Below, one piece after another: positions 1 to 64,000 of a stretch of 64,000 bases of DNA. The stretch comes from Polytrichum commune (taxonomy: Eukaryota > Streptophyta > Polytrichopsida > Polytrichales > Polytrichaceae): assembly GCA_950295325.1 (NCBI GenBank), contig OX485806.1, positions 49,781,169-49,845,168 on the forward strand, written 5' to 3'. Positions within the stretch are counted from its first letter, which is position 1. Each line of letters opens with the position of its first letter. The translations under genes and the position numbers were made by a program. The notes beneath the pieces are model-generated. The model was not told the DNA's origin. It searched no databases and worked only from the letters and a program-made list of their open reading frames with translations.

Positions 1-209
1 TGACGGGATGCCTTGGAGAGGTGCTCGTGAAAAACGCCCCGAATTTTTCTCCATGATTTTCTCCGTTCTCACGGACAATGATGACATTATCATGGATTGG
101 CAATGTGGTGTTGGTTTGTTCTTCATCTTCTTATTTTTCATGTCTTTGTTTTTTGATGTTTTACTTTCATTTGTATTTGTTCTATTTCCCATTCAATTTC
201 TTATCCTCA
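1..209. other. Unassigned left-edge sequence
   Basis: This short stretch before the first LTR-like start is pyrimidine-rich and contains an open frame of 68 codons with no recognisable motif. It is probably the edge of a repeat that continues outside the window. I see nothing else in it. Confidence 0.3.
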
Positions 210-1070
210 TGTGAGCCCAAACTCGGTGCTCACATGTGTCCTTGAGTTTAGTATTCCATAAAAATTTAGGCTTTGATATTATCTATTATTCAAAAACATA
301 AAAAGTATGGAACTTTGACTTTCAGTTGAAATTAAGCTCTAGACTAGAATGTTAGTGTTTTAAGTGCTAAATAGATTATAAAAGTAAATTAGGGATTAGG
401 TAGGCAGGTTTGTAAGAATTGAATTTAGTTTATTATTTCTTCAATATCACTAAAGAAATTTAATAAAAGTATGATATACATATATGTAGTTGTGAACTCC
501 ATGCAAGCCATGGCCACTCTAAATGTGCGTGGAAGAAATGTGTATTTCCATCCAGTAGTCAATGGAAACATCCAGTGGAACATGATTTGGCGTTTATTGA
601 GCCACGTGAAAAAACAATGGTCAAAATAACCATAGAAAAAAAATGACTACGGTTTTTTTTTGCCATGTTTTCTACTAGGGCATCCTTCATACATAGACAT
701 GGTGCAATTGTTTGATAATAGTCTCAAGTAGTGAATCTAAGAGTTGAAAAGTCATAGAATCTAAAGACCTATAATTTCCTATTGTTTCATTTTCCCAACC
801 TTTGGCAAAATTAAAAAGGCCACCTAGCAAGTATGTGAACCCTTAGAATGGTCCACCACTTCGTGGGATCATTTTTTGTTAGAATGATAGCATTAAAATT
901 TAGGGAAAATTTAGGGAAAATTTAGGGAAAATTAATAGTTAGCCAAGAAGAATGAAGGTGAAGTACTGAGGATTTTGGGCTTTCAACCGAAAGTAACAAA
1001 ATTCTAGTGAAGGGTAAGGTTGGTTAAAATGAAAACTAAGTAGTGCTAGAAAATAGCGAAGTAGAAAAAT
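210..1070 (+). repeat. LTR-like repeat, TGTGAGC family, copy 1
   Basis: The sequence begins TGTGAGC, followed after 11 bases by GCTCACA, so the terminus can fold into a hairpin. The same opening recurs at 6024 on the plus strand and at 16426 on the minus strand. The part from about 836 to 1070 is repeated in inverted orientation at 8595-8850 with many substitutions but clear collinearity. The right end is not resolved, so the end given is the last base with a recognisable copy elsewhere. It is probably a decayed LTR or solo LTR of a gypsy-type retroelement. Confidence 0.4.
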
Positions 1071-2239
1071 ATGCTAGCTAGTAAAAACTACAAGCTAAGC
1101 AAATGTTAGTAGATGCTAGCTAAGCAAGTATTAGTTGATGCTTGCTAAGAAAATATTAGTTAACTAGTTAATAGGGTCATACAAGACTATTGGAGGTATT
1201 TGGCATAAGAAGACGAAATCAACTTGAAGACTATTAAAGAAAAAATAAAATAAAAACAATGGCTACTTGTCCACTTGCCCCCTTGCCAACTCGATGACGA
1301 AAAATTAGAAATGTTCTAAGGCTCTCCGTCATAGCCACCTCGGCGAGAGGGTGACAACCTCAACCGGGAAAAAACCCCGAGCCAAAATTTTGGGAAAGAG
1401 TTCGAAGAATGAAGCCGGTGGCGGAGGGGTCCAACTCTTTTTGAGAGGGTTAAAAATCCCCTCTTCCCCTCTCAATCTCTCTCCACATTTTTTATTTTTT
1501 GAACGGCGAAGCCCTCTAGAATTGTAGTTAGAAGGAGAAACAACATTCTCATTCATTCAACATAGTTAGAATTCTTGAGAGAAGGTAATGTGTTTTTGAA
1601 AACACCCCTAAGTAGCTGTGCCACTTACAAGCAAGCGTAGTGCAAAAATTACAATTTAGCTTTCAAATTTTGAGTGAATGTAGTCTTTTATGTTAGCTTT
1701 CTAAAATATCTAATATTGTTAAAATGAGAGTTAGAGAGCACACGTTATGAGTGTTTGAATGAAGGTGTCTGAGCTGCCTCTTAAATTACAAGCACTGACT
1801 TTGCAAGCGCATAACTAAAACAAAAGTTATTCAATTGATTTGGTATTTAATTATGTTATAGGTCTTGTTATTAGCTTACTAGAATGTGCAAGCATGCTAT
1901 AATCTAATTTGATGTGTGAAACATATAAATGTTTTAATGAAGATGTTCTAGCTGCCTCTCAAACTATAAGTACTGATTTTGCAAGTGCATAACTAAAAGA
2001 GAAATGATGTTGTTGTTTTGATATTTGAATGGGTCATAGTTCTTGTTATTGGCTTTAAAGAAAGTATAAGTTTGTCACAATCTGATTTAAGGACTGAGAG
2101 TTATGAATGTTTGAATGAAGGTATCCCAGGTGCCTCCTAAAATATAAGAACTGACTTTGTAAGCTTATACCCGCAAGAAGAAGCATGCAATTGTTTTGAT
2201 ATTTGGGATAGTTGGAGATCTAATTTTAAGGTTTTAATA
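1071..2239. other. AT-rich repeat-derived DNA, no gene
   Basis: No coding frame with recognisable composition is present. Between about 1740 and 2170 there are three loosely similar segments, each with a phrase like 'gttTGAATGAAGGT' followed by 'gctgcctct', spaced roughly 180 bases apart. This suggests an old, diverged tandem duplication. Nothing else can be supported. Confidence 0.3.
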
Positions 2240-3345
2240 CATACCAACATCTCGGCTTTAACAATTTGAAATCTAGACCACATATACTGACACTACCACC
2301 CTCTCTTAACGGAGAGGGTCTTAGTTGCACCCAACCCCCTATGTCTTAAGTAGTTGAACGAGTTTCAAACATGGAATACATACCAACATCTCGGCTTTAA
2401 CAATTTGAAATCTGGCCCACATATACTGACACTACCACCCTCTCTGAACCGAGAGGGTCTAAGTTGCACCCAATCCCCTACCTCTTAACTAGGTGAAGGA
2501 GTATCAAACATGAAATACATACTAATATCTCGGCCTTAACAATCTAAAATCTAGCCCTAATATACTATCATTACCACCCTCTCGGAACCAAGAGGGTCTG
2601 AGTTGCACCCAATCCCCAACCTTCTAACTAAATCAAGGATTACAAACATTGGCTACAGAATAGCATCTCGGCCTCAACAATCAAAATCAGGTGTGAAGAT
2701 CCTACCCCCAACACCCTCTCGGAACCGATAGTGTGTCTATATGTTCCATCCTCTTACCTTGAAATTATTTTCAACCTAACCTAACTAATCAAGATTTGGC
2801 CTCCTTATACTACCAGAGTCCGTAACTTGCACATATTAGCTGCACCAATAATCATTCAACACATATAAACAACCTAGCTCAAACGATCAAAATCAAGTGT
2901 GGAGATCCTACCCCCTACATCCTCTCGGAAACGAGAGGGTCCCTACCAAGAGTTGGGGCCAAGTAAACATTTTCCCTTAGCCGGTAGGCGTAGAAGCCCC
3001 TAGGAACTTCAGACCATCATAACGTCCTCATACAATCTTTGATTCTAACAAGCGACCACTCCATTTTCATCTACGCTTCTGTAAGATGCCAATGGACTAC
3101 TCACTTGCCACATTCCGGCAAGTATTGAGGAAGTTATGCCTATTCAAAACTAGGGCCCATAGCAAAATCTGATGTGGGGATCCTACCCCTCCACCACCCT
3201 CTCGGAACCGAGAGGGTGTCTATATGACATATCATATACACAAACAAATACTTCACACATACATCAAACCTAAGTCCCAAAGCAAAATCTGATGTGGGGA
3301 TCCTACCCCTCCACCATCCTCTCAAAATCGAGAGGGTGTCTGTGA
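2240..3345. repeat. Tandem array carrying a CCCTCTCGG hairpin
   Basis: Units of about 139 bases carry the inverted repeat ACCCTCTCGG / CCGAGAGGGT with a 2-6 base loop. Hairpins start near 2298, 2437, 2576, 2713, 2919, 3196 and 3316. The first spacings are 139, 139 and 137, then the array becomes irregular (206, 277, 120). The last two copies are embedded in a second repeated phrase, GATGTGGGGATCCTACCCCT, which also occurs at about 3533 without the hairpin. Both arms co-vary only partly between copies: several are perfect and others have one or two mismatches. Confidence 0.8.
2937..3135 (-). repeat. Internal fragment of the chromovirus LTR family, inverted
   Basis: Read on the minus strand, this matches the middle of the LTRs at 26835-27807 and 43341-44336. 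Shared phrases include the 'cttggccccaactcttggta' stretch and the 'ttatgatggtctgaa' stretch, in the same order and spacing. Both LTR ends are missing. It sits directly between hairpin units, so the hairpin array and the LTR fragment have been mixed by later rearrangement. Confidence 0.65.
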
Positions 3346-4395
3346 CCTGATCCCCTTTCTTGGAAATATTTTCAAGCAACCAACTAAGCAAATTTTCCGT
3401 CCTAGTATAACCCCCTCCCCCTTCTAGACTTTTAGAGGAACAAATTTGACCCGACCCCCTTACTTGGACACATTAGATACACAAACAAAAACTTCACACA
3501 TACATCAAACCTAGGTGTTCCAAGCAAAACCTGATGTGGGGATCCTACCCGACCCCCGATATTGCACATATGAGCTACCTCATCAAGATTGCAGAATATG
3601 GTGTGCAGATCCTTCTTAAAATTGAATCCTCAGTGGATTTTTGTTGGTGGGTTTTTTTTCCTGGTGCTACGTACAAGGGCCGAGGCCGATTACTATACAA
3701 GAACCAAGGTTTCTTATAATAATGCGGGCAGGTGGGTGTCAAACCCATCGAGGCGCAAGTTACCCACTCAAGGTTCCTTCTTAATTTCGAGAGCCCTATC
3801 CATATGTTGTTTGTCCTATTGTTTGCGAGTTCTCTTCCATATGTAGAGAGAACAATTTCCTGTGTCATATTCCCATAAACCTAAATCTTGAAGTACCCCT
3901 TGTGCATATAACCTCTACGACAATCTTATTGTAATAATCAAATTCTCTCTTGTCTCCTCACGAGACCCGCTCTGATTAGAATTGTTGCGATGCTCGCTCT
4001 CTGCCATAAATGGTGTTTGTGAACCACTGTCTTCCCTTTCTTTGTCTATCGGTTGCAGATTCAACCCTCTTTTGTCCACTGTACACATTTTTTGCCAGTC
4101 AGATGGGGTCCCTCTTCCTTCTATGCACGTTTCCTCCTTCTTAAGTTCTCTTCGTTTCCTCTGTTTTGAATTGTTGAAACTCGTGCCTCCCTTTCTCTTC
4201 TTCCACTTCTTTCCTGGATCGATTGTGGAGACTGTATTGTGGTCTGGTTCCTTCATGTGTGCGTTCCAGTTCCCTTTTCTTGCTCTCTTTCATGCTCTCT
4301 ATTCTCTGGGCATCTCTCTACTTCACTCACAAAATGACCCTTCACCAACCTTGTACCAATGTTAAAGGTTTAGGGTTTACAATTGTCTGTTAGCC
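3346..4395. other. Repeat-derived DNA, no supported gene
   Basis: Open frames here (for example 3982-4365) have compositionally odd, Ser/Leu/Phe-rich translations on a pyrimidine-rich strand and no motif. The stretch may be the 5' flank of the decayed gene that follows. A third copy of the GATGTGGGGATCC phrase lies at about 3533. Confidence 0.3.
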
Positions 4396-5985
4396 GTGCC
4401 TCGTTTTCCTTATTTGGATTTTTTTTCTTATTCGTCCCTCTCTATGTCCATGGCTTCCTCATCCACTGTGCCATGTGTGTCAGAAATGGTTCAGCTCCGT
4501 GCCAATGGCGTCGGGATACCCTTTTTTTTCCCCATAGATGTGAACGGATTTGCATCTGTCTCTTCCCTTCACCTTAGTATCATGTGTTTGTTGCAAGATA
4601 GTACAATATGGGTCGAACGCGAGATTTATGATAATGTTATTTCTCTGTTGTCATTGATCATGCGTGAGAATTCTAGGGTTGCCGACAACGGATCATCAGT
4701 GTGGGAACTTTGCGCTGGTAAATAGAAAGTGTACAGACTCCCATATTCTTGCACAAATGTATCCACGAAAATCCGTACCCCTCCCCATTCCTCCTCTTCC
4801 ACTTTAAACAGTCCTCCTGTGGTCAAAGTTAAGATTGAACCTGGTATACACACTGTCATACATCTTTTAGATTCCTCCGATGGTGATGAGCCCCCTCTAT
4901 CCACTCCCATTCTCAAGCCATCCTCCCTCAATTCCCCTTTTTGACCCCCCCTCCCAAACCCTGCATTTGCATACTTCAGTGTCTACGTACTTTGGCTTCT
5001 ATGCCTGATAGGAAAAACATGCTTAAGAAGCTAGATTATGACACTCTGAAAATTATGGAGGTGAATTTCCTTCCGCCTTGCTTTGATGGTAATCAGATGT
5101 TTGTCCTCCCCCCCGTTGGTGTCTCATCCTCTCATACAAAGGCCAAGTCCATGGACGGCATGGACAAACGCTACGACGGCCATGTCTAGACCAAAACCCA
5201 AACCACCAACATTAGCAATGACTTAGGCCTTGCTTTTTGTTCGTCCACCTGCGTTGGCCACCTCGAGTGCTATAATCCTTATTGCGACTACCTCCAACGT
5301 GTTCATCGTACCTCCTCAGTCAATGATATTGAATTTGATGGATTCACCAAAGCGCCCTTTTCCGTTGGTGGTCCTGTGCCTACCTTCTCCACCCTAGTGT
5401 GTAGGATCTGTAAGGAGCCTCCCAGTTGCATTGCTCTATGCCACGCCAAAATCTTCTACGTCCACGGCAATGACACCACTTAGCGTGTGTGTATTCATTT
5501 GGGCTACCATCGGCACCCCGTCAAGGTTGGCAACTGTAGAGATAGCCGCAAGCGCATCGACGCCTTCATTGAGGAGCATGTCAAGAGAATGCCCCAAGCC
5601 ACTCATAGCAAAATCGTTCTTGAAGCCAACAAAGATCTTGTGGATGAGTTCCTCCTTCATAATGATAGTGACCCTCATTAGCTTCTTTCGTTGCAAGAAC
5701 TTGAGCCCGTTTTTTATCGGTGCGTGGAGTTGAATTCCCCCCACCTCCGAAACAAGGTTACAACCTTCAAATACTTACGTAGGTTGGGAGTTATGGATGG
5801 CATCGCCAAGCTTAAAGGTGTCAACACTTGGGCCTATGTCCAGTGGAATCAATTCCCAGGCCAGGGTGACGAGATGGACAAAGTTTTCGTTTTCAAGATG
5901 TCCGAGGTCAGCCCTGGTAGTGGGGTCAACTTGGTTAAGTGCATGCAACCTGGCGGGGATCTGCAAGCGACAATTTTCTTGCAGC
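4396..5985 (+). pseudogene. Decayed transposase-like gene, 3' truncated
   Basis: A protein can be followed over about 530 codons with little damage. The first part (4396-4940) is in one frame and the rest (4941 to about 5985) in another, so there is one frameshift near 4935. In-frame stops lie near 4723, 5187, 5479 and 5679. Seen in the translation: a Ser/Thr-rich N-terminal half with a KVKIEPG phrase, then a Cys/His-rich block (near 5240-5290 and 5398-5540, with CRICKEPPSC and HLGYHRHPVKVGNC), then a charged, regular segment ending FVFKMSEVSPGSG and MQPGGDLQ. The coding signal then stops at a junction with the flank of the next LTR. I do not recognise the family with certainty. The composition and repeat setting suggest a lineage-expanded transposase-like protein. 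Function is not claimed. Confidence 0.5.
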
Positions 5986-6023
5986 AAGAGATTCTGGATC
6001 CATCCCCTGATGGTCGCCAGTTA

Positions 6024-7705
6024 TGTGAGCCTAATATGGTGCTCACATTTCAATTTAACCTTTATAACATTTTAATAGAAGCTAGAAAGTTCTAGAGTTT
6101 TAAATGTTAAAGGGATTTAAGTTTTACATGAAACTGTGTGAAATGTAAGGGAAAAGGCCAAAAACAAGTAATTAGTTAATTAGATTTTATGTGACACATA
6201 AAATTTATGTTAGGATTATGGGTGTCGGGCTTAAAAAATATTGTTGGTTTCGGATTCGGGGTCTCCCGTTTAAGGAAGGGGGTCTTGTTTTGAAGGGATG
6301 AGGTAGTTGGATTTCCGGGGTGCCCAGGAGAGGGGTCCGGCAAGTCTAGGGGCCTCCTCTCTCATTTTCTCTCACTTCACCAAACACCAAAAACAAAGAG
6401 CGGCGACAATGGGGCAGAGCCCTTGCCAGATTTTTGATTCGGGATTTAGCATTCACCATACAAGGCCAACAAGGTGCTGGTTGTGGGTGTCGTAGATTGG
6501 GCAGGAGAAAATTACAATCTCCAGCTCCTGAATTCAGAAGTGCCAATCTGGATCTGAGGTGTTCGAACCGTGGCTTGCTAGCTGGGGTTGCTACACAAAG
6601 GGTGAAGACCCTACCAGATTAAGTGGCGGAATCGTTGCAATCAAAGTGGCGATAGGGAGCTGGTTGCCAATGAGGGAAAGGTCGGCAAAGGCCAATGCAG
6701 GGTCAGGAATCGCCGTGAGGTATTGCGGTTACAACTCTATCGGGAGGCTCTCTCCTCCAATGGCCAAGCTGGGTGGAGAAATTAGCACTTGTGTGTCGAA
6801 GAAATGCAGGAGGGCCAGATCGACACTCATTCATGTTGAATTCCAGCTGCTTAAGGTAACAATTAAGGCACTAATCCCACGCAATTGTGAAGGTGTTGAG
6901 AGCTAAATAAGTGAGTTTTGGGAGGGAGATCGCCCTGGTCCAGTGCATCTACACAAGGCTCTCCTCTGAAAAAGTGGTTAATTCGGAGGAGCAATTCACC
7001 TCAGGGCATTTTGCCGCAGTGAATTGAAGCATGCATGGGCTCTTCCGAGAATGCAGCAACACGGGACGGGAGTTGATCCCTTGGGTGTATACTGAGGCAG
7101 AGGTGAAGCCGTTCAAGGCGAGGGGAAGATAGCTAGGAGTTGGGCTCGCAGCTACCAAGAGGATTCGGGGAGGTAGAGAGGCATTTTTCCAGCGAAGCTG
7201 CTGTCTGCACTCGGTGGGCGCCATGGGTGAACTGGGCCTCTTCGAGGATGAGTGCAACTGATGTAGATCAACACCACTCTGTACCTAGGCAGAGTACTGG
7301 AGCTGCTAGTCGGAAGATCAGGACTGAAGGGTGGCAGTTGAGGTTCTGGGAGTTGGGTTAAGGCCATCCACTTAACATGCTAGAGCATTGGATAATTAAT
7401 TAGGGAGGCCAACTTAGGTGTAGCGTAGGAGTTAGCATTGTGCTAAATTATGTTAGGAAAAACTTGTGGGAATGTGTTGATAGGGTGGTGTGTTTGGAAC
7501 TCAACTAGTGAACGTGTAAATATATTTCACGCGGGAGAAGGGCATTTTTTAATGTTTGTAACCTGGTTTCTCTTGAAGTAAAATTGTGGCGTGGCATGGA
7601 TACCTCTGGTGCCTCAATGCTGAGTTCAATGGGAAGAGGAGGTAATTAAGTACGTGTGAATCATAGGCTCTCACCCAGACTACGACGCTTAAGGGTGGGG
7701 GTTTA
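6024..7705 (+). repeat. LTR-like repeat, TGTGAGC family, copy 2
   Basis: It starts TGTGAGC with a partner GCTCACA ten bases later. The 35-40 bases just upstream (ending 'GATGGTCGCC' plus a few bases) match those just upstream of the inverted copy at 16426, so both keep the same internal-LTR junction. Near 7650-7705 the sequence around 'gacgcttaag' matches the inverted copy near 14590, so at least about 1.7 kb is LTR. Open frames inside (for example 6559-6906) are not supported as genes. No paired second LTR of the same element can be shown. Confidence 0.55.
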
Positions 7706-7781
7706 TGGTTGACATTCGATCCTTCAATGGACGACGATGCGGCGATAATCCTTTCATCCTCTCGCGAAAAGACAAAGACCT

Positions 7782-8138
7782 CTAAGATTCGCCTACCACC
7801 TTGACCTCCTGCTCCGTGTCAATTGATTTGTCTTCATTCAAATCAGCCGCATTATTTGCCTCGCTATTCATGCACCTTGTGGCGTCCTTCTCCTGCATAT
7901 CCGCTCGTATTTTATCATATTTTGCATATTGTTTATGCTCCTCCTGCATCCTCCACCTCCAGGCTTGTATGGACTGCAAAAATGGAGTCAGCTCATAGTT
8001 AATACTATATCGATTTCCAGCACCTCTGTCATGTTCCGGCGATGGATTAAAAGGAACATGCGGATCTCCTAGACTTCTAATCTCCTTCTTCCATCCTAAG
8101 CCAACAAACATATCTCTCTCCTCTCCCATTGTATGCAT
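7782..8138 (-). CDS. Small hypothetical ORF or exon fragment (118 aa)
   Basis: The translation is hydrophilic and compositionally protein-like. It has an aromatic/basic stretch (QSIQAWRWRMQEEHKQYAKY), several Asp/Glu/Asn-rich segments, and an acidic tail ending in EQEVKVVGES. I do not recognise a domain. The flanks are repeat DNA and no neighbouring exon was found. It could be a captured host exon, part of a retroelement Gag region, or a chance frame. The start is uncertain because two Met codons (first and fourth residues) are possible. Confidence 0.3.
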   Translation of the reverse strand: MHTMGEERDMFVGLGWKKEIRSLGDPHVPFNPSPEHDRGAGNRYSINYELTPFLQSIQAWRWRMQEEHKQYAKYDKIRADMQEKDATRCMNSEANNAADLNEDKSIDTEQEVKVVGES

Positions 8139-8594
8139 GTGTATCTACATTCATATTGGGTATGAGTGTAAATTATGTCCTCATATATATTTAGCTCAAG
8201 ATAATCTCTTCGACCACAAACAATAATTGTTGCACTCCAAGCTTTAGAGTTGACTCACCCATAGGACAAAGACAAAAGTGATGGAATAAAAACAAAGCAA
8301 GTTGGTTGCCCTTTCTATTTCGATTGACTCATTCTTCAATTATACCAATCTCAAAAAAATCATTTTCATTTATTCTTTCTTGGGATCATCCTTGGTTTTA
8401 ATCAATAACTTATATATTATATTACAATTTAGCTATCATTTTAGCACTTAACAGTTTCTAAACTTAATGAGACCATTTCAAATTCGTGGCATTTTTATTT
8501 AATTTAAGACCTATACATTCCACGGAAATATATCATATTTTTTACTATTTTTGGGAGAATCTAAAATATTGTGACTATATATACGAATCTTTTT
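8139..8594. other. AT-rich spacer, nothing recognised
   Basis: No coding frame, repeat pair or structural element could be supported here. Confidence 0.3.
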
Positions 8595-8850
8595 AAAAAT
8601 ATTTCTAAATATTTTTCTACTTTGCTATTTTCTAGCACTACTAGTTTTTATTTTGGCCAACCTTACCCTTCACTAGATTTTTATTTCTTCCGGTTGAAGG
8701 CCCAAAGTCCTCGGTAATTCACCTTCCTTCTTCTAGACTAAATGCTAAATGAGCTAATTTTCCCTAATTTTCCTATCAATTCTAAATTTTAATACTAGCA
8801 TCTTAACTAAAAGTGATCCCACGAAGTGGTGGACCACTCTAGGGATTCAC
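8595..8850 (-). repeat. Inverted diverged copy of 836-1070
   Basis: Read on the minus strand, this follows 836-1070 almost base for base with scattered differences and small indels. Shared landmarks are the 'gtggtccaccacttcgtggg' stretch, the repeated 'ttagggaaaatt' motif, 'gaaggtgaa', and 'gtgaagggtaaggttgg'. This shows that the TGTGAGC-family material was inserted at least twice in opposite orientation. Confidence 0.7.
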
Positions 8851-10741
8851 ACAACCCAACAAGAACAAAGACTAACCCTATGGGCTTTTAAATGAACAAC
8901 ATGCTCTGTTTTTTAAAATTTATCTTGTCTGTCTTGTAATTTTTATTTTTTTTCCATTTCTATTTGAAAATACAATAGCATCAGCCCTAGAAACCACCCA
9001 CTATGTAGTTAAATATCATATTTACTATCACTAATGAAATTTGTCTTCTTGAATATTAATTGCAAACTGCCCCATATAGTTTTATCAATAGTATATGTTA
9101 TCCCAATAATATCCATCACCCGTTTTCAAAAAATCTTCACATTGTAAACTTCATGTTGTAATTATTGCCACTTTCTAATTTCATTCTTTGCCAAATTTTG
9201 ATCATTGATCACAATATGTATGTACTAAAGAAATGGTAGGATGCAAAATATACAAAACAAAAATGTGTCAAAGTTCACTGGGATATCAGAAATGATAGAC
9301 TTACCCTGGAGATAGGGGCACTACAAAAGTTGCCACGGTGCCATAAAACATCATACAACACATCATATTTCAGGCATTTCCAACTTCAAACCCCTAGTCA
9401 CAAAGAAACCATCTCCAACCTTTATTAAACAACTTCAGCCTCAATCCCATGCCCATTGCCGCCACAACTTCCATTCTTCCCAACCCAAGAACTGGGTACT
9501 AATATTTTAATCCCTTGAAGAGAAAAAAACTCATCCAGAATTTTGAATTTATGGAGGCATTTCAATATCATGCAAAGAAATTCTTACTTACCTTTTGCAC
9601 TTACATTGATGCTTTAATTCTTTGTAAACATAGATTGCTCAAAAAAAAGATTGGCCTAAACGTTTGGCCAGGCATCTGGGTGGTACTTGATAGCTACACG
9701 CTTCCCCTCCGTATCTATAAGCATAACCATTTTTGTCAACAACGTAGAAACTTGCACAACCAATTGGCCTCGAGGTCACGCACAACTGCATCTCAAAGAA
9801 CTGACACACATGATTGTTGCATCTTGAACTTACACCACAATTTCAACAAATGAGGAAAAAATTAGGAGCATTGACTCAGTCACCTACATGCAAAAACAAC
9901 AATTATGACCTAAGACAAGACACAAAAATAATGTGCATTTTGAGAGCACCAAAAAACATCATTGCCAAGCCTCCAAAAGAAGTCTCCTTCAACCTCACTG
10001 TGCAACTTGCCGACCGCAACGATCACCTCTCTGAGAAAACCACAACGCAATAGTGAGTGCGCTCACAACTGCAAGCGAATCCCCACATCAAGAGATACTT
10101 GACTACCGACACAACGGCCTAGAACAAGAGGATGCATCATCGAAGCTCATGATCCCACCATAACCGGAATTCATGTGGCCGTTGCATCCACTCTCCGTCA
10201 CATTGCCAAAAAAAAAGACCACACTAAACTGAGCTTCCTAAGGAGACACATTACACTTCTCATAACAAAAATGAAGCGACCTCATTCACAAGACTACTAG
10301 CTAACGTGATCTAGAGGCAAATGAGATAGAAATACAACAAGGCAACAAGAAATACAGCAAGGCAACAAGGCAACAAGGCAAAGGAAACAAAAGAAAAATA
10401 AAATTATTTGAATGAGTAACTAGCAATCTAAAGGACTTAGGGTGATCTGAAGGCAATCTGAAGGAGACAAGAACAAAAAAATGTTGCGAAAGGAGGGGAA
10501 TGATAGTGGACCTACATGGGCGGGCTTTTCCTCAGACTACGTAGGGACATGCTTCGTGGAGTAGGCTTCATGATGCTCTTTAAAAATAGGATAGGTCCCT
10601 AGGTAGAGGCAATAATGACAAAATCAAGGGGGAGTGGGAATGACAAGGATTTGGCCCCATCATTGTTGGGGGTTGCAAGGAAGCCACGATTCAAATCGCC
10701 CCAACTAAGTAAACAAATTTGCCAGCCCCAACAATGATGGA
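8851..10741. other. Intergenic DNA without supported genes
   Basis: Translations of the longer frames (for example 9515-9853 and 9814-10053) show no motif and are not supported. A short microsatellite-like run of 'aaggcaac' units lies near 10340-10385. A CACTACAAAAG string occurs near 9309 but no matching inverted end was found. Confidence 0.3.
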
Positions 10742-10862
10742 GTGTAAGTTACGGGTAGGGAGTTGCACATCTAGGGTGGAGATTAATTTGGGCAATTATG
10801 GAATGTGGGCTACAGGCAGGGGGTTGCACATCAACGGTGGAGATTAACCCGGGCAGCTGGGA
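10742..10862 (+). repeat. Two-copy tandem repeat of about 64 bp
   Basis: Two adjacent units share 'gggttgcacatc', 'ggtggagattaa' and 'gggca' in order, offset by about 64 bases. The second copy differs at several positions. No function is apparent. Confidence 0.55.
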
Positions 10863-11341
10863 TTTGGGATTTCGGCAGCGGACATGCCCATAACTTCTCA
10901 TCTCCATCCCTTTCCCTTCACCATCCCTGTCATCCCCGTCCATGTCACCCTCGCCTATAGTTCTAGTTTTTTGCCTTCCCTCTCCTTCGCCTCCAGGTCA
11001 TTTTTTAATATTTTTATGTGTTTTGCCTTTAGATCCTATCCACTTGGTAGTCTTGTCAGTGGGCATGGCATTTTTGGCGGTGTGACGGAGAGGCATGCAA
11101 GGGCCAAAAGGGTTTTGATCATGGTGGCGTCGTGAGCTTGCATGATGCATCTTCTTGTTTGGGGCAACTATGTTTGGAGATGGGTTGCTCCTACAGCGCG
11201 GGTTCATTTGCATTTTTTAGCGTACTCATTATTGCATCATGGTGTCAAATAATAGGAATAATGGGGAAAAAATCAAGAAAATGTGAATGTCATGTGGTTG
11301 GCCATGCAATGGAAGCCAGGGTGTGGCCTTCCATTTGGCAG
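10863..11341. other. Spacer, nothing recognised
   Basis: Only short frames with no motif are present. Confidence 0.25.
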
Positions 11342-14300
11342 TGTTAAAGGTGACCTCTCCATGAGGAATGCCCGAAACACCATGGGCACAAGGGAACCCT
11401 AGAGTGATACCCAGGACTTGTGGCGCTGTTGGCGAGAGAACCCAAGTGATCCTAGTGTGAGTGAAGGCTTTGTTACGAACGCCTTCCACCCACGGAGACT
11501 ATGAGTCACAAAGGTAAGGCCATGATCAATGCTTATCTTATGGCGTGGCGATTCTACACTCCTCAATACCAACTTAATCCGATGTATAAGATAGGAGATG
11601 TGGCAATATGAGTAGGGCAATGTCTCGAACAACGCCTTGGTATGGCAGTGGCATGGGAGTGGCTTTTGGGACTGCCATGGTTTGAATAGGCATAACATTC
11701 TTAATATTTGTGGTACAGATTTTTGGTCCAGGAATAGATATTTTGAAATTTTGATGAAATCTGAACTCAAAATGTAAATTAGAATGCAAAGTGAACACTA
11801 AAATAGGTGATTAGTGACTAGTTAATGGAAATGAGCAAAATGGGACTCATTTTACTCACCTAAATCAAGTCTCAAGAAATGAAGAGTCGTTTGGGCAGGA
11901 CTATAGTCATGTGAATATGTTGAAGAGACTCTTGAGATCAAGCTACGAAGCAAGGTGGCAGTTGGGGAAGTTGGTTCATGAGATATAGACCAGGAAAAGG
12001 GGAGAGGAGAGTTCAGTTCCTCTCGCAAAGAGAGCCTCTTCTGCTTCCATAGTTTTCTACACCCTTAGCGTGGTTGCTCGATCCGGATGTGAAGCCCTCT
12101 TATGACGTATCAGATTTCTTTTGAATATAAAAAAATATTATTGATCATTGTTTCCATGTTTTCATTGTTGACTCAATTGTCTTACTCGGGAGGCTTCTTG
12201 TGTGAATGTCTTCTTCAAAATAATAAAGAGTCTGTATGAGTGTTTGAGATAATTGGAACTCCCTTTCGAGAAGGAAGAGATTTTGTTGTGGCGATTGCAG
12301 TGAAGAAGTCTCAAGGAACAATCCCGGGGGAAACTCCAGGTGTAGGAAATCATCATCTGATTGAAGCGGAATGTGAGTCTGCGATTAATTTTGGATCCCT
12401 GGGAGAGGGTAAAGAAACACTACCAGTTGTTCTGGAGTGTATAAAAATGTGAGTGATGTGCTTTGAGAAATGAAGTCATGAGGTATATGAATGATGATCA
12501 ATTTGTGATCAGCATCTCTGAATCAAAGTGGTAGTAAGGGAAGATTCCTTTCATGCCATGAGAAATATAACTTGCATCACGAGTTTTGAATTAGAAATGG
12601 TTGATTGATACGATAATTAACTCTTAAGATCCTCATGTGAAAGGAGTGAATCTCATTTATCTCTGCCTAAGACGCACGAGAGGAAATCGTGCATCCTTCC
12701 TGTGAAAGGAGATTGAAAAATGAGTGAGAATCAGTTTGTTCAGACTATAGTCTTGCACTATATAAGGATGTGAAATCCTGTGACTTTGGTGGATCTACTC
12801 GAACGGAATTGAAGAGTGAATTGTGGGTATACTTTAGACTGGTTTAAGTGAGAGCAAGAATTCCATTCATATAGCCCATGAATTCTTTCTTTGGACAACA
12901 TGCTCACATGTTGATAAGGGTGGATTATCGGATGAGAAGTACCTAGATGAGAGGGCGACTACACTCATCCTCATGTCAATGTTGATGTAGCGACCCTATA
13001 TCAAGTATTCAAAGCAAAATTATCACTCGGAATGGGAATCTAAAGTGGAAGCTTCCCAGTGAGACAGGAGTAAAGGAGAGTAGATTAAATGTTACTTCGT
13101 GTTCGGATGGGCGTAATCCTCGATTCAAAAGATGTAATTGCGGTTAAATCTCTTGTGATTGAGGCAATTGACGGAACTAAGATATTTCCAAAGACATTCG
13201 CCGCGACCATAGTCTCTTGAGAATGTGAAGAGGCAGAGAAGGCGGAGCGTCGAAGTGAAAAAGGTGAGTCGTGGAGAGGAAGAGGCGTGTGTGGCTTATC
13301 CCATATCGTTTGGGGGAAGGCTCAAGGGCAAGTATATAAGGAGAAGTGGCCAACACCTCGTTTGAGAACAAGACGCTGACTTGGAACTGGTTATTGGTTA
13401 CTTGCTACTTGTTACTAAGACTATGGCCTTCTTTGTGAGACTCGTTACTTGGAACTGGTGACTGGTTCTTGAGACTATGGTTGGTTACTCAGACTATGGC
13501 CGAGCCGTCTAGACTATGGTCCTCGGGATTAGACTCTTTGCTCAGTCCGGTTCGCTTAGCTCGGTCACTAGGTTCGCGTTACTTGTAACTAGACTTTTGC
13601 AAATTACAATAATTAATTTTAATGCATTAAGTATAACATGATTGTATTAAATTCAAAAGGATAAATTTTTTTTTTTGCCACAATATTAATTCAACCCAAT
13701 TAATCTAAAGTCTTGAGGGGTATGAGAAAGATGTGTGATATATATATATATACTAACCTGTGGTATGGCCTATGGTCCCTGGATACTTAATTGAAGAGAC
13801 TATGGTCCAAACCAAGGTGCTTTGGCCTTGGAGTTATAAGACTATGGTGTACTCAAATGCCTATTGTTGAGTTGTGACTCTCTACATTGCTAAATCACCA
13901 TAAGAGTGATGTTACTGACGAGAATGGGTTGTAAGGAAGTGACTGAACAATTGCATGTACTGCTGTGAGTGACCTTTAACCTTAATTAAATCTGTCTTAA
14001 AATCTCTTCTAAAAGTCATTTTCCTTGGGTTTGTTGTCCTAAATTCATCTTAATACCCTTGTGAACTATCAATTAACTTAATGGTGATCCCTAGATTCTA
14101 AACCTGACACTCATTTGGCCTTCTTTGTGTGGTTTTCTTAATTGGAACCCAATCTAAAAACCTATCTACAATACTTGCTCGAATGGGGTAAGCAAAGCCT
14201 CCATCAAAATCTATGTGAAACGCAAATGACCATGAAGTGGTTCTATATAGGCATCGAAGATTATACAAAGAAGTAATTTTGGTCTGAAGCTGCTAGGAGT

Positions 14301-14412
14301 TTTTAGCCTAGCGGCTAAGGAAAAATATCTACTTCGCCCCAAGTTTTGGTAGAGAGACAAAAGGTTTCCTGATAGTGGGGTAGGGGCCTTGCCAAAAGTC
14401 CTAGAGGCTTAT
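11342..14412 (+). mobile_element. Chromovirus-family LTR copy split by a nested insertion
   Basis: 11342-11708 matches the first third of the LTRs at 26835 and 43341, including the 'aacaccatgggcacaaggg' stretch. 14171-14412 continues the same LTR through 'gtagagagacaaaaggttt' and 'cctagaggcttat', then breaks off. The two halves are separated by a 2.46-kb insertion. The right third of the LTR is missing, so this is a truncated solo LTR or LTR remnant. Confidence 0.7.
11709..14170. mobile_element. TG...CA-bounded 2.46-kb insertion inside an LTR
   Basis: The segment begins TGTGGTAC and ends ATCTACA. It is flanked by ATATT (11704-11708) and ATACT (14171-14175), a 5-bp target duplication with one change. 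The uninterrupted LTR family reads straight across this point as 'aatacttgc'. The insert has no recognisable coding region. It contains repeated 'agactatgg' phrases between about 13420 and 13860. A long solo LTR or a non-autonomous LARD-like element fits best, based on the termini and duplication. Confidence 0.6.
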
Positions 14413-15049
14413 CACTAAAAAGAAAACGCAAAAAAATGATTGGGATTTATAACTACTATATGCATCATTTTTAGTCTTCAATCTCGTCATGTCGGACCAA
14501 TCGCTCCAGACAAAATAACTATGGTCATATTGGATAATTTTTGTTTCTCATGGCGCATTCCTCATGATACGTTGTGAGGCCAAACCCACCATCCTTAAGC
14601 GTCCTAGTCCGGGTGATGGTTTTGAGAATCACATGTGTGATATTGGAACTCGTAGCAACATGGAATGTGGGTTCCACATCAATAAGCTCACGGCTTACTT
14701 CAAGTCATGATGTTTTATTAATGTGATCCTCTTGAATAGGTAAATTCTTGGTCTTCTCAAGGGTCCAACCCACAGCCTTGGCCACACATGCCCTCAAAGA
14801 TCTTCCTTTTAAAACCTTGGTCATGGTCGATGATTCTTCACTAGTGCTTGTTGCCTCGTTGATGCTATAGTGTATCGGCTCCATGGTGCTTCACGTCAAC
14901 ATTGCACTTCAACTCATCCCATTATAAGAACACAAGTGTTAAAAAACACTTGTCTCACTTGGCCTTGCTTCCTCTTCCACAAGTCCCTTACAATTCACTC
15001 CAAAGTTAACTCCTTAATACAACCCCTAACCCGGCTAGTCTAACCAACT

Positions 15050-15640
15050 AGCCTAACTAGCTAGCCACCAACCCAAGCTTCGTTCAAACTAACCAGCTGG
15101 TCTAACCACAGTCACTTAAACCACCAGCTAGGTTTAACCACAGTCACTTCAAACTAACCAGCAGTCACTTAGACTAACCAGCTGGGTTTAACCACAGTCA
15201 CTTCAAACTAACCAACAATCACTTAGACTAACCAGCTGGGTTTAACCACAGTCACTTAAACCACTAGCTGGGTTTAACCAGCATTAACTTCAAACTAACC
15301 AGCAGTAATTTAAGCTAACGAGCTGGTCTAACCAGCAGTAACTTAGACTAACCAGTTGGGTTTAACCAGCAGTAACTTAGACTAATTAGCTGGGTTTAAC
15401 CACAGTCACTTCAAACTAACTAGCTGGTCTAACCAACAGTCACTTAGACTAACCAGCTGGGTTTAACCAACAGTAACTTAGACTAATCAGCTGGGTTTAA
15501 CCAGCAGTAACTTAGACTAATCAGTTGGGTTTAACCAGCAGTAACTTAGACTAATCAGCTGGGTTTAACCACAGTCACTTCAAACTAACCAGCTGGTCTA
15601 ACCAGAAGTCACTTAGACTAACCAGCTGGGTTTAACCACC
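15050..15640 (+). repeat. Minisatellite, about 33-bp unit
   Basis: The array contains many copies of the phrases 'actaaccagctggg' and 'tttaaccacagtcactt' or 'tttaaccagcagtaactt'. They alternate with a basic period near 33 bases and form higher-order blocks in which 'tcaaactaaccagctggtc' recurs. It lies inside the inverted LTR. Confidence 0.85.
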
Positions 15641-15714
15641 TACACCGAGTCCAACCTGCCTGCAAACGAGTCCAGCAGCTCCGGGCTTTGGCCAACTACT
15701 AACCATAAAATCAA

Positions 15715-15870
15715 ATGCTTTGATTTAAATACTATAATTCTAAATACTAAAGTCTAAATACTATAAGTTTAAACACTATGAGTCTAAACACTATAAATCT
15801 CAATACTATAAATCTAAATGCTAGAAGTTGAACACTATGAGCTAAGCACTTGCTTCTAAATGCCTTAAAT
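15715..15870 (+). repeat. Short AT-rich tandem repeat, about 16-bp unit
   Basis: Repeated 'tctaaatactataaat'-type units with substitutions run for about 150 bases. They sit next to the minisatellite and inside the same LTR. Confidence 0.6.
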
Positions 15871-16485
15871 CAAACACTAACTACATCTAACAATATAAAG
15901 CTAACTTCAAGACTAAATGGTCTTGGCTCTCGACCTTGAAACCTTGCACACCCACGTGCCCCTTTCTTGCTCCCCACACACCCACACTTATAACACATGG
16001 GATGCTAAGGGAGCAAGAAGGAAAAGAGAGAGAGAGGAAAGAGTGAGGGTTATATAGTGAGGTGAAAGGGAGGAGGTGAGTACCCCCAAGGCTCAAGATA
16101 AGCCCTTTGATCCCTTCCTACTTTGTAGGCTCTCATCCTATCTTCTAAGCCTTCAACTCTTAAACCAACAACATAGATCCTAATTCAACCATTTAACTCA
16201 AGGAGCTACCCTTGGTTTACCACACACTACGCTCACCTAACTAAGGAACTTTCTTCATGCCGCTAAACTTCTAATCAACCACTCTATACAAGCCTAAGGC
16301 CTAAACATAACTTCACTCAAGCCTCACTCTTTTTATATTTTTGTGAATAATCATAAAACATCAAAATATAACTTCTAATGGTTTCCAAGGGTTAAGAACA
16401 CATGTGGGCACCATTTTGGGCTCACATTATTGGCGACCATCGGGGGATAGATCCCAAATTTCTTGCTCCGAAGGTAAGTGCCGAC

Positions 16486-17987
16486 TCACACTTTGTACTC
16501 TTTACATCTACTCCCTGAAGTGCGGGTAAGGAAGAGTTCGCCGTTCAACGTTTCCAATTGGAGTGAGTTGTTAGGAAAAACTGCATGCACAAAGTAAGGC
16601 CCTAACCACACCGCATCAAATTTTACAGGGAACTCAAGTTTCCTTGCGTCTTGTATCATTACCATCCTTCCCGGTTGAAATGCCATTTTCTTATGTCTTT
16701 TGTCGAAGATGATTTTTCTTCGACGTTGAATCGCCTCGATATGTTGAGCGGCCGTCCGTCGTCGCTCGTCAAGCTCCTCCAAGTCGGTGAGCCTATTCTT
16801 CAAGGATTGTTTGTCGGTAAGTCTCAAATCTATGGCCACCTTAAGTGATTCTACCTCATATTCGATCGGAAGTGTGGCTTCCAAACCATACACCAATGAA
16901 AAAAGTGTGGCATGGGTAGTCACCTTGTAGGTTGTCCGGTATGCCCATAGTGTCGCGGTCAACTTGATGTCCCAATATCGCTTTGAGTCTATAACTGTCT
17001 TGCGTAGAATGCTCACTAAAATCCCGTTGACACGCTCTGTTTGACCATTGGTCTGCGGATGGTAATGTGTAGTTTTCCTATTATCTATTTGAAACTTACT
17101 AGTCATTTCGCTAATGAGATCATTCAGAAATTGTGTACCTTTATCACTAACTAGAAGTTTAGGACATCCAAACCTAGTGATAATGTTCTCATACATGAAA
17201 ATAGCCGCGTGAGCGGCCGTATCCGTTTTGACTGCTTTGGCCTCTGCCCACTTTGTTAAATATTCCGTGGCCACTACGATGTAAACCATTCCCCTTGAGG
17301 AATGAGGATGAACCGGTCCCACATAATCTATTCCCCATTTTTCAAAAGGAACTAATGGTAAAGAGACATGTAGTGGCATTTCTATCCTAAGATCAATTCT
17401 GGCGTACCTTTGGCAAACATCACATTTTTTTACATAATCGTGTGAGTCCTTAAACAAGGTAGGCCAAAAGTATCCGGCTCTAAGTATTTTTTGGCCGGTA
17501 AGTTGCCCTGATAAATGCCCGCCGCATGCGCTATCGTTGCATGCCAATAAAATGGAAGGCACCTCCGTTGCGGACACACACCTCCTAAGTAGGCCGTCGG
17601 TTCCTCTCTTAAACAATCTATGTCCCAACACCATGAAATGTCTACTATTAACCCTTACTTTTCTTCTGTCTTCCTTGGACCACTCCTCGGGCAATGTTTG
17701 GGTCGTCAAGAATTCCACGATACCCGCATACCAATCCGGTCTTGAAGTAACCACAAAGAGATCATCATCCATTAGCCTATCGTCCACCGGATTTTCTCCC
17801 ATCTTTTTCGACAATCTAGACAAATGGTCGGCTTGCAAGTGCATGCGGCCCGGTTTATATTCCACCGTGTAATCGAATTCCTCTAATAGCAAAACCCACC
17901 TCACTAATCTACCACTTAGCTCCGCCTTGTTCACCAAATATTTAATGGCCATGTGATCCACAAAGAAGACCACCGGGTTACACAAAT
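16486..17987 (-). pseudogene. Ty3/gypsy RNase H (C-terminal part) and integrase, 5' truncated
   Basis: An unbroken frame of 499 codons covers the last part of RNase H (FVDHMAIKYL, DHLSRL), the integrase zinc region (GGHLSG ... CDVCQRYA) and the catalytic core. The first Asp is in WGIDYVGPV, the second in LVSDKGTQF, and the Glu in QTNGQTERVNG. A C-terminal domain follows with FQPGRMVMI and VWLGPY. The first His of the zinc region appears to be Asn (CNDSACGGH), which would weaken zinc binding. Reverse transcriptase, protease and Gag are missing: homology stops abruptly at about 17987 where unrelated DNA begins. The sequence style (PFEKWGIDYVGP) and the long LTR next to it suggest the non-chromodomain Tat/Athila side of gypsy. 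Despite lacking stops, it is a fragment. Confidence 0.85.
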
Positions 17988-20900
17988 GGTCTAGTAGTTA
18001 GCATTTCAATTTTGATGACTAAATGTCATCATTTGGTATAACTATAAATAATATCATTAAAAAAACATCAAAATTTACATTCATGGCAGTTATGTCATTT
18101 GTATGATGAAGATGATTGAGCATAGTCATTATCTTCAAATATATTGCTTCATGATATGACTAAATCTAGTTATCGAATTTAAAAAACTTACAAAAAAATA
18201 TGCCTAAGTATAATCAACATATTCAAACAGTGGACCACAAGAGATAAATATATATAACAAATATATTGAAATATTTTACTACAATAGATGGCAAAACATA
18301 ATCAATATTTTCAAATACTTTATTTTAAGACATCTTATGTACATATGTCACTAACTAAGCAAGTTCAAATTATTGATTGCAAATGATATACACTACTACC
18401 CATCCTCTACCCAAAATGTGTTTCTTACATTCACCTATAACTCTAGACATGCATGGCATAGAGACTCGGTGGGCTATATTATAAAGTTCCTTATAACTTC
18501 TTTAATCTTCTTAATGGGATAGTAATCCAATTCTACATTTTTGAAGATGTTGTATTCATCATCGTGACTCCTATGTACCATTAGAGTTACACAACCTTTA
18601 GGTATTGTACCTCTTTCTACGTTTGTCATTTTTCGGTGCACAACCATCTTTTCCTCCTCTCACTTCATAACCCATCATTTCCATATTATTCCCTATTGAA
18701 AATGTGGAGGGAGGTGGGGTTTCTTCATCCACTACAACTACCTATAGTTCCAATAATTACGTAAATCAAAACCTCATAGAATAGCCATGAAAGTAAACAT
18801 GCGATTTGATGAAATACTAAATAGTCACATAGTTTGGCAGATTTATGTTTATATTTTTGGTAGTTTTTTCTTTTCTTTTCTTCCATACTTCATCTCCCTT
18901 AACTTCTTTATTTGTTTCATCATTTATACTTGGTCCATTGTGTTCTGCAATTTTTGTCCTTGGCCTCCATTATTCCCCTGCAGTTCTCATATTTGTTATT
19001 GGCCTCATGTGAGAATTTGCACCGATTTGGAGTTTCTTTACCTTTGTGATTTTTTTTTCAAATTTCTGAATAGGCACTAGGCTCTGATGTTAAATCAACA
19101 TTTTTTTTCCTTCTCATTGCATTTGTTTGCTTCTTGCTCCAACCTCTTCTAAGATTATTTTTTTTACGATGATTCTGTAGTAGTAGTTAGGATTTGCAAC
19201 GGACAACCTCATCAATTGAGGTAAGAAATATTAAATCAATAACTATGTTTAGTATCATTTTAGAAAATAATGACTAGTACTAGTCATACACTTAACAAAC
19301 ATGGCTTCTATTAGACCTAGACTTCACAAACATTACTACTATTAGTCATACACTACACAAATTTGACTACGCATCACATTGCAAGCATTATTGCAAATAA
19401 TTTCTACATTTATTATAGTCCATTCAATCTTCTAGTTTTTCTTCATTTTCTTCTCCGTGCTTTCATTTGCAAACTCATGGGGAAAATTAACTATTTTTGG
19501 GTTCTCTGCCAAGTTGCTTGTAGCATATGTTTCAATGTTTTGTTTTCCAATCATTATATTTTTCACCCCTATAATATTGAAAACAACCAATATCAACTTC
19601 ATACTATTTTCTAACCCTTCTATATGTGTGTGTGTAGGTTTTGATCTTGGCCCATATTTGTTAAGCAGCTGGATAAAAAATTACAATAAAATTTGCTTCC
19701 TCTATGGGAAGCAACAAATATGTGGTTTGTCCCAACTGTTTGTGTTTTATCCCCCCTCCATTTCTGCAACTCCATCTTGATCTCTTTACATGTTAAAGTC
19801 CTATCCAATTCAATTGCATGCATTAATATAGTCTTCTATTATGTTGGATTAATACTTACTGGGTAATAATAAAATATGGCCCACAACAACTCGCACAAAA
19901 TTCAAGAGTTTGAAACTCACTAGGTTTGTTGCGATCTTCTCCCCACCACAACAATACATCTTTTCTTAACGCACTGCCTTTTTTTTGCCACCCATGATGG
20001 CGGTTACTTAGACACCTTCCATCTTTAAGTTCTTTTACAACACATCCCTCTATACAATTGCACTTCAAGACAGTTGACCTTCCTATCTTCTTTATGTACG
20101 CAAATGATCTCATTTTGCAGTTAAGAGCCCCACCTCTACCTTTGTTATTTGCACGTCTAGGGGCTTTGCCTCCAAGGTCGTCAATATTCAAAGACATAAT
20201 TACTAGGTCATTCATGTTGACATCCCTTTTCTAAATAATCATGATTGGATCCGTCATCGTGTCATGATTCTTTCGACATTTTGATTTACTTGTGAGGTTT
20301 TTTTTACTCAATGTTTGGAATTGAGGTTACTCAATGTTTACCCTAAATCCTAAGGGGATTGCCGACATCGTCTAGGGTCATCTTCTTACCTCCTAGATTT
20401 GAGGCTTGTATTTGGCGTTTTTCCAATACACATGGGTGATTCACAAATGATGACCAACTACATAACTAGCCGTAGCAATGTTTTCTAGATTAATGACTAT
20501 AATTAATCATAGCTATGATGTGGATGACTAGTCTTAGTCATGTTTTCTAAAGTAATAATTAGTCTTGGCCATATTTTTTTAACTAATGACTAATCTTAAT
20601 CATATTTTTCTAAGGATTTTAGGTTTAGGGTTACGCACCTTTGCTGCGGGTCATTGACTCGACGGCGGTGTACATTCTTCGTTCCATTCTATCATCTCGT
20701 CATTATCGTCGTCCCCATTGTCTCTGGTGCAAAAATCCTCCTTCTTTGGTCTAGCACTAGATCAGATAGGGAACATCAAATAGAAGAAGGTCCACAACTT
20801 GGTTTGGAACGGCCACTATGAGGAGTTGATCTTCTTTTGCCTAGAATAAGGACGTCCTTGGAGTCCTGAAATTTGCATTCTAGCAATTCCTTGGAATATC

Positions 20901-23900
20901 CCTTCCACATGCTCACCCAATAAATTGGCTACGAACCTCAATATTACATGCTCAAAGAAAGACGGTGAGAGTGGAGATATTTGTGCCATTTTCCTTGTAG
21001 TGGAATACCAATGTTTAGACAACAATTGATTAAAAGGTTAAAGACATCTAGAAGCAAGCCTCACACCTCAATGTAGCAACAAAACTTCAACTAAGGAAAT
21101 GAAGGAGATAACCAATAACGCTAAACCAAAAGGAAGAACACCGAAGAACAAATGATGGTCAAAGAACAACACACTAGAGCAAAGAGGGAAGCAACCACGG
21201 AAATAGGTACTCAGCCATGAAATTACAAAGAAATTGTGTGGTAATAGGGTAGATAATCCACAAGGATAAGATAGGCAGTGATTTTAATGAAAAAAATCTT
21301 TAATGTACAAGGAGGATTATAAATAGCAATGTCATCCATTAAAGGAACAACTTATAAGGACATTATAGGAGAATATAGGATTAATAATTAGCATCCGGCG
21401 TGAAATTTTATTTGCCAACTCAAATCATTTTGATTTATGTCATTTGCGCCCAATCTCCACAAGATTAGGTTTGACACAAACCCTCCAACTATAAGCAATT
21501 AAGGCAGGAATTTGCAGACACGCCGACGTCGTAGTGAATAGCAATAGCAACTTAAATGGTAGTTTTGGGTTTATAATTTAGGTGTTTAATAGGTGGAAAA
21601 TGTATTTTGGTTTAGGGTTTCTGTTGCATGTCATCCACGTTGCATGTAGGTTTTAGGTTTTTTATTCTTTATGACTACATATTGTCATCGGTTTATAAAG
21701 ATAATGACTATATTTAGTCATGGTTGTCCTACATGTATGATTAGTCTTGATCATAGATCCTCGGTTAGGTTTAGGTTTTTCTCCATTGCTTAATATATTG
21801 ATGACTATTAGTAGTCATGTATTTTCTTTATTGAGCACTACAACTAGTCATAAGTTGACTAGGCATAGACATGATCAACTTCATTCATAGTATAATTCTA
21901 AATAATTCCACCGTCATCCTTGGACTTATATATGTCCTTTGCAAGATTGTCGTGTATAAGAAAAATGTTGGACCCCCTTCAATTGCATAGAAATATTTGA
22001 AAATGGATTCGACATCATGAGAGCATCTTTTACAATTATAATTGTGGGACATAGAGGAGAAAAAAACCAGATAGACAACAACTCACAAATCACGCATGCC
22101 CAAATAAAAAATACATAGGTACAAAAATATTATCAAAGAAAATCATCCACAACATCTTTGAGAATACAAGCAAAATCTTGAATTCAAGAAATCAATCATG
22201 ATATGTTTGCTAGACATCGTTGATGTTTTTCTTCTTTTGAGCAGTGTCTAGGTGGGATGGTGCGTAGCTTGCTATGTTGCACTCAAACATGTAGGAAATG
22301 CGGAGACCTTATGTGTAGGTTGCAATAATTGCTACTTTACAATCTATAATTCTAGTTACTTTACTACTTCAAAGGGATGGAGAGCCTAGTTCATTTAGCG
22401 ACCAATAAAGGTTGGCGCGTAATTTTGGGACGGATATTTTTCATAGACAATAGGGCTCATGAGCAATTCCAAAGCTCACTCCCTTTTCATATTGGAATAA
22501 GTGGGAGGTTAGAGTATCAACGCATCTGTACATGAAATGGGTGTATTTACATTGCAAGCATCAAAGACCATGGATGGATTATTGACATTTGTAAGGCAAT
22601 TATTTTTTAAAATGGAGTGCAAAAGTATGTACAAAGCAAACTCATAGTTTATAAAATATGTGCTACAATTAAAGAAAATTGTCTACCAAAATGGGGATGT
22701 TTTGAAAGGAAACATTGCATGTTTCATTTATAACTCTATTGGGAGGAAGGATATTGCCAATGTGTAGTGAAACTATATGTCGTTGCCTACACCGTGGAAC
22801 CCAAAAACATGGGGATATGCCATGTTGTAGCAACACGAGAAATTAAAGAGGGATATGAACAATTTACGCATTACCCAATAAATTGAACCATTGTAGTGGC
22901 CTCGAGTGAGGCATGCATCCACTGCTTCATTTGGCATAGTTTAGCGAGAGTTTAACAATTCCAGATTTTAGATGTAAGAAATCCTCTTTAGAACGAACTA
23001 TTGTAGCCAATTTCCATACGGATGACAAAATGTAGTCATTGTATTGGACTCTAGGACTACAAACTCTGAAACCATATGGATGACTAAATGTAGACCTTAT
23101 TTTTGACTTTATGACTACAAAAATTGGACATAGTTAATGGAATCTCCAAATATTGAAAGCGAACATGAAGAATTTGAAGTTGTACGAATGATACCATAGT
23201 ACCTAGGCGGATACAACAACAACCCTACTGATATTAATGATGGACTCGAGGATGACGAAGATGCCACCGCCATGGAAGAAAAAGAGTTTGAGAAGGTAGA
23301 ACTCATGAAGGTCTTAGATGAATAAATAAATCTATTATATGAGGGTTCTCAAATAACGCATTTAATTAGAATGCTTATTTTTTTAAATTGCTTTACAATT
23401 TTTGGAGTATCAAATGCATGTGCAGATGATTCACACTCTTCAAATTGATCAATTGATCCCTTATTCAGTAGATTCATTTGCATTTCCCCTTCATGTGCAG
23501 CAATTTTTTTTCTATAGATAACAAGAAAAAAAATGGGTGGAAGATTATTTTATGAAGAGGTCAAGAAGCTCAAGAGTATTATCAAAGATAGATAAAAAAA
23601 CCTGAAATGGATAGTCTATAGTAAGGCAAGGACGAAGAACATTATGGCCTAAGGCCCATATCCTTTTTCATTGGCACAACACCTGGTACCCTTGTATTGA
23701 GGGGATTCATGGATCTAACTACGCAAGACGTTGAACCAAGCGTTGGACGGTGGAAAATGGAAGGAAGGAAAGAAGAAAAGAAGGAACCGAGCGTTGGACG
23801 GTGGAAGACGGAAGGAAGGAAGGAAAGTTGCATGGCAAAGATAGTAGCTATAGGTGTATATCATTGTTTTTGTGATTTTATAAACTATGTATTTGCATAT

Positions 23901-24382
23901 TGCAAAGCCAAGAAAAAAATTGTGATGTTGTGTAAAAGTAATAGAACTCAAAAACATTGCAAATAAGTAAAAAATGATTGTATTGTCAAAATATAATATA
24001 CAACCAACAAAATGCCATTGCCATAAAACATTTGCTGAAATGATCAAAGACCAAGGAATCACAACATGAATAAGTATGAAGGAAGTCCAAATGCAATATA
24101 AAAACCTTTCATCATCAGGACCTGAAAATCATAGTAAGCTAAGTTATAATCTTAGTGATGTGGTCCGTTATAACTATTATGAAAATAAAGACTATTAAGA
24201 GAATATGTTCCCAACACATACTCTACATGATTCCCATCTAGGTCCTGTCGAATATGACTAAAAGCCTAGTCATATCATGACTAAAATCACTTCTAGTCAT
24301 CACTTTGGTCCTACAGGACTACCTTAAAACCGATAGTCATATTCGGTCATATGGTCGTAGTCATTTTTTCAAGTTTTCCTTA
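17988..24382. other. ATGACTA/TAGTCAT-rich region, candidate large DNA transposon(s)
   Basis: About 6.4 kb with no recognisable protein family. The heptamer ATGACTA and its complement TAGTCAT recur in both orientations, often as close inverted pairs. They occur near 18015, 18155, 19265, 20490-20620, 21675-21710, 21800-21860, 23015-23110 and densely at 24247-24365. Concentration at both ends resembles subterminal repeats bound by DNA-transposon transposases, but I could not find terminal inverted repeats or a target duplication. A frame near 23139-23325 (plus strand, one stop) encodes an acidic Asp/Glu-rich tail, and 19856-20215 on the minus strand encodes a Cys/Arg/Lys-rich peptide. Neither is assigned. 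Confidence 0.35.
23731..23828 (+). repeat. Two-copy purine-rich tandem repeat
   Basis: Two units of about 51 bases share 'gagcgttggacggtggaa' followed by GGAAGGAAGG-type purine runs. The unit is short and locally duplicated. Confidence 0.6.
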
Positions 24383-25046
24383 TAATGTATATGGGTGAGG
24401 CAACATAGCCGACATAACCCACCCGAGGCCAAACCGCACGGCCTCCATGAGCATTGGCCAACATGGAAGCATAGTTGTTTTCTATGATTCGGGTTGTTAT
24501 CTTAGGGGGTTCACTGGCGAAAATCGTAGAACAACGTGCGATAAAAAATAAGGTCCAATATATTCATGGTAGATAAATTTTGTAAAAAATGTACATGTAA
24601 CATAAGGGATTTTAAAATAGTGAAACATGTTTACATGTAAAATACCATCACATATAATATTTTCAGGTTTTTTACATGTAAAATACCATCACCTTATAAT
24701 CTTTTCTGCAAGGTAAATAACCGCCCCAATAAATAGGTCCCGAACGCACGTGTATGCAAAATATAAGAGGGAGTGAACCCCCCGAGGTTGTTATATTGTT
24801 GCTCCGGCAACACGATGATCAACTAAAGATTGGACTTCCATGGATGGAAGTCGACATCTTACCATTGGCTGCGGATTAAGCGGTGAGTCTCGAATGCAAA
24901 TGTAGGAGGGTTGGTCCCTCTCTATGAACTAAAGGATCCGTGGTATAGGGAGCTAACCATTGGCATGGCGGAATGCAAAGACTGTGACCCTTGCTAGGAA
25001 TGAAGATGGTCAAGATTGTTAAGAAACGATAGCAAGGGTTGCGACA
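24383..25046 (+). repeat. Chromovirus 5' LTR, left-truncated
   Basis: It matches the right two thirds of the LTRs at 26835-27807 and 43341-44336 and ends GGTTGCGACA at 25046. The first third is absent. Its left edge abuts the TAGTCAT-rich region. A 286-bp MITE interrupts it. Confidence 0.75.
24501..24786. mobile_element. 286-bp MITE with 8-bp target duplication
   Basis: The segment is flanked by GTTGTTAT on both sides (24493-24500 and 24787-24794). Its ends form an imperfect inverted repeat of about 15 bp: CTTAGGGGGTTCACT at the left, and the complement of CTCGGGGGGTTCACT at the right. Other LTR copies lack it. The 8-bp duplication and lack of coding capacity fit a hAT-type or KDZ-type non-autonomous element. 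The superfamily is inferred from duplication length only. Confidence 0.8.
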
Positions 25047-25048
25047 TA

Positions 25049-25060
25049 TGGTATCAGAGT
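25049..25060 (+). promoter_or_regulatory. Primer binding site (initiator Met tRNA)
   Basis: TGGTATCAGAGT lies two bases after the LTR end at 25046. It matches the classic plant retrotransposon primer site complementary to the 3' end of initiator tRNA-Met, apart from the last base. It fixes the element's orientation as plus. Confidence 0.9.
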
Positions 25061-26834
25061 AGGGTATCAATCTTTGAGCTAGCACTTGGAGAAAAAGATG
25101 GCTATCAAACGTGTGGGACATGACGGTGAGCTTGGGATTTCCAAAAGGTTGTGACATTCAAATTGGAACAATGATCATCTAAAACGGATTTTGACCGTAT
25201 CATTGACTTTAATGACAATGATAGGGATGATGGTAGATTTGGTGAGGAAGATAAAGGAATCCTTTGAAAGGGCTTCTACAAACCTTGAAATATATTTGGG
25301 GGCTAGAATACCGAATGCACCCAAAAGCTCGGAAGGTGATGATGTTGGAATGTACTTAGTGCAAATGAGGCACCCGAGGTTTCTTTAGGCCAATGTGTGC
25401 AAATTTAACACCCAAATGAATGGCACAACTAAGATAGAAAAATTCGCTAAGAAACGTATCGTTGTAGATGAGGTTGCAAAAAAAAGGTGTTGGATGATTT
25501 GTTGAAATTTCTAAAGCTTATTGAGGACATGGTGGGAATCATCAAAATTGCCAAGAGCATTGAAGCCGATGACCCTGAAAGGAAGTTGGGTTGTTGCTCA
25601 CAAGAAAGGGCTTGAGACAAAAGAGGTCCCAAGGCAAATCATGCTCATACTGCGGACAGAATGTTGGAAGGTGGTTTTGTGCTACCAAAGTAATTCATGT
25701 TTGTTCCGTGGATGGAATGTAAGAAATTGGTTTTGTGGTACCAAACCAAATCATATTTGTGCCACAGACAAAATGTTAAAAGTTGGCCTTGTGGTACCAA
25801 GCTAAATCATTTTTAGGCCGCGGACAAAATGTTAGAAGTTAGTTGTATCGTACTAAGCCAAATCATGTTTGTGCTATGGACAAAATGTTAAAAATTGGCT
25901 TTGTAATACCAAGACTAATCATGTTCGTGTCACGGACCAAATGTAAAATGCCGGAAATGTTGCCAAAGCTAGGAGCCTTAAGCCAAGGCCTAGTTTTTTT
26001 ACATCATGGCCCGAATGAATGAGAGAAATGTCTCATGGTCTGACAAAGAGGCAACACACTCCTTTATGAGTCCAAAGCTCACATATGCGTTGGGGTTTGC
26101 CGACGCGTAGAACAGGTAAACCCATCAAGGTGCGGTTTATAGGAGGCAAACTACAAAGGCAAAGGAGGTGGCTATGCATGTAACCTTTTAATGTGGGACA
26201 TGGGATTTTTGTGAAGATTTCACACTATGTGAAATTGATGAGATGGATGTCATTATAAAGGTCACCTTCTTTGAAACTCACATGGTAGATGTGAGGTGCA
26301 AGCCGGTACGCTTGTAATTTGTCATGATGGCAATCAGTTGAATCTCAAATTGATAAGGACTCCTATGGTAGAAGGAGCCAAGTTGAATTTGGCCTTAATG
26401 TACCAAATGAATAATGAAAAAATAACAGTTGTGGTTCAATTGGAGCAATTCATGGGGAGGCTAGGAAAGATGGGCCTTCTCCAAACCACATTTGTGGGAT
26501 TTGGTGAGGTACAAGGATGTATTCACCAATGTGTTGCTTAAAAAGTTACCGCCAAGGAGTGGAAAACAACTTTGCCTAACAAGAGATTGAGTTCTTGAGC
26601 TATATGATGACAAATGAAGTTGGTGAATAAACATAAAGGTGGTCAAGGCAATCCAAGAATGGAAGCGACCCTTGACCCCGAAAAAAACTTATGTCATTGC
26701 TTGGCCTAGCCAATTAATGTCGCCGCTTCATTCAAGATTTTTCTAAGGTTGCTAGTGCCTTGTCTCACTTATTTAAGAAATGGCTATCCCAAAGATGGGA
26801 TGAGCCTTGTCACCAAGCCTTTGGGGAGCTTAAG
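25061..26834 (+). pseudogene. Chromovirus Gag/protease/RT remnants
   Basis: Coding traces are broken by many stops. Around 25450-25640 there is a degenerate Gag-like stretch leading into Cys-containing repeats (25637-25960). Near 26296-26480 a segment reads like the protease/RT linker. At 26640-26830 the thumb/connection portion before RNase H is visible, ending in a phrase that reads CHQAFGELK and is cut by the solo LTR. Most of the RT palm is missing, so there is a deletion between about 26480 and 26640 as well as point damage. Confidence 0.55.
25637..25960 (+). repeat. Six-copy, about 56-bp tandem repeat in the Gag region
   Basis: Units start near 25637, 25692, 25749, 25805, 25860 and 25916. 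Each contains an 'aaatcatgtttgtg'-like phrase followed by 'cggacaaaatgtta'. The first copy can be read with Cys-x2-Cys spacing (SYCGQ), so the array may have arisen by duplication of the Gag zinc-knuckle segment. Periods of 55-57 do not keep frame, so the expansion is probably post-mortem. Confidence 0.7.
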
Positions 26835-27807
26835 TGTCGCGCACTTCTTCATGAGGAGTGCCCAAAACACCATGGGCACAAGGGAAACCCCGGAGTGACA
26901 CCCGGGACTTGTGGCGCCGTTGGTGAGAGGGCCCAAGTGATCCTAATGTGGGTGAGGGCCCCGGCCGTTGGGAACGCCTCCCACCCAAGGAGACTAGGAG
27001 GCACAAGGGTAAGGCCATGAGCTATGCGTAGCTCATGGCGTGGTGATTCTAGAATGCTCAAGATCACCTCAATCGGAGGTGTGAGCTAGGAGTTATGGCC
27101 ATTTGAGTGGGGCGCTGTCCCGGGACAGCGCCCTGGTACAGCAGTGCCTGGGAGTGATTCCCGGGACTGCCAAGGTTAAAACAGGCATAACTTCGTCAAT
27201 ACTTGCCTGAATGGGGCAAAAGAGGAGTCCATCGGCATCTACATGAAGCGTAGATGAAGATGGAGTGGTTGCTTGTTACCATTAGACATCATACAAGGAA
27301 GTTATGATGGTCTGAATCTGCTGGGGGCTTCTAGGCCCAGCAGCTAAAGGAAAATGTCTACTTGGCCCCAACTCTTGGTAGAGAGACAAGAGGTTTCTTG
27401 ACGGTGGGGTAGGGGCCCCGCGTAGAGTCCTAGAGGCTTATTTGGGTGAGGTGGTGTGGCCTCACCCACCCGAGGCCGAACGGCACGGCCTCCATGGGCA
27501 TTGGCCCAATGTGAGGCCATAGTTGCCTAGTATGCTTCGGGTTGTTGTAGTGTTGCTCCGGCAACGCAATGATCAACATGGGATTGGACTTCCATGAACG
27601 GAAGTCCACATCTAGGAATGGGGTACCGATTAAGGGGTGAGTCCCGAAAGTAAAGTAGGAGGGTTGGTTCCCTCCTATGAACTATAAGGTCCGGGGTAGG
27701 AGGAGCTAACCATTAGCATGGCGGAATGCGAAGGGTTAGCGCTCGTAACCTTTGCTAGAATTGAAAATTGGCAAGATTGTCAAGGGGGGCTAGCAAGGGT
27801 TGCGACA
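26835..27807 (+). mobile_element. Solo LTR, 973 bp, same family, TSD TTAAG
   Basis: It starts TGTCGCGCAC and ends TTGCGACA, with the inverted terminal hexamers TGTCGC/GCGACA. TTAAG is duplicated exactly at 26830-26834 and 27808-27812. It interrupts the chromovirus pol precisely in the GELK/SK codons, since coding resumes on the other side. No internal region is present, so it arose by LTR-LTR recombination after insertion. It is the best intact reference copy of this LTR family in the window. Confidence 0.92.
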
Positions 27808-27825
27808 TTAAGAGCAAGTTCATTT

Positions 27826-30062
27826 CACGGGTAGGTCACTTAGTGCATTTAAAAAACAACGTGCGGCATAATATAGAGAGGATTAAAATCATTTGAAATA
27901 AAAATTATAAAGGAATTCCAAATAATGAAGGGGCCATTAAATTGAGACAATCCCATTATAAGTAAGTTAGATGGACATAAAACGTGGGCCATTATTTTTT
28001 TTGTAAAATTAATATAGGGGCTGAAGACAAGGATCCTAGAAGGTATGTTTAGTATGATATGTAAATGGGTTTAGGATTCACGGGGATGGATGATAATTGG
28101 GATTTCCGTCTGTCCAAAATTGGATGAAAAGTGAACGGGCCATCGTTGGGGTCGTCTTCCCCACACCCGTTTGCATATGGCTAGGGTTTCAATTTGCTTT
28201 GCGTTTTCATCCATTTTCATCATGAAGTGCTCACACACTCACCGGATAACCATGATAATTGTCTTCAAGCAGGATCTTCATGTGGGTCAAGTCTGTTATG
28301 CAGAGGATCAGACTGTGGGGTGCATTTTGTCCAACGAAGCACAATAAGGCTATCGTCAACTATAAGATCCGCTGCCAAACAAAAAAAGGGACGTTCAAGT
28401 AATGTTAATAAAGCTGGAAATTCTACTAACATATTGAACGGAGTAGATGAGGGGTCATGGTGGGTGGGCAGGGTGCAAGCTATGCGGCGTCGCAATGGGA
28501 AACAATATGGAGTATTGAAGTAGGCGGTTGACCTCCTTGCTCGAACAAAGGAATCAAGGAGGAGAAATCCTAACAATCCTCATATTGAAGTAATGTTGCA
28601 ATATTATAAAAAACATCCTAGCCGTGATCAGTTTAAATATGATCACACATATAACCAATGGATTGATATAGATTGTGTTATATCTACTGTGACCATGAGC
28701 TACAATTCTACAAACGAAGTATACACTCTAGACATGAATGATTCAGAGCAGCTGTCCAAGTTTGTGACAAACCAAAGTATATAGGATTTAGTACCAAGCT
28801 TGGATCATCTTTGACTGCTTCACACAATGTAAGTATTCAACCTTACAGCATGTTAGAGTTTAAAGATTGTCATTTCTTAAGAAATTTTTTATGATTGATG
28901 AAATGTTATATAAAATGGGGGTTTAGGTATTTTGAATTCAAGGTTTTTGTATGTTCACTGCAATGCATTAAACCCTAAATGTTGAACATTGGATTAAGGA
29001 ATTATTGCATTTTGGTGCTGAATTATTGCATTTTGTCATGGCTTCGCTTCACTGTGAACAACTAGGTTTATTGCAATGTTGGTAGAGCCTCGAAGCAGGA
29101 TACAACAAAAAAAGGAATTTGGGAATTAGGATCAAGAGCAACAAAGATGCGCTTCGCACTTCAATGATGAATCATTACATTTTAGTGGTGAATTATAACA
29201 TTTGAGTAAATTTATGAATTATTATGTTCATAAGCACTCACCTTCTAGATCATGCGCTTGATGTCTTTGGCAACTGGGTGTTGAGTCGCTGCCACGCCAG
29301 CAGGAATGGGATCACGTAGATCCCACAGACGAGGACTGCGCTAGTTTTATGAAGTTTCTTCCCCGTTTGGCCGTCATCCACAGCTCTGCCAAAGAATTTT
29401 TAGGGAGCATAGAGGAATTCGCAGCTTTCCGACTAAACCACTGCCATTCTTCCCGTTTTTTGATGAGTTTGGGTCAGCATTTTGTAAACCGCATGTTGTG
29501 TTTGTGAACACACGGACATTTTTCCTCTATTTCCACCCTTACCTTATTTGTGGTGTACTTGGGGTTATTTTGTACACGCTATAATATTGTGACTCCACCC
29601 TAAATCATAAATTCTAAACCCGCTTTACTATGCTCTATGTTTTTGGTCACTTGCATTGCAATGACCGCTATGGTATTTGTGTTGCCATCTCCTATGTCTT
29701 TTCATCATACAATGTTTGCAATGGTATTACTTTGTTATAGTCTCCTATGTGTTTTCTTCATAACTTTGTTTGCAATGGTATTATTGTTTGCACCCTTCTT
29801 TGTTTTCATGCTTTCCCTCAACACTCGTCAATTGCGTTAGGAAGTAGATTAGCTTTTATTACTTAAAAGGAATATAGAGTACAAAAAATTGCAGTGACTT
29901 GGACAATATAAGTAATGAAATGGTGCAAACAAATGGGCCATTTTTTAAATATAAGTAATTATAGGGAGGCTTTAATTCAACCTTTGAAAGTAAATAGCCC
30001 CAAAACAAAAAACCCCCAGCCGCACGTGGTGTACAAAAATGCCTTAGAGTGACCTACCCGTG
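27826..30062. mobile_element. 2.24-kb DNA transposon, 15-bp perfect TIRs, TSD GTTCATTT
   Basis: The left end CACGGGTAGGTCACT (27826-27840) is the exact reverse complement of the right end (30048-30062). The octamer GTTCATTT is duplicated at 27818-27825 and 30063-30070. Removing the element rejoins the chromovirus pol reading (SPPVLKF-like sequence follows on the right). An 8-bp duplication is typical of hAT and of KDZ-type elements. The only coding trace is the decayed C-terminal fragment at 28194-28786, so it is an internally deleted, non-autonomous derivative. Confidence 0.9.
28194..28786 (+). pseudogene. Decayed C-terminal fragment of a transposase-like protein
   Basis: One frame, interrupted by a single stop at about 28521, reads GSWWVGRVQAMRRRNGKQYG, then AVDLLARTK, then DQFKYDHTYNQWIDIDCV and STVTMSYNSTNEVYTLDMND. 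It ends in a stop at about 28784. The regular, protein-like composition and location inside a TIR element argue that this is the tail of the element's own transposase. From memory it is reminiscent of tails of large KDZ-type plant transposases, but I cannot confirm that. The catalytic part is missing. Confidence 0.5.
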
Positions 30063-31140
30063 GTTCATTTTGCCACATGTGCTCAAATTCCCAAATTTTC
30101 ACAAGCATTTTGAGGTGCATACAGAGGTGAGGGACTTTGCCAATGGTGAATGTTGATACAAGATGGATGGCCATTGTATATAAGAGCAAGAAAAACGGAT
30201 GGTTGTCCGACCTTGTCCGACTTGTTTAAGAAATGTCTATTCCAAAAGTGGGATGAGTTTGGTCACCAAGTCTTTGGGGAGCTTAAGAGCAAGTTGTCTT
30301 CGCCGCCCGTGCTCAAGTTTGTGGAGTTTGACAAACCTTTTGAGGTGCATACATGGGCCAATGACTTTATCATTGTTGGCGCAAGATGGATGGCCATTGC
30401 ATATAAGAACAGGATACTGGATGGTTGTCCGACCTTGTCTGACTTGCTGAAAAATTGGCTATTCCAAAAGTGGGATGAACTTTGTCACAAAATCTTTGGG
30501 GAGCTCAAGAGCAAGTCGTCTTTGCCGCCCGTGCTCAAGTTTGCGGAGTTTGACAAACCTTTTGAGGTGCATACAGGGGCCAATGACTTTGCCATTGTTG
30601 ATGCAAGATGGATGGCCATTGCATATAAGAGCAAGAAATTGGATGGTTGTCCAACCTTGTCTGACTTGCTAAAAAATGACTATTCCAAAAGTGGGATGAG
30701 CTTTGTCACCAAATCTTTGGGGAGCTTAAGAGCAAGTTATCTTCGCCGCCCGTGCTCAAGTTTGCGAAGTTTGACAAACCTTTTGAGGTGCATACGGGGC
30801 CAATGACTTTCCCATTGTTGATGCAAGATGAATGGCCATTGCATATGGGAGCATGAAGCTCGATGGTTGTCAAAGGAGATGGCCAACTCATGAGAAATAA
30901 CTCTTTGTTGTAGTGCAATGTTTGAAGATGTGGCAACATTATTTGGGGTCACACAAAGCAAAGGTCTACATAGACAATGTGTCCTTAAAGTATTTTGAGA
31001 TACAAGTGCAAGTGAGTGCCAAGCCACTGCGGTGGCACGATATCTTTGCGCTTATGAAGGTGGATTTGATCCACAAACCGGCCATAGCAATGTGGTGCTA
31101 GACGCGTTAAGTAGACGGAAAGAGCTCCAACCAATGAGCA
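30063..31140 (+). pseudogene. Chromovirus RT-connection/RNase H remnants
   Basis: Pol resumes after the DNA transposon with PPVLKF-like sequence. It passes through a threefold tandem duplication of the connection segment (30195-30838) and continues into RNase H, recognisable as HYLGSHKAKVYIDNVSLKYF and RWHDIFALMKVDL (30930-31080). Stops and frame changes are frequent. RNase H keeps the Asp of the YIDN position. Confidence 0.65.
30195..30838 (+). repeat. Three 222-bp tandem copies of a pol segment
   Basis: The phrase 'gatggttgtccgaccttgtc' recurs at about 30199, 30421 and 30643, a period of 222 bases (74 codons). Each unit encodes DGCPTLSDL ... QKWDE ... GELKSK ... PPVLKF ... FEVHT. Because the period is a multiple of three, the first two copies stay in one frame (open from 30150 to 30806). 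The third carries a small deletion that shifts frame. Confidence 0.9.
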
Positions 31141-32660
31141 CTATCTAAATCTTGTGGCTAATGTTTACCGGTAAAGAAAACTTGTGATGCAAGATAAGAT
31201 AACGATATATTTACGACCCTAAAATATAAAGGTTTCTAGGTGAGCTTTGCAAGGGCAAAGGGCTCAAAGAGATCAAGTTTGTGAACATATTGCTCAAGTA
31301 TAAGCAAAGTTGGGTGTATGTGCCACAAGGCAAGTTGAGGCTATTGGTTTTCAAGGGAAATTATGATAGTCCCATTGTTGGCCATAAAGGAGGAAAAAAC
31401 CACCATAGAGTGGTGTCATAGAGGTATCATTGGTTGTGCATGAAGGAGGGTATAACCCACTTTGTAAAGGCTTGCATGGATGCCAAGTGAACCAAACCTC
31501 TTACCAAAAGCAAGGCGGCCTTTTGCATATCCCACCGGCGCCATGGTTTAGTGTTTTCATGGCATAGTGAAGCCATGGCATAGTATGTCCATGGACTTCA
31601 TCACAACCTTGCCAGAGCTAGAAGGGTATGATGCCATCTTGGTGATGGTAGATTGGTTTGTCAAGTTGGCACACATGGTGTTGATTGACGAAAGCGCAAC
31701 AGCGTTGGAGACCGCATAGCCTTTTCTCAATAGATGGTGGAGGTACCACGTGTTGCCAAAAATAATTGTATCAGATTGAGTTCCAAAGTTCACAAGTGCA
31801 TTTTGGAGGCATTTTTCTAGGAAGGTCGGAATGAAACTGAGGTCTAGTATGGCCTTCCATTCCTAAATGAATTGAGAAATGGAACGTGTGAATGAAATCT
31901 TTAACGAATACTTGAGAAACTTGGTGGGTGCGCCCAATGAGATTGGGTAGACTATGTGGGTCGAGCAAAGTTTAATTGCAATATAGCCACGTACTTGGTG
32001 ACCAAGGGGTCATCTTTCGTGGTGGCTTATGGAATGGATGTGCTCCAACCTACTAGCCTCACTCCCGGTGGGGCACATTCAACACTAGAGCTCAACCAAG
32101 ATGGTGAGGACTTGGCAAAGAAACGTGAACGAGTCTTGGAGATGACCAAGTTATTGGTGGAGAAACCCTGAAAGCACCAGAAAAAGCAAGTCAATGCCGG
32201 AAGACGCGAAGTGAAGTATGAGGTGATCTGAAAGGTGTTGTTGAATGTGAACAACTTCACCTTGCCCGAAGGCCTCACTCCAAAATTCATCTCCAAAAAT
32301 TGGAGCTTCATTTCCCATTGTGGAACGATTGTTCAAGGACATGTAGAAGTTGGAGTTACCGCCCGAGATCAAAGTGCATACGACATTCCATGTTTCGTTA
32401 CTAAAGCCATTTAAGGAAGACAACTTGTGATCCGATTGCAATCAATTGATTAGGCCACCTCTCGACCTTGTAGGAGGTCATTTGGAATATGAGGTAGAGG
32501 GCATCCTCAAGTGTAGGAAGACCAAGTGAAAGGAAAACACAAAGAAATACTTGGTGAAATGGCGAGGATACCATAAGAAGGAAGCCATTTGAATAGTGGC
32601 AAGAGACATGGTGAATGCCAAGGAATTGGTGAAGCATTTTGAAGAACTAAGGCTAAAGGT
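31141..32660 (+). pseudogene. Chromovirus integrase and chromodomain remnants
   Basis: The integrase core is recognisable. The first Asp lies in SMDFITTLPELEGYDAILVM near 31590, the second in a VSD phrase near 31775, and the Glu in MERVNEIFNEYL near 31885. Stops interrupt all parts. Downstream, near 32466-32650, a chromodomain reads YEVEGILKCRKTK, then KKYLVKWRGYH and a Lys/Glu-rich helix. This places the element among chromoviruses, which use the chromodomain to bias integration toward marked chromatin. It cannot be active. Confidence 0.75.
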
Positions 32661-33407
32661 TCCAATAAAAAGAAGCGTAGGCATTGATGAGGACATCAAT
32701 CTCCTTTAGTGGGGGAGAAACGCTAATAGTACACTTAACTTGGAGTCAAATCGCTCCACAACATGTACTTGTTCTTTGGCTTGAGGCAATAAATTGCAAC
32801 TTAACTGGTGCAAAGAAAAAAATATGAAATGAAGTCCTAGTCTTGTGTTTGTGTTTGGTTAGTGGAAAAAGAGGAATAGACATTCCAAACTAGGTTGGGT
32901 AAGCCGAGTAATTGGAGGCCATGGTTTGGAGTGGGTTTGGAAAAAACTAAGCAACGTCTTAGCCATGGGTTTGTCCGGGCGGGGGCAAGGTGATGGCGCG
33001 TGCTCATAAAAGTGCTACATATGAGCTAATGAGAGTTGGCGCATGGGAGTCATGAAGTCATGTCTCGAAAGAGCAAAGTGGGAACTTAGCATCATCCCCG
33101 TGCGATCGAGGCGTGGCTTAACAATAGAAAACCATCTCGGAGTTGCAACAAAAACAAATTTAGTGGAAGCGTCAAGGTCCGGCCTTAGATGTGTCAAATT
33201 AGGCTAGTGGAGCTTAATAAGCAAGGCCCCAAAGGAAGGGCAACCCAAGTGAGTCTTAAAGTAGGTGGGTCTAGTATAGGTTAGGTCCTTGGATCCTAGG
33301 AACGACACCTTTGGGACTATACCAAATTTGAAGATGCATTATGGGGATTGTGCCCTAAGGTAAACATAATGCCACACCATAGAGGATGGCAACTTGAGAA
33401 TTGGTGT
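32661..33407 (+). other. Chromovirus 3' untranslated region
   Basis: A purine run (AGTGGGGGAGAAA) lies near 32710, just after the last coding trace. No further gene is seen up to the target site of the nested element at 33404-33407. The region continues at 43288-43340, which ends in a purine-rich GGTCGGGGTAAG directly before the 3' LTR. Confidence 0.5.
33404..33407. repeat. Target site duplication GTGT (left)
   Basis: It is identical to GTGT at 43284-43287, immediately beyond the outer ends TGTCGTG and GTGACA. It defines the boundaries of the nested element. Confidence 0.75.
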
Positions 33408-33947
33408 TGTCGTGTAAACTAAGATCGTTAAACACAACAGATCGAGTGTCATCATCAACATCAATTAGCAAAATAAACATAGCAAACTAATATGCTAAAC
33501 AACCGCCTCTTCAAGATGAGGGTTTCTCTCTCCAAGCTCAAGAAACTAAAAAGTCTTCTTACAAAGATTAAGAAACTCTAAAATTCACACACAAGAGTCA
33601 AGCTATCTCTCACTCCACGAAGGGAGAATCCAAGAGTGCAAGTGATGGAGAAAGAATGCAAAGGCTTTACTCATGATCTACTACACCATAGCCATAAGAT
33701 AGCAACAACAAGTTCTCTCTCTCTCAAAACACACTCACAAGACTTGACTTGACAACAATGGCAAGTCAAGATGCCTTCCTCTCCACATAACTCCAATCCT
33801 ATGTGGATTTCATCCATGGAGTGGATGAACAACTGACTAGGACTCCCAATGGAGTCCATAATCCATCCAAACACACATGGACTCCTATTGGAGTCCATTT
33901 ACTCCTAATTTGACGTGACTTGGCCCCCAATGTCGCCTCACGTGACA
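33408..33947 (-). repeat. 3' LTR of the methyltransferase element (540 bp)
   Basis: It runs TGTCGTG...GTGACA on the plus strand, with TGTC/GACA as inverted ends. The inner 432 bases (33516-33947) match the 5' LTR with six differences. The outer 108 bases (33408-33515), corresponding to the 3' end of the LTR in element sense, are almost entirely missing from the 5' LTR but are repeated exactly at 33950-34057. Confidence 0.85.
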
Positions 33948-33949
33948 GC

Positions 33950-34057
33950 TGTCGTGTAAACTAAGATCGTTAAACACAACAGATCGAGTGTCATCATCAA
34001 CATCAATTAGCAAAATAAACATAGCAAACTAATATGCTAAACAACCGCCTCTTCAAG
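33950..34057 (-). repeat. Extra exact copy of the 108-bp LTR end
   Basis: It is identical, base for base, to 33408-33515 and separated from the LTR body by two bases (GC). It sits between the polypurine tract and the LTR, where no LTR-end sequence should be. It probably comes from aberrant reverse transcription or recombination between LTR copies. Confidence 0.9.
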
Positions 34058-34069
34058 TGCCCCCCCTAG
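34058..34069 (-). promoter_or_regulatory. Polypurine tract of the methyltransferase element
   Basis: On the minus strand it reads CTAGGGGGGGCA, with seven consecutive G, about 315 bases downstream of the last stop. Its position directly before LTR-related sequence fits plus-strand priming. Confidence 0.65.
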
Positions 34070-34382
34070 CAGATAAGGAACCCCTCCAATCGGCTAGGAA
34101 TAAACACACTCATCGGTAGAGGTGTTGAACATGATGAAGTTGTTGCTACATCTATACATATCCAATTGGGTAGTGGTAATCTAAGGAATTAAATTCATGG
34201 TTGAGGAAGTAACCCAAGAACTGTAGGCTGGGTGCAATGTGAGCCCCATCCTTAATCGCCTTCAACAATTTATGTTGAATTCTTTGATAACTCTCCCAAT
34301 GTGATTTTCAATCCCATAAAACTTCCGACCAACTAGATAACAACTTCACCACTAAGACATGTGACAAACATCCACAAAGTCC

Positions 34383-35480
34383 CTAATCATGACCATTAAC
34401 GGCCATGGAGTGGGAGGCTTTCCGACAACGAGGACAAATCCAATTGCTAGAAGGAAGAGTCAAAAGGGGAGGTGTCAAACATGCCATGTGCCATCCACGT
34501 TGACAATGGTCGCACAATAACATCGTTACAGCTCCTTTCTTCTCTCCACACACATAACAAGGCAGACCCTGTGGTACAACCGCCAACTCGGGATGCACAG
34601 AGCCATCGATGGGAAGATGACATAGAGCACAATTCTTTGAATGCTCACGACATTCCCGTCCATCCTTGCCTTCAAGCAATAATATACCACTTGGTAAAAC
34701 ATCTTTTACCCGCAAAATTGTGCGCCCAGTCTTGACATCCAATGTCGTAGGCGCCTCCCGTTGCAAGTAAACATAATCCCCCTTGGAAAATCTACGAACC
34801 TGAGGTCGATAAGCTCCACTGCGGATCCGGGCATACCGTAATGTATCACAATGCTGAGCTATATTTAAGTTCTCCATGGCCATAGGGATGGCCTTTTGAA
34901 AGAATTCTGCTCGGTCATGAAGATATTGAGCCCAAACATCTGGATCATCCAAGTCTACCACAGGAGCCAATTTCTCTCGCACAGAGCTAGGTAAAATTGG
35001 TTCCCGTCCATACAAGAGTTGGTAAGGACTATAGGATGCCAAAGATGCTTGCGTGCTAAAACGGTAACCCATTGCTATCCATGGTAACATCAAGTCCCAA
35101 TCGCGATGGTTGCCATGAAACAACCCATACTTCCGTAAACCGCGCTTGACAGTCTGAACAATTTGTTCAGCTAAGCCATCTGCCTCAGGGTGATCTCTGG
35201 AAGTTGTTCGATGATCAATTAAAGCCTTAGTACACAAAGCCTCGAAAGATCCAAGAAATTCTCTCCCTTGATCCGTCAACACCTCTGCAGGTGCTCCAAA
35301 CCGTGCCAAAACTCGATCAAGAAATGCCATAGCCGCCAATTCTGAGGAATTTTGGGAAAGAGCCACGAGTTCAATTCACTTACTAAAATGCTTCACCATC
35401 ACAAGTACATACTTTGCCCCACGTGGAGTGATAGTAAGCGGTCCGGCAAAATCCAAAGACCAACGATATCCCAAGCCCAT
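34383..35480 (-). pseudogene. Integrase core and C-terminal PHD finger
   Basis: The core follows the zinc region encoded just upstream. The catalytic Asp lies in SLDFAGP (about 35450), the second Asp in LTDQGREF (about 35270), and the Glu in ADGLAEQIVQ (about 35165). A stop (TGA) sits at 35376 within the core, at a position usually occupied by Trp in this family. After a basic C-terminal region (FSKGDYVYL) come NCALCHLP and then a canonical PHD finger, Cys4-His-Cys3: CYVC, LLCDHCQRGWHMAC, WICPRCR (34418-34562). The end of the ORF is at 34383. The PHD finger takes the place of the chromodomain of chromoviruses. Binding to a modified histone tail and a role in target choice are inferred from the fold, not shown. 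Confidence 0.9.
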
Positions 35481-37526
35481 AATAGGTAAAGGCTGAAGTT
35501 GAGGTAATAAAGTATTAAAACTTGACCTGACCCGGTCACATACTTCACACCTAGAAACATAAGTGGCAACCTGTTGATACATACCAGTCCACCAATATTG
35601 GTTGCGCAACATAGAGTGTGTCCTTCGCACTCCAAAATGTCCAAGCTCCTCGTGCACTTGCCGCACTAAAAAAACTCTTTGATTTAGCCTTAGAACGATG
35701 CGCCTTGTTCCGTTCGGCCACACACGAAATAACAAGCCGTTTGCCCAACAAAACCTTGTTATTCGATGGCTAACTCTATCTCGCTCCATAGCAGATAGTC
35801 CAAGAAGAAATATCCCTTGTTGAAGTTTGTGCAAGACCGCATGGTCTTCCCACACATCACTAACAACGAGAGATTTATCAACCTCCTCATCTTGTTCTTC
35901 CACAATGATCTCAGCAGCGAATCCCGACATCATTGTAAGATATGTAGCAGCGTGCCAACCCGGCACTGCCTCACGATTACAATATCCATGCCACCTGGCT
36001 CCAGTTAAATCCTCATCTGAAGGACTTGGATTGCGAGACAATCCGTCTGCATCCAAGTTGGCAATTCCTGCTCGGTGAACAACTTCAAAGTCATATTCTT
36101 GAAGTAACAATGCCCACCTAGCAAGTTTCCCGGTGAGTTTATCTGATTCCATAAACCATTTTAAAGGCTGATGATCAGTCACCAAAGTAAACTTTTGCCC
36201 ATACAAATAAGGTCGAAAATGTGCAATGGCCCAAACGGCCGCCAAGGCCTCGCCTTCATAAGAAGAATAATTAGATTCAGCATTATTATTGCTTCTAGAT
36301 GCATAACCCACCACATATTCTTTTTCCTCTTCATCTTTCTGTGTCAATACCGCTCCCAATCCCACTACACTCCAATCCGTGTGCAATTGAAAAGCTCTAG
36401 ACACATCCGGGCGTCAAAGCACTGGCGCTGAACCGAGCCTCTGCTTCAATGTATCAAATGCGTGTTGTTGTTCCCGACTCCAAATTCATGGTTGGTCTTT
36501 CCCCGTGAGAATGGTGAGAGGTTTGGCAATCAAACTAAAGTTTTTGACAAACCTTCTGTAATAATTTGCCAATCCTAGAAATGCCCGAAGTCGTGGTACA
36601 TCACTAGGAGCGGGAATTTTGTGCAAAGCATCCACCTTTGCTTGTTGCACACCAAGACCGCCAGGAACAATCATGTGGCTTAAATAGGGCAATCGATCAT
36701 GGAAAAACTTACATTTGCCATGATGTAATCGGAGTTCCCACCGTTGTAGTCGTTCAAATACCGCTTGCAAATGTTTCACATGATCCTGTGGACTATTATT
36801 AAAGATGATAACATCATCAATGTAACATCTAGCAAACGGTAAACCAGCCAATAATTGATCCATCACCCGTTGAAATTCAGCTGGTGCATTCTTAAGACCA
36901 AATGGCAAAAATTTCCAATGATAAAGTTGATCATTGTCATCTTTATCAATTCCCCAAAATGCGGTCTTCACCCGATCACCCAACAACAAAGGTAATTGAT
37001 GATAACCAGACCTCAAATCCAGAGTGCTGAAGATTCTAGCAAATCCCAGTGCATCAAACAATTCCTCTGGCATCGGCATTGAATACCGATCCGACTTGGT
37101 CTTGCGGTTGACTGGACGATAATCACCACACATCCGTTTTTCCGTCCAGTTGCCAAAGATATCTTTCTTTGAATGCATAACCGTGGCACAAGCGTACTCT
37201 CCATTGGAAAGTTCAATCAATTCCGCTGCCAATAATTCTTGACATCGAGTTTGAACATCCAACCTTTCAGCTGTACTAAGTCTGTACGGCCGTCTGAAAA
37301 TAGGATGGTCGTCCTCGAGTTGAATACGAACATGTTTACCTTTATATCCTTCAAGATCATGAAGACTAAAGGCAAAACAATTACGGTAAGAGCGAATAAA
37401 TGCCCGTACCTTTCGTGCTTCGACACCAGTAAGTTTTGGCCCCACTTCAATTGGCCAATCGTCAAACTCCGTGGTTTCCTTCTTCATAGAAGGATTGCCA
37501 CTTGGTGCCAGCACAACCTGTGATTG
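35481..37526 (-). pseudogene. Reverse transcriptase, RNase H and integrase zinc region
   Basis: RT has the expected order: a KKDIFGNWTEKRMCGDYRPVN block, FSTLDLRSGYHQ, FLPFGLKNAPAEFQRVMD, and catalytic CYIDDVIIF (about 36808-36830), then FLGLANYYRRFV. RNase H follows with QLHTDWS (catalytic Asp), SSYEGEALAAVWA, TDHQPLKWF and LDADGLSR. The His2Cys2 zinc region reads HEELGHFGVRRTH ... CEVCDRV (about 35545-35690). Stops are at 36486 (TGA) and 36414 (TGA), both between RT and RNase H. The reading frame is otherwise continuous with the methyltransferase part upstream. The domains are full length, so the parent element was probably functional. Confidence 0.92.
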
Positions 37527-37529
37527 CTA

Positions 37530-37869
37530 GTCCGTGGAGAGGGCAACACCTTTGCCCCCATCATTTGAACTTGAATCCAAATGCGTATCCTCTCCACTAC
37601 AATCAGTTTGTGTAGCTAAATAGCTACCCACATATGAAGTGTCAACAAGAAATAGAAGTGGAAACATTTTATGGGCCTCCAACTTCCCAAAATCTTGGGC
37701 CAAAGCTGAAAAAACACGTTGGGCTCGAAACTCTTCCACAACCTGTTGCTTCAAAGAAAATAATTCCTCGGTGTCATTGACCTCTATGTGATCCTTGGAT
37801 TGCGGCTCCATTGCCCCCTGACTATTGTTCTCTGCCCTCAGAGGAAGCAATTGGTCATCCATACGTTGT
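37530..37869 (-). pseudogene. Linker between methyltransferase and RT
   Basis: About 113 codons in the same frame show no recognised domain. It contains an acidic, helical stretch (NDTEELFSLKQQVVEEFRAQ) and ends in a Ser/Asp/Gly-rich tail. It may be a flexible connector or a cleavage region between the methyltransferase and RT products. The stop at 37527 (TAG) closes it. Confidence 0.6.
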
Positions 37870-38960
37870 TGAGCAGCAAGACAAATTCCAATTATCCACA
37901 CAATGCTATTGAGATCCATAGCTTGTCCCAATAGGAAACGTCTCTGACCTTCCTGAAGCCCATGAGCAGCCGTGGTGCCTGTATGAAAACCCATGGCTCG
38001 TTCCCGCTCATCTGCCGTAGGCTCATCATGAGTTTGGGATTTTTAATCCCAAACCATGTCTGGTCCATGAGATCGAAATGCAAAAGATTGTGGATATGTC
38101 ACAAAAGTTGGTAGTGCATCTCTCGGAATTCCCACCTTGTTAATTAATGCAAATAGCAATGTGTCATCCTTGGTAACTGCCAAAGAAACACGATGAGCAT
38201 CTAAAATGTCATCCACCTTGCGATTCATAAGGCGGAGAATGCGGGCGATCGCCGCTGAAAGCACCTGAGGTGATACCAAATTGGTCCAAAACCAACGAGG
38301 CCGATGAGCAAAAGATCCCAAGGATGCAGCATCCAGAAATGTTGGAGTACCCAGAATTTGGTTAATGTACTCACCATCCTTCACCACTTTGTGCTGTGTA
38401 TCACCCAATAATGGCACATTTTCAAAAATGTACCCTGGCGGAGTTGATTGGTGGGTAAACCACCATTGTATCAATCGCATCAAATCCGCGAACAAACTAG
38501 ACCTAGGATCATCCAAACCCTGGCCAGTTCCTACCCGTGAATGGCCTTGACAAGGCCATCCTGCAATAATTAAATCCACGTGGCCCAATCTTCTCAAATC
38601 CTCATCACTAATCATAGTGACATCTTGAGGAAGTTGACCACAACATCCAAGAATGGTAGTGGCTGACAATTGTGCGGGGTACCTCAACAACAATTGTTGA
38701 ATGTGGTGTCGGACGGCTCTATTGGCTGCATATCCATTATCCACATGAATATATCGCCTAACTGTAATCCCAGCCGCCAACACTGCCGCCAAACCTGTGC
38801 CAATGCTCCCAAAGATTTCTACAAGGACAATACCTTCAGGTGGTGATTGCCAACGGATGGGTTGAGCAAAAGAAAATGAAGATGACGTTGGAGGCGTCTC
38901 TCCAAGCCCCAAGTCCGCTACAATGTGTCGACAATGGTCGGATAACTCTTTAGGGGTACG
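37870..38960 (-). pseudogene. C5-cytosine DNA methyltransferase domain within pol
   Basis: The domain shows nearly the full set of C5-methyltransferase motifs in canonical order. Motif I (AdoMet site) is LVEIFGSIGTGLAA (about 38808-38837). Motif II is IHVDNGYA. Motif IV has the catalytic Cys in GWPCQGHSRVG (about 38546-38556). Motif VI is IFENVP (about 38411-38433). Motif VIII is HRPRWFW. Motif IX is ERERAMGFHTGTT and motif X is RRFLLGQAMDLNSIVWIIG (about 37900-38000). The order I to X is not the rearranged order of plant DRM enzymes. A TAA at 38043 separates motif VIII from IX/X, and a TGA at 38961 lies just before the domain. Length, about 330 residues, fits a bare catalytic domain with a short target-recognition region. 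It would transfer methyl groups from AdoMet to cytosine in DNA. Whether it acts on the element's own cDNA is inference. Confidence 0.9.
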
Positions 38961-39023
38961 TCATGGTGGAGGTGGATCCTTGAAATGTCGAGCAGGAATT
39001 TGTAAAGTTGGCAAATTTTGTTG

Positions 39024-40283
39024 TTATGTTGTATTACAAGCGTAGTCCAATGTTTCCTCCAACAAAACTGGAGCACAAGGCAAATCCGCAACTGAACCAC
39101 TGCAACCAAACATTGCCTCCGCAACCATAGTCATAGAAGTAGCTGCAAATGCTACCGGAATAAATACCTTCCTGCCATCTCCAGAAGACCATCCCGGTCT
39201 AATCCATGCCTCTTCAGTCCAATTATCCAAACCAAAGCCAAGTGGATAAAGAGCTTGCTGACCAACAAGTATATCATAGTTGGTAGCATTAGTAACAACA
39301 CACTTCATTAACAAATGAGTGTAGGTAGGTCCTGCCCCCACATTAAAAATCAAACGTAGAGGTGCCTTGGTGTAACCTGTTGCACGTTCAGTGCCCCCTA
39401 CTGAAGTCACAATTGTGAATGGACAAGGAACTAAGTTTGCTGGCGTCAATCCAAGACTGTCAGCAAATCCTTTGCCAATCATAACCGGTTGAGCACCGGA
39501 ATCCATCATAACTCTCAGTGGTGTAGCACGAATAGTAGGCATATCCGTGCGTGAAACGACAAACAAAGATTTGTCGTTCATCAGTCGTACAACTCCAGGT
39601 TGCAAATTATACCGCTCGCGAGCAGGCCTTGCAGAAATATCTGCAAGATATGCCGCTCCTGCTGCATAATTCGAAAAGGACGTGTCCACTGCTGAAATTG
39701 TTGATGGATTAATATCAGTGTGCTTACCAAAAGCAATGATCGCCGCATCCGCAAGGCTCGCTCGCAAATTGGCTAAGTCCTCCACCTCCTCAGCCACAGT
39801 TACGTCAACAACAGCTTGGGACACTTGAAGGGATGGCAAATCCGCCTTACCTTCTAACATTCTCCCAACTAAATGGAAAACTCCAGCAGGCTTGAAATCT
39901 GGAGCCATCAACTCTGAACCCGAGAAAATTGGCATATAGAGAATTTTATATGCCAATGTCTGCGTAACATCCTTCGAGATGGAATCTCCATCTCTCAAAG
40001 GTACAGGGTTTTTAGTCCCAACAACAGTGGTGTCTACCAATCCAAATGAGAGAGGTAAACGTGCTTGACCAACTTGATCCGCTGGTCCAGCATGGCGAGG
40101 ATGTGACACCTCGTTGCTACCACCACTTGTAGAAGCCACCGCATTTGCCAATGTTTGTGATTGCGTAGAAGCCGCAGCCACCACCTCTCCAGATGCCCCA
40201 AACATATACATGTCCGCACCCGAGGTGCCACCACCTGCATGCGGCTCAGAAATTTGAGCGAAAGATGCAGAAGATTTGAGCTT
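39024..40283 (-). pseudogene. Aspartic protease region
   Basis: The open frame contains the retropepsin active site as VMMDSGAQPVMIG (about 39490-39515), followed by a FADSLGL segment, a Thr/Gly-rich flap-like stretch and a C-terminal NYDILVGQQALYPLGF. This is the usual 'ILG' helix-strand of gypsy proteases. The N-terminal 200 codons are Ala/Ser-rich with no motif. The next in-frame stop is TAA at 39024. The upstream stop at 40284 separates it from Gag, where a readthrough or fusion would have been needed in the parent. Confidence 0.8.
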
Positions 40284-41624
40284 TTACTCAAGCTCTGCCA
40301 CCTTAGCCTCAAGACTCTGCTCCCTTGGAGATTTGCCAGTGACATAACTGGCAGGCCGCATCTCAGGCTGAAGTTGGAAACAATGATCCACATCGTGATT
40401 AGTGCCACCACAATGGTTACATTTCAATTGTCTCTTCTTAGAATTGTCCCCTGCTTTTACTGGTTCTATCTTTTGTTTTAATTTTCCCAAAGGCTGGGTT
40501 TTCTTCTTCTTAGGACAATTGGGATCATTCTTCGAATGACCAGCTTCTCCACAACCCCAACAATGCAAAATCTTTTGCTCCTTAACGGTTTGAATCTCAG
40601 CTAAACTACTAGTAGCTGTCACAATTCTTCTTGATTTCGTACTCTCTGTCATCCAAGATACCATGTCTGTGGCATCGCGTTGACAGAGAGCCCGATCACA
40701 TCTCTCAACCACGGCAAACGCTTGTGCAAGCGTAGCTCTGCCTTCGTAGTCGAGGATAATCCGAGGTGATGCCAACTCAAATAGCCGCTTGTCAATCTTA
40801 GACAAAAAGATTTTGACAAGTTGACTCTCAGCAAAAACACCTCCCGACTCAACAGCAAAGCGTGCGAGTCGCGTATACATGGTCCGTGGAGTGTCATCCT
40901 TCTCTCGGCGGAAATCCTGAATGCGCTGCATCTGGTCTCGCCGAAATCCACCATACTCCACCTCCAAATGTGCGACAAATTCAGAAAGGGGATTAAATGG
41001 AGGTGGTGGACCAACAGCCGTCAATGCTGCATGTGTAGCACGTGCCATCCGTGAAAGGGTAGCCGTGCTACTGCCAACCACTATTGGCCCAAGTGCCAGT
41101 TCTTGGTCCTTAGACTCCTCCGATGGATCCTCCTCCTTTAAGGTGGGTGGAGCTAAGGTAGCAACCGCCCCATCTTTAAGGGCTGAAATAAGCTCAACCC
41201 GAGCCTCCCAATACTGCTCCACCTCCCGAAGTTGTCGCTGATGACCCTCTGTCCAGCGTTCATAAGTTTGGAGTGCCTCATACTCCAAATGCTGAGGCAG
41301 AAGTTCAAAGGCATACCAATCATTGAAATTGGAAGACCTTTGACGTTTCTCTTTAATCCAGGTACGAAACCGGAGTTTCCAATCGGGCAAGGAAATGCCC
41401 CCAGCTCGACCTGAAAACCGATCACGCACTGAATTGTGGCGATCGTCCTCCATTTCGTCGAACGTGCCGACACTCCAAATCCGAAGCCTACTAGTAGTGT
41501 CCAACGCCGAAATAGGCTCAAAAGCCTCGTTGGTATCTACCTCTGGCTCAAGATTTGTGGTATGCACGTCCTCCAAGTAATCTGGTGATGGAGATCGATA
41601 ATATCGGCTCCTAGTTTGCACCAT
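40284..41624 (-). pseudogene. Gag with two zinc knuckles
   Basis: The 446-codon frame begins MVQTRSRYYRSPSP. The middle is a capsid-like helical domain (a YGGFRRDQMQRIQDFRRE segment and a FVAHLEVEYG segment, as in gypsy Gag). The C-terminus has two CCHC-type knuckles: CWGCGEAGHSKNDPNC, with spacing 2-4-6 instead of the usual 2-4-4, and CNHCGGTNHDVDHC with normal spacing. A Lys-rich linker joins them. The frame ends in TAA at 40284, after which the same frame continues into the protease region. Gag would form the particle and bind element RNA. Confidence 0.88.
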
Positions 41625-41790
41625 AAAATAATCACTTGAGTACCTGCAACTATCTACAAGGTAATGACAACCTGCACTTGTTGCGGGCTATCTAAATGGC
41701 AATCCCTTGCCAAATGCCAAGTGTTTATTTAGGCCCCCAGAATTCCAAAATTGTGCAAAGGTTTGAGATTGGTAATTAAAATTAAAAAAA

Positions 41791-42225
41791 TCAGCGTTGA
41801 AAATGTTAATTTCCAAGGTGATTATGGACTCCAATCAACAAACTAATTGCACCAATGGACTCCTAGGAAGATTTCACGCAAATTAGGCTCAAATTTCACT
41901 CCGTTCGGAGTTAATTTGCACCCAAAAACAAAAATCAGCGTTGAAAATGTTAATTTCCAAGGTGATTATGGACTCCAATCAACAAACTAATTGCACCAAT
42001 GGACTCCTAGGAAGATTTCACACAAATTAGGCTCAAATTTCACTCCGTTCGGAGTTAATTTGCTCCCAAAAACAAAAATCAGCGTTGAAATTAATAATTT
42101 CAGCAATGATTTTGAATTCCAATCAACAATCCAATTACACCATTGGATTCCTTGGCAAATTTCACACAAGATAGGCTCAAATTTCACTCCAATCGGAGCT
42201 AGTATGCCCCCAAATTTGAACCTCA
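41791..42225 (-). repeat. Three tandem copies (about 144 bp) in the element's 5' leader
   Basis: 'tcagcgttgaaa' starts copies at about 41791, 41934 and 42079. Copies 1 and 2 are nearly identical, while copy 3 is more diverged. They lie between the 5' LTR and Gag, in transcribed leader sequence. Confidence 0.88.
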
Positions 42226-42269
42226 AAGTTTGTGAGAATGGGATGCCAAGTTTGAAAGGTGAAAGTAAA

Positions 42270-42385
42270 AATGTGAAATAAAATAAATAAAAATAAAAAT
42301 AAAAATAATTGTTTTAATTAAACAAAAACAAAAACAAAATAAACAAAATAAACAAAAACAAAAACAAAAACAAATAAACAAATAA
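42270..42385 (-). repeat. A-rich simple-sequence tract in the leader
   Basis: Runs of 'aaataaa' and 'aaacaaa' units cover about 115 bases on the plus strand (U-rich in element RNA). Confidence 0.8.
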
Positions 42386-42486
42386 AGGTAAGGGCTTACC
42401 TTATGGGCTTGGCTGGCGCCGCCCGCCCGCCCCCGGCTTCAGGAACAGGAGCTCCAGGAGCTCCAAGAGCTCCAAGAGGGTCCGGT

Positions 42487-42510
42487 GAGCTCCGGATCGG
42501 TCCGGAGCTC
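42487..42510 (-). promoter_or_regulatory. Perfect 10-bp hairpin in the 5' leader RNA
   Basis: GAGCTCCGGA and TCCGGAGCTC flank the loop TCGG, giving a fully paired 10-bp GC-rich stem about 335 bases inside the 5' LTR. Nearby copies of GAGCTCC occur upstream. Position between LTR and Gag suggests a packaging or dimerisation structure, which is inference. Confidence 0.6.
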
Positions 42511-42843
42511 AACAAAAATTAAAAACAAATCGGATTTGAACTAAAAAAATTAAAACTAAAACTAAATCGGATTTGATTAAAAAAAATTAAACTTTGCTTC
42601 CACAATTTGCAAGCAAGAAAGATGTGACTTGAGATTCCATTTGGTCTCAAGATTCAACCATCAACAATTCAAGAAAACACAAAGACACAACAAAAGAGAT
42701 GTGGAGATTTTTCTCAAAATCTTCTTGAGGGTTGCAAGGAATTGCAAACTAAGCTTTCATACACTTGTATCATTCATTTGCTCCCACTACTGGGCTATTC
42801 TAGCTCAGAAATACAACCAAAAATGAAAAATAAGCCCAATTGT

Positions 42844-43283
42844 TGTCAAGTATGAGGGTTTCTCTCTCCAAGCTCAAGAAACTAAGAAGTCTTCTTACAA
42901 AGATTAAGAAACTCTAAAATTCACACACAAGAGTCAAGCTATCTCTCACTCCACGAAGGGAGAATCCAAGAGTGCAAGTGATGGAGAAAGAATGCAAAGG
43001 CTTTATTCATGATCTACTACACCATAGCCATAAGATAGCAACAACAAGCTCTCTCTCTCTCAAAACACACTCACAAGACTTGACTTGACAACAATGGCAA
43101 GTCAAGATGCCTTCCTCTCCACATAACCCCAATCCTATGTGGATTTCATCCATGGAGTGGATGAACAACTAACTAGGACTCCCAATGGAGTCCATAATCC
43201 ATCCAAACACACATGGACTCCTAATGGAGTCCATTTACTCCTAATTTGACGTGACTTGGCCCCCAATGTCGCCTCACGTGACA
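42844..43283 (-). repeat. 5' LTR of the methyltransferase element (440 bp)
   Basis: It runs TGTCAAG...GTGACA on the plus strand. Compared with the 3' LTR it lacks about 101 bases between TGT and CAAG, precisely the 108-bp end segment. The remaining 432 bases differ at six sites. Because reverse transcription normally makes both LTRs identical, the loss happened afterwards or during an aberrant integration. Confidence 0.85.
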
Positions 43284-43340
43284 GTGTGCCAACTACAAAT
43301 ATAGTTAACGAGGGCATCGACTCCATTTGGTCGGGGTAAG

Positions 43341-44336
43341 TGTCGTGCACCTCTCTATGAAGAATGCCCAAAACACCATGGACTCAAGGGGGATCCCAGA
43401 GTGACACCCGGGACTTATGGCACCATTGGTGAGAAAGCCCAAGTGATCCTAGTATGGGTGATGGCCCCGAGCGTTAGAAACTCCTCCCACCCACGGAAAC
43501 TAGGAGTCACGAGTGTAAGGCCATAAGCTATGGATAGCTTATGGAATGTTGATTTTAAAATGCTCAAGAACAACTTTAATCAAAGGTGTGAGCTAGGAGA
43601 TATGGCAATTTGAGTGGGGCACTATCCCGGGACAGAGCCTTGAGACAACAGTGGCCTGGGAGTGGCTCACGGGATTACCAAGCTTTCAATAGGCATAACT
43701 TCTTGAAATCTTGCTTGAATGGGGCAAGTGAGGGGTCCATTGGCATCTACGTGAAACGAAACTGATCATGAAATGATCGTATGTAAACATCAAAGATCAA
43801 ACAATGAAGTTATGTTGGTCTGAAGCTGCTGGGGGCTTCTAGCCCAAACGGTTAAGTAAAAAAATGTCTACTTGGCCCTAATTCTTGGTAGAGAGACAAA
43901 AGGTTTCTTAACAGTGGGGTAAGGGCCCTGCTAGAGATCCTAGATGCTTTATATGGGTGAGGTGGCATGGCCGGCCAAACCCACCCAAGGCCAAACGACA
44001 GGGCCTTCACGGGCATGGGTCCAACATGGGGTCATTGTTGCTTAGTATGGTTCAAGTTGTTATAGTGTTGCTCCAGTGTTGCTCTAGCAACACGATGATC
44101 AACTAAAGATTAAACTTTCATGAATGGAAATCCACATCTTACCATTGGTTATCGATGAAACAGTGAATCCTGAATGCAAGTATAGGAGGGTTGGTGCCCT
44201 TCCTATGAACGAAGAGGTCCACAGTATGGGGAGCTAACCATTTGCGTGGCAGAATGCGAAGGGTTAGTGCTCGTGACCCTTGCTAGAATTGAAAAATGAC
44301 CAAGTTGATTGTGGGTAGTTGTCGACGGTTGCGACA
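43341..44336 (+). repeat. Chromovirus 3' LTR
   Basis: It starts TGTCGTGCAC and ends GGTTGCGACA, 996 bases, collinear with the solo LTR at 26835-27807. A purine-rich GGTCGGGGTAAG directly precedes it and serves as the likely polypurine tract. Numerous substitutions relative to the solo LTR show age. Confidence 0.85.
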
Positions 44337-44861
44337 AGTGGGGTGTTTGTGTCCCTCTAGACATAGTATCCACCTCAAATTTCTTCATTCTTACTAATGT
44401 GGTTCTTACGCTCACAAACCAATGTAAATTCCTACAAATTTTTAAAGACAAGGTTGTGGAAAATTCTACATCATTGGATATACATTAGTATTTAGCTTCA
44501 GCAAGATGCATCAGATTTCTTCATGATATTAATGTCTGGAATTACCACATCTTGGTTGTGTTGCTTAATATTGAGCTACAGACATTTTTGGTACCTATCC
44601 ATGAGACTAAAATCGTGGTGTATATTTTGATGATTCCTTGAAAGCTCTTGTACATGTTAAAATGGTGAAATATTTGAAAAAACTATTTGAAATCAATAAA
44701 TTGGTATATTTTGTTGATTTGAAAATACTTAAGCAATATCATGTGGGAGATTGGTCGACCATGGTTGCTCAACTTAGCATTTCATCTCTTGATGTCTTTC
44801 TAGGAAAAATATTAACATCCGACATATGTTTTTGACATTCAAAGTGGTTCTCTACATTACT
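44337..44861. other. AT-rich flank, nothing recognised
   Basis: No coding or repeat feature could be supported in this stretch. Confidence 0.25.
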
Positions 44862-45115
44862 TGTCACAATCTTTGCTAGCCCCCTTAACAATCTTGATCA
44901 ACTTTATTTCTAGCAAGGGTCACGAGTGCTAACCCTTCGCATTTTTCCATGCAAATGGTTAGCTCCCCATACCGCGGACCTCTTAGTTCATAGGGGGTGG
45001 ACCAACCCTCCTACATTTGCATTCGGCATTCACCGCATAATCAATAACAAATGATAAGATGTGGACTTTCATTCATGGAAGTCCAATCTCAAGTTGATCA
45101 TCATGTTGCTAGAGT
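44862..45115 (-). repeat. Inverted fragment of chromovirus LTR (3' end)
   Basis: Read on the minus strand it matches the last about 250 bases of the LTR family: hairpin-like 'ttgctagagtaacaa' (elsewhere 'ttgctccggcaac'), the 'gaccctTGCTAG' region, and an end near TTGTGACA. The rest of that LTR is missing. Confidence 0.7.
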
Positions 45116-45660
45116 AACAAGAGGAATCTATGTGGAATCCAGTATGTTGTCGACATTCCCCATGGCTTCGGTTGTGTTCACCAACATGGACTTCGACTAA
45201 GCTGTGGAAATGTGTTGAAGATGCAACTTTTGTTGATGACTCGATGAAGTGAGGGATCTCAAGAATAAATGCCCACGTACAAATATACAAAGTAGCTACA
45301 AAGGAGGAGAACATTAGATTCCAACAGTATGGTACAAAGTTCCTCTTGGATGATAATCTAACAGAGGGATGATAAATGTCAACACTCCCTATCCAGCTGA
45401 GAAGCTCGCAACCCTAGCTCTCACATTCATTTGTATACTTGTCAAGGGGAGTATTTGGGAAGCACAAGAGCATCATGTAGGAGCATAATTGAGTCGAGGA
45501 AAGGTCAACATGATGAGCCGCCCTGCAAGCTTGGTGAAACATAGTGATTGTAGCATATTCAACAGGTGCAATCTTGGAGACATGTGACCAGGGCTGATTT
45601 TTCACATAGTTTTTGGCCGTCCACGTCCAAAAACCTTGAATTGAAAGGCAAAAAAATTGC

Positions 45661-45805
45661 AACCCGTCCCAAAACCGGTAATTTCTAAACCAACCCGTCC
45701 ATGGAAAGGTTAAACAAAAAATAACCCGTCCCAAAACCGGTAATTCCTAAACCAACCCGTCCATGGAAAGGTTAAACAAAAAACAACCTATCCCAAAACC
45801 GGTTT
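45661..45805 (+). repeat. 62-bp tandem repeat, about 2.4 copies
   Basis: 'aacccgtcccaaaaccggta' followed by 'accaacccgtccatggaaag' repeats at about 45661 and 45723, and partly at 45785. The copies are nearly identical. Confidence 0.85.
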
Positions 45806-47576
45806 GAAAATGAAAATACCCGTCCCGCAAGAGGTAAAAATAAGTTTCTTACAATGTTGGTAAAATATTAGTAAAAAAACAAAAAACAAAAAAACCGAAA
45901 GATGTCAACATGTGATTGGTTGCACTTGGAAACAACAGGATCTTGACAAATTATGCCTTCAATGTTTGTCAGTTATATGTCTTTTGCTGTCAATTCTCAT
46001 CTTTCCAGTACACCCCATTCTAAATTTTGTGGTTGATGAATTAATGTATGCAAGTGAATCAAGCACTTCAAGATTGATATATTGATTGGATATTAGTGGT
46101 TTGATTGCATTATGCTTATATTCACATGTCATATGACATAATGTAAGTGTTATTTGTACCATTTAATTTTTTTGAAAAAAATTATCAAAAAAATTGTTAT
46201 TTCTAGAGCCCATCCAAAGTGAATTTGACACGTCCAAAAACTGGTTCATTTTCTAAGAACCCGTCCAATGGAAAAAAAATAAAAATTTATGAACATGTCC
46301 CTGGACATGTTGGGGACCTTGTGAAAAATCACCACTGCATGTGACTGGAGTGTCCGCTCAAGTGGATTCCCAAAAAAAAAGACACCTAGACTTCAACAAC
46401 AACCCATTGAATTTCTTGTTCATCATCATTCCAGAAGGGATCTCCTGCCTTAACTAGCACCCATTTAGCACGAAGTCCAGCACTTTTCATCTCATTAGTG
46501 CATGCATGCTCATAAACCCTCCAAGGCTTACTAATTTCCTAGCAAAAATGTCTCTTAAACAAAATCTAATAAGAGCCAACGGTGGCAAGATTGGGGCAGC
46601 TACTGGGACTAATGTTTCCCTGCCTTCAGGTAATATGAAAAGTGAATACTCTACATAAAATTAGATTGGGGTTGGTCTAAACGAAAGTTCATTGCTGGAA
46701 AAAAATTGAGTATCCGAGTTTAAGAATCAAATCCCTTTTATAAAATAGTCCACTGTCCTCATGCTGGGTTCATTGACGTAGTTGCCATATTTGGGGAATG
46801 TTTCGTTTAAGATATTAGAACTAATCTTAACAGGCCAAGGACCACACACAACCAAGCTTCCATCCACACTAAGAACTTGGTGACTATTACAAGCATATGC
46901 TCATCATGTTTCCCTCTACATTTCTCTACATCTATGTTTTGCAAAACCGTATAAAGACAAAAATGTGGACCAAACCTCCAACACTACATTATCTAGATAT
47001 ATGTTAAGAAAACGTAATGGAAAGAACATTTATTTTGGAATTTGTTGATAGAAGAATTTGTTCCTATTGGCATTTCTGCTCACTGTGAATGAAGCCTTGA
47101 CAATCTTCCTAACAAACTGCATTGTCAATGTTCAAATATCATTATTCTCTCTAGTCATGCTTACACAAAAGGTGAGTGAAAAGAAAATGTGGCAGTGGAC
47201 AACATGCAGATTGATGTGTGGGAACACAAAATATCTGTAATATGTTTATACTATGGAATCAAGTCTCTTCCATTGCTGTACACAAATCCGCTCACACTTT
47301 CAGGACACTCTTCTCTACAATGCGAAGAGTGGACGACTTACAGAACTGCCAATCAGTGGGTACATGTATCAATCTTCTCCAACTTCTTCAGGAGCTGTCT
47401 CTAACCATGCCAGCCATTTTCCCACTTCCCTGATTGCCTGTATCCACAAGTCCCTCCATGAATCAGTCTTAAGGTGTTGAAGTCAGACAATGTCTTGCAT
47501 CACAAGTTTACTATAATATGAAGCAAACATTCTGCACCCAATCACTATAACATTGATGTCAAACTACAGAAATATG
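45806..47576. other. Intergenic region and eIF4G 3' flank
   Basis: It contains the 3' untranslated region of eIF4G at its right end. On the plus strand 46545-46630 and 47305-47480 look faintly exon-like, but their reading phases do not join. No gene is annotated. Confidence 0.35.
47029..47034 (-). terminator. Candidate poly(A) signal for eIF4G
   Basis: The minus strand reads AATAAA, 543 bases past the stop codon. It is the nearest perfect match in a plausible 3' untranslated region. Plant signals are degenerate, so it is only a candidate. Confidence 0.35.
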
Positions 47577-49745
47577 TCAGGTAGGTGTGTTCAAAGAGTT
47601 CCCTTTAGTCATGTTCAACACATCCTTAACAGTCTGTAGAGCTTCGAGAATCAGCACATTGAAGTCCTTGGTACAGTCCTTACCCTATCTCTTCCTGGTG
47701 TGGAATCTTGGACATTATCTTGCCACTTTGTGTAAGCACCCTCAGATATAACCTAATACAGAGCAAAGGAGAAGTTACAAATTGTTAAAGACCTGTAAAC
47801 AAGCACAGCAGGACAAGCTCCAAGGTGGTGTAGAAAAAAATAGTTTCAGCAACGTTAATTCACTATAGGACAAGTACCTCATCATGGTAGAAATTGTCAA
47901 ACAATTTTGACATCAGTCCTAGTGGATGACCAGCCTCATTTGCAAACAATTGAACTGCAATGATATCTGCAAGACAATACTTGAAGAAAAAATAGTAAGT
48001 ACAAGAATAATAGGAACAGAATAAGTTTCACAAAACACCATGTGTTAACCTTATCATGTACAATTCGAAACGAAAATGATGGATATTGAAATAGAAGGCC
48101 TGCAAACACCCAGTTACCCGTAAGGAACATCTAACTGATGATGAAGACCCAGGAAACCCTAAACCCTGAGCCTATAAGCAGCTTCTGGAGGGCACCCCAG
48201 CTATGCTGCTCAGTAGTGACTGAGAACCAGACAATCATCGCAAGAGACAATCAGTCTCCTGGCTCTCAAAGGCACTCTCTGGTCTATATCCAGCGAGTGA
48301 AGGCCTACCTGACAATTTAAAGTGAGAAACTCACACTGTAATTGGTTTCCTTCTGCAGTTCTGGCCTTGCCTGAAGCAAATTTCCGTAATAAAGGGACAT
48401 AGGTTTTTGTGTCCACCGGCAATGCCTGTACAACACCAGAACAGCTACACACGATTAGTTCTGATTAGAGACTTCAACTAATAAATACTTTAGAAGCTTG
48501 CTCTTCATCAAATTAGTGAACTAGATATTATTCATCATCAGTTGCAAAATCTCAGCTCTCAAGGACAAACTTGTGGAACAGGAAAATATTCTGCACTGTG
48601 ATCATCAAGAACATGAGTATCTTCTGCATAAGCTCTTTGTCCTACGCATTCACCATTGGGACATAAGACCAGTCACATGACAACAATTAGATCTGAGATT
48701 TGACAAAAACCATTCTCCTACAAATTAATATTGCATATTGCACAAAGAAAGAAACACCATTCAGTGAGCTCGTACTAACCGTGAAATCTGAAGGAATGGG
48801 ATTTGGCAGGCAATGCCTCAAAACTTGTGTCATTATCATGCGTAGGAATGATGGGTCTGAGGTGGTAGATTGTGGGACATTTTTCTGAATACAAAACAAT
48901 AACTGCTGATCAGATCCAATAATATGAAAGAGGTTATACAGAGGAACTTACTTCATGTGCTTGATGTTGTTACTAGGCATGAGATTTTGGTTTATGAGAC
49001 TCGAAAGCTAACAAACACTGGGATGCTGATATAAGTGACACGTACTTTCAAAGCACTTCCACTAAAGAGCGAACTTCAGCAATATATTCCTTGGCTGTCA
49101 CCATGTCATGAGAACTATAAAGGGTGGAAAGTCTGTGACTGCCAAAATGTGTAGACTTTCTGACGCAATGAACTAGGTGCCAAAGACTTCTAGCTAGATC
49201 ATAGTGACATACAAAACTCTTACATAAAACTCCCCACAAATGAGCACACTCATACACTGCAAGTTGAAGTCATGGACATTGACTGCATTATGACTGCATT
49301 AAAACTTACCACCACTAAAATACTATTTCTTAGAAAAACATGTGCCTCACATACCAATGACTATATTGCAACATACTCACTGCAAGTTTTCACTGTCACC
49401 AACACATAGATCAGTATCAAGATTATCTTCTCTCTATTTCTGAGCATTTCCAACTTCATGGTTTTCTTGATGCTTTCATAGCTAACCATTTACACAACAC
49501 ACACTCCTACATAAAATGTAACATTCTACAACCTTGATTTCCACTACACAACTAATCCCACTGACATTAAGGGTCAAACCATCAACCCCAACCAATGCAA
49601 ACCATACCTCGCAATCAGATATCTTATGTCCGAAATATCAACAAAGGGTAAGGTTCAGTTATATTACCTCAATCCATTGCACAAGATCCAGAATCGGATC
49701 TTTCCTAGCTAGTGCCTCATGGATATGTCTCTCCAACGGCAACAT
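47577..49745 (-). other. eIF4G exons 13-19: C-terminal W2 (HEAT-3) domain
   Basis: Seven small exons (78, 105, 91, 50, 102, 69 and 57 nt) encode about residues 2303-2485. The pattern fits a W2 domain as in animal eIF4G, eIF5 and eIF2B-epsilon. It starts LERHIHEALARKDPILDLVQW, passes RMIMTQVLRHCLPNP and TKTYVPLLRKF, and ends with the typical AA-box-like helices GHPLGLMSKLFDNFYHDE and VISEGAYTKWQDN. The final exon ends NSLNTPT and a TGA at 47577. Compatible phases at six consecutive introns make chance unlikely. In animals this domain recruits Mnk kinase; its role here is unknown. Confidence 0.85.
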
Positions 49746-52700
49746 CTGGAAGAATAGAAAATATGAGTCCAAATATACAAGTGTCAATGTGGTAACTCAA
49801 ATTGCTAATATTGTCCAACATAGGACATAGAATATATTGAATACATAGGACATCTCACCGGAAGTAGAGCTTGGAGGTTTCTCCTTTCCAAAAAGACATC
49901 CAGCTTGACACCTTTATTTTCTATTTTTGGTGACACAAAATCCTCAACATGGATACCAGAATTCCTGTAAGCAGTGAGCATGAGCTTCTCCCCTTTCTCG
50001 TTTCTCAAAGTATCTAGGACAGCACCAAAGATGTCCAGAGAATAACCCTCCATTAAAATCTCACCACATTCTGCACCACCGTCCTTCAACAGGGTGTTTA
50101 CTTCAATCAGAGAAAACACGCCTGCAGAGACTAATCCTCCCAGTAAAACACCAAAAAACTCTGGTGCCTTGGGGACATCCACTGCAGTATCCACCAGATG
50201 TGAGAGTACTCCCTCCATCCTGCAAGTACAAATCACAAAAAGCACTAAGTTCATGTTCTGCTACAGAATGGCATATCAAATTGTCAGATAAGGAAGCACA
50301 TTCACAAATAGACAACAAAATCGAAGCCAAGCTTATATTGTGAAGCACAAACATTACCCTTCATAGAACTGCTCATGCGTTAGAAGCAAAGGTTCACACT
50401 TTGAAAGATGAAGAAGCAACTTCAAAAGCAAGTCTCTATCTTTTTCCTTCTTCTCTAGAGACTCTGACACCCAAGTCGAAACCATTACAGGATGGTATCG
50501 GGTAGCCTTCAACTCCTCCACACACAATGCAGCTTCTTTTAGGTCCATTACACTGCAGAAAGCAGTGGAGGGCATTATCAGGAAAAAAATTCACAATTGA
50601 GAAGATGGAAAAAAATGATCAACAGAAATTGTCAAGATGTAGACAGCTAGTGAGTTGAGCTGACTCAATCACATGAAACAAATGCTGCTGCCAAAGAAAT
50701 TTCAAGACATCGAGACTGTTTGTCTATTACAAACCTACTAAGACATGGAAAAGTAACCTGTAATATTCGTTTATGGTTGATTGACATTTCTGCTTCAGTT
50801 CTGCTTCGCTCAATAACAGTGAGGGACAAGGTGGCATCACTTCAGGCTGCTGTGGCTGGAATTCATAGACTGATGCATTTGGATGCTCAAGTTTGGCAAT
50901 GATTCTATTCTGTTCAGGTGTAATGCGCAAGTCTCGACCTCCATCAGGAGCCTTCAGTCTGCCTAAATGGATTTTTTCAGCTGGAGTAGGCTGTTCCGCG
51001 GTAGAAGCTCGCATTGGCATGTCCTCCCGAAAGCCATGATGCGGTCTGTCTGCAACACTGAATCGGACAACCCCTCCACCTGATCGGTGCACATCAGCAC
51101 ATGCCATGGGTGAAATATCACTCAATGCCCCTCGTCCAGTCGATGGTTGTCGAATGCCCAATGCCCTCCCAAGATTGCCCTGGGGGCCTAAAGTGATATA
51201 ACCATCATCAGTAGCCTTCTGAGTTAAAGGCAGAGGAACTGAACGGATGTCCACAAGTGATCTATCCTCCATCCGCACATCCTGGACAAAGCTCCCTCCC
51301 CCACCTTGCATTGCTCCTTGTGGAGATGGAGCCCTCCGCATGCCACCCAAAGCTGCCCCTGTCTCATTCAAGCTTGTACTTTAACTGATTGCACTTGATC
51401 TTGATAGTGAAACAACTAAGCATAAATGGAGTATATTCATTTACAAGCTCTTGACAAAACCAGGCACCCTCCAATTCCAAATTGTCTCTCTGAAACAAGT
51501 CAAGACAGGAACAACCACAGTTCCTCAACCACAGTATCATACAGAAAGACACACAAATAAGTCAAGGAAAAACGAAAAAAAAAAAAAATGCATGGAAGTG
51601 CATAAAGAAGCAGCTATACTACCCTTGAACCTCAATGTGCAAGATGACCAGGAATCAGATAGTGAAATCTCGGCATTGTATCCAATATATCTCCACGTAT
51701 ATATACACAAACTGATAAACGCAATGATCAGAGTGTCCACATACAGCTCCTTTCCCAATGCTCAATATGATGTCCTCTACGTCTTACCAGCACCTATTTG
51801 ATTTGGCGAAAATCCTGGCAATTGAGAACTCCGCATGGCAAATTCTGGAGAAGGTCCAATTCTAACTCGAGCAGGAGCACCTCCCATGCTAGGACCTCGA
51901 CGGTCTCCACGTGCAGCTTGCTGCCTCTCTTGCACAGCGTCTCTATGTACCTCATCAATTTTCTTGGGTCCTTCAACTTTTCTTCTCTCTTGCCATCCAT
52001 TTTGCCGAAGGTCAATAACATCCTTCAACATGAATCTCAACCTGGATGATAGCTTCATGTTATTTGATAGACCCTCTATTCTTCTGAAGTATTGATCGAT
52101 ATGCTCTTTAGCTTTTGGGTGATCAATGATTCGGCCAATCGTGCTCATCAACTTGCACAAGGCCTCAACATCTTCCTCATCCGGGTTATAAAATTCCCCA
52201 AGGAGCTTCTTGATGCACTCATGCATGATCCGCTCAGTTAACATGCTTTTTTTGTAAAGCTCTCCTATAAAGCGAATATTTCCTAGCATTCTCCTCCGTG
52301 CCTTCAACCGCTTCTCTTCTCTCTCCTCAGGAGTCAGCTTCACTTCACCTTCATTCTCTATCTTCTCAGCCTCTTCTTGTTCTCTTTCCCCACGCTCAAA
52401 CTCCACTTGACACTTATTGAGGAGAACTCGCTTGAAAGTAAATTTCTCATCATTTTCAGCAAATTCTGGTAAATCTGCAGCAAGCTTGACACAGAACTGG
52501 GCGTACATCTCACAGAATGTGGGCTCCATCAGTGCTTTGTCAAATATCTGTGAAATGACACCTGTGAGAGTTTCAGCAGAATCAATACTGGCAGCCTGGA
52601 CCTGTGCAAACAGTTTCTCAAAATTTTGAGGTGTCAGCTTGTTCAGAATCCCCTTAATCAGCCTCTGCTTTGCAGATTCCTCGTCTGAGACCTTACCAAC

Positions 52701-55700
52701 CTCATACCTATTTTCTGCCTTGTGGATTGCAGGTAATGGAGAGCGAGATGAGGAGATCATCCCTGAACCCACCATTGGTTGCCGATGCCACCTATCTCCA
52801 TCTACACCATTCAAATTTGCCCGAGAAGGAACAGGTGCCATGAAATGTGGAAGCATTGTGTTACCAGGCCCTCGTGAAATCAAACCCGTAAAACCTGTTT
52901 GCGGACTGACCATGCCAGGCCACACTGGTGATGACAGATGCGAAATTAATCCAGGCTGTGTATTTGTTTGTCCTGGCCGGAAACCAACTGGCATACACAT
53001 ATCCATTCGCACATCACCAAGCTGATTCCTTCCAGGGGATGGTACAAGTCCAGATTGTCTTGTCCAACGATCTTCATTTGGTCCATGTTGTACAACAAGT
53101 CCCCTTCGGTCAAGTCGTGGGCCACCACTGTTAGGCTGACGGTCCCCTATGCGTCCAGGGCTAGGTATTACATCCAGCACTCCACTGCCATATATAGCTG
53201 GGCTAAATAAATGATCTTGAATAATCTCGTGCCGGATTTCAAAATTAGGTGGAAGGTGCTGATTTTGGTCTTTGAAAGTCATAAGGAAATCACGAGTATA
53301 CTTCCTGTCACCTCGGTCTAGAGGTTGACCAAATGATACACTTGGTGTCGGAAGCTCAGCTGCATCCTCCCAGTCATCCACTTCCTTGAGTAAAGAGTTT
53401 TGTGGTACAGCAACACAATCTTTTACATCACTGTTCAAAAGGCCAGGACCAGATTCATCAATCTGCTTTACCCCTTCCAACTTCTTTTCTGGGGCTGCCT
53501 TGTATGCATTATACAAATCTGCAGTATTTCCAGCTGCATCTGCTCGGGCAAGAAACTCCTTCTTCTTCTTCTTTTTGCTGGCCCCTTTCAAACCTTCCAT
53601 TGCAAGGTTTGCATGTCCCATGGAGGTGGGTTCAAGCGTTTCCGTCCCATTTTCAGTAATGTGTACAGCTACACTAATTTCACCCAACGGACTACTCAAC
53701 AGAGGAGTACGCTCAATGACAGAACTAATTTCTTCAAATGAGAGGGCAGAAACGTCCTCACACCCAGTGGGAGCACTTTCTGTGGATCTCAAGTTGCCTA
53801 AAGATCTCAAACATGTGTTTGATTTCAATATGAATAAATCATCTGGAATTCCTGGCGTAGTCAGCTCCATAAAGTCATCCTGTTGATCCCCTGAGACGAC
53901 TGGCATCAACTCCGTCACAGGTGGATCTGATAACTCAACAGCTTTTACTCCAGACTTGGGTGTCCCTTCCACAGTATCAGTGGACAATGACAGAATTTGA
54001 ATTGCTGATTCCTCTACTTCACATGAATAATTATCTAGAAGTGCATCTGATTGTCTATCAATTCTATCAGATGCCAGGTCATTTTCAGATAGACATTTAT
54101 CTGCTTCATCTGTCTCGTCCAACACTTCAGCACCACCATTACTAGTCTTTCCACCAGTAAAATCTTTGACAAAGCTTAACTCTGTATCACCAACCTTGAA
54201 GCTTGGACCAACTCCTGTATTCAATGAAACCAGAGAAGATACTGTAGAATGACCAGTATCCCCTCCCTCCATTTGCAGAGCAGCCAACACACCCTGATCC
54301 CCACCTTCATCATTCTCCAAAAAAGAATCTGGTGTGACCATCCCTTCAATTGGTTTTAGAACCAAAGCAGATTCTTCCTCCAGGACCTGACTACCAGGCA
54401 CAGTTGAATCCAATTTAGAATCCAATTCACTGTCCAACCGCTCATTACGATATGTAACATCCCCATCTTTCCCTCTTTCCTCATCCTGCACTGATGCAGA
54501 GAAGCCTTCCTCAGCAATACTTTGCTTGCCCCGAAAATCGTTCAGATCCACTTCAACCTGCCCGATAGCACCAGTCACACACTTGCATCCAGGACAGGAA
54601 CTTGCAGAAGTCCCCGTTGTAAAGTTTGCATGGACTAATACATTTCTTTCACAAAGTGCACATTCCTTGCCTTTTGACACTTTATCCTTGCTAAAGGAAC
54701 TGTCAGATGAGGAACCAAATTTATCAGAGATTGATATAGAGGCACACTCATGCCCTGTTGGTGATCCTAAATCCCATGGTTCATTAGCATCTGCAAGTAC
54801 TATCTGTTGAGCAAGGAGCTCCCTTTCTTCCTTTCCAACAAATTCGCCAGCATCTTCAGTGTGTGGAGTCTCCAAAAATGAGGTTGTTTCTGGACAGGAA
54901 CAAACAGAACAAATGCTCTATAAGAGCTTGGAAGAGCCACAACCAAAGAGACTCAAAGTAGCAAAGTGAGGCATCAGATCCTCTTCTACACTAAGACATA
55001 GATGACATCCCAATTACAAGCCAATAACATGACTTGCTCAAAGCAAGCCAAGCATACAACAACCAAATAACTACATATGTCAATACAAACACAGCCTTCC
55101 CATAAATACCATCACCTCCACAAATGCATCCTTTCCATGTCCAAATCTATCAGAAATATAAACGATCAGTAATGTAGTAAAGCAGTAATCTATCAGCACA
55201 GTACACATTCAAATATGCAGTAAAGCCACCAGTCTTGGCCTAGTCCTGGACCAGTAAACCTAGCATCCCGACATTAAAAGTAGCTACAAATCAAGGATTG
55301 ACAAATAATTCCAGTTACTTGGTGTATAGGAGATGACAAAGAGATCTGAATTGCATGTTCTGTAGGACAGCAGGTATCACATGAATTAGTGGACATCTAT
55401 TATACTATGGAGATGAAAATGGACAACTGTAGACCCAACAGGAAGATTCATGGTATACCTATTATAATCAGAGAATTAAAGCCAATAAAGACTTTTGAAA
55501 CAAGTCCAAATTGAGAGACTACACAGTATTACACAGTATTTTTGCCAATAGGAGACAACCAATAATCGCATCACTGTGCTCTACTTTCACTTCAAATAGA
55601 TTGATACCATTCAACTCACGGTTGTTGCCTCACCAACTTATCCTACACAAGCATCCCCAATCATGACTGTCATTCAAAGCATCAGACTGCGACCTTCATC

Positions 55701-58700
55701 TGAATAGCAGTACCAAGTTGCCATTTTCAAGATCGACCTGAATTATGCAAAGGTTTGCACACCGGGTCAGAACAAGAAGCTAGGATAGGCATATGAAAGA
55801 TATCGTCTATCAAAACCACATTGTTCATGGAGTCAGAACATGCACATGCCCTCTATTTAGTAATAGACAACAACATTGTGATTCAAACCAGACATACCAT
55901 GACCCATGAATGTCACTTCAGATCTCATCTTGGGAAGTTCCTGAATGCTTGTACTGATTGAAGGTGCATGGAGTGTAACTGTGACCTCAGCTCCAGATTG
56001 AGCATCATGCATGCCTGCTCTAAGGACCTGTAGCGATGCTGCAATAGCAGATGGACCATCCAATGACAAATCTTCCATTGAGGTCAGAACAGTTGATGGG
56101 GCCAGCTGACTAGAATACTTGTCTGATTGCCCTTCAAAAACCTGTAAAGTTGGAGTAATTAGGTGAGGGGATGGATGATGTTGCTGCTGTCGTTGTCTGT
56201 CTTTCTTGGTGTTCTTCCTTGAATTCTGGATTCCCAAGGTCTTCACGGTCTCAACTTTCACAATTTCTCCCAATAACCCTGAACTACCTCTATCAGCTGT
56301 ACTGGGAGGCTTCAGATTAACAGCACCTGTACTTAAAGAGCTAGTACAAGGCTTTGGAGATGCAGCAGTAAATTTACAGTTTGCAACAGGGGTTGAAATC
56401 ACAGACATGTTTATGGTCGCCAATGCACCTAAATTTGGAGGGCTTATAGATGCCTGACCATTTGTAGTGACTAATGAGCTCTCAATGATTGCCTGTCCGG
56501 CATCAACCAGGCTAGAATCTGAAGCATCCAAATCCCCAAACTTAAATGCCAAAGGAGGTAGTGTTAGACAGGGGGCCAAGAGGCCAGACGTGGAAGCAGG
56601 CAGACCTGCAGGCCTTCGATTTAACATAGATAGATGGTTATTTCCAACCAATGGCATTGGGCAAGATCCTATACTGCTTGGCCTGGAATTAGCCATAACA
56701 GCAGGAATTCCAGCAAGTGTGGCCGAAGGTACAACAATAGGAGTGATCACTGTTGGTGCCATTGGGGGCTTGTTGTACACTTCTGGCAGTGCAGAGCTTA
56801 ATTGAGGCATTGGTCCCAGTTGAGGGGACCCTTTTGGACAAGCTGATCCCGGGTGGCCAACAAAAGGCACAACTTGCCCAGGAAGAGGACCAGCATAACT
56901 AAATCTTACAGCTGAGTTGTTCGATGGTGGGCCTCCAGCAGGTGCAACCGCCTTGGGGGGTACTGACTGAAAGAAACTAGGGGGAGGATGACTGTAAGGA
57001 TGACCATAGAAAGCCATGCTGCCAGGAACCATCTGATGAGATGGTGAAGGATTATATCCTGCAGGAGGTCGTTGAGCAGCACCATTAGTAGATAGTCTTC
57101 CAACCAGTCCAGGAGTCCCGGAACCAGATGTCATAGGCTTAATTTCCTTTAAGCAATCCCCTCTTTTCACCTCAAATCTGAGTTCCTCATGTGTATGTGG
57201 ATCCACAATTTTAATGGCCCTACTCACTCGCTGTGGAAGGAACTGGTTTGTAGAAGGAGCACCATATTGAGATCCTTGCATACTTTGAGAAAGCTGACCA
57301 CCCATACCACTAGCCAGGTTGGGACCTATGGAATGTGCCATTTGAGGTAAAATTTGCTGCGCAGACAATTGATTCGCCAGAGAGCTACCAATATGAGTAC
57401 CTAATACTTGCGGTCCATGAGGAGGGGGAGCCATCATAGGTTGCGCATACTTCATGGCTTGGGTCAAGCCTTGCTGCACTATTCCTTGTTGTTGGGGCAT
57501 TGCTTGATGTTGCTGCTGCTGTTGGGCCATTGCCTGTTGCATTTGAGCAAGCTGTTCAAGAGAGAATCAGAAAATCATGCATGAATATAAGCTCTACGTG
57601 TAAGCAGGAGGCTCAATTTAAACTTTAATATTGGAACTCTTGTTCTTGGCACCCCAATAAAGACCAAAAGACAACTTTCTCTAGAAAGACCTCTATCCTG
57701 TCAAGTCAAGATAGATGTGGTAATTGTCCCCAAACTTCCACCACCTTATCTTCCTTTACATTAAAATCAACCGGTCTGGGTAATCCATTATCTTCCAGCT
57801 GCTTGAGGTAAGCCAAGTCTCACATCACGAACCATAGCATGACCTTCATACATGTCCGTTAAAGTGCATAAATAACCCCATAAGGACATACAAATGTCAC
57901 CAATACCTGGAGCAAGTGAGGAGCAGGTATGTGCACATTGGCTGCCTGTGTGTGTTGTTGGGTATATTGTGCTTGAGCAAGCTGCTGTTGGGTTGCTTGA
58001 GCCTGTGGGGTTGCTTGAGCTGTTAAAGGAACATTGCTTAATGCCTGAGAGTTTACATTTGCTTGAATATGCTGCACCATTGCTGGTGAAAAATCTGTTA
58101 CTGGGGTACCCATGTTGGTTGAAGCCACCTGCAACCCAAATTTCTCAGAAAATTGCTGTACAGAATAGGTACCAGCTTCCAGAGTATACATAGTCTTTCA
58201 AATCTTCCAGGCAAGTAGTACTGCCAATTCAATGATATTAAAATTGTTAAAACCTTCAAGTGAAAGATGGCTTGCACCATTATGCAAGCTGACAATGGCA
58301 GTATGGAGCACAATAGATAACTGCAGACTGGAAACAGTTCCCAACTTTGGGATGATGTACTTAAAAAAACTGGCACAAAAGTGCTAGATAAACACCAAAG
58401 CACCTTCCATATTCACCAATGTAGTCATTCATTACTAGGACAAGTGATAGATAAGCCCTTGCCTCATAAGATATACAGACCTACCTGGATCTGCTGCTGT
58501 TTCCCGTGTGCAGGTGCTGACACTCGTGGAGATGGTCGCTCAAACCGGGCCTGTCTCCAAAACTAGTAGAAGTTAAATTCACTAATTCTATTGCAATCAA
58601 AAATCATGAGAAAATCTAGTGTTTTCTGGATTGCAGTTTCTTCCATCATATCCAATAGTATATATATAAAAGCAAAATTAACCTCCCAATCTATCCAGCC

Positions 58701-61700
58701 AAACCATTACAATAATATATGTTGGTTATAAGAAGTTTCTGACATCATTTCAGTTGTTCCTGGAATTAAAACACAAATAAATTTCCAGAACCAGGCCAGT
58801 GGCTTCAGAGGCCACCGAACTGAATGACAAGGTTCTATTCTAGGTCTAGAGATCATCCAGAGTGGTTTCCAGAAAATCAGTTTCACCAAAATCGAGATTC
58901 CAGCTCACCCTCGTACCGTAGCTCTAGCAGCTTGCGCAGAAAATAATTAATTTTAAAGGTGCCTAAATTTCTGGGAAAATCATTTCGTTTAGTGTCCAAA
59001 AAAAGGAAATAACATTTTAAGAGTACCTAAAATCACAAAATCGCCATAAATGAAATTAGGAAAACCATCCATGAATTGTACAAATAACTTGGATGAATGT
59101 CTAAGTTATTTTAAATTACTTCTTGAGTCTGCCCAATTTTAGAATATTATTTGTTGGGCTGCCTAACTTACTTCATACTTTAATTAATTATTAGGCAGAA
59201 AGGTGCCCAAGCTGCTAGAGAGCTACAGTACTTCCAAGCAGTCAATAACAACATATTGGCAGCCCTTTTTGAACCTAACTTCTTTTGGCACTTCCCGCCC
59301 AGAGTTAAAGCACATGCTGGAATTAAAAACTGTGGGTCTAAAATCCCTGGGTTGGGTGAAAATAGAAGCCACTGACTTTAGATGATACAGAACGAACAGA
59401 ATCCCATTGGAGACTAACTTGTGGGATTGCAAAAAAGCACACAGAATTACAGATAACTTCATTTCCTAACCATGTCAAAGCCTCAGGCTATACATGACAA
59501 GCAAAATACTGAACTTTCTTTCATTGCCCAGAAGTGGGTGTTTAATAACAGAAAATCTTGATGAGGCCTCATTTTCCATCACCAGAGAGTAACCTACATC
59601 TGAATAATATGTTACAGCTAGACATACACCTCCTCTAAACAAACACACCTGTTCACGCTGTTGCTCGTCAATATTTGGTGGAGCAGAGTTTGTCCGCAAG
59701 GGGTACTACATGTTTACAAGAACAAGACATGGGACTGTAAGATATAGTTGGAGGCATGGGTAGGTCCCACATGGATTTAGGGAAATAAATCCCTACCCTA
59801 CACAAGGTACGGGTAGGGATTATGATACTCCACATGACTTCCAGATCTCTATTGTCATACACTGTCAACACCTGTAACACACAGTTTTATCTAGAACTTC
59901 CAGAATTCTATTTTACTCTACAGTAACACTGTCAATACCTACAATACACTCACTTATACAATCTGAAATCTAATGTAGAGCTGCTGATTACACCAATACT
60001 TCGGATAAAATCCATTGGCTTCCGGATTTGAATATACGATGTCTTCACAAGACACCACAAAACATATTCCTATGATACCACACGAACATCACCCCTGATG
60101 CTGATAATCTTCACATGGCTGCCAACAAATTCACAAAAGACTTCAACTACAGCATTCCAACTTCAGCACTCCAACTCCAGCTCTGGAAATCAACATACTT
60201 GAATATCTTAAATAAGTTACACTAATGTCTAACCCCAGACTGATAGTAGAGGATAGCAAATACCGGCATTGAAAGAGGTTTTCCGGTGGTGAAGCTCTCA
60301 AAACTGGGATCAAAACTCCCAAACTGAAAGGACAAGGGCACGTGTGTTGATTGAGAAACCTCATATGAAGCAGCTGCACATGAGACCACACAAGCACACA
60401 AACTTTAGTAACTCCATACAAGCCCTACAATTGACTGTAGAAAGAGTTGCATTCCTTCAAGTACTTCATGATATTACTAATTGGGAGTACAATGTGGAAC
60501 TGCGATTTTCAGTCCCGTTGCTCCCTCCTCACCAGTGGAGCCAACACAATCAGCTGGTAATTTACATTGCCAAGTATAGGATATCCAATATTTTATAGAT
60601 AAACTAAGGTACTATTCATGCATATCAGACATGCAGAAAGCTACTTGTAGATATATTAAGAACAAAAAACCAAAGCAAAACTGAGCATTAAGAGAGGCAG
60701 ATGACGCACTGGTGGTAGGTTGAATAGATTCGGACAGTACTCCAGACCCAGAAGAGCTAGCAGAGCTCTTGGCAAGGCCACCTTCCATAGTCTTTCTTAC
60801 TTCCAAAGATTGGCACACGGATCCAATCTGTGGGTGTTGAATTGCATTTGTGGCATCTGTAATTTTGACACGTCATAAGCCTGTGATGTAAAGATTACAG
60901 CAAGCAGAGATGCTCAAAACATCCACTTGATAGCACACAAACAATTCCTACTTTCAGATACATCCTCACTTGGAGGAATTACACTCCCACAATAAATCAA
61001 TATCAAGTTAAATCAGTCCAAATTGAACAACATTTGCCAAGAAAGTGACAAAATCCTTCATCCCAAGAATAAATATTCCACAAAAAGGAAATCATGTAGC
61101 TTAAAACTCCAACATCTGAACAATGTAAATACCTTGAGGTGACATATCATCAACAGGGAAGTGCAAAGAGCAGCCGCAATGAGTGGCTAGTTCGTGATTT
61201 CTAGACAAGATTGAATATGAACAGGTATACAGAAACCACCAACATTATGCAATCCAAACATTGATTTTAGAGTTTTTTATTTAATTGTGTTTCATGTGTT
61301 TTGGAGTTGTGCAAAGCCCTGAACACTGCACCCCATGGAAGTGCTCTTCCTACCTTCAGAAACCCTTAGAAGGGATGTTAAGCTGTTAGTTCATGGCATT
61401 CCGATCAACTGAGAGGAAGATGTTGACATTGGTCTTTCGAATTTCAGTGGTATATCTCCCTTCCCAGGAGAAGGTTCTTTAAGGTTAATGGCATGCTCCC
61501 AGGATAGATTGGGGTCAACAGATCGTAACAAAAGGTCTGAACGGATAAATTGATCTTGATTTTTGGTTCCCTCAACAAAACACTCACCTTAATTGAAGAA
61601 TTCCTTAATGTAGAGAACACAATTCTTGTCAGTCTATGGGGCTGGAGAAATTGTGTCAACTTCCAATAAGATAAATCCCACCATTATAAGTGTCCCACAA

Positions 61701-63189
61701 ATTTTGAAGAATGTGCTTCACGTCATCGAGAACACCAATTCTTGAGGGGAACAAAACTCAACAGTTCATTGTGTACAACCGCTTCTATAATTCATTGATT
61801 CAAGAGAACCATCAACACCAATGTCCACGTCCCTGGTTCTGTGCAATAGGAGCTCACATAGGTTTGTCACGCCATTTCTTTGGCAGCTAGAAATATGTCA
61901 ACACCGTTGGGTTCGGACATGCCAACTGAACTTTCAAAACAGTGCCTACACACCAAGAGGAGGTGCCCCGCAAACGTGACATGTATGAGCACATAATTAT
62001 TCCTAACCCTTGCGGGTAGACACATATGGAATGTACGTCCACATGTGCATGTGTGAAGCCCACAAGGAGAAGTCAATAATTAGAATTATACAGATGTATC
62101 AGTCAAAAGCTTAAAATAATGATCCATCAATAAACAAATAACCCATGAAAGCAGCCTTCAAAGTAAGAACTACCTTGTTGTTGAAGGCTGCTTTGACGTT
62201 GGGTTGAGACAGGCAGACGCAGCATATTGGAATCGCCTGGCTCTGATGACCCTCCAACAGAAGGACCTCTTCCAGGTGCAGTAAGTCCATTTGCTCGCCT
62301 GCCACTGCCAGAAGCAACAAGTGCTTTACACTATAGAGCGCCATAATTTAAGTTAAACAAGACAGTTTGATAGTCTGAAATAAGGATCGGTGCTAGTCAA
62401 ATTTTGCACTGAACTACAGAAATTTACTCACTGCACACCGAAATAATGATTACGCAAAATCATTTGTCTCTATTATAAACACCTGAGTGAAAATAAGAGA
62501 TGCACATAGCTTAGGTCTTTCCAAGACCAATCCTAATAGAACTGAGAATACGATTGATTGCAGATAATAAAAGTTCCAAAACATTTAGTGACAGAATGTG
62601 AGGTTTCGAAATTGCAAATAATCGAGACAGATACAGGTCAACAATAGAAAGCTCTAAGCAGAGCCGGTGCAAACGGAGCTTGCACTTCACGGTTGATACA
62701 ATCATGGCGGCCCTGATATTCCTTTCAACTCATAATGCTCACTACCTACAACTACAACAGGAACTAAAATGATGTCAAACCAAAATGAATGAGTTAGAAA
62801 TAAATTTACTAAAAAAATAAAAAATAAAAAACAACAACAACAACATAAAGAGAAACAAATAAAAATATCAAAAGCTGGCAGATGCTGGACCACCGCCCAT
62901 GTCTGCAGTAAGAAACCTAGCAGGATGGAGAACTTCGTGCGCTTGAAGCAACTTACCCAGGGTTGGTGAAAGCGGCTAGAGTGGAGGTTCGAGCTTTAGG
63001 GGAGACAGAGGAAGCCGGCTGGGGAGTCACAGCCGCGACAGCAGAGACCCTTTTGGAAGGGCCAGGCCCTCCGCCCTTCGCAGGTATTGATAAAACCCCC
63101 CCTGCCCGTGCAAAACCAATATCACTTGCTCTTCCAGCCCTTTTCAACTGTGCATCACTCCGGTCTCCCTTGCTTTGATGATGGGACAT
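47577..63189 (-). CDS. EIF4G: Eukaryotic translation initiation factor eIF4G (19 coding exons, MIF4G-MA3-W2)
   Basis: Scaffold of the cap-binding complex: it binds eIF4E, eIF4A, eIF3 and poly(A)-binding protein in the cytosol. Exons on the minus strand: 63189-62957, 62304-62174, 60856-60710, 60373-60264, 59705-59649, 58550-58485, 58155-57907, 57551-55898, 54889-51788, 51358-50758, 50552-50358, 50219-49859, 49745-49668, 48884-48780, 48425-48335, 48099-48050, 47979-47878, 47752-47684, 47633-47577. Every junction is GT-AG and all phases agree, giving 7,458 nt or 2,485 residues. The start was chosen at MSHHQSKGDRS, which matches the usual plant eIF4G N-terminus. The frame is also open 45 codons upstream to an ATG at 63324. 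Motifs: TNSAPPNIDEQ (exon 5), DPHTHEELRF (exon 8), eIF4E site YTRDFLM (about residue 1413). It is longer than typical plant eIF4G (roughly 1,500-1,900). Acceptors of exons 3, 7 and 10 have in-frame alternatives. Confidence 0.93.
49859..50900 (-). other. eIF4G exons 10 (3' end) to 12: MA3 domain
   Basis: The domain begins at LSEAELKQKCQSTINEYY in exon 10. It continues through exon 11 (VMDLKEAALCVEEL, then WVSESLEKKEKDRDLLLKLL) and into exon 12 (LSHLVDTAVDVPKAPEFFG, then LLGGLVSAGVFSL). These are the two helical repeats of an MA3/HEAT-2 domain, a second eIF4A-binding surface. Junctions at 50758/50552 and 50358/50219 are phase-matched and split codons, which supports the model. Confidence 0.93.
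51788..54889 (-). other. eIF4G exon 9: eIF4E-binding motif and MIF4G domain
   Basis: This 3.1-kb exon encodes about residues 883-1916. An acidic, low-complexity first half carries a Cys cluster, CALC ... CPGCKC (about residues 959-988). The canonical eIF4E-binding motif YTRDFLM is at 53279-53306. MIF4G/HEAT-1 (about residues 1625-1850) runs from RLIKGILNKLTPQNFEKL through GNIRFIGELYKK to LRFMLKDVIDLRQNGW. MIF4G binds eIF4A and RNA. A basic, Arg/Gly-rich tail follows. Confidence 0.95.
55898..63189 (-). other. eIF4G exons 1-8: disordered N-terminal region
   Basis: Eight exons encode about 882 residues, mostly Ser/Pro/Gln/Ala-rich. Exon 1 begins MSHHQSKGDRS. Exon 4 carries SFQFGSFDPSFE and exon 5 carries TNSAPPNIDEQQREQ, both recognisable plant eIF4G signatures. 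Exons 7 and 8 include Gln-rich tracts (QATPQAQATQQQLAQAQY and AMAQQQQQHQAMPQQQG). Exon 8 holds the conserved IKIVDPHTHEELRF segment. Poly(A)-binding-protein contacts are expected in this region from knowledge of the family. Confidence 0.85.
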
Positions 63190-63324
63190 ATATCCCGTGG
63201 TTTTAATAGCCTCCCTTGGAAATCTACAATGCAGATCTGCGATCCACCTACACTCTTCAAGACTTGAGAAAACGGCCTTGAGACAGCGGCCTGGAACGGA
63301 GTGATTATCGACTGTCTCAACCAT
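63190..63324 (-). other. Open upstream extension of the eIF4G reading frame
   Basis: The 45 codons upstream of the chosen start contain no stop and begin with an ATG at 63324. The peptide (MVETVDNHSVPGRCLKAV...) does not resemble eIF4G, so this is more likely 5' untranslated sequence. An alternative longer N-terminus is possible. Confidence 0.4.
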
Positions 63325-63489
63325 GCACGAAACTTACCCTCTAGGAATATCTCAACTCACAATCTACAGGCTCGGCACAAGCCCCAAGTGCGCCGACGTT
63401 TGCCCTCACAAACCCTGCACATTGACAAGCACCTCTAAGCACCCACACAATCTCTCCACTTCCTGAGATCCACTTCCAGCAAAGAGGAC

Positions 63490-63535
63490 CAAGTAACAGA
63501 ACCCTAACACGGCACCAACTATATTATCTTTTGCG
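63490..63535 (-). promoter_or_regulatory. Putative eIF4G core promoter: TATA-like stretch and telo-box
   Basis: On the minus strand, GATAATATAG (about 63520-63530) is followed about 15 bases on by TTAGGGTTC (63499-63508), the complement of the AACCCTAA telo-box. The telo-box is common in plant promoters of translation-machinery genes. Position, about 310 bases before the start codon, allows a 5' untranslated region of about 300 nt. The assignment is by pattern only. Confidence 0.4.
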
Positions 63536-64000
63536 CCGTTTTAGCACTCGAAAGAGACGGTACAGCAGAAGCAGGTGACAACATGGGAGCGGGCAGGGAG
63601 CCTTTGGCTAAGATCGGTGCTGGCATGAATTAGACACGGGGTTGGAATGATAAAGGTGCACATCGTTTAAAAACACAAACTGGGGGAACAGCAAGACCAG
63701 AATAGTGCGGGTATCACCATGATGCTATGCGAAATATATAGTCAGCCCTTCGTAATTGTTAACAGTTGGGAGGTTGTAAAAAATAAACACTTCAGGGTAC
63801 TCACATGGAATTTGGTAACCTTGTTTTAAATATTTATAAACATGCAAACATGGTTATTGAATTAAGGCTCTGCAATGCTCTACCCAATTGTTGACGACAA
63901 TATATGATTAGGTAGCGGATAATGAAATTCCAAATAATATTGAAATACTTATTTGGAATGCGTTATTTGTATTGTCAAATATTCTTAAATTTGATATCAA
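63536..64000. other. Upstream flank of eIF4G
   Basis: The sequence becomes increasingly AT-rich to the right. No gene, repeat or RNA element was recognised. Confidence 0.3.

Follow-up and report, generated by a model that had tools for sequence, protein, structure and literature searches.

Plants silence transposons with 5-methylcytosine. Chromoviruses are Ty3/gypsy elements whose integrase carries a chromodomain, and PAT/DIRS elements, whose split repeats follow the order A1...B1-A2-B2, rely on a tyrosine recombinase and make no target duplication on insertion. From Klebsormidium, Gypsy elements with a DNMT3 and DIRS-like repeats have been known since 2018 (PMC5890265). According to its main text, KnitGypsy-Dnmt3 of Klebsormidium nitens has a non-rearranged DNMT3-type methyltransferase (MTase) in the Pol open reading frame of an element with Gypsy domains, and this MTase domain is under selection (Ka/Ks below 0.2). 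The same text describes SymbioDIRS-Dnmt3 of dinoflagellates, a DIRS element distant from Gypsy, whose DNMT3-type enzyme methylates CG in yeast. An earlier note on the locus studied here had named a charophyte precedent for retrotransposon C5-methyltransferases, and the Klebsormidium element bears this out.

The locus lies in a stretch of 64,000 nucleotides of Polytrichum commune DNA (OX485806.1, positions 49,781,169 to 49,845,168), hereafter the window. The reading that we favor, with the chances of its being right or wrong about evenly balanced, is that the window holds a decayed member of a Ty3/gypsy-type family, abundant and active in recent times, that has split repeats, a DNMT3-type MTase marking the element's own DNA, and a PHD finger on the integrase.

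Anatomy of the element and identity of its methyltransferase

The whole element, from repeat A1 to repeat B2, occupies 33408..43283 (-) and is flanked on both sides by the 4-bp duplication ACAC. A single minus-strand frame from 41624 to 34386 runs without frameshift through gag, protease, MTase, reverse transcriptase (RT), RNase H, integrase and PHD finger, i.e., by Pfam, the Ty3/gypsy domain order PR-RT-RH-IN with a DDE integrase. The gag region of ORF1 (40287..41624 (-), ATG at 41624) shares its start with homologues and has CCHC-type knuckles recognizable by eye, and the Pfam search of this region gave no gag match. It is followed by a linker and aspartic protease (39027..40283 (-)), with a DSGAQP motif and matches to Asp_protease_2 and gag-asp_proteas, both below the curated cut-off; by the MTase domain with motifs I to X (37908..38843 (-)); by the RT (36486..37526 (-); PF00078, E 5.4e-28); and by RNase H, integrase zinc finger and core, and integrase C-terminal region (34386..36413 (-); PF17917, PF17921). 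The integrase core profile PF00665 scores 25.6 bits in the window copy, below its cut-off of 32.6, and is above cut-off in L001, a relative from outside this genome.

The window copy is dead and decayed, its frame being broken by seven degenerative stops (at 40286, 39026, 38963, 38045, 36488, 36416 and 35378); those at 37529 (TAG 37529-37527) and 34385 are taken as natural ends and stand outside the seven. One of the seven, TAA 38045-38043, interrupts the MTase domain between motifs VIII and IX. Seven stops compare with 2.3 expected from the 1.6% divergence between repeats A1 and A2 (rough Poisson P 0.01), or with 3.1 were all changes C to T (P 0.04). A variant genetic code was set aside given that many sister copies have open frames, and CpG decay as the source of the stops shows no strong sign (CpG observed/expected 0.64 in the element vs 0.45 in the rest of the window).

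Other features of the window may be recorded here. The 5′ leader of the element contains three tandem 144-nt units (41786-42217; 99% and 78% alike), and a 217-nt inverted repeat of 84% identity (44077-44293 and 44903-45119) lies about 0.8 kb upstream of the element. A host exon with a MIF4G domain of the eIF4G type (51777-54917 (-), 173 bits) is found some 8.5 kb from the element, and the long frames beside it (50727-51380 and 55857-57566) have no Pfam match. A second gypsy-type integrase frame (16486-17997 (-)) is a piece with neither PHD nor MTase, and a repeated unit of about 222 nt at 30069-30861 resembles, by eye, part of a gypsy RNase H. The window contains no empty insertion site, and its Rfam scan gave nothing at gathering level.

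The earlier note had proposed a C5-methyltransferase domain with its motifs in canonical order, to be checked by a profile search. Pfam DNA_methylase PF00145 matches 38960-38043 (-) with 47.3 bits (E 2.5e-12, cut-off 22), which rules out a chance motif match, and the motifs, named by comparison with DNMT3A, follow each other from I to X on the minus strand (I 38822-38793; IV 38564-38538; VI 38429-38412; VIII 38309-38280; IX 38012-37986; X 37934-37908). The closest relatives in the PDB are DNMT3A, 3B and 3C. A profile made of nine element MTases scores 75.3 bits with DNMT3A, 49.5 with DRM (spanning profile positions 45-173 only), 35.2 with HaeIII, 34.3 with HhaI and 25.2 with DNMT2, and neither DNMT1 nor CMT is named among the 57 PDB sequences listed for it. 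DRM enzymes have motifs VI-X before I-V. A separate DRM-type host exon of the same genome (L158, a 196-aa frame) has motif X before I by eye, and gives only 28.7 bits with the element profile. The lower score of DRM and this permuted order rule out the capture of a rearranged DRM, as the same note had argued in favor of a DNMT3-like source. Judged by its sequence, then, the domain is a real, non-rearranged DNMT3-like C5-methyltransferase.

Copies, repeats and recent activity of the family

The assembly searched comprises 408 Mb in 64 contigs, seven of them of 42 to 78 Mb, with the window on the contig labelled C4. With the 305-aa MTase as query it gave at least 129 matches (545 candidates, 129 scored), and PF00145 found at least 123 places (353 candidates, 123 scored), some from other subfamilies. 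The integrase-PHD region gave at least 121 matches (1568 candidates, 121 scored), and at 100 of these an MTase lies no more than 6 kb upstream in the same orientation (95 by the MTase search, 5 by PF00145). Eight of the remaining 21 were inspected: six have an MTase at the expected place, in five cases split as by a frameshift, and in two (L166, L168) it is absent from there. In many copies the distance from MTase to integrase is equal. Since most integrase-PHD places thus have an MTase upstream, the MTase is a regular part of the element family, and the window copy belongs to a large, high-copy family. That a host methyltransferase entered this one element by a single insertion, or by an assembly join, retains virtually no probability: it is refuted by the 129 places in the genome, and the equal integrase distance and the relatives in liverworts and Sphagnum speak against it as well. 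The earlier note would have been overturned by absence of the domain from other copies; the search for intact copies that it called for found instead, among the 129 MTase matches, 15 without a stop in an open frame of 1386 aa. In the sixth of the six inspected places with an MTase, the one not split (L171, G000:C7:28461179-28462279), identity is 92% for the integrase-PHD region and only 53% for the MTase, and an MTase module seems to have been exchanged there between subfamilies.

Twenty of the 129 copies, spread down the match list and excluding the window, were sampled for closer comparison. The ends of the element are split direct repeats, A1...B1-GC-A2-B2, as in DIRS/PAT elements. In the window, A1 forms the left end (42852..43283 (-), starting TGTC; 98.4% identical to A2 over 439 nt), B1 (33950..34057 (-), ending GACA; 100% to B2 over 108 nt) is joined by GC to A2 (33516..33947 (-)) in the palindrome GACAGCTGTC, and B2 (33408..33515 (-), ending GACA) forms the right end. 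Repeat A starts with TG without ending in CA, and it is B that ends in CA, so the ends are not two plain TG...CA LTRs. Among the 20 copies, A1 is complete in 18, partial in one and unfound in one; the right end reads B1-A2-B2 in 14 (B2 interrupted in one), B1-A2 followed by truncation or by the limit of the fetched stretch in three, and B alone followed by flanking DNA in three. Where the B1|A2 junction could be read (15 copies), its sequence is GACA-GC-TGTC in all but one, which has GACA-AC-TGTC; L001 shares GACA-GC-TGTC.

In spite of these repeats, the element has neither the tyrosine recombinase of DIRS/PAT elements nor their lack of target duplication: it has an rve integrase, and 12 of 16 readable copies carry an exact 4-bp duplication, read by eye, beside A1 and the outer B. 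The other four show a one-base mismatch (three) or no duplication (one). Of the three B-only copies, two are flanked by a target duplication as well. Within a copy A1 and A2 diverge by 0 to 2.78% (13 measurable copies, three at zero), whereas comparing the full-length A repeats of the copies with those of the window gives identities of 92 to 97%, and of 88% in one case. Because A1 and A2 are nearly identical within a copy and more diverged between copies, we infer that every round of copying renews both repeats, with the inner B1-A2 junction probably templating both ends and the DDE integrase performing the insertion. An inner junction has been proposed as template for both ends in DIRS elements too. 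A search for a tRNA primer site in 18 copies met no sequence beginning with TGG immediately behind A1 and identified no primer.

The three copies with identical A repeats, out of 13, show that the family was recently active. Two of these three already carry stops (copies 3 and 16; L101/L121/L141 and L114/L134/L154), which means that insertion does not always require a functional MTase in cis; they suggest that defective copies are mobilized in trans or miscopied. Within the family, the MTase is constrained moderately and about as firmly as the RT, since among copies free of stops and gaps the mean pairwise dN/dS amounts to 0.44 in the MTase (10 copies) and 0.45 in the RT (13), with 0.43 for motifs IX-X and the tail (9). 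Over all 20 copies the values are 0.51 for the MTase, 0.46 for the RT and 0.61 for motifs IX-X and the tail. Compared to L001, at a distance where synonymous changes approach saturation, the MTase has a pN/pS of 0.30 and the RT one of 0.14, and the MTase is therefore looser than the RT over longer times.

Relatives and a relocated methyltransferase

Element MTases occur, among named matches, in Marchantia polymorpha, Calypogeia fissa and Sphagnum species, and integrase-PHD relatives also in Klebsormidium (P0049), Gonium, Tetrabaena, Haematococcus and a record tagged Chrzof1; metagenome proteins with no name make up most of the matches. The names listed include no seed plant, a weak absence given that 8000 candidates were scored per MTase search within length windows, and Klebsormidium is named by the integrase-PHD protein P0049 and nowhere in the MTase lists. 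The relative L001 is a 9285-base contig with identical 127-base ends, filed under a cyanobacterial MAG and eukaryotic by content; it is the one clear element among 80 genome-contig loci kept and inspected in part. We regard it as eukaryotic contamination whose circularity belongs either to the assembly graph or to the molecule itself. With the window it shares 62% identity in the MTase and 83% in the RT. Protein P0005 is likewise filed under a bacterial MAG. The viral contigs scanned contained no relative of the element and one distant MTase (L081, on a 30-kb IMG/VR contig); with the element profile, L081 and L002 (a Neisseriales MAG contig) come next after DNMT3A among 13 outgroups.

The position of the MTase is not the same in all relatives. 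It precedes the RT in the bryophyte group, and stands between RNase H and integrase in a mostly unnamed metagenome group, where motif IV changes from PC to EC. Of the 120 integrase-PHD proteins listed, 11 have the MTase directly before the integrase and the PHD finger behind (P0067 and P0128, two Marchantia gene models with MTase pieces, are outside this count), and one protein, P0230, has RT, RNase H, MTase and integrase in this order. In these 11 and P0230, motif IV is ExC rather than PC wherever the site is covered (8/8: P0142, P0117, P0132, P0134, P0161, P0089, P0129 and P0230). PF00145 is absent from the precomputed annotation of all 11, and hmmscan at 1e-3 misses the MTase of P0142 and P0230; with the bryophyte-type MTase profile, P0142 scores 289 bits.

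For the tree, proteins covering at least 250 of 340 profile columns (73) were taken together with the window and two short type II MTases, and with DNMT3A pieces, L002 and L081 as outgroup, P0194 and P0206 being dropped. A tree with 12 short bacterial and viral outgroups and DNMT3A had been discarded, as the outgroups fell in two places. The 74 element MTases separate from the three outgroups with a support of 99 (IQ-TREE) and 0.985 (FastTree), the outgroup being thin, with neither a plant host DNMT3 nor a Klebsormidium MTase. The nine type II MTases form one group (100/1.0), which falls within type I, the bryophyte-type MTases, in a clade shared with 32 of the 65 type I sequences (99/0.978); deeper nodes are weak (39 to 58/0.21 to 0.85). 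P0199, which shows no integrase and has motif IV PC, groups with type II, where ExC is thus found in 8 of the 9 MTases covering the site.

The change of motif IV in type II, together with the blindness of Pfam to the MTase of P0142 and P0230, would suit an MTase that has lost DNA methylation and now binds nucleic acid or methylates RNA within the particle. The Klebsormidium Gypsy DNMT3 gave no methylation in yeast, which would agree with such a loss; its authors draw no conclusion from this assay, as human DNMT3B failed in it too (PMC5890265). For the family of the window we hold this explanation unlikely, however, since the 20 sampled copies keep motif IV (C in 20/20, P in 19/20) and, in 16/20, the motif VI Glu, which is lost in four. 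The wider homologues that cover each site have the catalytic Cys in 92/95 and the motif VI Glu in 103/108. The motif I of the window copy, FGSIG, has an S that occurs in 0/20 of the sampled sister copies.

A leaky-type stop, a putative histone reader and the known systems

The earlier note had placed the MTase between protease and RT in one reading frame. The shared frame stands, and the fusion to RT does not: a natural stop of ORF1, TAG CAA TCA (37521..37529 (-)), closes the gag-protease-MTase frame. All 20 sampled copies have TAG CAATCA after the MTase, as do the further loci L085, L086 and L089, the last being one of the 20 (L084 was unaligned, and L083, L087 and L088, given unreversed on the minus strand, are outside the count). 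In L001 the same TAG CAATCA parts two open frames. By its letters, UAG-CAAUCA matches the readthrough context UAG plus CARYYA, as this context is cited in PMC3441728. Homologues beginning at the gag Met terminate ahead of the RT in 12 of 12 cases, in a search that returned proteins of about 450 to 1440 aa and that longer fusions would escape. MTase and pol domains do occur in one predicted protein in Marchantia (P0034, P0035, P0039, P0040) and Sphagnum (P0043), which could reflect gene models that splice past the stop or else genuine fusions. Because of the conserved TAG CAATCA and the termination of all 12 homologues, the MTase belongs to the gag-protease product, with pol presumably made by readthrough.

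The C terminus of the integrase is a PHD finger (34425..34559 (-); PF00628, 41.3 bits). PF00628 is found in 112 of 120 listed integrase-PHD homologues (of 179), a count biased by the presence of the PHD in the query, and the predicted integrase-PHD structure is poor (pTM 0.34). Among 60 of 75 PDB matches listed, the PHD relatives include CHD4, PHF12, KAT6A, KMT2D, PHF21A, KDM5 and UHRF1, several of which read unmodified H3 tails. The finger of the element has Gly at what we take to be the position of the tryptophan of the K4me3 cage, and we infer that its specificity is probably for unmodified H3.

From these parts a mechanism can be proposed. Ribosomes would mostly halt at UAG-CAAUCA, giving the MTase at the level of Gag and pol by occasional readthrough. 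Placed in the gag-protease frame, the MTase would thus be packaged in the particle, where it could methylate the new cDNA, or act on the insertion site after entry. An insert arriving with the host's own mark would be kept so by maintenance methylation and resemble resident heterochromatin, while the PHD finger, probably reading the unmodified H3 tail, would steer insertion. The element could this way write the plants' own silencing mark itself, trading expression for tolerance. The CG methylation by the DIRS-borne DNMT3 in yeast speaks in favor of this mechanism. Against it weigh the negative yeast result with the Klebsormidium Gypsy enzyme, the stops in copies with identical A repeats, the loss of the motif VI Glu from four of 20 copies, the moderate dN/dS, the two integrase-PHD places lacking an MTase, and the predicted MTase-pol proteins of Marchantia and Sphagnum.

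The same anatomy would serve an MTase that shields the cDNA from a host nuclease or deaminase and has no silencing role. We know of no plant defense of that sort, and think this explanation improbable, even though shielding is offered in the discussion of PMC5890265. An MTase acting in trans, i.e., raising or disturbing host methylation to the benefit of the element rather than marking its own cDNA, is slightly easier to accept and still quite unlikely. The high copy number in the genome would agree with it, as would the speculation in PMC5890265 that Symbiodinium methylates CG throughout its genome in response to retrotransposon DNMTs, but the Klebsormidium methylome is plant-like in spite of such elements (PMC5890265), and placement in the gag-protease frame would point to packaging. 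A wider reading, tentative and somewhat less probable than its opposite, is that an old Gypsy lineage of green plants and green algae works as an epigenetic reader-writer, in which the PHD finger picks the chromatin and a Gag-level DNMT3-type MTase marks the cDNA; the module would have been kept, swapped between subfamilies and moved, in elements combining split repeats with a DDE integrase.

A successful transposon that retains the writer of the silencing mark, with a histone reader attached to its integrase, turns the usual picture of the arms race around, and the dosage of its MTase may equal that of a structural protein. Marchantia polymorpha is a laboratory plant. As the family is abundant and recent and has relatives in that species, a land plant now offers the means to test why DNMTs are carried by transposons.

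As in chromoviruses, the integrase ends in a chromatin reader, here a PHD finger and there a chromodomain. With PAT/DIRS elements it shares the order of the split repeats, and unlike them it has a DDE integrase and a 4-bp target duplication. These two features also set it apart from SymbioDIRS-Dnmt3, with which it shares a DNMT3-type MTase in a retrotransposon (PMC5890265). To KnitGypsy-Dnmt3 it is closest, both having a DNMT3 in a Gypsy element with DIRS-like repeats, and P0049 of Klebsormidium has the same integrase and PHD as the element (56%). The main text of PMC5890265 has no occurrence of 'phd', 'readthrough', 'marchantia' or 'physcomitrella' and mentions bryophytes in connection with host DNMT3, and a full-text literature search, with subscription journals mostly outside it, returned no paper on such bryophyte elements, their PHD, leaky stop or target duplications. 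Whilst the MTase of KnitGypsy-Dnmt3 is placed in the Pol frame by PMC5890265, the element described here has a conserved UAG-CAAUCA between MTase and RT, and it shows target duplications and a high copy number. What it adds to the known kind is, then, abundance in a land plant, the leaky stop, the PHD finger, the target duplications and, in related elements, a relocated MTase.
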